Source: a virus
IMG/VR virus record: IMGVR_UViG_3300034073_005068
Coordinates: 1 to 34,708 of that record
DNA: 34,708 nucleotides
Reading direction: 5' to 3' (one strand)
This document shows, one piece after another, positions 1-34,708 of the stretch (its first letter is position 1; each line of letters opens with the position of its first letter). A program made the position numbers and the translations under genes. The notes under the pieces are model-generated. The model made no database searches and was not told where the DNA came from. It was given only the letters and a program-made list of their open reading frames with translations.

Positions 1-2179
1 CGTCGTTCATTTTTGCCATTTGCTGTACGGCAACAGCGTTCACTCGTCTTTGAATTTCACTTTCCTTCATTCCTGAAGCGCGCAAATTATTTTCTATATG
101 CTGTAGTCCTCTTGCGTTTCTCGCTCCTTGAACTGTGGCGATAGCCCTAGGGTCGGTGGCCATGTAATTGCGATAGTCCTGCACGCTCCTGAAACCGATT
201 CTTTGACCCGTTGTCGGATCCCTGAGCATCTTGTCCGGACCGATGCCTCCCATGAGGTAGCCGAGTCTCGGGTCCATTCCGATGGCTTCGCGCTTTCGCC
301 CTACCGCCATGGAGGCGGCGTATTCGTTTGCCCCAACGGCTCCACCTCCTCGCCAATAGGACGGAGTGAACATTCTCGGAGCGGAGCCGAAAAGTCGCTC
401 ACCGAAACTTCTCGGCGCGGATTTTGACGCATAGGCAGACGCCATCGAGGCGGGGTCCTTGGTGCTGTAAAATCTATCCCTATAGGCGAATCTTCGCCCC
501 TTGTACGCTCCGAACATCAATCCAAGAGTCAGTAGCGAACCGACACCAGGTCCAAGGCCCGCTCCGATGGTCCCGCTTCTTCCTTCGCCACCGTTCATTC
601 CGCCGCCGAACAGGTTGAATCTTCCGACCTGTCCGATGATGTTGCCCATGAAGCTGACGATCTTCGCCAGTGCGTTCACGACCGCAGTTAGCACCGGCAG
701 GGCTTCCGTGAACGCAACTTTAAGTTCAGCGAAAAAATCACCTATCGCAAAAATCAGGGTTTCCAATGAGGTTCCCCACGCAAGGAACTGTTCTTCGTTG
801 TCCTCGGCCAGATAACCGAGTTGCTCTGCGTTGCGACCGAATATTCTGAATATCGCGAGTATCGGCCCTTTGAATGTTCTGGTGATTATTTCCGATCCTT
901 TTCTGAACTTCTCCAGAGAGTCGACGAATTGATTGAAACTTTTTCGTATGTCAAAAAATGTTTTTCTAAGCCATGCGCCGGCTCCCTGAATCATCGGCAA
1001 GTACTTGCGCATTAGTACGATGGCGAACTTGCCCATTGCGTCGCCCATGGTTATCAAAGACTTGAACAGCGGTCCCTTGGCGAAGGCCATGAACTCCGGA
1101 GTCAGTTTGGCGAACGTGTCCCTGATCGTTTTGAAATAGGAGTTCATCACCTCTTTGAGATCGTTGAGCAGGAACTCGCCGAAGTCGGAGAAGTCCCTAG
1201 CGAGAAAGGTCGTGTACTGTTTGAATTGGGCTACGACGGTTCCCTTGAGCGCCTCGAATCCGCCCTTTAGCCCTGCCGCCGCGGCCAGGTCGCCGCTTGC
1301 CATCGATGCAAGTATCGCCGAGGAGGATTTGTCTTTTTGTCCCGCGACCGCCTTCGCGAATTCTTTGCTTACGCCTTGGGCAGCGGTGGTCACCTCGCCG
1401 GTGACTTTCTTGTTTTTGGTGAGAAGGCCGACGAAGTTCGCCATCGCCTGAAACGACTTTCCCTGATCCTCGGCTCCCGCAAGGAAATCCATCGCACCTG
1501 AAAGAGCCTTGGACTGGACGGCGCTAACCTTGGCGGACCTAGCCATCGCGGTGTACGCCTGAGTGAGCTGTTGTACGCCCATCGTCGCAAGATTCGTGTC
1601 CGTCGTGAGCGTTCTCATCGCCGCCGAGGATGCGCCTATTGCGCTTCCGTATATGTTGGCGCCCTTGTATTGAAATGCAACGAGCGCCGCTTGGTACTCC
1701 TTGAACGCCGCTATGGCCACCGTAACTCCCGCTACGACGCTCGCCAACGCCGCTCCGACCAAACCGAGCGAGACATTGTACGCCTTAAGGGCCCACTGAC
1801 CGGCTTTGAATGCCAAGTTGACCGAGGCCAATGTCGCTGCCGTTATCACGAACTCTCCCACGAGAGCCACCAATGCGAAGAACACCAAGCGCGCGGCTTT
1901 TTGAAATTTGAGCATCGCTTTCTGTCCGATGCTCATGTTTCTCTCGAACCTTTGACCGCCTACCCTCAACTGGTTCATTCTTCTCGACATCGCGGCCAGT
2001 GGCTCGTCGAGGTCCGAGAACGTCTTTTTCATTTTGTTGGTCTTGTTGGTGAGCCTCTCGTTGGAGTCACCGAGGTCGTCGGCCGCTTTTTCTAGACCCT
2101 GCATCTGGGCGAGGGCCTTCGCCATATCCTTCTTGTTCGTTTTGAAGTCGATGCGTATTGTGACTATTTCATCGGCCAC
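1..2179 (-). CDS. Tail tape measure protein (3' end beyond the left edge)
   Basis: The reading frame is open from 2179 to the left edge, giving at least 726 residues with no stop, so the C-terminus is missing. Tape measure proteins set tail length and line the tail tube. The N-terminus (MADEIVTIRIDFKTNKKDM) is followed by charged helical sequence, a hydrophobic stretch at about residues 85-165 (Ala/Val/Leu-rich), long helical Lys/Phe-rich segments and a Gly-rich part near residue 550, all usual for the family. The GTG start is fixed by an in-frame TAG directly before it and an AGGGAG ribosome site about 8 nt upstream. It follows the G/GT chaperone gene, the standard order. A short KDPASMASA segment near 435-460 resembles the repeated motif of the giant protein encoded at 19032-30977. 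The assignment rests on context and composition; no enzymatic domain was seen in the visible part. Confidence 0.85.
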   Translation of the reverse strand, partial: MADEIVTIRIDFKTNKKDMAKALAQMQGLEKAADDLGDSNERLTNKTNKMKKTFSDLDEPLAAMSRRMNQLRVGGQRFERNMSIGQKAMLKFQKAARLVFFALVALVGEFVITAATLASVNLAFKAGQWALKAYNVSLGLVGAALASVVAGVTVAIAAFKEYQAALVAFQYKGANIYGSAIGASSAAMRTLTTDTNLATMGVQQLTQAYTAMARSAKVSAVQSKALSGAMDFLAGAEDQGKSFQAMANFVGLLTKNKKVTGEVTTAAQGVSKEFAKAVAGQKDKSSSAILASMASGDLAAAAGLKGGFEALKGTVVAQFKQYTTFLARDFSDFGEFLLNDLKEVMNSYFKTIRDTFAKLTPEFMAFAKGPLFKSLITMGDAMGKFAIVLMRKYLPMIQGAGAWLRKTFFDIRKSFNQFVDSLEKFRKGSEIITRTFKGPILAIFRIFGRNAEQLGYLAEDNEEQFLAWGTSLETLIFAIGDFFAELKVAFTEALPVLTAVVNALAKIVSFMGNIIGQVGRFNLFGGGMNGGEGRSGTIGAGLGPGVGSLLTLGLMFGAYKGRRFAYRDRFYSTKDPASMASAYASKSAPRSFGERLFGSAPRMFTPSYWRGGGAVGANEYAASMAVGRKREAIGMDPRLGYLMGGIGPDKMLRDPTTGQRIGFRSVQDYRNYMATDPRAIATVQGARNARGLQHIENNLRASGMKESEIQRRVNAVAVQQMAKMND

Positions 2180-2207
2180 CTAGGGGCTCCCTTGGTATTG
2201 GCGAACC

Positions 2208-2866
2208 TCAACGGCTAGCGCGACCCGCTTCCGCTTGCTCTTTTTGGCGATCCGCCTCTATAACTTTAGCACAGGCGTATCTAATGATCCATTCCTCAGG
2301 GCTTGAATCCAGCAATTTGACGGGGTCCGTTCCCCACAATTCACCGAGTCTCGCCGCCGCCATCACGCGGGGATCGTCGGTGAGTTCGTCTATTGCTGAT
2401 TCGAAGGGTTTTCTGTTGCCTCGGTCTGAATCGTGTCGCCGAATCCGCATGCGTCGATGATCGCGAGAGCCGCGGCCTCCACGTGCGCGTCGAGTCCGAA
2501 GAACTTTTGCACGCAATCCGGAATCGCCCTATCGGCTCCCGTCATATCCAGCATCGGCTTCGATGCGAACGTCAACGGCCACTGACCGTCCTCGAGTACT
2601 TCTTCGCCGTTCAGGAAAACGCCCTTTGCGGTCTGTCCTATGACCGTGCACGCAAACTTTGTCGCGTCCAATCCCTTCTGCGTTTCGCTGCCGCACTGTT
2701 TTTGCCACGCGCGAATTTGCTGCTGGGTGACGTTCGGACTGATGAGGAGCTTCACGCCCGGTCGTTCCGGTACTTCGATGAATACCTGAGGTCGTTCAAC
2801 TTTCTTAGCCACTACGGCCTTCAGTTGATCAAGGAGTGTTTCGTCTTTTTCGGTGTGTTCTGCCAT
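2208..2866 (-). CDS. Tail assembly chaperone, frameshifted long form (gpGT-like)
   Basis: A -1 ribosomal shift at 2405-2411 would join the 158-aa frame to a second frame ending at 2208, giving about 219 residues. The T part reads FESAIDELTDDPRV..., then a segment with SPEEWIIRYACAKVIEADR, which resembles the downstream halves of other phage chaperones (Trp/Tyr-containing helix, charged tail). The -1 frame has an ATG at 2516, but translation from there would read a nonsense, Arg-rich N-terminus out of frame with the G gene, so it is not a separate gene. The tape measure GTG starts 28 nt after the stop. The shift itself is inferred, not demonstrated. Confidence 0.8.
2390..2866 (-). CDS. Tail assembly chaperone, short form (gpG-like)
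   Basis: This 158-aa protein (MAEHTEKDETLLDQLKAVV) lies between the tail tube and tape measure genes, where tailed phages encode the chaperone that keeps the tape measure soluble during tail assembly. It ends ...EATENPSNQQ just after a slippery heptamer, and an overlapping -1 frame continues with chaperone-like sequence. That pairing is the hallmark of the lambda G/GT type arrangement. The start is ATG with a weak AGG about 9 nt upstream. The sequence itself is not strongly diagnostic; the call depends on position plus the frameshift architecture. Confidence 0.8.
   Translation of the reverse strand: MAEHTEKDETLLDQLKAVVAKKVERPQVFIEVPERPGVKLLISPNVTQQQIRAWQKQCGSETQKGLDATKFACTVIGQTAKGVFLNGEEVLEDGQWPLTFASKPMLDMTGADRAIPDCVQKFFGLDAHVEAAALAIIDACGFGDTIQTEATENPSNQQ
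2405..2411 (-). promoter_or_regulatory. Programmed -1 frameshift slippery heptamer AAACCCT
   Basis: On the minus strand the zero-frame codons are GAA AAC CCT TCG. The heptamer A AAC CCT fits the X XXY YYZ rule, so Asn and Pro tRNAs could re-pair on AAA and CCC after slipping back one base. The zero-frame stop (TAG at 2390) lies 15 nt beyond, and the -1 frame stays open to 2208. I did not identify a clear stimulatory pseudoknot or upstream Shine-Dalgarno stimulator. Confidence 0.75.
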
Positions 2867-2908
2867 GGGCTAGAACCTAGCGCGTGGAAGATCGGACCGA
2901 CGTAACCC

Positions 2909-3352
2909 CTAGTTGTAGGTGAGCGGTGCCGGGCCTCCGTTGACCGAGAAGGTCAAGGCGAAGGTAGCTGGAGCGCCCGAGGACGAGTCGCCGTCCGGCT
3001 CGGTCAAACCGACCAGCAAGCACTGGTTGTACTGCCTGTCGGGCTTGCCGTTGGCAACGTCGCAATCGAGGTAGTAGATCGTGACGTTGTAGTAGGCGCG
3101 ACCCACGTGCTGGCGGATTGAGTTCAGCCTGGGCCGATCCTCGTCGGAATAGTGACGAGTCACAGTCACGTCGCCGACTTCTGACGGAGCGCAGAGCAGC
3201 TCGGGGAACTTCTCGCCACCGACGTAGATCTTCTCCACGGCTGCGGTGATTTCCCCACCAGAAACCTGGGCAAAGTAGTTGGTCAGGTCCGGATGAGCCG
3301 GGTTGATCGCCTCGATCTTAGCCAAGATTTGCCTTTGCGAGTATTTCGCCAT
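2909..3352 (-). CDS. Tail tube (major tail) protein
   Basis: This 147-aa protein starts MAKYSQRQILAKIEAINP and sits directly downstream of the sheath gene, 15 nt apart, with a strong GGAGGG ribosome site 8 nt before the ATG. Length, beta-rich composition and position match tube subunits of contractile tails, which polymerise as stacked rings inside the sheath. A central segment (VTVTRHYSDEDRPRL) and alternating hydrophobic strands fit the tube fold. I see no motif that proves it beyond doubt, so the call rests mainly on gene order sheath-tube-chaperone-tape measure. Confidence 0.82.
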   Translation of the reverse strand: MAKYSQRQILAKIEAINPAHPDLTNYFAQVSGGEITAAVEKIYVGGEKFPELLCAPSEVGDVTVTRHYSDEDRPRLNSIRQHVGRAYYNVTIYYLDCDVANGKPDRQYNQCLLVGLTEPDGDSSSGAPATFALTFSVNGGPAPLTYN

Positions 3353-3367
3353 GTTCTATTCCCTCCG

Positions 3368-4828
3368 TTAGGCCAGAGAAGCCGTGAGATTGGACTTGCT
3401 GATTTCGACCTCGATCGTGTCGCCGATCGAGGAGACCCTCATTCCGACCCTCGCCTTGACCGTGCCGGTCGCGAGCTGGGTGACCGGGTTGAGGGCTTCG
3501 TTGACGGTGACCTTGTAGCCGGGGTCGATGAGACGACCGTTTTCGGCGTACATCGGGTAGAGGCCACCCGCCTGTGCGATCGGAGCGAGGATACCCGTCA
3601 GGGTCGCCTGCACTTCGCCGAACAGGGTTCCCCTGCCGTCGATCACGTTGAACACCAGGCGCTCGAGGCGCTCTTCAGCCTTGGAGACGACGTCGTTGAC
3701 GACTTCCTTCGCGGTGAGGAACCTGTAGTTCTCGACGTCTTCGGACGCCGAACGGGCTCCGTAGATCCTCACGTCGCCGTTGATCACTCTGATCGGGTTG
3801 ACGTTTTGGTCGTTCAAGTCGTCGGCCTCGCTAGAGGTAAGCGACCTGTAAGTTCCTTTTACGAATTCTCCGGTCGTCCTGATTCCAGCATATGCCTGCC
3901 AAGAGCCGAGCTCGTTGTGCGTTTCCGCTCTCTTGGCGGCGACGTAGCCCTCGCAGGGGACCGAAACGGTAAGACCGTTTCTCTCGATCTTTACCCACGG
4001 GTAGAACCAGCCAGAGTGCTCTGCGCCGGTCGCATCGGCGAGGGTTCCCGCAGATGCGATCACTTCGGACGGTGTTTCGTCCCTGTCGAAGCCGAGTAGT
4101 GCAACCCTGTTATTGGCTGCTGCGTGCGTCATGAGTGCCGTCCATACGGTGTTTCCAAATTTGCCCGGCATGCACACTGCGCCCGGTCCGAGCGTCTTGA
4201 TGAAAGCGTTCAGGGCGACGGTGAAGTCTGAGTCGACGAGCGTCGAACCGTTGCTTCCACCGGCGAAGTTGTAAGTGCCTTCGGCCGGAATCTCGGCACC
4301 CGGATCTCCGGCGACTGCCTGCACGTAAAGCGCGGCTATGGAGCTGTTGTTGATCTCCTCTATGGCGTCGCCGATGGTCGAGCACACCGGTGTCGAATAC
4401 ACGATGTCATCATTGAGTAGAACCCTGATTCTAAACGTCTCTCCTGCAGTGGGTTGCGAAACCACGGCCTCCAGTGCGCCGTTGTGAGCCCAGGTTCCCT
4501 CTCCGGATGCGACCAAAATGAAAGCGTCGTCCGTGTTCGAGTCGAGTAGTGCGACGGACGCCGAAAGAGCGTTGCTCTGGTCTATGACTCTGGATACGTA
4601 CGCCCGCGAGCCGCCCTCCTCGAAGAAAGTCTGCAAAGACTGATGGACGTATCCTTCGGCGACATATCCACCGTAAATTTCCTCGTAGTCGGCGAGGCTT
4701 TGAACTAGGAAAGCAGAACCCTCAGGTCCTCTTTCGGTGACGCCAGCGATGAAGAGCGTTGACGTGGGCGCGACAGTGATTGTCGTTGGGCCAGTGACCA
4801 CCGACGTCGTTAGAACTACTCCAGGCAT
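3368..4828 (-). CDS. Contractile tail sheath protein
   Basis: This 486-aa protein has the sheath signature at both ends. The N-terminus is MPGVVLTTSVVTGPTTITVA followed by a FIAGVTERGP segment and a VQSLADYEEIYGG block. The middle contains SRAYVSRVID, typical of sheath domain I/II boundaries. The C-terminus has the conserved segment around ERLVFNVIDGRGTLFGEVQA and ends with a beta strand (IEVEISKSNLTASLA) of the kind used for subunit linking. Sheath proteins surround the tube and contract at injection. The ATG is preceded by GGAGG at 7 nt. It defines the phage as a contractile-tail type. A 125-bp gap upstream may hold its promoter. Confidence 0.95.
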   Translation of the reverse strand: MPGVVLTTSVVTGPTTITVAPTSTLFIAGVTERGPEGSAFLVQSLADYEEIYGGYVAEGYVHQSLQTFFEEGGSRAYVSRVIDQSNALSASVALLDSNTDDAFILVASGEGTWAHNGALEAVVSQPTAGETFRIRVLLNDDIVYSTPVCSTIGDAIEEINNSSIAALYVQAVAGDPGAEIPAEGTYNFAGGSNGSTLVDSDFTVALNAFIKTLGPGAVCMPGKFGNTVWTALMTHAAANNRVALLGFDRDETPSEVIASAGTLADATGAEHSGWFYPWVKIERNGLTVSVPCEGYVAAKRAETHNELGSWQAYAGIRTTGEFVKGTYRSLTSSEADDLNDQNVNPIRVINGDVRIYGARSASEDVENYRFLTAKEVVNDVVSKAEERLERLVFNVIDGRGTLFGEVQATLTGILAPIAQAGGLYPMYAENGRLIDPGYKVTVNEALNPVTQLATGTVKARVGMRVSSIGDTIEVEISKSNLTASLA

Positions 4829-4953
4829 TTAAAATCCTCCGATTCCCGTTTCCGAGTGCGGGTTTTTGTCAGTAGTGATAATAGCATTGTATGGCCTGCA
4901 GAAAATACACGTTTTGAATAAAGCTGGTTTTTGCAATAGCGATCACAATAAAT
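4829..4953 (-). promoter_or_regulatory. Intergenic leader of the sheath gene, possible promoter
   Basis: This 125-bp gap is the largest in the neck/tail part and is noticeably AT-rich. On the minus strand a TATTAT hexamer (4878-4883) could be a -10 element, but no good TTGACA-like -35 sits at 16-18 bp. Closer to the gene is a small CCCG...CGGG inverted repeat (about 4844-4866) and then the GGAGG ribosome site. High sheath expression would make a local promoter sensible, but the match is weak. Confidence 0.25.
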
Positions 4954-5268
4954 CTATTCATCTTTTGGTCGGGCAGCACTGCCCTTTGAAGACCGCCGAC
5001 CTTTTGGGACAACCGACCCGGCCCTCTTGCTGGTTTGGCCCGAAGAATGATCGGCAAGCGAATAGCCGACCCCCGTCACCAAGCCTTTCTCTATAACTTT
5101 GGCCAATGTCTTGTCATCCGCATGGACGGCGGCCACTTGGCCCGGCAGCAAAACATGACCGTCGTCGGTGACCACGACCGGTCTCGAGGTGACGTTGGCG
5201 ACCTGCGTGGTTCCGATCAACTCTTTGGTTCTTGTGTTTTGAATTTTTTGAAACAAAAAGAAAGTCAT
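4954..5268 (-). CDS. Hypothetical 104-aa tail-region protein
   Basis: The start MTFFLFQKIQNTRTKELIG overlaps the preceding stop as ATGA, so it is translationally coupled to the probable tail terminator gene. Residues 20-70 look like a small beta-rich domain (VANVTSRPVVVTDDGHVLLP), and the last 30 residues are a disordered Ser/Lys/Arg/Pro tail. Small proteins between the tail terminator and sheath genes are common in contractile-tail phages, but I do not recognise this family. A structural or assembly role is only a positional guess. Confidence 0.7.
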   Translation of the reverse strand: MTFFLFQKIQNTRTKELIGTTQVANVTSRPVVVTDDGHVLLPGQVAAVHADDKTLAKVIEKGLVTGVGYSLADHSSGQTSKRAGSVVPKGRRSSKGSAARPKDE

Positions 5269-5873
5269 TGAAGTTCCTCGTTTAATCCAGCCTGTTGATA
5301 ATTGATTTGAACTTCACCGAAGTCGGCGATCTTTTCCCTGACGATCGGCTCCTCTATCCTCAGGTCGTACCCGACGTAGGCGCCACCGAGAAATCTGTCC
5401 CCCTTCAAAAGCGTAAGTTCCGAATATTCCTCGGTGATCGTGGACTCGTCTATTATCGCCTCCCTTTTCGGGTTGGCCCTTTTTAGACAAGGGTGATCCA
5501 TCAAAGCGGAACGAACTACGACTATCAGTCTGTCCCGCATTACCGTGGTCGCTCTTTCGCCTTCGGTTCGGGCCCAAACGTAGGTTCTCATGCTGTAATT
5601 GACCGAATACTCCGGATCTCCGTATCTCATGTGTCCGACTCTCGTGAAACCCCTTCCAGAAAGCGCGACCGTTATGACTATCGGCCATTTGTCCATCGCC
5701 ATCGGTTCGTAGTCGATGTATTCCTCTGGGTCGGGCATTTCTTCGTTCGAGACTCCCCAATGATTCCGATACTTGATCAATCTTTTGGGTATCTCCAATT
5801 TCAAGTAGTCGTTCACGAAGTCCTTGGCGAACTGCGGGCCGTACATTCCTTCGAATTGAAGTTCGGCGGACAT
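5265..5873 (-). CDS. Probable tail terminator / neck protein
   Basis: The protein has 202 residues beginning MSAELQFEGMYGPQFAKDFV. A central block (RYGDPEYSVNYSMRTYVWAR, then TTVMRDRLIVVVRSALM) resembles tail terminator or minor head-tail joining proteins, where a beta strand with R-x-Y-V-W is followed by a helix with an R-D-R. In phages with this order the gene between the tail completion protein and the sheath caps the tail tube and joins it to the neck. It starts at a TAATG overlap with the upstream gene and ends at an ATGA overlap with the downstream one. Function is inferred from position and faint pattern only. Confidence 0.6.
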   Translation of the reverse strand: MSAELQFEGMYGPQFAKDFVNDYLKLEIPKRLIKYRNHWGVSNEEMPDPEEYIDYEPMAMDKWPIVITVALSGRGFTRVGHMRYGDPEYSVNYSMRTYVWARTEGERATTVMRDRLIVVVRSALMDHPCLKRANPKREAIIDESTITEEYSELTLLKGDRFLGGAYVGYDLRIEEPIVREKIADFGEVQINYQQAGLNEELQ

Positions 5874-6538
5874 TATCTAATTCCTCCGGCCGGTCCGATT
5901 GTTCCCGCCCTGACGAACTTGCCGATAAGACCTGCCCAAAGTCCGCTCGCCGCATCGGACTCGTAAACGAGTCTGCGCATGGGCATTCTCGTCGTTCCGT
6001 ATTGGTGCCATTTGGCGTAATTCACCTTGCTGGCGAATTCGATCGAATCGTTTTTCATTTTGTCCACCGTCAATCCGGTGGTCAAGCTCGTGAACAAAGT
6101 TCCGTCGGCGACCATGGTCGGTTTGCCCGGGTAGCGCACCGCCTTCCACGCCCCGTACGCGGCGCTGAGTGGTGCCCATCCGCCCGACGGTAGACCGTTT
6201 GCGGCGAAGTTGGCGGCGTTCATCATTGCGACGGACTGTCTGAGCGGTTCGGCCAACGGTGGTATGCACGACTTCGATCTGCCGTACATGTTTCGCATGA
6301 GCTTGTAGACGCCCCTCATGTGGGTGGCGCCGGCACTTGACTCCGGGGTTCCTATCGCGTGTATCGCTTGCTCGAAGGCCTGTATCTCTCCCCGCGCCTT
6401 AACCCACGAACGCTCGTTGGTCTTGGCGTCGATGGCTATGGATACGCCACCGCCCTTCTTGGGAAGATTAGGGAGTTCTTTTCCGGATGATTGGGCTTTC
6501 CTAACCCTGTCCCCGAAAGAATTTCTATTTCTTTTCAT
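5873..6538 (-). CDS. Virion morphogenesis / tail completion protein (Mu gpG / gpS-like)
   Basis: This 221-aa protein carries the pattern of the phage virion morphogenesis family. About residues 120-150 contain LSAAYGAWKAVRYPGKPTMV followed by DGTLFTSLT, and about residues 175-190 contain YAKWHQYGTTRMPMR, close to the family's usual His-Gln-x-Gly...Met-Pro-x-Arg core. Such proteins complete the tail or neck before head joining. The N-terminus (MKRNRNSFGDRVRKAQSSGK) is basic and probably disordered. The ATG overlaps the preceding stop as ATGA. The neighbours, a connector upstream and a terminator candidate downstream, agree with this. Confidence 0.8.
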   Translation of the reverse strand: MKRNRNSFGDRVRKAQSSGKELPNLPKKGGGVSIAIDAKTNERSWVKARGEIQAFEQAIHAIGTPESSAGATHMRGVYKLMRNMYGRSKSCIPPLAEPLRQSVAMMNAANFAANGLPSGGWAPLSAAYGAWKAVRYPGKPTMVADGTLFTSLTTGLTVDKMKNDSIEFASKVNYAKWHQYGTTRMPMRRLVYESDAASGLWAGLIGKFVRAGTIGPAGGIR

Positions 6539-7392
6539 CAGGCTATCCTTCTGCGCCTGTAGGCCTTTATGGCGTTGAGCTCCTTCTCCAAGAATCCGGT
6601 TTCAAGCGGTGCAACATTTCTGGTCGTCAAATCCTTCATTCCGACCGTGTCGTCGTGCATGTTTTGCATTTCCCTAGTGGCCGCTCGCAGAATCATCAAT
6701 TTCAGCATTTTTATTTGATTGCCGTCGAGTCCACCCGTGTAAACCACGGTTACCACGTCGTTGGGGAAACCTCTGTACAGCTCTATTCCGTAGCGGTGTA
6801 CCGTGTAATCGTTGCCGGTAGCTTTTGCCCTTCCTCCCGACGCGTACGTTCCCGTTATTCCCGGTTTCTTGAGGGTGAACGATGATGCGTTCGCATCAGT
6901 TATTTGAGCGAAAGCGACGTTCAACGTGCTTGGGGTTACGTCCCTAACGTCGACCCATTGTCCGACCCTGAAATCGTTGACGGAGAAATAGGTTGCGAAT
7001 TCCCCCGAAACCGTGGCATTGGTGATCACTGCGTCTCGTTGAAGGGCTTCCCCGAGGTACGTGGCGGACGACGAAAGATTTCTTATGCTGACGCTTTTCA
7101 CGGAGGCGACCGGGGAGTTGCGAAGCGATATTACCTGCGATGGCTGAATGTAATTCATCGTGTCGCCGGTGGTATCCAAGCTTTTGTCGTAGAAAAAAGA
7201 AGTAGCAGGAACGCCCTGGAAATAAGAGGGAATCACGTGTTCCTCGGTGTACTCCTCCTGCTCCACCGGCCGACCGAGGTACGCTTCCATTTCGCTCTGC
7301 AGTCCGAGCAGGATCATCTCGCAAGCATCCTCCTGACGAGCCGTCAGGCTGATGTCCATGTATGTCTTGAGGTCCGCTATGGAAACGAGCAT
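6538..7392 (-). CDS. Head-tail connector (gp6-like adaptor)
   Basis: This 284-aa protein begins MLVSIADLKTYMDISLTARQ and continues ILLGLQSEMEAYLGRPVEQE. This is the helical opening of gp6-like head-tail adaptors (pattern I-x-x-L-K-x-Y-L ... A-x-x-x-I-E-x-Y-L-G-R). The middle is an inserted beta-rich part of roughly 120 residues (about 75-195) that makes it longer than simple gp6 adaptors. The C-terminal half returns to helices (QIKMLKLMILRAATREMQN). Adaptors of this type bind below the portal. The ribosome site is weak (GAG). It opens the continuous neck/tail gene run. Confidence 0.75.
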   Translation of the reverse strand: MLVSIADLKTYMDISLTARQEDACEMILLGLQSEMEAYLGRPVEQEEYTEEHVIPSYFQGVPATSFFYDKSLDTTGDTMNYIQPSQVISLRNSPVASVKSVSIRNLSSSATYLGEALQRDAVITNATVSGEFATYFSVNDFRVGQWVDVRDVTPSTLNVAFAQITDANASSFTLKKPGITGTYASGGRAKATGNDYTVHRYGIELYRGFPNDVVTVVYTGGLDGNQIKMLKLMILRAATREMQNMHDDTVGMKDLTTRNVAPLETGFLEKELNAIKAYRRRRIA

Positions 7393-7405
7393 TTTTTATC
7401 TCGGC

Positions 7406-7750
7406 TTATCTGCCGCGAAATCTACGGGCCAACTCCCTAGCCAGTTGGCGACCCTGACCTCTCGCCGCTCTTCTTCGCCCCGAACCCTCTAGTGCATCGG
7501 CGAGCCGATTCGCCGCGTATCTTATGGCTCTTCTAACGAGGGATGGTCTGGCGGTTTGTTCCGCCGGCGTCGCCGGAGCGGGCAGGGCCACGTCGAGAGC
7601 CTGACCGACCGCCGATTCTATTTCGGGAAGTGTGCTGGGCCTTACGCCGGCTCGCTGCCTGAACTCTTCCAGGACTCGCTGCAACTCGTTGGCTAGTCTC
7701 GCCTGGGCCATCGGAGTGCCGGGCCAAAGTACTGGTAGTGGATTTGGCAT
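7406..7750 (-). CDS. Hypothetical Arg-rich 114-aa protein
   Basis: The ATG at 7750 has a perfect GGAGG six bases upstream, so I prefer it to the TTG at 7798 that also lies in frame. The product MPNPLPVLWPGTPMAQARLA continues with a helix (LQRVLEEFRQRAG), a Pro/Ala linker and a very basic helical C-terminus ending RQLARELARRFRGR. The basic tail could bind DNA or a negatively charged partner. It sits between the ParB/PAPS module and the connector gene. No family is recognised. Confidence 0.6.
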   Translation of the reverse strand: MPNPLPVLWPGTPMAQARLANELQRVLEEFRQRAGVRPSTLPEIESAVGQALDVALPAPATPAEQTARPSLVRRAIRYAANRLADALEGSGRRRAARGQGRQLARELARRFRGR

Positions 7751-7814
7751 CGAGAACCTCCGGCGCGACGATTGATTGAATTTTACACCAGATGGCAATA
7801 TATTTACGAAATAG

Positions 7815-8351
7815 CTATCTGTCCCTGTTCGGAGGCCTCTCCATTGACGGTTTTTCGTCGCTCTTCGCCTCCACCGGAACCCAAGCCTTCGAATAAACGT
7901 GGTCGGCGACTTTTCTAAACTTCACGAGAGATCCATCGATGAGAATCCTGAATTCCATGGCCCCTATTCCCATGGCCTCCATTATTTCGTTCTCGTTGTG
8001 GGTTCCCGACATCGACACGGTTCTGACGATCTGGGACAGTCTTGCGTTCATTATCGCTCCCCTAGCCCTGTTCGCGACGACGTGCATCATCATTGCGTCC
8101 GTCTCGCTCACGTCGTACATGATCACCGGAACCGTTCCGCCCTCTTGGGTCAAAAGCTTGTGGGCGATGGCCAAATTCCTTCGCTCATGTCCGTCTATGA
8201 CCTGCATCGTTCTCGACGAAACCAATATCGGACTCGTCCAGCCGTATCTTTCTATGGATTTTGCGAGCAAGGAAAGATCGGGCTTGAGAATATAGGTGGC
8301 CCTCCACGGAGAGGGAAGAATATCTTTTGGATTTATAGATTCAATTTTCAT
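7815..8351 (-). CDS. ParB/Srx-like domain protein 1
   Basis: This 178-aa protein starts MKIESINPKDILPSPWRATY. It carries a ParB N-terminal-type core: LLAKSIERYGWTSPILVS, then VIDGHERRNLAIAH (equivalent to the Gly-His-x-Arg box), then a VVANRARGAIMN segment where ParB proteins have A-x-N-R. There is no obvious C-terminal DNA-binding domain. Family members bind or hydrolyse nucleotides, and some act as kinases or DNA-associated switches. The ATG lies within the last codons of the PAPS-reductase gene (11-nt overlap) with GGAG 8 nt before it, so the two are translated together. Its pairing with that enzyme recalls IbrB with IbrA of E. coli, whose chemistry I do not know to be established. Confidence 0.8.
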   Translation of the reverse strand: MKIESINPKDILPSPWRATYILKPDLSLLAKSIERYGWTSPILVSSRTMQVIDGHERRNLAIAHKLLTQEGGTVPVIMYDVSETDAMMMHVVANRARGAIMNARLSQIVRTVSMSGTHNENEIMEAMGIGAMEFRILIDGSLVKFRKVADHVYSKAWVPVEAKSDEKPSMERPPNRDR

Positions 8352-9471
8352 CGTCGTTCTCCTGTGCCAGCGATATGGAATAAGCGCGAGTCCCGGGGCC
8401 TATCGGCGTCGGTGCGTTGGTCGTGAAGTCGTTCAGGATTATGTTCCTGACCAACCAGTGAATCGGATAGCTTTTCGGGTCGTTGGCCATTTTCGCCCTG
8501 AATTTTCCGGCGTAAGCCATTGCGTACATCTTTACGCCCCTGTCGCCGGCATGGTCCTCTATGCACGCCCTTACTCCGGCCCAGCCCTCCGACGCATAGA
8601 GCATGATCAATCTTTCGACGTCGTAATCCTGCCATAGTCTCCTTTGTGCGTCTATGTCGGGCCACACCTCGTATAGGAGGTCGAAAAAATCCGGCTCGGT
8701 GGCGACGAGATCACCGATTCTTCTAATCGCAACCGAGTGAAGGGGTATTCCGACCCTCGTGTTGCTGCCGGTTATGGCCGCGGCGTCGTAGTAGGCGCAG
8801 TACTCGGCTCCATGCTCCTCGGTGATGAATTTCAAAACGTCGTCGGTCGTCCAGTCGTAAATGACTTTTGCGAAACGAAGCGGAAGATTTCGCTTGGACT
8901 TGTACGGCACGACTATGTAATTCTCGTGAAGCTTTTGAACCAAAGAACGATAACGAACCATGGATTCGTTGGCCCTTACGCCGGTTATGAAGGCCGTTTT
9001 GCCCTTCTTGCCCTGCATCGTGTAGTAGTCGATCGAATCGGGGAGAGGTGCGTCCCTGCTGAGTCCGAACGATTCGGCGGTGATGGCATGATCGGGTATC
9101 GGCCTTACCAATCTTCCTTCGTTCTCTCTTTGCTTGGACCACAACACCTCGGTTCTGCGTACGCCCATGGACCAGACCTCCGCTCCGTAGGGCATGCAGT
9201 ACCACTCCATATCTACCCAGTCGTAGTTTTTTACTTTATTGACGAAATCCAGGACCAACGGACTAACCATTTCCTCGTCCCTGAATATGACCTTCACCGG
9301 GCCGAGCCCGCGCTCTTCGTGAATTTCTTTGGCCAAGTAGAGAACCGCCGTCGAATCTTTCCCGCCGGAAAACTGAACGCAAACGGTGTCGAAGGTGTCG
9401 TAGACGTGGCGTATTCTTTGCCTCGCCGCCTCGACGCAGTTGATGTCCAAATACAACCTTTTTCGCGGCAT
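8341..9471 (-). CDS. PAPS reductase-like (adenine nucleotide alpha hydrolase fold) protein
   Basis: This 376-aa protein starts MPRKRLYLDINCVEAARQRI. The PP-loop SGGKDST lies at residues 35-41, which binds ATP or an adenylylated/PAPS-type substrate. Later blocks include VKVIFRDEEMVSP, FITGVRANESMVRYRS and WTTDDVLKFI, as in phage PAPS-reductase-family and IbrA/DndC-like proteins. The frame stays open upstream to 9573, but the ATG at 9471 overlaps the preceding ParB stop as ATGA and GGA lies upstream, so the shorter start is chosen. It sits between two ParB-like genes with overlaps on both sides. Involvement in nucleic-acid modification or sulfur transfer is possible but unproven. The classic CXXC or ECG(I/L)H catalytic motifs of sulfate-assimilation reductases were not seen. 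Confidence 0.85.
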   Translation of the reverse strand: MPRKRLYLDINCVEAARQRIRHVYDTFDTVCVQFSGGKDSTAVLYLAKEIHEERGLGPVKVIFRDEEMVSPLVLDFVNKVKNYDWVDMEWYCMPYGAEVWSMGVRRTEVLWSKQRENEGRLVRPIPDHAITAESFGLSRDAPLPDSIDYYTMQGKKGKTAFITGVRANESMVRYRSLVQKLHENYIVVPYKSKRNLPLRFAKVIYDWTTDDVLKFITEEHGAEYCAYYDAAAITGSNTRVGIPLHSVAIRRIGDLVATEPDFFDLLYEVWPDIDAQRRLWQDYDVERLIMLYASEGWAGVRACIEDHAGDRGVKMYAMAYAGKFRAKMANDPKSYPIHWLVRNIILNDFTTNAPTPIGPGTRAYSISLAQENDDEN

Positions 9472-10256
9472 CAGAAATCCGCGTTTGAATTCACGAAATC
9501 GATCAGCTTCGATGCCGTCGTATCGCCGACGTAGGCGGGATCGTTCCTCAGGTAACGAATGAAGTCGTACCATCTTTTTTGTTGATCGGCGTCGTCGAAG
9601 ACGAGCGTGTACTGAACGACGGCTCGCTCCCCCCCTTTGACGCCCACGGCGACGCTCCCCCTGGTCACCGCATCGCTCTCGTCGACCTCCGAGGTGGCCA
9701 CGAGTTTTGTTTCGCCGTCCTCCTCCACGGAGACGACCAACTCCTTGACGGAATCGTCTTGGAATGGATTGACCATGGTCGGAGCGAGATAGCCGCCCCT
9801 ATTGTTGTTGGTCTCGTTGACGACTATGTCGGTGGAGATGGACGCAATCTCAAAATCGTCCCAGCCGAGCCCGAGCAACAAATCTTGATATTCGGACGAA
9901 ACCTCGGACATCAGTTGCAGAACTATGGACTGATCGGTGTTGCCCAGCTCCGTGGTTCTGTTGTCGGCCAACGCGAAAGCGTTCGCCCTGTTTTCGTCGA
10001 CGTCGTAGACGATAACGGCGATCTTTTCCCAACCCAGCTTCTTTGCCGCGGCCAGCTGATGGTTCCCGGCTATGACGGTATACGTCCCGTCGTCAGGATT
10101 CGGTCGAGCGACTATGGGTTTTACTTGTCCGAATTCCGAGTACGAAGCGACTATCGCCTCTATGTTTCCTATCCTCGGATTTCTCTCGAGAGGAACCAGT
10201 ACCGAAACGTCCATCTCCAGGTTTTTGAGCGACTCGTGAATTTTGTGTCGACTCAT
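9471..10256 (-). CDS. ParB/Srx-like domain protein 2
   Basis: This 261-aa protein starts MSRHKIHESLKNLEMDVSVL. It shows a full ParB N-terminal core: LVPLERNPRIGNIEAIVASY, then VIAGNHQLAAAKKLGW (the G-N-H-x-x-A-A-x-x-L-G-W box) and AFALADNRTTELG. Residues after about 125 hold an acidic linker and a second domain (LVVSVEEDGETKLVATS to the C-terminus ASKLIDFVNSNADF) that I do not recognise. It differs clearly from the other ParB-like protein of this cassette, so it is not a recent duplicate. The ATG lies one base after the previous stop (TGAaATG); its own stop overlaps the PAPS-reductase start. Confidence 0.85.
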   Translation of the reverse strand: MSRHKIHESLKNLEMDVSVLVPLERNPRIGNIEAIVASYSEFGQVKPIVARPNPDDGTYTVIAGNHQLAAAKKLGWEKIAVIVYDVDENRANAFALADNRTTELGNTDQSIVLQLMSEVSSEYQDLLLGLGWDDFEIASISTDIVVNETNNNRGGYLAPTMVNPFQDDSVKELVVSVEEDGETKLVATSEVDESDAVTRGSVAVGVKGGERAVVQYTLVFDDADQQKRWYDFIRYLRNDPAYVGDTTASKLIDFVNSNADF

Positions 10257-10257
10257 T

Positions 10258-10596
10258 TCAGACCTGGGCCCTCACGTTGGCGTTGAGGGTTCGTAACGCA
10301 TCGATGGATGTCCTGAGGGAGAGGAGTCTCTCCCTTTTCGCTTTCACGAGACCTTCGGAGATTTTGTAGTCGTAGTTCTCGTCGTTCATTTGGTAATCGG
10401 CCCAGGCTTCGCGTTCCTTGATCGATCCTTTCGCCGAGAGATACGACTTCGCCCAGTTTGATTTGTACAAGGCTTCTTTTTTGGCCGCGTCCATGGAGAG
10501 AGTCTCGAAGGCCTCCGTCTCCTGCTCCAATAATTCGAGCAATCTCATGAGTTCTTCTTCGACTTCTACTTGGCTAATCGGCTTGGTTCGAGTCAC
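10258..10596 (-). CDS. Hypothetical coiled-coil protein, 112 aa
   Basis: The start is GTG at 10596 with AAAGGA about 8 nt upstream, overlapping the RuvC gene end by 23 nt. The protein MTRTKPISQVEVEEELMRLL is nearly all helical and highly charged, with heptad-like Leu spacing (LLELLEQETEAFETL), and ends LLSLRTSIDALRTLNANVRA. Similar short helical proteins occur among replication/recombination genes of phages, but I cannot name a family. It is probably co-translated with the RuvC-like resolvase. Confidence 0.7.
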   Translation of the reverse strand: MTRTKPISQVEVEEELMRLLELLEQETEAFETLSMDAAKKEALYKSNWAKSYLSAKGSIKEREAWADYQMNDENYDYKISEGLVKAKRERLLSLRTSIDALRTLNANVRAQV

Positions 10597-11134
10597 TGCA
10601 ACGTCCTTTGTAGTTTTCTATCGGCGACCAATCAACGCCATTAACTACGGCGACGCTTGATTCGGGCCAATCGTATCTTGCCTCACCACGCCGAAGCAAG
10701 GCCATTTCCTCGAGTATCCATGCGTCACACATGTCGTCCGCTCCGGACCCCGACCACACGATTCCGGTTCTCGCGGAAACCGCCGAAACGACCTCGCTCT
10801 TGGAAGAATTACCGCGGCCCGTGGCGAATTTCGCCCTGGTCGTGGGCTGCACGACGACGAACGGAATGTTCATTCCGCAAAGAACGTATCTCACCACACC
10901 ACCCAACTCGCCTATGGAAAAAGCCTGTCCCGACCTGGCGGCGAATGCGTACCCCTCCATTACCACGGCGCTGACGCCATGAAATCTGATCAACTCCTTG
11001 ATACTCAGGGATATGTCTACCAGTCTTTGTGTGCCGTTGGTTTTCGGCGTTATTGCCCCCGTCTGCCCCGCTGTCGACCAGCCCGTGGACGATAAGGACA
11101 AATCCAACCCCATGAAGCCGTATATTTTTTCCAC
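10574..11134 (-). CDS. RuvC-like Holliday junction resolvase
   Basis: This 186-aa protein has an RNase H-like fold with RuvC-type acidic residues: D11 in GFMGLDLSLSSTGWS, E60 in AVVMEGYAFAA, and D134/D137 in GSGADDMCDAWIL. A Lys/Ser segment (TGRGNSSKSEVVSAV) precedes the last strand, as in phage RuvC-like enzymes. It would cut branched DNA during recombination or before packaging. The apparent start is GTG at 11134 with no good ribosome site; the next choice is ATG at 11113, just before the first catalytic Asp. It follows a GC-rich structured spacer. Confidence 0.85.
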   Translation of the reverse strand: MEKIYGFMGLDLSLSSTGWSTAGQTGAITPKTNGTQRLVDISLSIKELIRFHGVSAVVMEGYAFAARSGQAFSIGELGGVVRYVLCGMNIPFVVVQPTTRAKFATGRGNSSKSEVVSAVSARTGIVWSGSGADDMCDAWILEEMALLRRGEARYDWPESSVAVVNGVDWSPIENYKGRCSDSNQAD

Positions 11135-11155
11135 GGATAGAAACTACATCGATTT

Positions 11156-11230
11156 GCGGGTAGCCCCCGGGGCCTGCACTCCCCGGGGACTAGGTGCCCG
11201 AGTGGGCGACCCGCTGCGGAATTAACCGCC
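11156..11230 (-). ncRNA. GC-rich structured element (possible RNA) upstream of RuvC gene
   Basis: The spacer folds into nested inverted repeats: a closing stem GCGGGT/ACCCGC (11156-11161 with 11209-11214), a long hairpin with two CCCCGGGG arms (about 11161-11192), a GCCC/GGGC hairpin (11196-11207) and a GCGG/CCGC hairpin with a six-base loop (11216-11229). Together they form a three-way junction plus one extra stem. The symmetry means the DNA strand that matters is uncertain. It lacks T-arm, anticodon and CCA features of a tRNA. It may be an untranslated leader, processing signal or attenuator of the downstream gene. Confidence 0.4.
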
Positions 11231-11286
11231 AGATTGGATCACCCCCATTCCTTGTCGAGTTACCTGGGGAAATTGTATCTTCATAG

Positions 11287-11308
11287 CTATTACAGAAACA
11301 GGTAATAG
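11287..11308. repeat. Inverted repeat just after the HNH gene
   Basis: The 7-bp arms CTATTAC (11287-11293) and GTAATAG (11302-11308) flank an 8-base centre. It begins two bases after the HNH stop on the minus strand. Arms are AT-rich and no U-run follows in the direction of transcription, so it is a poor intrinsic terminator; a protein-binding operator or RNA stem is as likely. Confidence 0.35.
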
Positions 11309-11310
11309 TT

Positions 11311-11727
11311 TTACGACTTTTTATTATTGTCCCAACCGTGTATTGACAATCCCAATTCGAAAGATTCCGCAGGATTTGCGCCTATTCGTTCGTGACAGCG
11401 ACGGCAAACCGCCATCAAATTTTCCTCTTCCAATATGGATCCGCCCTGCGATCTTCTTTTCAACTCGTGGATGTCCTGGGATTTTCTCCGAACGTAGGTA
11501 ACTTTTTCGTCTTTGGCGGCGTACTTCGGGCACGCCTCGCACCAAGGGCGTTCTTGCAACAAACGCGAAACGATTTTGCGTCTATCTACGTATTCCGCTT
11601 CTTTTTTCTTAGACCTGTGTTTTATTTTCGTCTTCGTCCGGAGACGGGATTTGGTCGAAAGCCCAGACCCCCTCCGCGGCTTTGTAGAGCGCTTCATCGG
11701 CTGGCGTCGTCTCAATGTCATGTTCAC
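11311..11727 (-). CDS. HNH endonuclease
   Basis: This 138-aa protein has a long basic N-terminus and a C-terminal HNH fold. Metal-site cysteines are C63/C66 (PWCEACPKY) and C108/C111 (AVCRRCHERI). The catalytic part is DIHELKRRSQGG (H87) and the N103 region (EENLMAVC). HNH enzymes near terminases often support DNA packaging; others are homing enzymes. The start is GTG at 11727, and an ATG at 11697 (MKRSTKPRRG) is an alternative. With the longer start it overlaps the upstream 179-aa gene by 119 nt, an unusually long overlap that encodes the Arg/Lys-rich tail here and the acidic C-terminus of the other protein. Confidence 0.88.
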   Translation of the reverse strand: MNMTLRRRQPMKRSTKPRRGSGLSTKSRLRTKTKIKHRSKKKEAEYVDRRKIVSRLLQERPWCEACPKYAAKDEKVTYVRRKSQDIHELKRRSQGGSILEEENLMAVCRRCHERIGANPAESFELGLSIHGWDNNKKS

Positions 11728-12148
11728 GAAGATACCGCATGTGGGCGATTATCGCATCCTTGCACATCAACAGCATTTTTTCGTTGTCCACGTTGCCGGA
11801 CTTGTATTGAGAGGTTATCGCCGCAACTTCGCTGATTCTTTTGATCACGTAGAACTTGAATTTTTCGACTTTGTTGATTTTTTGCTCGTAGTAATGTTTG
11901 GCTTCGGCGAGCATGACCACGCCGTCCTCGCCGAGTCGCTCGTATCTCTCGCAGTCGGCTTCCATGTCGGCCTGCGTGGATTCGACTTGCCTATTTAGAT
12001 TGTCGAGCAGGGCATCGAGGGTCCTCAACCACCTATCGACGTTGCCGGGCTGCATCAGGAATTGTCTGTGCTCTTCGGATGCTTTGTTTTTTACCTCTTG
12101 GGCCACCATGTGGGCAAAAGCATCGTCGCTTATCGCATGGTTCATCAT
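11609..12148 (-). CDS. Hypothetical coiled-coil protein, 179 aa
   Basis: It starts MMNHAISDDAFAHMVAQEVK at an ATGA overlap with the nuclease gene upstream. Residues 35-110 are helical and charged (LDALLDNLNRQVESTQADM, then HYYEQKINKVEKFKFYVIKR), suggesting a coiled coil. The C-terminus is acidic (DQIPSPDEDENKTQV). The arrangement next to a RecB-like nuclease and a Rad52-like annealing protein hints at a recombination accessory role, but no family is recognised. Its last 119 nt are shared with the HNH gene. Confidence 0.75.
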   Translation of the reverse strand: MMNHAISDDAFAHMVAQEVKNKASEEHRQFLMQPGNVDRWLRTLDALLDNLNRQVESTQADMEADCERYERLGEDGVVMLAEAKHYYEQKINKVEKFKFYVIKRISEVAAITSQYKSGNVDNEKMLLMCKDAIIAHMRYLREHDIETTPADEALYKAAEGVWAFDQIPSPDEDENKTQV

Positions 12149-12930
12149 TTATTTTCCTTTCTCCAATATTCGCATATGTTGTTCTTGTAGTGACACCAAT
12201 AGCAGAGTTTCGTCGGATTTGCCGGCCAGTCGTCGTTGTTGAAAGATGCGACGATGGCGTCGTAGGTTTTCGCCACCATCTCGGACACGGAATCGATCAT
12301 CGTCGCCGATACGTCGCGTACGAACTTTTTTCCGTCCTTGAGGTAAAGCAATTCCACGTGGGTGACTTTTTCGTCTATTTCCTGCGCCAAAACCGTCGCA
12401 TAGATGAGCAATTGCACGAATTTGTCGTCGACGTACGGCTCTCTCGGTGTTTTGCCTGTTTTGTAGTCCGATATGCGAACTTCGCCGTTGGCGGAAAACC
12501 ACCTGTCGATGAAGCCCTTTACGGGAACGTGCAATATTTTCCCGTTCAGCTCGGTTTCCACGCCGCTGACCTCGACCGCTTTCGGGTTTTCGACCTTGAA
12601 CAAATTCTCCAGGCACCACCAGGCGTTCCATCGGAACATTTGGGCTTCCTCGTTTTTGACGATTCCCGATATCCTGTTGGCCCAATCTCCCTCGCCCCAG
12701 GTGGTAGTGCTAAGGGAGCGAAGGGACGAAACCGTTCTCTCGTCTTGTTCGAGCTGCCCGTAGAAGGCCTCGAGAACGTCGTGCACGAAGTTTCCGAGAA
12801 GCGTGGCTTGGGTCGGTGGCTCGGCGATCTTGTTTATCCGAGAGTACTTGTACTTCAGCGGGCACTGCGTATAAGTGGAAAGCGACGACGGAGAAACGTA
12901 GTCCGGCAGAACGTAGGGAAGGTCGGACAA
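12145..12930 (-). CDS. Cas4/RecB-like PD-(D/E)XK exonuclease with probable Fe-S cluster
   Basis: This 261-aa protein shows all family motifs in order: a first Cys in SPSSLSTYTQCPLKYKY, a LLGNFVHDVLEAFYG helix with the motif-I His, GFIDRWF and RISDYKTGK (the D...D-x-K active site), QLLIYATVL (Q-x-x-x-Y motif), and three C-terminal cysteines in LCYWCHYKNNICEYW. The four cysteines match the Fe-S site of Cas4/AddB-type nucleases. It would resect DNA ends to feed the annealing protein encoded just upstream. The frame is open to 13440 but overlaps the Rad52-like gene there; the TTG at 12930 with GGAA six bases before it fits the gene boundary and the usual N-terminus. Confidence 0.85.
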   Translation of the reverse strand: MSDLPYVLPDYVSPSSLSTYTQCPLKYKYSRINKIAEPPTQATLLGNFVHDVLEAFYGQLEQDERTVSSLRSLSTTTWGEGDWANRISGIVKNEEAQMFRWNAWWCLENLFKVENPKAVEVSGVETELNGKILHVPVKGFIDRWFSANGEVRISDYKTGKTPREPYVDDKFVQLLIYATVLAQEIDEKVTHVELLYLKDGKKFVRDVSATMIDSVSEMVAKTYDAIVASFNNDDWPANPTKLCYWCHYKNNICEYWRKENK

Positions 12931-12941
12931 AATGGTTTCCG

Positions 12942-13598
12942 TTATTCGAACTTGAGCTTCGAGGCTTCGGCAAGAATGAACTCGAGATCCTCCGGAGATA
13001 CGGCATCGATGTTCGTGGGTACGGCTTTGCCTCCGGAGTGCTCGTTCCATCTTTCGCGCATCTTCGATTTTTGGTCCTGGTCGAGCGACTTTGCGATTGT
13101 GACGAAGTTTTGCCACATGATCGACTTGCCGCTTGGTTCCGCATCGGACGAACTTGCGTCCATCGCCTGTTCGGCCTCCATTGCGTCGTCGCTCCTGGCC
13201 AGGTAAAGACCGACGCCGAGAGTTTGGGCCGCTTTCTTCAGGGCGTCGGAAATCGCACCCTTGAATTCGTCGCCGAGATCGAGTATCTGACCCTGCTTCG
13301 TTCGTTTTATCTTCTGTCCGCCGAAACCGTCCCTTGAGATCGAATGGAATTCGCTGATGAAATACTCGATGCGAACGTGCGCAACGACGAAATCCGGATC
13401 GGCCGCATCGCGCTCGCACCTGATGATCGTGAACGACCACTTGTCGACCCCGAGAACCTTGTTCAGCCTGTTGATGACCTCGCTAACGGGGATGTAGGTC
13501 AGCGCGGTTCCGCCCTTGTTGACGGTTCTTTCCATTTCCTGGGGAAATGGTTCCGCCAATGCTGGGTAGTGATTGCTGATTGCTTCGTTGGTTGTCAT
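12942..13598 (-). CDS. Rad52/Rad22-like single-strand annealing protein
   Basis: This 218-aa protein starts MTTNEAISNHYPALAEPFPQ. The core holds LTYIPVSEVINRLNKVLG, WSFTIIRCERDA, VVAHVRIEYF and KGAISDALKKAAQTLGVGLY. This matches the Rad52/DdrA-type annealing fold, in which the last helix (D-A-L-K-K-A-A-x-x-L-G) is highly conserved. The C-terminal third is a linker and a helical region (IMWQNFVTIAKSLDQDQKSK). It would pair complementary strands after resection by the downstream nuclease. The ATG at 13598 has GGAGG eight bases upstream and overlaps the previous stop as ATGA; a longer frame to 13700 is rejected. Confidence 0.85.
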   Translation of the reverse strand: MTTNEAISNHYPALAEPFPQEMERTVNKGGTALTYIPVSEVINRLNKVLGVDKWSFTIIRCERDAADPDFVVAHVRIEYFISEFHSISRDGFGGQKIKRTKQGQILDLGDEFKGAISDALKKAAQTLGVGLYLARSDDAMEAEQAMDASSSDAEPSGKSIMWQNFVTIAKSLDQDQKSKMRERWNEHSGGKAVPTNIDAVSPEDLEFILAEASKLKFE

Positions 13599-14104
13599 TG
13601 TTTGGGCCTCCTTACGATGACGCTTGTTTTGCTTTCTTCGGAAACATCGCAGTATTCGTCGGCGGTCACGCCGAGCTTGGAGAGCTCCTTTACGCGCCAA
13701 TACGAGGGTTGCAAATACTTGAGCATCTCCTTGCCGACCGTCTCGGGAGTGGCCGAAACTTCGCCGGTATCGAGATTGGTGGACATCTGCACGATGCGCC
13801 TAGCCACGACGTCGGCGAGCTCCTCGTGTCGCCACGACTTTCTGTCGTAAGCGCTCTTTTTCTCGAGTTTCGTGCCGTCGCCGAGAACCACCTCGGGAAT
13901 ATCCGCCATTTTTTCGGCGACGTAATTGACGACCGAATCGTAGGTGACGGCCATTTCGGTTTTTGCACGATGAACTTCGGACAACTGCGAGCAGATCTCC
14001 TCGATCGATTTTTCATCGCTTGACTTGGTGATCGTTGCGTCTATTTGCATGAGAATCGTGGAAATCTCGTCCACGAGCTCCTTGACGGTTTTGCCATCGC
14101 TCAT
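13595..14104 (-). CDS. Hypothetical 169-aa phage protein of the recombination cluster
   Basis: It begins MSDGKTVKELVDEISTILMQ, with GGAG nine bases before the ATG. The N-terminal 60 residues are helical. A distinctive central block (LEKKSAYDRKSWRHEELADV) looks conserved in type (Asp-Arg-Lys...Trp...His), and the C-terminus has a Trp/Arg motif (QPSYWRVKELSKLGVTADEY). Its gene overlaps that of the annealing protein, so a DNA-recombination role is plausible. I do not recognise a named family or catalytic centre. Confidence 0.75.
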   Translation of the reverse strand: MSDGKTVKELVDEISTILMQIDATITKSSDEKSIEEICSQLSEVHRAKTEMAVTYDSVVNYVAEKMADIPEVVLGDGTKLEKKSAYDRKSWRHEELADVVARRIVQMSTNLDTGEVSATPETVGKEMLKYLQPSYWRVKELSKLGVTADEYCDVSEESKTSVIVRRPKQ

Positions 14105-14132
14105 TTAGTTATGCTCCTCGTTGATAGTTAGT

Positions 14133-16472
14133 TCACACGAGGATAGTGGTCGGTCTCCTAAAAGGCAAGCCCAATCCGGCAAGAAACGTGTAGGCGCCCA
14201 CGACGGAGTCCACCTGGTCGTCGTGGTTTGCGGCTTCGGGGAAAGTGGACATTTCGTCCATCCAGTCGGTCAGCCATGGCGCCCTGACCAGCCTCACGTT
14301 CCCGTTCGCGGCGGCGGCGGCGAAGGGCCTAGCTCTCGTTATTTTGTCGCCCGTCGACCTTATGCCCATGAAATCGTAGCCGGGAAGCACGTACCTGGAG
14401 TATTGGTCTACTAGGGCTTTTCCTGAGGATCCGGGTTCCTGTTCCATTCTCACGGCCACGGCCGGTCCGTCCTCGGCGGCGGTTTGTGCGATTATTTGCT
14501 CCACTTTTTCGCCCTTGACCCTCGCTCTTTTCACGTCCAAAACGTAGGCCACGCCGTTTTCAAAAAGCATCAACGTTCCGACGGTCCAGTCGGGATCAGG
14601 GTTGGACGAACTCGGCTCGGTGGCCGCCAGATCCCAAAACCTGCATGCCCTAGCCGTTGGGCCGACCTTGGGAACTTCGTTGGGGTCAATGATGACAAAA
14701 GAAGTCCTATCGAACATGGTTCCCAGCGTCGTCGCCCACCAGTCACCTTCCTCGAGGCGTCGGCGTTCTATGGGGTCCAGTGATGCCAGTGCTTGCCGAT
14801 AGGAAAAAGCGTCGATTCCTGGGTTGTCCGTCAGTTTGGATGGAACGAATACCCTACCCGTTGAGGTGCCCTCCACTATGAAGCGCTGCCTCACCCAGTT
14901 CGGGGCAGGGTTGGACGCCGCCCGCATTCTCAGGGGGATTTTTGCCAGCGGTCCCGATGACGGGCGCCTCAGTCGGGAGAAAAGATACCTGTAGTCGTTT
15001 TCTCGTATTTCGGTTACCTCGTCCATGCCTATGAACTGAAATTCCGAGTTTCCCGTCCACACCACTCGGCCGTTGTGTCTCGTAAGAAACGTATGATGAG
15101 GCGGAACCGTAAGGCAATGAACCGTTCCTTTGTAATGGGTTGAGACTATGGGGTTGAGATCGGTATTTAGACTTATCCCGGTATCCGATCCCGCGCGATG
15201 AAGAAGATGCACGTGAAACGCCAGCACATCATGTTCTTTCCCGTCCGGGGTCACCGTTTTGTCTTGACGTTCGTCCAGCGTCGCCCTAAAACCGCAATGT
15301 TGCGCAAGGCGAATTACGCCATCGGCCAACTCTCGCGAAACGGTCACATAGTGACCGCTATTTGGCGTCCTCCAAGTTCCATCCCCCTCTACCAGTGAGT
15401 TCAAAAGAAGACGCGAATACCTCGCTTTCCAAGCAAAAACCTCGTCTGGAATACGTTTATTTTGCGCACCCTTACCAGTGTTTTCATCGAGCCAAGAAGC
15501 AAGTTTGGAGTTGGTGAAAGTTAATTGTCTTGGAGTATCGCGGACATGGGAGCCGGATTTTTCGAGAATGTCCGCTAGGGAATTCTTGCCGTTTCTGCTG
15601 TGTTTGTCGTGCAGTGATATTTGTACCGTTCCCTTGTTCGTACATCCTTCGGCGATGTACCACCCAAGAAAAGTTGCCCAGTCCTCGGCACTAAAAATTA
15701 AATCGGAACTATTCTGGTGTCCCCGCAGTGAACGCGGAAACATGGCGGCACCGGGGTCAATGCCGCCCACGAATTCTCCGGCCTGCGGAAAGCGAGCCAC
15801 CTTCGGCAATTGATCGGTCCTGTACTTTCTCAGTTCTTTGACTCTCGGCGTCGACGCCCACCACGTGTGGTTTTCGGTAACGGCAAAAGACACATCGGAA
15901 CCCTCGCGAGGGCCGTAGATTGGTCCGTCGTGGTCGTAGGTCCAAGTATGGGTGACGGGCTGATAATCCCATTCCCGTGTCTCGGGATTCATTGATGCGA
16001 CCAATTCGCCAACCTTCACTTGGGTGATCGGTTTCCATCCGGAAAAGGTCAAAACTTCGGTATCGGGGGTGGTGCAGCCTTTGTAACGAAGGTAGTCGTT
16101 CTGATTGTTCAAGTATCCGAACGAAATTCTCGCCCCGGAGGGGAAGGTCGCCACGTAGGTGTTGCTATTCCAGTGGACTTCGTCGTAACTGGATATCCAG
16201 TTCCTGAATCTGTCCATCAAGGCCCCCGGCAACGAGAGGTCGGCGAAAGTACGCCTGAACAAGATCGCCGAATATCCGGGCACGTCCAGGTGCTGCATGG
16301 CGGCCATGAGGAGGGCGGACGATTTGCCACCGCCGGCTGCGCCACCGAATAAAGCCTCGAGGGCGTTGGTTCTCAAAAACACTTTTTGGGTTATTGAGGC
16401 CTCCTCCGGGCAAAACAGAGGCTTCTTCGGTTGAAGCCAGTCGAGTACTTTGTCCCAGTCCGTGGTGCTCAT
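14133..16472 (-). CDS. Terminase large subunit interrupted by an intein
   Basis: The 779-aa precursor holds a 436-aa packaging ATPase/nuclease and a 343-aa intein. With the ATG at 16472 as residue 1, the Walker A is at 43-52 (GGAAGGGKSS). The intein covers residues 133-475, and the Walker B (FIGMDE, D484/E485) follows eight residues after the splice point. The C-terminal nuclease has FWDLAATE (D614), RMEQEPGSSGK and NHDDQVDSVV acidic motifs. The enzyme packages DNA into the prohead. A TTG six bases earlier (16478) is an alternative start. No small terminase was recognised nearby. It heads the leftward gene block, opposite in direction to the portal gene, which is atypical because terminase and portal usually run together. 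Confidence 0.95.
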   Translation of the reverse strand: MSTTDWDKVLDWLQPKKPLFCPEEASITQKVFLRTNALEALFGGAAGGGKSSALLMAAMQHLDVPGYSAILFRRTFADLSLPGALMDRFRNWISSYDEVHWNSNTYVATFPSGARISFGYLNNQNDYLRYKGCTTPDTEVLTFSGWKPITQVKVGELVASMNPETREWDYQPVTHTWTYDHDGPIYGPREGSDVSFAVTENHTWWASTPRVKELRKYRTDQLPKVARFPQAGEFVGGIDPGAAMFPRSLRGHQNSSDLIFSAEDWATFLGWYIAEGCTNKGTVQISLHDKHSRNGKNSLADILEKSGSHVRDTPRQLTFTNSKLASWLDENTGKGAQNKRIPDEVFAWKARYSRLLLNSLVEGDGTWRTPNSGHYVTVSRELADGVIRLAQHCGFRATLDERQDKTVTPDGKEHDVLAFHVHLLHRAGSDTGISLNTDLNPIVSTHYKGTVHCLTVPPHHTFLTRHNGRVVWTGNSEFQFIGMDEVTEIRENDYRYLFSRLRRPSSGPLAKIPLRMRAASNPAPNWVRQRFIVEGTSTGRVFVPSKLTDNPGIDAFSYRQALASLDPIERRRLEEGDWWATTLGTMFDRTSFVIIDPNEVPKVGPTARACRFWDLAATEPSSSNPDPDWTVGTLMLFENGVAYVLDVKRARVKGEKVEQIIAQTAAEDGPAVAVRMEQEPGSSGKALVDQYSRYVLPGYDFMGIRSTGDKITRARPFAAAAANGNVRLVRAPWLTDWMDEMSTFPEAANHDDQVDSVVGAYTFLAGLGLPFRRPTTILV
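15048..16076 (-). other. Intein with LAGLIDADG homing endonuclease in the terminase
   Basis: The intein starts with Cys (CTTPDTEVLTFSGWKPI, block A) and has block B SFAVTENHTWWAS. It carries two LAGLIDADG-type motifs, FLGWYIAEGC and LLNSLVEGDGT, 85 residues apart. Block F is GTVHCLTVPPHHTFL and it ends VVWTGN before Ser. Joining the flanks gives LRYKG-SEFQFIGMDE, a typical uninterrupted terminase sequence, so the borders are firm. The penultimate residue is Gly, not the usual His. With both splicing and endonuclease motifs present, this is probably a mobile, full-length intein inserted next to the ATPase active site. Confidence 0.93.
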
Positions 16473-16546
16473 TGCCAATCCAAATTACACCTTAGGCTAG
16501 ATTATTCACGTCAACGAAAATAACGCTACGAACGAGAGGTGAGTCC
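16473..16546. promoter_or_regulatory. Divergent control region between leftward and rightward blocks
   Basis: Both gene blocks leave from this 74-bp stretch, so it should hold promoters in both directions. On the minus strand TTGACG (16509-16514) and TGTAAT (16484-16489) are separated by 19 bp, a slightly long but plausible -35/-10 pair. Its start point would fall almost at the terminase start codon, which implies a leaderless or near-leaderless mRNA. No convincing rightward promoter was found. Confidence 0.35.
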
Positions 16547-16726
16547 TTGGACAAATTGAGACAGTTCTTGGTCCGCGCTAGGTCGAGATCATCAATCGCC
16601 AATTTGTTGGTATTTTCATTTATACTGTTCACTGGGATAGGTACGTTTTTGATAAATCCGGCTGTCGGCTTTATCACCGTGGGTGTTTCCTGCGGTGCTG
16701 TCGGCTACTTGCTGGGGATGGAGTAA
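16547..16726 (+). CDS. Small two-helix membrane protein (TTG start)
   Basis: This frame encodes 59 residues from TTG (MDKLRQFLVRARSRSSIANL), with GAGAGG seven bases before the start and an in-frame stop further upstream. Residues 18-36 (IANLLVFSFILFTGIGTFLI) and 41-58 (GFITVGVSCGAVGYLLGM) are strongly hydrophobic, divided by a short Asn-Pro turn. A basic N-terminus predicts that both ends stay in the cytoplasm. It ends 9 nt before the portal ATG and so is the first gene of the rightward operon. It could be holin-like, a membrane anchor for prohead assembly or an exclusion protein; sequence does not decide. Confidence 0.6.
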   Translation: MDKLRQFLVRARSRSSIANLLVFSFILFTGIGTFLINPAVGFITVGVSCGAVGYLLGME

Positions 16727-16735
16727 GCATAAAAA

Positions 16736-18946
16736 ATGGCTTGGAACTCGTCTTCCAACAAGAGCATCGGCGGCGCCAGATCAAAGGCGCTGAACCCTGG
16801 TGCGCCCGTTGCCTACAACCCGTCGCAAGTAGGCAAACCCTATAGGGACTCTTGGGACATAGAGCGCGCCTATAGGGAGGGTTTTCAAAAAGTCACCTGG
16901 GTCAATAGGTGCATAGACGCGATCGCCGGCAATCAATCTCGGCTTCCCGTCGTCTTGCGGGAAAACAACGATCCTGCGGGAAGAATCGTACGCAAATCCG
17001 ACAGAAAAATTCTGGAGATACTCAACACCAAATCGAACATGGGTGAAAACTCTTTCGTTTTCAGGTACAGACTTTCTTCGCAGTTGTTGATGTCCTCGCG
17101 CGGTGCGTTCATAGAGAAGATTCGCGGACGAGACGGAGAGTTGATGGCGCTACAACTTCTCCCACCGCAACATACGGCGCCGATCCCCGACCCAAAAAAG
17201 TTCGTTTCCGGTTACGAAGTAGATATGCGAAACGGAACCAAGGTCGTGCTAAAACCGGAGGACGTCGTTTGGATACGCAAGCCGCACCCGCTCGATCCTT
17301 ACCTCTCCTTGACGCCGATGGAGTCGGCGGGAATAGCCATAGAAATAGAGAATTTGTCCAAGATTTACAACCGAAATTTCCTTCTCAACGACGGGCGCCC
17401 CGGCGGCTTGCTGGTGGTAAGGGGCGAAATAGACGACGACGACAAGGACGAATTGAGAAGTCGCTTCAGGGGAAATATCAATAGAGCCGGAGCGGTTACG
17501 GTCGTCTCATCCGACGAGGGAGTCGACTTCGTGGATACCGGCCAAAGCCCGAGGGATGCGAATTACGTTCAGATGAGGCAGATCCAAAAAGAGGAGATTC
17601 TCGCCGCCTTCGGAGTTCCGGAATCGGTGATCGGAAACGCGGCGGGGAGAACTTTCTCCAATGCGGCGGAAGAACACAAAGTGTTCTGGAACGAAACCAT
17701 GCTTCCGCACCTCGAGACGATAGCCCGCGGGTTGGACGAATTGGACGAGCAGTTCTACATAGATTTCGACGTCACGGACGTTCCCGTCCTCGTTCTCTAC
17801 AAACAGGAGCGAGACAGGTATCTCATGAGCGAATACCAAAGCGGCCTAATAAGTGGCAACGAATACAGGGAGGGCGCCGGAAGGAAGATGATCGATTCCG
17901 AACTCATGGATGCGATGCTCTCCAATCCGAACTTGACTCCGATCGGATACACGAACAAGAAGTGGACCCCGACCCAACCGCCTGGAGCTCCGGGTGCACC
18001 GCCCGCCGGCGCTCCAGGGGGTCCGATGGTCCCTGGGGTTCCCGGTGCGACACAGCCGATTCCTCCGATCCCCGGAGCTCCGGAGTCGGAGATTCCGGCG
18101 GAGGGCATGACCGCCGCCCTAAACGCAGAGGCGGTGGCCGAAGCGCAGGCAACCCAAATGGGCCAAGCTTCGGCTTTCGACCAGCAAATAAGAACGAAGT
18201 CGCTTCACGACGAGTGGGACGTAAAAGCGGAAGAATCATTCGAAAGATGGATAGAGATCCTCGACTCGTCGCTGGAAAGATTCATCGAGAGACAGCAGCG
18301 AGTAATCCTAGAAAAAGCCTCCGGTTCAAAGTCGAGAAAAGCGCTTGAAGCGGGAAATCTCGATCCGGAGAACATTTTTGATCAGAGGATTTGGGACAAA
18401 CAGTTGAACGAGGACATGCGTCCGATTCTCAGCGGAATAATGAACGACGCCACGATGCTCGTCGGTCAGGAAACTGGAATGCCGGCGGAAATGGAGGAAT
18501 CGGAGTCGGCCCAATACCTCAACGAACAAATAGAAAGATTTCAAAAAATCAATGAAACGACCGCCGAGGAAATCGCCGCAGCGACGCTAATAGCTTCGTC
18601 TCTCGGAAGCGGAGAGGACAAGATGGGCATGCTCAAGGCGGCGCTCATCGCCATATTCGTCAACCTGCTCAGCAAGCGAAAAAGGACCATAGCCGAGCAC
18701 GAAGCGCACGCCGCATTCAACGCCGGCTCCTACATGGCGGGAAGATCGGTGGGCGCAGCGACGAAGACGTGGGTATCCGAAAAAGACGCAAAAGTAAGAC
18801 CGGAGCACGCCGTATTACACGGCAATACGGTTCCGGTCTACGAACCGTTCAGCGTCGGAGGGCAGGACATTCGGTTCCCCGGTGACCCTTCGGCTCCGAT
18901 GAACTTGACGATGAATTGTCGTTGCAAGGTCCGTTTCGGATTCTGA
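16736..18946 (+). CDS. Portal protein fused to a MuF-like head morphogenesis domain
   Basis: This 736-aa protein combines two usually separate genes. Residues 1-400 are an HK97-family portal (AYREGFQKVTWVNRCIDAIA near the start, EDVVWIRKPHPLDPYLSLTP, EEILAAFGVPESVIGNAAG and SNAAEEHKVFWNETMLPHLE). Residues about 412-458 form a collagen-like Pro/Gly/Ala linker. The remainder is helical and ends in a MuF-type C-terminus (EKDAKVRPEHAVLHGNTVPV, then FPGDPSAPMNLTMNCRCKV). The portal ring is the DNA gate, and MuF-like proteins join or enter the capsid. The ATG has GGAG 12 nt upstream, rather far away. It is followed by the protease gene, as expected for a head operon. Confidence 0.93.
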   Translation: MAWNSSSNKSIGGARSKALNPGAPVAYNPSQVGKPYRDSWDIERAYREGFQKVTWVNRCIDAIAGNQSRLPVVLRENNDPAGRIVRKSDRKILEILNTKSNMGENSFVFRYRLSSQLLMSSRGAFIEKIRGRDGELMALQLLPPQHTAPIPDPKKFVSGYEVDMRNGTKVVLKPEDVVWIRKPHPLDPYLSLTPMESAGIAIEIENLSKIYNRNFLLNDGRPGGLLVVRGEIDDDDKDELRSRFRGNINRAGAVTVVSSDEGVDFVDTGQSPRDANYVQMRQIQKEEILAAFGVPESVIGNAAGRTFSNAAEEHKVFWNETMLPHLETIARGLDELDEQFYIDFDVTDVPVLVLYKQERDRYLMSEYQSGLISGNEYREGAGRKMIDSELMDAMLSNPNLTPIGYTNKKWTPTQPPGAPGAPPAGAPGGPMVPGVPGATQPIPPIPGAPESEIPAEGMTAALNAEAVAEAQATQMGQASAFDQQIRTKSLHDEWDVKAEESFERWIEILDSSLERFIERQQRVILEKASGSKSRKALEAGNLDPENIFDQRIWDKQLNEDMRPILSGIMNDATMLVGQETGMPAEMEESESAQYLNEQIERFQKINETTAEEIAAATLIASSLGSGEDKMGMLKAALIAIFVNLLSKRKRTIAEHEAHAAFNAGSYMAGRSVGAATKTWVSEKDAKVRPEHAVLHGNTVPVYEPFSVGGQDIRFPGDPSAPMNLTMNCRCKVRFGF

Positions 18947-18974
18947 TTTAGTAAACCGCGAGGCTTTTACTAAA
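18947..18974 (+). repeat. Inverted repeat after the portal gene
   Basis: Perfect 9-bp arms TTTAGTAAA (18947-18955) and TTTACTAAA (18966-18974) begin at the first base after the portal stop. A smaller palindrome (CGGCGA/TCGCCG, 18992-19004) follows. The AT-rich stem without a U-run is a poor terminator; it could be an RNA processing or binding site separating portal and protease expression. Confidence 0.4.
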
Positions 18975-19031
18975 AACACCGTAGTTCATTCCGGCGATTC
19001 GCCGATCGTGGTTTATTATTGACGCTTGCCG

Positions 19032-19580
19032 ATGAATGACGAACAAATTCTGCAAGATTCCGACTATTCCTATAAGTCGCTGAACGCACAGTTCAACATA
19101 GACGAGGCCGAGGGAATAGTAGAGGCTTTCGCCGCCGGGATAGGAAACAAGGATTCCGTCGGCGACATATGCCTGCCCGGCTGTTTCGCCGGATCGCTGA
19201 AGCGCAGAAAGCCCAGAGTCGTTTGGGGCCACAACTGGAATGAGCCTATCGGAAAGGTTTTGGACATATACGAGGTCGGACCGAACGATCCGAGGTTGCC
19301 GTCCAAGATGAGAAAAGCCGGAATCGGCGGTTTGTACGTCAGGGTGCAATTCAATATGAAGTCCGAGCGCGGCAAAGAGGCGTTCGCCAACGTCTCATTT
19401 TTCGGTTTGGAACAGGAATGGTCGATCGGTTATAAAACTTTGGATGCCGTTTTCGATCCCGTACAGGGTGCCAATCTGCTGAAGGAGGTCGAACTGTACG
19501 AAGTCTCCCCGGTACTGCACGGAGCGAACCAATTGACTGGGACGATATCGATAAAAGCGGACGACATCGAGACCTCGAAC
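19032..19580 (+). other. Protease domain (peptidase S78) of the giant protein
   Basis: About residues 1-183 match prohead proteases. They show DEAEGIVEAFAAGIGNKDSV near the N-terminus, the catalytic His H67 in VVWGHNWNEPIGKV, the nucleophile S131 in LEQEWSIGYKT, and the closing block VELYEVSPVLHGANQLTG, which contains the third acidic position. The usual family length is 180-250 residues, so the domain itself is normal; only its fusion is extraordinary. Confidence 0.9.
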
Positions 19581-22500
19581 AAAGACGAGGTACAGATAAA
19601 GCGCGAGGTATTGCGAGACCCGAAAGGCGGTCTCACCGCCGCGGGCCGAAGACATTTCAAGAGAACGGAAGGTGCGAATCTCAAGCCGGGAGTCAAGGGA
19701 CCTGCGGACACCCCGGAAAAAATGAGACGAAAAGGATCTTTCTTGACGCGATTTTTCACCAACCCAAGCGGCCCGATGAAGAAACCCGACGGAAAGCCGA
19801 CCAGACTCGCATTGTCGGCCGCGGCTTGGGGCGAGCCCGTACCCCAGAACATGGAGGATGCGGCGAAGTTGGCCGCAAAGGGGCGAAAGCTACTCGAGAG
19901 ATACGAAAAATCCAAGAAAAAAAAGAAGGACGACCACGACGAAGTGGAGACGAAGAATCATGTCGCGGCCATCTACGAGGCCTACAACTCAAATCAAAAC
20001 GAGGCGTTCGGCAGGGCTTCGCAACTAACGCGAGCTCTCGCCACGCGTTTCGGGGGACCGGTTCGATTGATAACCGCGGACAACGACATAGCGATATTCG
20101 AAATGGGTGCGGGAACGGCGACCGAGACGATGAGAGTTGCGTACCACTTTGACGGCGATGAATTCATGTTCGGCACCGCACAACAGGTAAAACCGGAGAC
20201 CATATACATACCGACCAACGACTCGACCGGTAGCAGGATCAATCCGCCCAGCGAGACGAATCAAGTAACCGTGTCCATGCCGACCAAGCCGGTCGGTTCC
20301 AGTTGTTGCCCCGGATGCGCCGGCGGCAAGGGCGATTGCGATGCGGTAATACCGTTCGTGAAGGACGAAAAAGCGAGAGTTACGCATTCCAAACTTTCCA
20401 GTCTCGGCAAACAACTCGGATTCACGGTGGAAATGTTCGAAGACGGCTTCATCCTCGGTGGATTCGGAAATTTGACCCCCGAGGCGCAAGAATTCGTAGC
20501 GGAAAAGATCGTAGGTGCGGAAAAAAAAGCACTTACGCCCCTAGGAATGCTGGCGGTAAATATGAACCCCGCCACGGCCAGGGACGCTGATCAAGACAGG
20601 CTGGTACTCGAGGGAATACCGACCATAAATTTCGGTCGCGGAGTTCCCGATCCAACGCCTTTCGGTCTCCCAAACGTCGATGCCGGAGAGAGATTCGTTG
20701 AACGAGTAAAGCCGAAAACTCGTCCGAAGAGAAGGGGAAGAGTCGTTTCGCGACCCGACGCTCCGAGAATGATGCCGGCCGTTCCGGATCCGGATAGGGA
20801 GGCGCCCGACGTCATACCGGAGAAGCCGAAGAAACCGCAGACGGTTCCCGTGGAAAAACCGGAAAGAGAGAAAGTAAAACCAAGAACGCCGTCTCGCCCC
20901 ACGAGGGAACCGAGACCACAACCGACCACTCCGTCTCCGGTGCGAGAACCGGTTCGCGAGCCGGTGCCCGCGGTTCCGCGCCGAGAACCAGCCAGACAGC
21001 CGCAAACGACGCAGATCATCGAACCGGTCGCGGCGATGGCGAGCAGAGAAGTTCCCGAAAACATTCGCGAAGCTCTTCGGGAAGCTCTTCGGGAACCGGA
21101 CGAAGACGATGAAGTAATGCAGGTCGAGGGCGGCCACGCAATTCAAGAACGGACGCAAGATCGGCTCAAGGACGTCGGCTACGAAAAGATGAGAAGTCTC
21201 ATGGGCATAGACGACGAAAACAGACCGTCGTCCACCCAGGGCCCGACTGCCTCCATGGCAAGAACGAATAAGAACGATTTGGGTAGAAAAATTTGGCTTG
21301 AAAGAACATACGACAATGCGTCCCTAGAGGACATGGCCAGAAAATACGGCATCAGCAGACAAGAGGCGAGGCAACTTGAATTGCGCCATAGTCGTTCGCT
21401 CAGGGCGTTCGGCGAAACGAGCCCCAACAGGGTCGGGCGACGCATGATAGACGATGCAGCGGCAACGCTTTCCGAGGATGAGTCCGATCTGCTCAGAAGA
21501 AGATTCGATGGAGAACTCCTAGAAGAGTCTGCGGAAAGACTCGGAATGGACAGATTCGCAATACGAAGAATGGAACAACTAGCACTGGCGAAATTGCGAG
21601 ACGCAATGATCACCGACGAGCCGACGTCGTCCATGGGTATCCGTCGGAGAAACCAGGCGGCTGGAACCGTCAGGCGCCCAAAAGGTGAAACGTCTCCCAC
21701 GACCGGGAGGGCAACCAAACAACGCTTAGACCCGACGGTCATGCAAATGTTCGAGTCACTCCGTGGCACCGGCGGACTAACCGACCCTCAGGCATTTAGG
21801 GTGGCGACAATGATGCGTTTGCGTCGTCAAATTAGCAACAAGATAGATCGCCTTTTGGCGAACAATCTCGGAAGACGAATTTCCGAAATCGGTGACGACG
21901 TAAAAAAACTAGACGAGGCATACACCGGTCCATTTACCAGCACGGCCGAAGCAGCGCACGTAACGGTCGGCAGAGTCACCGACTTGGCGGATGCGGTCGT
22001 AAAAATGGCCAACGGAGAACACGACCCACTTGATTTGGATGCGAGCATAAACGCCAACGTATTCAATACGGTTGACAGAAAAAACGGAGACGTGGCGGAA
22101 GCGGCGAGAAGTCTGGGAATGAGCCCGTCCGTCGTTTTGTCGCGCTACAACGCCCACGCCCTGAAGGTCATGGCTTCATCTACTCCGGCTAGGGAGATGG
22201 TCAGAAACGCCCTCAACGACAGGGGAGACCTACTGGACGATTCGGAGACGTCGGCGGTCATCGGTTGGGTCAACGGAATGGGGGACATGGACGTGTCCGA
22301 ATCCATGGGCTCCGTCGTTTCGCCGTCTGCAGTGGTGGAAAAACGAGCCTCGGCACTTCGAAAACTCGGAATCGACATCGGGTCCAAAGAAATGAGAAGA
22401 CGCATAGTTTCCGGTCGCATTTTTTACGATGAGAACGGTCTCTATTCCGAATTGATCGACGGAGACGGGGTGATAGTCAGGAACAGAATCGGAGACGGTC

Positions 22501-25500
22501 CGGTCGGCTCGATGTCCGGAACTTCCAAGAGGGTCATAACGGCCGACTTCGGTGATGGACCGACGGAGTATGCGATATCCAGTTCGGCGAGGAGGGATAG
22601 CGGCGACGGGGAAAACGTTTCTCTGGTGCGCGTGACCGGCGACGATGAACTGTCGGTTTCGTCATTGATCGGAAGAGAAATTCTCAACGGAGACGACAGG
22701 AATGCGTTGCCCAAACTGAGCGGAGTTTTACTGGGTGGAGCCGAGGGCGACAGGGTGATCCTCGACGACGGAAGACAGTCGCCCATTCTTTCCAGGAGAT
22801 TGACCGACGATTCTCTCGTAACCACTCCGCTGAGAGAATCTTTGCGTGATGCGGCGAGACTAAAGAGTTCGGTGACGCAGGCCACGGCGAAGAAATTGGA
22901 CAAGTTGGATGGCGACGTGGAGATTTCAGAAAAACGAGTCGAGGGACTCGAACAAGCTCTTCGTCACTTTGACGAAACCGGCGAATGGTTGGGCGAAGAT
23001 TTCGGAGTTTCCTTCTGGTTCGCCAACGAAAACATGCTCGATGAATTCATATTCGAGCGAGGCATAGACGCCAGGGAGGGAAGCAGAAGAAGGAACGAAT
23101 CAGGGGAATGGGTGGGCGAGGTTGACGTTCCTGAGCCGTTCAATCTGAGCTCGGAAGAAATAGACGAAACCTACGCAAATTATGCTCGCCAACAAAACCC
23201 CAACGCCACCGAAGAAGAAGTGGCGAGCGTAATCGCCGACCGCAGGAGAAATTTTAGAAAACGCATAGCCAGAAAACTCGACATAGCCAAAAAAGAATCC
23301 GACATGCGTCGGTTCATGGCCGAGAGCAAAAAAACCCGTACATCGCAGAATATGGTCGACTTGGAGGACGTTCCGTCGGAAGTGGCGGACATGCTCGGCA
23401 GAGAGTCGAATTACATTCGCACGCTTTCCAGTCCGAGATCCGTCTATGCGGCGACCGAGGGTTCCGACATGGTTTACGTCGCGCATAAGGGCCCACACAT
23501 GTTGGACGGAGGATTGCTGGATCCCGGCAAAACGCAGGGAATAGCCGGGCAGAGAGTCGGCGTGGCCGGGAATACCGCTCTACTTAACCAAAACTCCTCG
23601 AGATTGTTCATCGGCACAGCCCGAGCGCAAAGAAAATTGTTGAATGGCGCCAAAAAACTAAGGGATTTCTTGGCGTCCGGTGAAAACAGGTTGCTTTTGG
23701 ACGAAGAGTCTTCGGAGGCCCTCAAAAGATGGGTTGACGAAAGAATCGCTCCTTCGGACGGAGTGTTGGATCTAGCAAGATTAAAGGCGTCGTATCCGAA
23801 TTACGACTTATCCAAGTTGGTCGCCAAACTTGACGACTTGATACCGCCGACAGAAAGACAAGTCCTCAGGTACGAAAAAGCCGTCGCGGCGCTCGAACGC
23901 TCCGGCGGAAATTACCTTTCGGCGGAAATAGACATATGGGAAGCGATACGAGGCATAGGAAGCTATTACGCAAGATATGCGTTGTCCGATATCCCCGAGG
24001 ACGTCCAAATAAATCCGCCGGAATGGAGACAGTCCAATTTCGGAGAATCCAGAAAAACCGTGGACGAGTACATGGCGTGGTGGTGGCAACGCATGGCGAC
24101 CCGAGGAGGAACCTGGTTGGTCGCCGGCGAAAAGGACTCGCAAATATCGCAAGGAGTCGTCGGAACCTCCAACGAAACGCAAATTTTGGCCCCCTTGAAA
24201 CCGATCGTCGGAGTCTCGACGAGGTGGGGCGGCTATTCGATGCACGAGGCGGAGAGGGATCTTTACGCAAGATTGTCGCCGGCGATATTCGCCAGAGCCG
24301 TAAAACAACACAAGAGGGATGGATTCGTCGATGTCGACACGCTTCTTTCCGATCCGGATTTGGCCCCAGACGGCTACGTCTACGACGGTCCGATTGCGAG
24401 CATGGCGCTCCGCATCGGACCAAGTTCCGGTGATAGACGCGCACTCAGGGGAGCGATGCCAGGTGATGAGCCGATCGCATCAATGTCCTCGGATGAAAAC
24501 AAGCCGACTCCGACCAGCAAGGGCATGGACCTGGTCGAGCGAAGCGACCGTTTCTACCCGGTGGACAACAACAGGTTGATCGACTTCTCCCGAATGCCGG
24601 TATCGGAACAAGACCAGATGTTCGAGTTGGCGGATAAGGTCCGGTACGGGCTCGATATGACCCCGTTTGAAATGATCGTTTTTGAGGGTCTCGTCAGAAA
24701 GGCGGAGCGCATAAACGCTCCGCGCACGAATTTGAGAAAAAACCCTCACGAATCGGACGAAGTAGTAGTGGACGAAATCGCCGCCGGTGGAGATCCATTC
24801 AAGATGAGATGGAGGTACGTGGATCCAGAGACCGGTGAGGAAACGCTTTATGAGCTGAAAAAAGTCGGCATGGACCACCCCGCCGCGCGCATGCACTACG
24901 TGAGGGTTAGGAAATACCAATTCGCCCCCAATGGAGAGTGGCTCTATGCATGGAATCATCCAGAAAACGAATCCAACCCCGGGAATTATGGTTCCGTCCA
25001 AAATTGGCCCGAATTCCCGGCGAGAAGGGAGGGAGAAGAAATAACGATGCGGTCCATGGTCGGTGAGCAATTCTTGCAAGACCGAGCGGACATACGATTC
25101 CAACGACTCAGGACGAGAGCACTAGACGAGGCTCTCGGTGTCGGCGATTCGTATCCGAAACCGTGGGAGGTTGAGCACGAAATCGAATCACGATTGGGGA
25201 ACATTAGGCCTTTGTCGAGCTACAAAGCCCAATATTTTATTTACAACTACTACGAAGGTCAAGTTGACACGGTGTACGGCGACGGCAAGAAGGACGGACA
25301 GATAGTAGAAACCGACGACTCGGTTTTCATCGTGGGTAACGGATATTTCGAGGACATCAAAGACCTCATCGATCGATCTAGGGCGACGAACAAGGCGATG
25401 TTGATCAACACGTATGGACACGAAAACGCGGGCGACGAGCTGTCCCCATCTTCGCGCTACTTGGCCATTTCGTCCCCCGAATTGGTATTCGGAAGAATTG

Positions 25501-28500
25501 CACGCAGAGAAGAGGGTGGCTACGTCTTTGAGCCGCTCGAAGAATCAAGCCCGGCAAGGCGAGCCGAACTACACCTGTTGGGGACCGACGAATCCGGGAA
25601 GCCCGTTGCCGTTGCCGTTTCGAACATAGTGATGTATCGCGGTTCGCGCGAAGAAGCCCAAAAAGCAAAAGCCAGGTCCGCTAGCGAAGCCATGCGGGAG
25701 CCGACACGAGCATTTTCCGTATCCCCAGCCGACGCGGAGACGGACGGGACGGTTACCATAGAAGGGGACAGCTCCGACTCGGTCATCGCCGCGGCCCAGA
25801 AAGCCGCATCTCTTTCTTCGGAAACCGGATTCGCACACGATTTAATTTTTTCTTATCCTTCCTCTACTCCCGACGGAAGAGGTTACAAAAAAACGCTAAA
25901 GAAGCGACGCCTTCGCGACGTCGAAGTGATGAATGGCGTATGGGATGCGGAGCAAGGAAAACTAAGAAAAGCGACCCCTGACGAAAAGGGTGCCTCTACG
26001 TACGTGGTCGGAACCGAATTGGTTATCGACGAGGAGGGGGTCGTCTCGGCGGGCGAAAGAAAAACTTTCAATGTCTCGCGCATTCGTCCTGCATCGGCAT
26101 CACCCAACGAAACACCAAGAGTGGAACCCGAAGACGGGCGTCGGGAAACTCGGGACGACTATGCAAGTTCCGGATCCGACGAAAGGCGGAGGGAATCACG
26201 CACGACTCGCGAGTACATGTTCGATGAGCCGAGTCCGGCGGGAACCGAAACGGAGGAAAGAGGAGACTATCCGCACGACAGCATCGAGGGAACCTTAGCC
26301 AATCCGATTGCACCGTCGGTGGCTGCTCGCGCATTGGACGGTGGAGATATTGGGGCGATAGAGGCGAGGCAAAAAGATCAAAGCAGAATGATGACGCGAT
26401 GGAGAATGGAAAGACCAAATAGGGGCACCAAGTTTCCCACGAGAAGGACTTGGAGATACGAAATAGACGATAACGGCCGAAGAGTTCCGAAATACCCGTT
26501 CCGTAAGGCGGTTCGTCCGTGGGGCGGAAAGATAAAGAGCGTTCTCGACGGCGTGCGAAGCTGGAAAGAATTGGCCGATTTCATGAAGACGAATACCGTC
26601 TACATGATCGACTGGGAGACGACCGGAATGGTTGCCGGAAAAGCCAGGGACTTTGGGGCTCCGTTGCAAGTCGCCGTATTCAAAGTCGTCAACGGAGAGG
26701 TAGTCGACAGATTGATACGTTACATGAACCCCAAGGGAGTAAGACTTTCCCAGTGGTCCAAGGACAACCTGAAGAGGGACGGAGTTCCGATCACCGACGA
26801 ACTAGCCGCGACTTTTGACGACCCCGAAATGGTCATGAAAGAATTGCTGGAATTCATCGGAGAAGATGCGATCTTGATGGGCCACAATCTCGAGCAGTTC
26901 GATCTTCCGGTATTCAAGAAAATGCTTCCCGACTACGAAATCGGTGGATGGATAGACACTCTCGCAATAGCAAACTCAATTTTCGAGTTGGACAGGGCGA
27001 GAATGCGGAAACTACTCAACGAACGCCATCCGGACGTATGGGACATGGTCAAGTGGGTTTCTTACCCCAAATATGGAGCTCGTTATTGGAAGTCCTATAC
27101 CGGTCCGCTAAAAAGATCTCAGCGCATTTCAAAGAAGACCGGGAAACCATATTTCACGGGGGAGCCGTCCACTTCGCTCGAGGCCCTAACCAATTACTTC
27201 GGAATAAAAGTGAGCGGTGCTCATGACGCCGAGGTTGACGGAATCAACACGGTCAGGGTCTTGGGCAAAATGCTCGACCTTGCCTCTAGGTGGGACGCCG
27301 ACCCCGACATGTTTGATCCGGACATGATCGATTGGAGGGACAAAGACGAAAGCGAAGTTCATTCGGCCGCCGTAATCGAATGGGAGACCATGATGCGAGC
27401 CGTCAACGGTCAACGCGAGACGCTTTTTGACGACGATGGCTCGTCCTCTCGGGGGGAGCCCGGGTCGGAGCAACCACCAAGGCCCGGCCCTTCTTCGTCC
27501 AGAAAAAGAGAGGAGACCCGTTTTGACCCGAATAGGCGAGTACTTCAAACTTTGGACAACGGAGTTAACGTCGTCGAGAGCAGACAGTCCGGAGTTCATT
27601 TTGAAATTCCGAACGATTTTTCGATACGAATTCCCGAAAACGCAGCCTCTGTTCTTGGAATGATAAAACAGGGTCAGGACGGAGGATTCGGAATCTCCTT
27701 CGTCTACGGATCGGTGGCTGACGGGGTCCCGAGGCGCCAACAACTCTTCTCATTGGAGGTTGTGCCGAAACGTGGGCTAACGGCCGAACAAGCCAGAGCG
27801 AGGGGTCTAGCCGGATACGAATTGCACGGAGTGGACCCGATAAGCGGACTGCAACAGTCTTTCGACATGGAATTCATCAACTCCAAAGACGCGCCGGATC
27901 CGAAACCAAGCGACATCAATCTTCCCGTAAGGCACCAACCATCCCCCGCAGGACTCGGAGTTTCGACCAAGAAGTTGACGAGTCACCAATACGCCGACTA
28001 CGTGAGACGCTCGAGAGCCAGATCATCGGCCTTTGACGGACCGACGGGCTCAATGTCCGGTTTAACCAATCGGGACGGAGTGGAAAACCCATTCTCGTAT
28101 TGGCAGTACGGCGAAAACGACAGGATGTTTTCGGACATGTCGACCGATCAAGTGGCTTTGGTGGCTCGAGAGTCGAGGCGTAGATTCGAAACCGCATTCA
28201 GGGCCGGGCCATCGCGCAATTCCGAAGCCATCGCCCATCTCGATGCGATCGCCGCTGCCAACAGAACAATGCGGGTCAGGTCCTCCGACCCCGTTGACGA
28301 TAGCGGCCTCAGGGCGACGGTGGACGAAGCCGGATACAGATTGGAGGGCTCGCTCGAGGTTCCCACGTTCTCGGCGGAATCTGGTTACGCGATTCCGGCG
28401 GTCGGTTCCGCGAGGAGAGTCGAGCTCGCAAAAAATGCCTCTATATCAAGCGCTTTCAATTCAATCATCGCATCCAACAGAAGGGGAAATGCGATCCGAG

Positions 28501-30977
28501 CTCTTTCGCGCGTAACAGGCATGAAGGAAAACGAACTGAGAGCGAGGCTATCCTCGCACGACTTGGAAACCTATCGAAACGCAATGTCAAACGACAGGTT
28601 GGCGGAACTTTACGCACGAATTTCCGATGGTTCTGTGTCGCCGTCGTCCCTCGGTTTCGTCATTCCGGAAGATGCGAACTTGCAAACGGCGGCGAGAATT
28701 TCGAACAATTTCGGTCGCATGACGTCTTCGGACGAGATGGGTCCCACGGCCGCCATGTCGGTGCGAGACAACTACTCGTCAATGAACTTGCAAGATCTGA
28801 TACGGGAGTTCAACGAGGCAGTCGACGAGTTGTTCGGGTTCGAGCGGGATGGAAGATACGATTCGGCGGAATTCAAAGTAAAAGCCGATTCGGTAAAAAA
28901 TCGCATATCCAACATATCTTCGGAAATAAGGCGCAGGTATTTCGAGTCGGACGAAGGCAAAGCGGCGATAGCGCAGATAATTTCCGACGGGCCAACTGCG
29001 AGCATGTCTTCCGAACAGCCCGATTTGCCGATAATAAGCGGATCAGCATGGCTGGATACGCGTTTGTTTGAGATTTACGGAGATGATAAATACGAGACCG
29101 TCGCCAGAAGGATAGGGGCGAGGTTCGACGATTTGCCGTCCAGAAACTGGAACGATCCGAGCGACGACGATTTGGTCGACATATATCACTACGCAATGAT
29201 GCTCGGCCACGACGAAATGGTCGAAGTGGCCGTAAGAACCGGCGATTTCACCAGTGACGCCTTCGAACCGACTAGGGCGAGCGACTTCGATGCACGCGGG
29301 GCGACGGGAATATTCGCGAGACTTTCCGGGATAACGGGTCTTTCTCCAAGCGCCGTAGAAGAATACGTGGACAGAGGCCGAAACACGGCGACGATCCGCA
29401 GGTTGGCGGCCATGGACCCCTACGCCCGGGTAGAGGAAATGAACATGATGCGACGAAGAAACGCATTCAGGAGATTGCTAGACGACAAGAAAAAAGAACT
29501 CGGAGAAGGTTTTTCGGATTGGCTGGCGCAAGCGACGATGAGAAACGAGGACATGCTCACGGATCTCAACGGTAGGCCGATGAGTTCGTCCATGATTGAA
29601 TCAATGGGCGGACCATACATAGGGTTTTTCGGAGAAACACCTTCCGAAGCAATGAAGCGCATGGCGGAGTACTACGGGGAAGAAACACCGGACGAACCGA
29701 CCGCGGCCATGGGTCGTCGTAATTTCATTCCTCCTCGTTACGACATCAAACCCCACGACGGCGGATGGGTGATCATCGATACGGCGAATAGAAACGCAAT
29801 ATCGAGCAGGGTGTTCAGGGACAGGTTGCAGGCTCTTCGCGGGGCAAAGAAAATGGACAGAGGCGACAGGTCTTTCAATCCGTTCGGATCGGACGACCCG
29901 ACGGCCGGAATGTCGTCCGCCCTCCCCTCCACTTTGCGAATCCCGAACGACGAAGCTCGTCGATTCGGCGCCATGGTAACTCGGGATCAGGTCTCGGCGG
30001 CGGTGTCCAATTACAGAAACGGCAGGGCATCGTTGCCTTATCCGTCGGCCAACTACGCATCGCCACAGCAGCTAATGGAAGGGTGGGTCGCGTCTGATGC
30101 GTCATTGGACACGGTGATGGGCAGACTCGAGTATTTGGCCAAGCGGAGCCAGACCAACCCGTCGGGAACGGAAAACAAAGCAAGAGAAATCGAATCTCTG
30201 GTAAATCACCTGTACAAATTACAGAGAAGAAGAAACTACTTCTACAATCAATTGCGCGATCGCCTGTCCAGCGAAAATCCCGAAATGGCGAACATTTTGG
30301 AATCGTGGAATTCCACCAGGAGCGGCAAAAACAGAGAATCTTCTTCGAGTGGGGAAAGAGGACTACCTTTCTACAATCTTCCGGGCGGATTGTCAACTTA
30401 CGGATACGACGAGAATCGCCCCCCTTCGTCGTACGACCGGCCCGAGAGGTGGGCGGCGGACGCCGATTCAAGAAGATTCGAATCGTTCGTCAGCGATTTC
30501 GCCAATGCGCAAATCAATGGGGCAGCAAGAGGGCGAAATGCATCCGACATCGATCAACGAAATTTCAATTCAATCGGCAAAACGGTGAACGACAGGGTGA
30601 ACGTCGCCGTCGACGACTACATACAAAACGCACAAACCAGACCGATCGTGAAGCAAGCTGCGAAAATTTTGGATATGGCAAACGAGCTGAAATCAGCATC
30701 CCGTGATGTGGATTTCCTGGTCGACTCGGGAGCCCTTGAAATGATGAAAATGGGCGGATCCAGGGCGTCGGCGGCTTTTCTCGTAAACGCCGTATCTTTG
30801 GGCCTCGTGTCAAGCGACAGGGCCAAAGAAATGCTCGAATCGGCGAAAGCGGACGGAATGGGTCAAAATACGGGAAATTACAACTTGAACAGGCTGGAAG
30901 GTGCCAGATTCAAAACGAATCTTTCTCGCATAGTCTCGCGATTGCCCATGGGTCGCCAGCGTAGTAGGCGAAGTTAA
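19032..30977 (+). CDS. Giant S78 prohead protease polyprotein (about 3,981 aa)
   Basis: A single uninterrupted frame encodes about 3,981 residues, a third of the window. The N-terminus is an HK97-type prohead protease. It is followed by a DUF6321-like domain, a small alpha/beta region, a CCPGC cluster, a Pro-rich linker and then about 3,300 residues. That remainder is divided by 11 copies of a short motif, roughly (D/E/G)-P-(T/I/V)-(A/S/G)-(A/S/G)-M-(A/S/G). The parts include helix-turn-helix segments, a DEDDh exonuclease and unrecognised domains. I infer a polyprotein processed by its own protease during capsid maturation, with pieces packaged or injected. The start is ATG at 19032 (TTG at 19026 also possible); neither has a ribosome site. 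The portal lies upstream, and repeat and Cys/PepSY-like proteins lie downstream. Whether cleavage happens is untested. Confidence 0.9.
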   Translation: MNDEQILQDSDYSYKSLNAQFNIDEAEGIVEAFAAGIGNKDSVGDICLPGCFAGSLKRRKPRVVWGHNWNEPIGKVLDIYEVGPNDPRLPSKMRKAGIGGLYVRVQFNMKSERGKEAFANVSFFGLEQEWSIGYKTLDAVFDPVQGANLLKEVELYEVSPVLHGANQLTGTISIKADDIETSNKDEVQIKREVLRDPKGGLTAAGRRHFKRTEGANLKPGVKGPADTPEKMRRKGSFLTRFFTNPSGPMKKPDGKPTRLALSAAAWGEPVPQNMEDAAKLAAKGRKLLERYEKSKKKKKDDHDEVETKNHVAAIYEAYNSNQNEAFGRASQLTRALATRFGGPVRLITADNDIAIFEMGAGTATETMRVAYHFDGDEFMFGTAQQVKPETIYIPTNDSTGSRINPPSETNQVTVSMPTKPVGSSCCPGCAGGKGDCDAVIPFVKDEKARVTHSKLSSLGKQLGFTVEMFEDGFILGGFGNLTPEAQEFVAEKIVGAEKKALTPLGMLAVNMNPATARDADQDRLVLEGIPTINFGRGVPDPTPFGLPNVDAGERFVERVKPKTRPKRRGRVVSRPDAPRMMPAVPDPDREAPDVIPEKPKKPQTVPVEKPEREKVKPRTPSRPTREPRPQPTTPSPVREPVREPVPAVPRREPARQPQTTQIIEPVAAMASREVPENIREALREALREPDEDDEVMQVEGGHAIQERTQDRLKDVGYEKMRSLMGIDDENRPSSTQGPTASMARTNKNDLGRKIWLERTYDNASLEDMARKYGISRQEARQLELRHSRSLRAFGETSPNRVGRRMIDDAAATLSEDESDLLRRRFDGELLEESAERLGMDRFAIRRMEQLALAKLRDAMITDEPTSSMGIRRRNQAAGTVRRPKGETSPTTGRATKQRLDPTVMQMFESLRGTGGLTDPQAFRVATMMRLRRQISNKIDRLLANNLGRRISEIGDDVKKLDEAYTGPFTSTAEAAHVTVGRVTDLADAVVKMANGEHDPLDLDASINANVFNTVDRKNGDVAEAARSLGMSPSVVLSRYNAHALKVMASSTPAREMVRNALNDRGDLLDDSETSAVIGWVNGMGDMDVSESMGSVVSPSAVVEKRASALRKLGIDIGSKEMRRRIVSGRIFYDENGLYSELIDGDGVIVRNRIGDGPVGSMSGTSKRVITADFGDGPTEYAISSSARRDSGDGENVSLVRVTGDDELSVSSLIGREILNGDDRNALPKLSGVLLGGAEGDRVILDDGRQSPILSRRLTDDSLVTTPLRESLRDAARLKSSVTQATAKKLDKLDGDVEISEKRVEGLEQALRHFDETGEWLGEDFGVSFWFANENMLDEFIFERGIDAREGSRRRNESGEWVGEVDVPEPFNLSSEEIDETYANYARQQNPNATEEEVASVIADRRRNFRKRIARKLDIAKKESDMRRFMAESKKTRTSQNMVDLEDVPSEVADMLGRESNYIRTLSSPRSVYAATEGSDMVYVAHKGPHMLDGGLLDPGKTQGIAGQRVGVAGNTALLNQNSSRLFIGTARAQRKLLNGAKKLRDFLASGENRLLLDEESSEALKRWVDERIAPSDGVLDLARLKASYPNYDLSKLVAKLDDLIPPTERQVLRYEKAVAALERSGGNYLSAEIDIWEAIRGIGSYYARYALSDIPEDVQINPPEWRQSNFGESRKTVDEYMAWWWQRMATRGGTWLVAGEKDSQISQGVVGTSNETQILAPLKPIVGVSTRWGGYSMHEAERDLYARLSPAIFARAVKQHKRDGFVDVDTLLSDPDLAPDGYVYDGPIASMALRIGPSSGDRRALRGAMPGDEPIASMSSDENKPTPTSKGMDLVERSDRFYPVDNNRLIDFSRMPVSEQDQMFELADKVRYGLDMTPFEMIVFEGLVRKAERINAPRTNLRKNPHESDEVVVDEIAAGGDPFKMRWRYVDPETGEETLYELKKVGMDHPAARMHYVRVRKYQFAPNGEWLYAWNHPENESNPGNYGSVQNWPEFPARREGEEITMRSMVGEQFLQDRADIRFQRLRTRALDEALGVGDSYPKPWEVEHEIESRLGNIRPLSSYKAQYFIYNYYEGQVDTVYGDGKKDGQIVETDDSVFIVGNGYFEDIKDLIDRSRATNKAMLINTYGHENAGDELSPSSRYLAISSPELVFGRIARREEGGYVFEPLEESSPARRAELHLLGTDESGKPVAVAVSNIVMYRGSREEAQKAKARSASEAMREPTRAFSVSPADAETDGTVTIEGDSSDSVIAAAQKAASLSSETGFAHDLIFSYPSSTPDGRGYKKTLKKRRLRDVEVMNGVWDAEQGKLRKATPDEKGASTYVVGTELVIDEEGVVSAGERKTFNVSRIRPASASPNETPRVEPEDGRRETRDDYASSGSDERRRESRTTREYMFDEPSPAGTETEERGDYPHDSIEGTLANPIAPSVAARALDGGDIGAIEARQKDQSRMMTRWRMERPNRGTKFPTRRTWRYEIDDNGRRVPKYPFRKAVRPWGGKIKSVLDGVRSWKELADFMKTNTVYMIDWETTGMVAGKARDFGAPLQVAVFKVVNGEVVDRLIRYMNPKGVRLSQWSKDNLKRDGVPITDELAATFDDPEMVMKELLEFIGEDAILMGHNLEQFDLPVFKKMLPDYEIGGWIDTLAIANSIFELDRARMRKLLNERHPDVWDMVKWVSYPKYGARYWKSYTGPLKRSQRISKKTGKPYFTGEPSTSLEALTNYFGIKVSGAHDAEVDGINTVRVLGKMLDLASRWDADPDMFDPDMIDWRDKDESEVHSAAVIEWETMMRAVNGQRETLFDDDGSSSRGEPGSEQPPRPGPSSSRKREETRFDPNRRVLQTLDNGVNVVESRQSGVHFEIPNDFSIRIPENAASVLGMIKQGQDGGFGISFVYGSVADGVPRRQQLFSLEVVPKRGLTAEQARARGLAGYELHGVDPISGLQQSFDMEFINSKDAPDPKPSDINLPVRHQPSPAGLGVSTKKLTSHQYADYVRRSRARSSAFDGPTGSMSGLTNRDGVENPFSYWQYGENDRMFSDMSTDQVALVARESRRRFETAFRAGPSRNSEAIAHLDAIAAANRTMRVRSSDPVDDSGLRATVDEAGYRLEGSLEVPTFSAESGYAIPAVGSARRVELAKNASISSAFNSIIASNRRGNAIRALSRVTGMKENELRARLSSHDLETYRNAMSNDRLAELYARISDGSVSPSSLGFVIPEDANLQTAARISNNFGRMTSSDEMGPTAAMSVRDNYSSMNLQDLIREFNEAVDELFGFERDGRYDSAEFKVKADSVKNRISNISSEIRRRYFESDEGKAAIAQIISDGPTASMSSEQPDLPIISGSAWLDTRLFEIYGDDKYETVARRIGARFDDLPSRNWNDPSDDDLVDIYHYAMMLGHDEMVEVAVRTGDFTSDAFEPTRASDFDARGATGIFARLSGITGLSPSAVEEYVDRGRNTATIRRLAAMDPYARVEEMNMMRRRNAFRRLLDDKKKELGEGFSDWLAQATMRNEDMLTDLNGRPMSSSMIESMGGPYIGFFGETPSEAMKRMAEYYGEETPDEPTAAMGRRNFIPPRYDIKPHDGGWVIIDTANRNAISSRVFRDRLQALRGAKKMDRGDRSFNPFGSDDPTAGMSSALPSTLRIPNDEARRFGAMVTRDQVSAAVSNYRNGRASLPYPSANYASPQQLMEGWVASDASLDTVMGRLEYLAKRSQTNPSGTENKAREIESLVNHLYKLQRRRNYFYNQLRDRLSSENPEMANILESWNSTRSGKNRESSSSGERGLPFYNLPGGLSTYGYDENRPPSSYDRPERWAADADSRRFESFVSDFANAQINGAARGRNASDIDQRNFNSIGKTVNDRVNVAVDDYIQNAQTRPIVKQAAKILDMANELKSASRDVDFLVDSGALEMMKMGGSRASAAFLVNAVSLGLVSSDRAKEMLESAKADGMGQNTGNYNLNRLEGARFKTNLSRIVSRLPMGRQRSRRS
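19600..21038 (+). other. DUF6321-like domain, alpha/beta domain, Cys cluster and Pro-rich linker
   Basis: About residues 199-293 read GGLTAAGRRHFKRTEGANLK through PEKMRRKGSFLTRFFTNPSG to a helical Lys-rich end. From memory this matches the phage domain called DUF6321. Residues about 300-400 form an alpha/beta region with MRVAYHFDGDEFMFGTAQQV. C425, C426, C429 and C436 form a CC-x2-C-x6-C cluster. Residues about 557-660 are a Pro/Arg/Glu-rich linker. The stretch ends at the first repeated motif (M669). Confidence 0.65.
21258..22514 (+). other. Helix-turn-helix segments of the giant protein (residues 743-1161)
   Basis: The 126-residue segment 743-868 contains two sigma-region-4-like helix-turn-helix units: ASLEDMARKYGISRQEARQ (about 763-782) and ELLEESAERLGMDRFAIRR (about 827-846), the second followed by a recognition-helix-like MEQLALAKLRDAM. 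The next segment (869-1161) has a third candidate, NGDVAEAARSLGMSPSVVL (about 1018-1036). These resemble sigma factor or transcription-regulator DNA-binding ends without a region-2 core. They could bind DNA in the capsid or act on host transcription after injection. Confidence 0.6.
22515..24404 (+). other. Unrecognised 630-residue segment of the giant protein (1162-1791)
   Basis: The segment begins with a beta-rich part (KRVITADFGDGPTEYAISSS), then long helices, including a heptad-like stretch (EISEKRVEGLEQALRHFDE). A Gly/His block, VYVAHKGPHMLDGGLLDPGK (about residues 1479-1498), resembles openings of some phage ADP-ribosyltransferase-like or related toxin folds, but I cannot place the downstream catalytic residues. 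A Trp-rich YMAWWWQRMATRGGTWLVAG stretch and a VSTRWGGYSMHEAERDLY block follow. Function unknown. Confidence 0.4.
24486..28055 (+). other. DEDDh exonuclease-containing segment of the giant protein (1819-3008)
   Basis: This 1,190-residue segment holds a DnaQ/RNase T-type 3'-5' exonuclease. Exo I is YMIDWETTG (D2527, E2529), Exo II is MGHNLEQFDLPVF (D2624), and Exo III is SGAHDAEVDGINTV (H2731, D2736), with the expected spacing. Upstream, about residues 2267-2353 (LIFSYPSSTPDGRGYKKTL to RKTFNVSRIRPA) faintly resemble a WYL-type beta barrel. A Pro/Ser/Arg linker separates the exonuclease from a C-terminal beta-rich part (VHFEIPNDFSIRIPENAASV). The exonuclease call is firm; the others are tentative. 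Confidence 0.8.
28056..30977 (+). other. C-terminal segments of the giant protein (3009-3981)
   Basis: Five motif-bounded pieces of 234, 83, 235, 67 and 354 residues. They are mainly helical and charged. The 83-residue piece is an obvious helical domain (LQDLIREFNEAVDELFGFE). The 67-residue piece (YDIKPHDGGWVIIDTANRNA) looks like a small beta-beta-alpha domain of the DUF2188 kind. The last piece ends in a basic tail (RIVSRLPMGRQRSRRS), which could bind DNA. No catalytic motif was recognised in these pieces. Confidence 0.5.
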
Positions 30978-31035
30978 ATAGCTATATGGAAACTTTCTTT
31001 TTATCATTTGATCCTGACCTACAATTGGAGGAATC

Positions 31036-32796
31036 ATGAAAAACAACGGCAACTACTCCAGTAAATCGCTGACCTCGGAGTATCTGATCGCCATGGCGGA
31101 GCTAAACGATCTGGGGTCGGAGGAGCCGGACGACGATTTGTTTCTTCCCATGAGAACCGAATCCATATACAAAGCCAAATCGGCATTGGACGAAGTTCTG
31201 TCTTTTTACGAAATGGAGAGCACCGCCACCGAGCACGGCATCGTCATTCACGAAGCGAAGTCGATAGGGCCGGTTTTGGCCAACGAACTCATAGGGGCAT
31301 TGCTCGACGTGTCGGTAAAACAATTGGGGCAAACGTTGGCCGGTGGTGGCAACGCCCAAGACATGATCGACAGGGACGGGGACGGATACATTTTTGACGG
31401 AACCCCGCAGGAACAACGCGTACCCTACAAGCGTAGGGATGGAAAGCCGGTCGGCGGTGGCGCACCCTCCGGAATGGAAAAAAGAAGACGAGAATTCGTT
31501 CGCCAAGAGGCGGCTCGCCAGGGCGTGCAACTGAATAGGGAAAGACGAGCGGGCGGCCCGGGCAGATCGGAGAGCGAAAGAAGATTCAGAACCGAAGCGC
31601 GCGCAAGGTTCGACAGAATCGCACGAGAAGATGGCGGTTTCATTCCTGCGGACAGAATCGAGGAAGGCGATAAAAGAATTTTCGAAAACAGAATGGGCGA
31701 TTTGAACGCCGCTCGCAGACCGGATCCACGGGACGGATCTTTCGATAGAAACGAAGAGCGACGCCAGCAGGGCATGGAGCCACCGAACTCATGGGACAGA
31801 AACGAAGAACGACGCCAAGAGGCAATGAGGCCCGAGGACACTTCGTTCGACGACAACGAAGAGCGTCGTCAAAGAGGAATGCGGCCAGCCCCGAGGCAGG
31901 GTCGCCCAGTAGACAGGTTGCCAGTGGCAGGTGGGCCGGGCTACGACGAATCATCCGATAGGGCCGAGAGCTCCCGAATGGAGGGAATGCGACCCCAAGA
32001 CAGATCGTCCGAAAGAAACGAAGAGCGACGTCAGCGAGGAATGCGGCCAGCCCCGAGACAGGGCAGACCAGTAGACAGGCTCCCCAGCGCCGGCGGACCT
32101 GGATATGACGAGTCATCGAACAGAGCCGAAAGCTCTCGTATGGAAAGAGGACGACCAGAGGATAGGTCATCGGACAGAAACGAAGAGCGACGCCAAGGCG
32201 GAATGCGACCAGCTCCGAGGCAGGGCAGGCCAGTCGACAGACTGCCCAGTGCTGGCGGACCAGGGTACGACGAGTCATCGAATAGAGCCGAAAGCTCTCG
32301 TATGGAAAGAGGACGACCGGCCGACACTTCTTCGGACAGAAACGAAGCAAGGCGTCAGGGAATCGCAAGACCGAATAGGCCGGTTGACAGACTTCGCGGT
32401 GCGGGTGGTCCCGGCTACGACGAATCATCAAACAGGGCGGAATCATCAAGAATGGACAGATCAAGACCGGAAGACAGGTCTTCGCAAAGAGCCGAGGATT
32501 CTAGGCAGTCGGGTATGCGTCCGACTCCGAGACAAGGACGCCCGGTGGACAGACTTCCTGGATCCGGAAATGCGAGAGCGGACGGCTCGAGCAATAGATC
32601 AGAATCAAACAGAATGAATCGTTCCCGTCCGGCCGACAACTCGTCGCAAAGAAGTGAATCGGCGAGACAAAATAGGGCTTCCTCGGGGTCGAGAAACGCA
32701 CGCAAAAGACCTCCCGACCGAATAGAAACTCCGGGGAACAGATCGAGGCGTTTCCCGCGAGGCGCGAGCGACTATTACTTTGGCGGAAATCCGTAA
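31036..32796 (+). CDS. Repeat protein with EF-hand-like motif and 54-aa Arg-rich tandem repeats
   Basis: A 586-aa protein with an excellent ribosome site (GGAGG four bases before the ATG). Residues 1-105 are helical and acidic (MKNNGNYSSKSLTSEYLIAM). Residues about 112-124 hold DRDGDGYIFDGT, a calcium-loop-like D-x-D-x-D-G sequence also seen in phage head proteins. The rest is low-complexity and rich in Arg, Glu, Ser, Pro and Gly, with repeats such as NEERRQ, GRPVDRLP and GGPGYDESSNRAESSRM. The protein should be mostly disordered and polyampholytic. It lies between the giant polyprotein and the next head-region genes, so a virion decoration or scaffold-like role is possible. No family is recognised for the repeat region. 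Confidence 0.8.
   Translation: MKNNGNYSSKSLTSEYLIAMAELNDLGSEEPDDDLFLPMRTESIYKAKSALDEVLSFYEMESTATEHGIVIHEAKSIGPVLANELIGALLDVSVKQLGQTLAGGGNAQDMIDRDGDGYIFDGTPQEQRVPYKRRDGKPVGGGAPSGMEKRRREFVRQEAARQGVQLNRERRAGGPGRSESERRFRTEARARFDRIAREDGGFIPADRIEEGDKRIFENRMGDLNAARRPDPRDGSFDRNEERRQQGMEPPNSWDRNEERRQEAMRPEDTSFDDNEERRQRGMRPAPRQGRPVDRLPVAGGPGYDESSDRAESSRMEGMRPQDRSSERNEERRQRGMRPAPRQGRPVDRLPSAGGPGYDESSNRAESSRMERGRPEDRSSDRNEERRQGGMRPAPRQGRPVDRLPSAGGPGYDESSNRAESSRMERGRPADTSSDRNEARRQGIARPNRPVDRLRGAGGPGYDESSNRAESSRMDRSRPEDRSSQRAEDSRQSGMRPTPRQGRPVDRLPGSGNARADGSSNRSESNRMNRSRPADNSSQRSESARQNRASSGSRNARKRPPDRIETPGNRSRRFPRGASDYYFGGNP
31879..32640 (+). repeat. In-frame 162-bp tandem repeats
   Basis: Equivalent points of the repeat occur at 31879, 32041, 32203, 32362 and 32515, giving periods of 162, 162, 159 and 153 bp (54 to 51 codons). 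The first three copies are nearly identical in DNA and later ones have decayed, with an internal loss of the APRQG part in the fourth. A shorter 18-19 residue unit (NEERRQ) precedes them from about 31740. The pattern suggests growth by unequal recombination or slippage. Confidence 0.85.
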
Positions 32797-32854
32797 AGTC
32801 AACTGATTAATGAAACGTCGTTCTGGTGACCACTACAACCGCGGGGAGCAAGTT

Positions 32855-33013
32855 ATGAGTTATGCTAAACCTGCACAAATCAACAATAATCGGATGAAAT
32901 ATCACTGCGTGGTGACGGGCGAAAAGCGCCAGTTTCCGTGCGGCGGTTGCGTCAACCCAAAAGGTTGTCTTTCGTCCTCAATGCAATACAAGGAGCGCAA
33001 AAATGGCATCTGA
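32855..33013 (+). CDS. Small Cys protein, 52 aa (zinc-knuckle-like)
   Basis: The ATG at 32855 has GGGGAG six bases upstream; the ATG at 32810 in the same frame has none and is rejected. The protein MSYAKPAQINNNRMKYHCVV carries C18, C29, C32 and C38 (C-x10-C-x2-C-x5-C in HCVVTGEKRQFPCGGCVNPK and beyond), which could bind one zinc or another metal. Its end overlaps the next gene by 11 nt. A related cluster occurs in the middle of that next protein, suggesting a shared function. Confidence 0.7.
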   Translation: MSYAKPAQINNNRMKYHCVVTGEKRQFPCGGCVNPKGCLSSSMQYKERKNGI

Positions 33014-34708
33014 GAACGGCGCGACCGTAAAAATCGGCGACGATGGTCAGGTACTTCAATGCGCCAAGGGCATGGCCGGCGGAGAGTGCGGATACAAGCC
33101 GGGCGACAAAGTCTGTAAAGCTTGCGGCGCCATGGCCGTAGAAGTGAAGATGTGGGACGAAGAACAAGAGGAAGGTGCCCCAGTTCCCCCCATGCCACCC
33201 AAGAAAAAGAAGAAAATGACGGTCGAAGAAAAAGCCGCGATGAGAGCCTACGGCGACGTCTTCGAGGACGAGGACATGGAGGAGGAGTCGGACGAGACGG
33301 AAGAAGAGTCCGACGAGATGATGGACGAAGACATGCCGGAGCTGGAGGACCCAGACATGGAAGATATGGAGATGTCTGACTCCGAAAAGATGATGGACGA
33401 AGAAGACGAAGAGGATTTTGACGAGGACATGGAGGACCTGATGCTCGACGAGGACGAGCCGGAAGACGGGGAACTTCTCGATTCATTGGCCTCCGGAAGA
33501 TCGCCGATGGGCAAGGGTGGATACGTGGAGGGAGTCGAGCCGATGCCGACCCCCGACGAAGAAAAGGAAAACTACGCCGAGATAGATGAAATGCTCGACG
33601 AGGAAGAGGAAATGTCCCCCGAGGACCGTCGCAAAATGATGTCGGAAAGACGTCTACGAACCATGGGTTTCAAGAGCGGCGAAATGGGCAACGAACCATT
33701 CGTGTGCGCCATCGAGAGAAAAGTTTATCCAGGAAATTCTTCTGTTTGCGAAAACTGCCCAGGTGGTTGCATGAAGGAGGGCGACATGCCCGCACTTCTC
33801 GAAATCGAGGGCGTCGCCGAAGATATGTTCATGGGCAAAGTACTCGACTCGGGATACTCCGACAAGGCGGACGTATTCGTAATAGACGTCGAGCGCAAAG
33901 ACGGAAAGCCGATCGAGGCCTTTTTTGACGGCACGACTGGCGAGTGCATGGGCTGGCACATGCTGAACGAGGACGTTCTCAACGTCAAGTCCGGTTTTCA
34001 GCCGAGTCAAATGATCAGTTTCGGAGAAGCCGCCGAAATCGCGACGAAGAGCATTAATGGAGACGTGGTTTCAGTCGAGGCGGACGTCTTCGAGGGCTTT
34101 GACACGTATGCGGTCGAGGTGGAGGGCGTCGACGGCAAATCGTACGACGTCTTCGTGTCATTGGACGGAGAGGTTCTCGGATACGACACCTACACGCAAG
34201 AAGAGGCGTTCGCAATAGAGTCCGAAGCCGCCGAGATAGCGCTCAAAAAGGCCTACGGCGAAAACGTCATCAAGGGAATGATAGAACGAGGCGAGGCGAT
34301 GGAGAACGGGGAAATGCCGATCGCCAACGATTCCGACCTGCGAAATGCGGTCATGGCTTGGCCACGCTCCAAAAAGAGGGAAGAAGCGAGAACTCACATC
34401 ATCGCCAGGGCCAAGGCTCTTGGGCTCGAGGGCTCCCTCCCCGACGAATGGGTCACACAACACGAGAACAACGAAAAAGCCGCAGCCGATGCGAACTTCA
34501 TGTCGTCTCTCGTGGAATTCGAGATGCTTTCGGCGGAAGCCGACGAAAACGATCCCTCCGCTTTGGCCGAGGCATATTTCAAGAGAATGTTCTCGCAGGA
34601 GAGACGCGAAGATCTTGCCAAGCAAGGCATGGCTCTTCCTGACGGTTCCTACCCGATCGAGTCCGTAGAGGACCTAAAGAATGCCATCCAGGCTTTCGGC
34701 AGGGCAAA
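33003..34708 (+). CDS. Acidic Cys / PepSY-like / DUF6582-like protein (cut by right edge)
   Basis: The ATG at 33003 has AGGAG eight bases upstream; at least 568 residues are visible and no stop is reached. Order: an N-terminal four-Cys site (C20, C29, C38, C41); a very acidic Asp/Glu/Met region (about 50-165); a second Cys cluster (C235, C249, C252, C256); one or two PepSY-like segments (about 340-395, with FDTYAVEVEGVDGKSYDVFV); then a unit resembling DUF6582 (SDLRNAVMAWPRSKKREEAR to KALGLEGSLPDEW, about 440-485) and the start of a second one (LPDGSYPIESVEDLKNAIQA) at the edge. DUF6582-type units are common in phage head-region proteins. It may be an assembly or capsid-associated protein. 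A major capsid domain is not visible but could lie beyond the edge. Confidence 0.75.
   Translation, partial: MASENGATVKIGDDGQVLQCAKGMAGGECGYKPGDKVCKACGAMAVEVKMWDEEQEEGAPVPPMPPKKKKKMTVEEKAAMRAYGDVFEDEDMEEESDETEEESDEMMDEDMPELEDPDMEDMEMSDSEKMMDEEDEEDFDEDMEDLMLDEDEPEDGELLDSLASGRSPMGKGGYVEGVEPMPTPDEEKENYAEIDEMLDEEEEMSPEDRRKMMSERRLRTMGFKSGEMGNEPFVCAIERKVYPGNSSVCENCPGGCMKEGDMPALLEIEGVAEDMFMGKVLDSGYSDKADVFVIDVERKDGKPIEAFFDGTTGECMGWHMLNEDVLNVKSGFQPSQMISFGEAAEIATKSINGDVVSVEADVFEGFDTYAVEVEGVDGKSYDVFVSLDGEVLGYDTYTQEEAFAIESEAAEIALKKAYGENVIKGMIERGEAMENGEMPIANDSDLRNAVMAWPRSKKREEARTHIIARAKALGLEGSLPDEWVTQHENNEKAAADANFMSSLVEFEMLSAEADENDPSALAEAYFKRMFSQERREDLAKQGMALPDGSYPIESVEDLKNAIQAFGRA

Follow-up and report, generated by a model that had tools for sequence, protein, structure and literature searches.

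Two genes for ParB-like proteins and the gene for a PP-loop ATP pyrophosphatase between them, identified in the window (the whole 34,708-nucleotide stretch of viral DNA analyzed here), probably form a phage DNA-modification cassette that acts by ATP activation. A role in DNA modification is considered probable because the slot that such trios occupy holds DNA-modification modules in related phages. The kind is already known, namely exchangeable phage DNA-modification cassettes, of which the trio is a further version.

The three genes are closely spaced on the minus strand, at the positions originally assigned to them, and are transcribed in the order ParB1 (9471..10256, 261 aa), PP-loop gene (8341..9471, 376 aa from the ATG at 9471) and ParB2 (7815..8351, 178 aa). 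Overlapping or near-touching start and stop codons had been noted and were confirmed at each junction: the ATG of ParB1 lies 1 base past the stop of the upstream gene (TGAAATG), ParB1 and the PP-loop gene have 1 base in common (TGATG), and an 11-base overlap joins the PP-loop gene to ParB2, where a GGAG-like site is present. The phage is a contractile-tailed freshwater phage, and its record is a fragment. The trio adjoins the neck genes (5873-7392), as had been noted, and upstream lie RuvC, HNH, PD-(D/E)XK, Rad52-like and terminase genes, placing the cassette amid recombination and neck genes. Three of the upstream genes, all on the minus strand, serve as context. The phrog_1389 protein (10258..10596), encoded 1 base upstream of ParB1 and not part of the core, is strongly conserved (69-92% identity), and its gene remains beside ParB2 where the other two trio genes have relocated. 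The RuvC-like resolvase gene (10574..11134; phrog_159, 5e-31) recurs near the cassette, mycobacteriophages included. The terminase large subunit gene (14133..16478; phrog_979, 1.7e-101) shares the strand of the trio and RuvC, but is several genes away from the trio.

Dozens of independent contigs encode the three proteins in this order, with protein identities of 25-75%, and this PP-loop subfamily normally takes the ParB-PP-loop-ParB layout in phages that infect Mycobacterium, Arthrobacter, Bacillus, Rhizobium and freshwater actinobacteria. The double-ParB form had been thought less usual than single ParB/PP-loop pairs. It is instead the rule in this PP-loop subfamily, being present at every one of the 26 untruncated loci that lie outside the window's clade and in five named genomes (Salgado, Phlyer, prophi79-1, Bacillus 031MP004 and Rhizobium L338C), while a single ParB is a trait of the DUF3440-bearing IbrA branch. 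We looked for relatives without such co-occurrence, which would speak against a unit. The PP-loop gene lacked neighboring ParBs at 37 of 81 loci, ParB2 had no PP-loop gene nearby at 27 of 80 loci, and no PP-loop gene was seen in one 79 kb ParB2 record (G030), which may be a fragment. However, both records of the PP-loop-alone type that exceed 100 kb carry the two ParB orthologs elsewhere, with the three genes 20-70 kb apart, and PP-loop-alone loci were consequently rejected as a refutation. Since the genes can lie this far apart, PP-loop-alone records of 37-56 kb without ParBs are undecidable. All three genes were present in 12 of the 13 relative records of at least 60 kb, scattered in two of them. 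Chance adjacency was ruled out by synteny, recurrence and co-retention where the genes are scattered, and the recurrent order together with the retention of scattered orthologs upholds the proposal that the three genes form a unit. The PP-loop gene is abundant in phages (at least ~600 contigs in one scan), and carriers of the trio in culture comprise ~50 mycobacteriophages and a dozen Arthrobacter phages.

The middle protein matches PF01507 above the cut-off (40.8 bits, 3.1e-10), with this as its sole domain, and phrog_2302 (3e-69). Genes of this kind have elsewhere been named PAPS reductase, cysH or IbrA, and the original prediction took the protein to be PAPS reductase-like. The PP-loop motif SGGKDS (aa 35-40; 9352..9369, minus strand) is invariant in 43 of 43 representatives and in the PP-loop alignment. 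E. coli CysH has SSSFGIQ at this position; the degenerate SSSFG loop of CysH binds PAPS, not ATP. The catalytic ECGLH at the C-terminus of CysH is absent from the window protein, and the representatives have no conserved column for it. The invariant, non-degenerate loop and the missing ECGLH ruled out a CysH/PAPS reductase identity, so that naming phage genes of this kind 'cysH' is unsafe. Judged by its SGGKDS loop and alpha-hydrolase fold, the protein is a member of the N-type PP-loop ATP pyrophosphatase superfamily, with that activity predicted. Its AF2 model (pLDDT 86) has PP-loop enzymes as best PDB matches (CysH, FAD synthase, TilS and CysD at the top of the Foldseek results); a PDB search with the single sequence gave no usable match. 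A G-x-R-x-x-E-S-x-x-R motif (aa 164-173; 8953..8982, minus strand) is also invariant in the representatives and alignment. Cys225 (YCxxYD; 8797..8799, minus strand), the sole near-invariant cysteine, is present in 42 of 43 members of the core family; in the alignment it faces the N of the IbrA motif YN..YD, and most IbrA proteins have Asn there. A match to DndC was weak (1e-7) and covered ~70 residues of the loop region. Scanning a genome collection with the PP-loop alignment returned chiefly other PP-loop families; it also gave one clear locus with ParB1 and the PP-loop gene, in Kribbella, and enterobacterial pairs resembling IbrA/IbrB.

The two ParB proteins are dissimilar, as noted, scoring 43.2 (ParB1) and 18.8 bits (ParB2) against PF02195, for which the cut-off is 26.3. 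ParB1, also assigned by phrog_723 (1.7e-38), syntenic orthologs and alignment, consists of a ParB/Srx N-terminal domain (aa ~30-120) and a C-terminal module (aa 205-261, QYTLVFDD..QQ.WY.F; 9474..9644, minus strand) found only where ParB accompanies the PP-loop enzyme. A profile of the module (positions 207-254) matched Salgado5, Phlyer1, prophi92/93 and Bac79, and Rhiz88 weakly, with no match in the TET- or Que-linked ParBs Nigel1, Arbiter1, Wooper1, Ottawa72/73 and Memento1. When the module was used in tblastn, 53 phage records were found (52 Mycobacterium and 1 Arthrobacter), and all among the matches listed (40 of 53) were PP-loop carriers. Thus the ParB1 N-terminus is common to all module types, while the C-terminal domain varies with the partner. 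In ParB2 (IbrB-like), a predicted ParB/Srx fold precedes a helical region of DNA-binding type, and the AF2 model of the protein aligns with Noc, KorB and ParB across ~160 columns. This model and a phrog_2159 match (3e-26) indicate that it is ParB-like despite the sub-threshold Pfam score. Its nucleotide-site motif IDGHER (aa 52-57; 8181..8198, minus strand) has D53, G54 and R57 invariant in the alignment, and a C-terminal YSxAW signature (aa 153-157; 7881..7895, minus strand) is invariant in all aligned lineages.

The slot just before the terminase in related actinophages contains a ParB gene and one of three modules: the 7-deazaguanine (Que) pathway, a TET/JBP set for thymidine hypermodification or the PP-loop/ParB2 pair. 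We compared slot contents, from genome start to terminase, among Bclasvirinae whose terminases are 58-62% identical. Arbiter (species Rosebushvirus rosebush) carries ParB and TGT/QueC/QueD/QueE/FolE, of which QueC and FolE were confirmed; Nigel carries ParB, Tet_JBP and a P-loop kinase; Phlyer carries ParB, the PP-loop gene and ParB2. A second exchange was seen between Arthrobacter phages Salgado (ParB-PP-loop-ParB2-MTase-HTH-TerL) and Ottawa (ParB-ParB-TET-kinase-TerS-TerL), with terminases 65% identical. Gordonia phage Wooper additionally has ADDT/aGPT-PPlase2 and a 5-hmU kinase. Among the 12 genomes tested the modules were mutually exclusive: TET was found in 0 of 7 PP-loop phages versus 4 of 5 others, the PP-loop gene in 0 of 5 others, and the 5hmU-type kinase was confined to TET phages. 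QueC occurred in Arbiter alone among 19 records. The TET model phrog_6059, which is narrow, detected Nigel, Ottawa, Wooper and MementoMori and was absent from 7 trio carriers and 14 relative records; the TGT model PF01702 gave no match in 25 records, failing even on the TGT annotated in Arbiter. The PHROG and GenBank name of Nigel gp2, 'queuine tRNA-ribosyltransferase', was set aside in favor of TET/JBP. Its match to Pfam Tet_JBP (4e-6) does not reach the curated threshold; members of its family have been labeled Tet-like, thymidine hydroxylase or oxidoreductase by other depositors.

Modification has been proven for the Rosebush-type cassette (ParB-DpdA-QueC-QueD-QueE-FolE), where dPreQ0 was measured at 28% of G; Orion has DpdA alone and its DNA was unmodified, so a slot gene is no guarantee of a modified base (PMC6884629). 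The trio resembles this cassette in its pre-terminase slot, a homologous ParB as gene 1 and one PP-loop enzyme, but that enzyme is not QueC, which is absent from the trio carriers tested, and no TGT/QueC/QueD/QueE/FolE is annotated alongside. The thymidine-hypermodification cassettes of Nigel, Wooper and Ottawa likewise share the slot, a homologous ParB and accessory transferases, whereas the trio carriers tested are without phrog_6059 TET and Ploopntkinase3. The phosphorothioation enzymes DndC/SspD, and BrxP, are of the same PP-loop family, and many Dnd systems have a ParB-fold partner (DndB); no DndD, DndE, SspB, SspC or cysteine desulfurase gene was found among the annotated neighbors of the trio. 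ParB genes are also reported beside phage CmoX/5cxmC (PMC12783734) and thymidine hypermodification (PMC11955845), and DpdB and DndB are ParB-type partners in phage DNA modification (PMC12839542). The three families of the trio are found, ordered and oriented as in the window, in Phlyer (gp1/4/5, Bclasvirinae), Salgado (5/6/7, Laroyevirus), M. abscessus prophi79-1 (92/93/95/97), Bacillus 031MP004 and Rhizobium L338C. The actinophage trios adjoin the terminase, often with RuvC, unlike that of the window. Compared with these five, the window trio is at 25-37% protein identity, is more tightly packed and lacks the phrog_11826 methyltransferase; it is in relatives at this distance that the slot position is seen, and the slot argument depends on them.

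The conservation of the unit, its slot and its motifs were observed; for its chemistry and for protection, we infer the following scheme. ParB1 and ParB2, as nucleotide-binding ParB/Srx-fold proteins, would bring the enzyme to phage DNA, the DNA-binding region of ParB2 resembling that of ParB/KorB/Noc. Using ATP, the PP-loop protein, whose motifs are in place, would then adenylate a group located either in DNA or in a moiety used to modify it; AMP would next give way to a sulfur or nitrogen nucleophile. TilS, TtcA/MnmA, QueC and DndC adenylate their own substrates with ATP. In some lineages the product may be trimmed or decorated by a methyltransferase, found as an accessory gene in Salgado, prophi79-1 and Bacillus phages, or by an HDAC-fold deacetylase, found in some freshwater phages. 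The benefit would be evasion of host nucleases, as for other modules of the slot. Of the roles originally listed (base or backbone modification of phage DNA, sulfur transfer, control of a host nucleotide pool), DNA modification is best supported, by the slot exchange and the motifs. No sulfur-donor or amine-supplying gene was constantly linked to the trio, and the literature searched contained neither a modified nucleoside for any trio carrier nor a functional study of the phage trio. More tentatively, the modification could be of a new type, in which the PP-loop enzyme adenylates DNA directly with two ParB/Srx partners, yielding an uncatalogued S- or N-containing base or linkage. Within this reading one ParB might specify the enzyme, through its partner-dependent C-terminal module, and the other bind DNA; finishing by the deacetylase or methyltransferase in some lineages is similarly conjectural.

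IbrA and IbrB, distant relatives of the trio proteins, are genetically described activators of prophage genes. A corresponding role, in which ParB2 and the PP-loop protein activate late or moron genes and ATP use is the molecular switch, is unlikely. It accords with the homology of ParB2 to phage IbrB (59.7-65.2 bits) and of the PP-loop core to IbrA, with the DNA-binding-type region of ParB2 and with the frequent location of the cassette ahead of late genes. Moreover, an IbrB-type ParB lies directly downstream of the PP-loop gene in the window, as in the E. coli ECOR-9 island, phages of Streptococcus, Lactobacillus and Pseudoalteromonas, and Gaia. However, the C-terminal DUF3440 specific to IbrA (Gaia tested) is missing from the window protein, the PP-loop active-site motifs are invariant, and a regulator would not account for TET and Que modules taking its place. 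Gaia and phiAQ113 have a helicase gene upstream where the trio has ParB. An enzyme of counter-defense or takeover, directed at a host nucleotide, tRNA, protein or defense signal instead of phage DNA, is also improbable: PP-loop enzymes do modify tRNAs and small molecules, and phage ParB-fold proteins bind ATP, GTP or CTP (PMC12704722), but DNA is the likelier target given the DNA-modification slot and a pair of ParBs showing DNA-binding-type features. Partition of a plasmid-prophage, with an unrelated enzyme between two ParBs, is highly improbable; both flanking proteins have the ParB fold, but neither reaches the cut-off of TIGR00180, the full ParB architecture (56.2 and 20.4 versus 58.45 bits), no ParA-like match was found among the window genes scanned (the record being a fragment), and the PP-loop gene stays with both ParBs. 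An auxiliary CysH that raises host sulfate assimilation, the reading given to 167 'cysH' genes in freshwater phages (PMC10914622) and compatible with the PF01507 match, can be dismissed, given the loop and cysteine differences described above, the constant ParB partners and the lack of a CysI/CysJ/CysC-type gene among the window's annotated genes.

The trio had earlier been filed as a sulfate-metabolism enzyme flanked by two plasmid-partition proteins. If the proposed role in DNA modification is true, an abundant phage gene type usually counted as sulfur metabolism (the 'cysH' auxiliary gene) would be part of a DNA-modification system, and ecological readings of freshwater and marine viromes would change. 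It would also explain the recurrent ParB-fold neighbors of phage DNA-modifying enzymes: ParB would be the subunit kept throughout the exchangeable cassettes, in a form specific to its partner.

Three minus-strand genes in the window, an IMG/VR virus record of 34,708 bases, form a compact cassette: ParB1 (10256-9471), a PP-loop protein of 376 residues (9471-8341) and ParB2 (8351-7815). The first two scored above their Pfam cut-offs; ParB2 scored below (18.8 vs. 26.3 bits), with a PHROGs match (3e-26) and structural support. As originally predicted, the genes are tightly packed, with one base between the upstream stop and the ParB1 start, one base common to ParB1 and the PP-loop gene (TGATG), and an 11-base overlap between the PP-loop gene and ParB2. 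Upstream lie genes for terminase, for Rad52-like, PD-(D/E)XK, HNH and RuvC-like proteins and for a conserved phrog_1389 protein; the predicted neck genes adjoin the downstream side, together with genes for the sheath and tube of a contractile tail. The phrog_1389 protein (10258-10596, minus strand), encoded directly before ParB1, shows the strongest conservation in the neighbourhood (69-92% identity). The terminase large subunit gene (14133-16478, minus strand) contains a LAGLIDADG-like insert (22.0 bits, just below cut-off) that is probably an intein; an annotated intein is present in the Phlyer terminase too. A plus-strand ORF of 3983 aa (19026-30977), with a prohead protease domain (PF04586), DUF6321, a sub-threshold sigma70 region 4-like stretch and an RNase T-like exonuclease stretch, reads from its domains as a giant structural or fused polyprotein.

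The middle gene had been predicted to encode a PP-loop, PAPS-reductase-like protein, and the first half of this description holds. SGGKDS, RDEE, W111, R115, G-R-ES-R (164-173), D206-W207 and YCxxYD are invariant or nearly so in the family. An AF2 model (pLDDT 86) matched CysH, FAD synthase/FMN adenylyltransferase, CysD, TilS and thiolases in Foldseek, all PP-loop proteins; because the alignments mostly spanned ~230 columns, the C-terminal helical part is largely without a match. PAPS reductase (CysH) identity was rejected, as motif comparison with E. coli CysH found neither its loop SSSFGIQ nor its C-terminal end ECGLH in the family. The conserved motifs, the contrast with CysH and the Foldseek matches thus argue for an ATP-using PP-loop enzyme, probably an adenylating one, as judged from motifs and modelled fold.

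Both flanking proteins have ParB features. ParB2 is homologous to phage IbrB. Its nucleotide-site motifs IDG..R and NR..G are invariant, as is its C-terminal YSxAW, and one helical segment matches the DNA-binding region in structures of Noc, KorB and ParB. ParB1 has a ParB/Srx domain, with best profile matches to Noc and ParB and further matches to sulfiredoxin and SbnI, and ends in a QYTLVFDD module. A tblastn search with this module hit 52 Mycobacterium records and 1 Arthrobacter record; of these 53, all 40 among the matches listed were PP-loop carriers.

An IMG/VR scan with the PP-loop protein yielded at least 599 relatives. In the best 80 loci plus the window, all three genes occurred together in 37/81, PP-loop and ParB2 only in 5 and PP-loop and ParB1 only in 2. 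The PP-loop gene stood alone in the other 37, which come from other actinophages. Relatives in which the genes do not co-occur had been proposed as grounds for refutation, and these 37 loci fit that description locally, but two such phages, G001 (105.7 kb) and G002 (137.8 kb), each have exactly two ParBs by domain search, ~20 and 70 kb from the PP-loop gene. Their scores against window-clade profiles (363-370 bits for ParB1, 238-241 for ParB2) identify them as true orthologs, with ParB2 in its ancestral place between phrog_1389 and a neck gene. Among 13 records 60 kb or longer picked by the PP-loop gene, ParB2 was present in 13 and ParB1 in 12. Physical linkage is not needed. The converse association is weaker: 27/80 ParB2 loci had no PP-loop gene nearby, and none was found in the whole 79 kb of G030, a ParB2-carrying record that may be incomplete.

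The double-ParB version, originally thought less usual, is the rule outside the window clade. Searches with the Arthrobacter, Bacillus and Rhizobium relatives gave 26 untruncated loci, and in all 26 ParB preceded and ParB2 followed the PP-loop gene within ~1.1 kb. The same arrangement occurs in Salgado (genes 5-6-7), Phlyer (gp1/gp4/gp5), prophi79-1 (92/93/95/97), Bacillus 031MP004 (79/80/84) and Rhizobium L338C (88/89/90). Since it is already in GenBank records, the gene order is not new.

The cassette's relationship to other modules is seen in a slot just before terminase. Across Bclasvirinae genera with terminases at 58-62% identity, the pre-terminase genes vary. In Arbiter (species Rosebushvirus rosebush) they are ParB, an annotated TGT, QueC, QueD, QueE and FolE (QueC and FolE confirmed by Pfam), and dPreQ0 makes up 28% of G in Rosebush DNA (PMC6884629). 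Nigel has ParB, Tet_JBP dioxygenase and Ploopntkinase3; in Phlyer, ParB is followed by two small genes and then by PP-loop and ParB2. In all three, RuvC comes after terminase. Gordonia Wooper carries ParB, TET, ADDT/aGPT-PPlase2 and 5-hmU kinase. A second, independent exchange pair is Arthrobacter Salgado (ParB, PP-loop, ParB2, methyltransferase, HTH) and Ottawa (ParB, ParB, TET, kinase, TerS), with terminases 65% identical. The modules do not mix: TET was absent from 7/7 PP-loop phages and found in 4/5 others, the PP-loop gene was absent from all five of those others, and among the phages compared QueC occurred in Arbiter only and the 5-hmU-type kinase in TET phages only. The first ParB gene is the common part (Phlyer1-Nigel1, 58% over 128 aa; prophi93-Wooper1, 56% over 165 aa), with a C-terminal module that differs according to the partner enzyme. 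Nigel gp2 (phrog_6059; L284:776-1744) matched Tet_JBP at 4e-6, under the Pfam cut-off; PHROGs and several GenBank records name phrog_6059 queuine tRNA-ribosyltransferase, probably a spreading annotation error, whereas records from other depositors have it as Tet-like or thymidine hydroxylase.

Accessory genes accompany the PP-loop gene in some phages. In a subset of freshwater phages, an HDAC/arginase-fold deacetylase (PF00850, 1.5e-24 to 3.7e-28) separates ParB1 from the PP-loop gene (L053:3587-4471, L073:4078-5004, L078:3464-4402, L081), lies directly upstream of the latter where the contig ends (L074, L080), or is in one or other of these positions (L204). A phrog_11826 methyltransferase follows the trio in Arthrobacter, M. 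abscessus and Bacillus phages. The deacetylase and the methyltransferase hint, tentatively, that an amine or acyl group is processed further. In PP-loop-alone phages, a large ORF resembling SNF2 helicases by eye lies convergent to the PP-loop gene, ~0.6-2.8 kb downstream (L011, L014, L021, L031, L034, L064, L072), and in Lactobacillus phage phiAQ113 an SNF2-type helicase is directly upstream; this is possibly a recurring functional link. In several of the large actinophage loci, the gene immediately before the PP-loop gene, or almost so, encodes a pyrimidine-dimer DNA glycosylase (PF03013; L034:4582-5004; L076:4239-4649).

The trio is a unit with conserved motifs, placed in related phages in a slot whose modules exclude and replace one another, and a role in phage DNA modification is somewhat favoured. 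The ParBs would recruit the PP-loop enzyme to DNA, where it would adenylate a base carbonyl, phosphate or donor; sulfur or nitrogen would displace AMP, and the product may protect the DNA. Near-invariant Cys225 could be a sulfur carrier, although this position is mostly Asn in IbrA. Gene activation of the IbrA/IbrB type is a less likely role; IbrA/IbrB is the nearest named pair, and the trio differs in lacking DUF3440. Action on host molecules is likewise less probable.

As a DNA-modification system, the trio would be a variant of exchangeable phage cassettes in which ParB is the subunit that stays constant. ParB has been recorded near phage DNA-modifying enzymes for CmoX (PMC12783734) and thymidine hypermodification (PMC11955845); a literature search covering few subscription papers found no text tying the PP-loop trio to either case. 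In virome papers, phage cysH genes are assigned to assimilatory sulfate reduction (PMC10914622; PMC8319345). For any such genes that fall in the window PP-loop family, this metabolic reading should be dropped.
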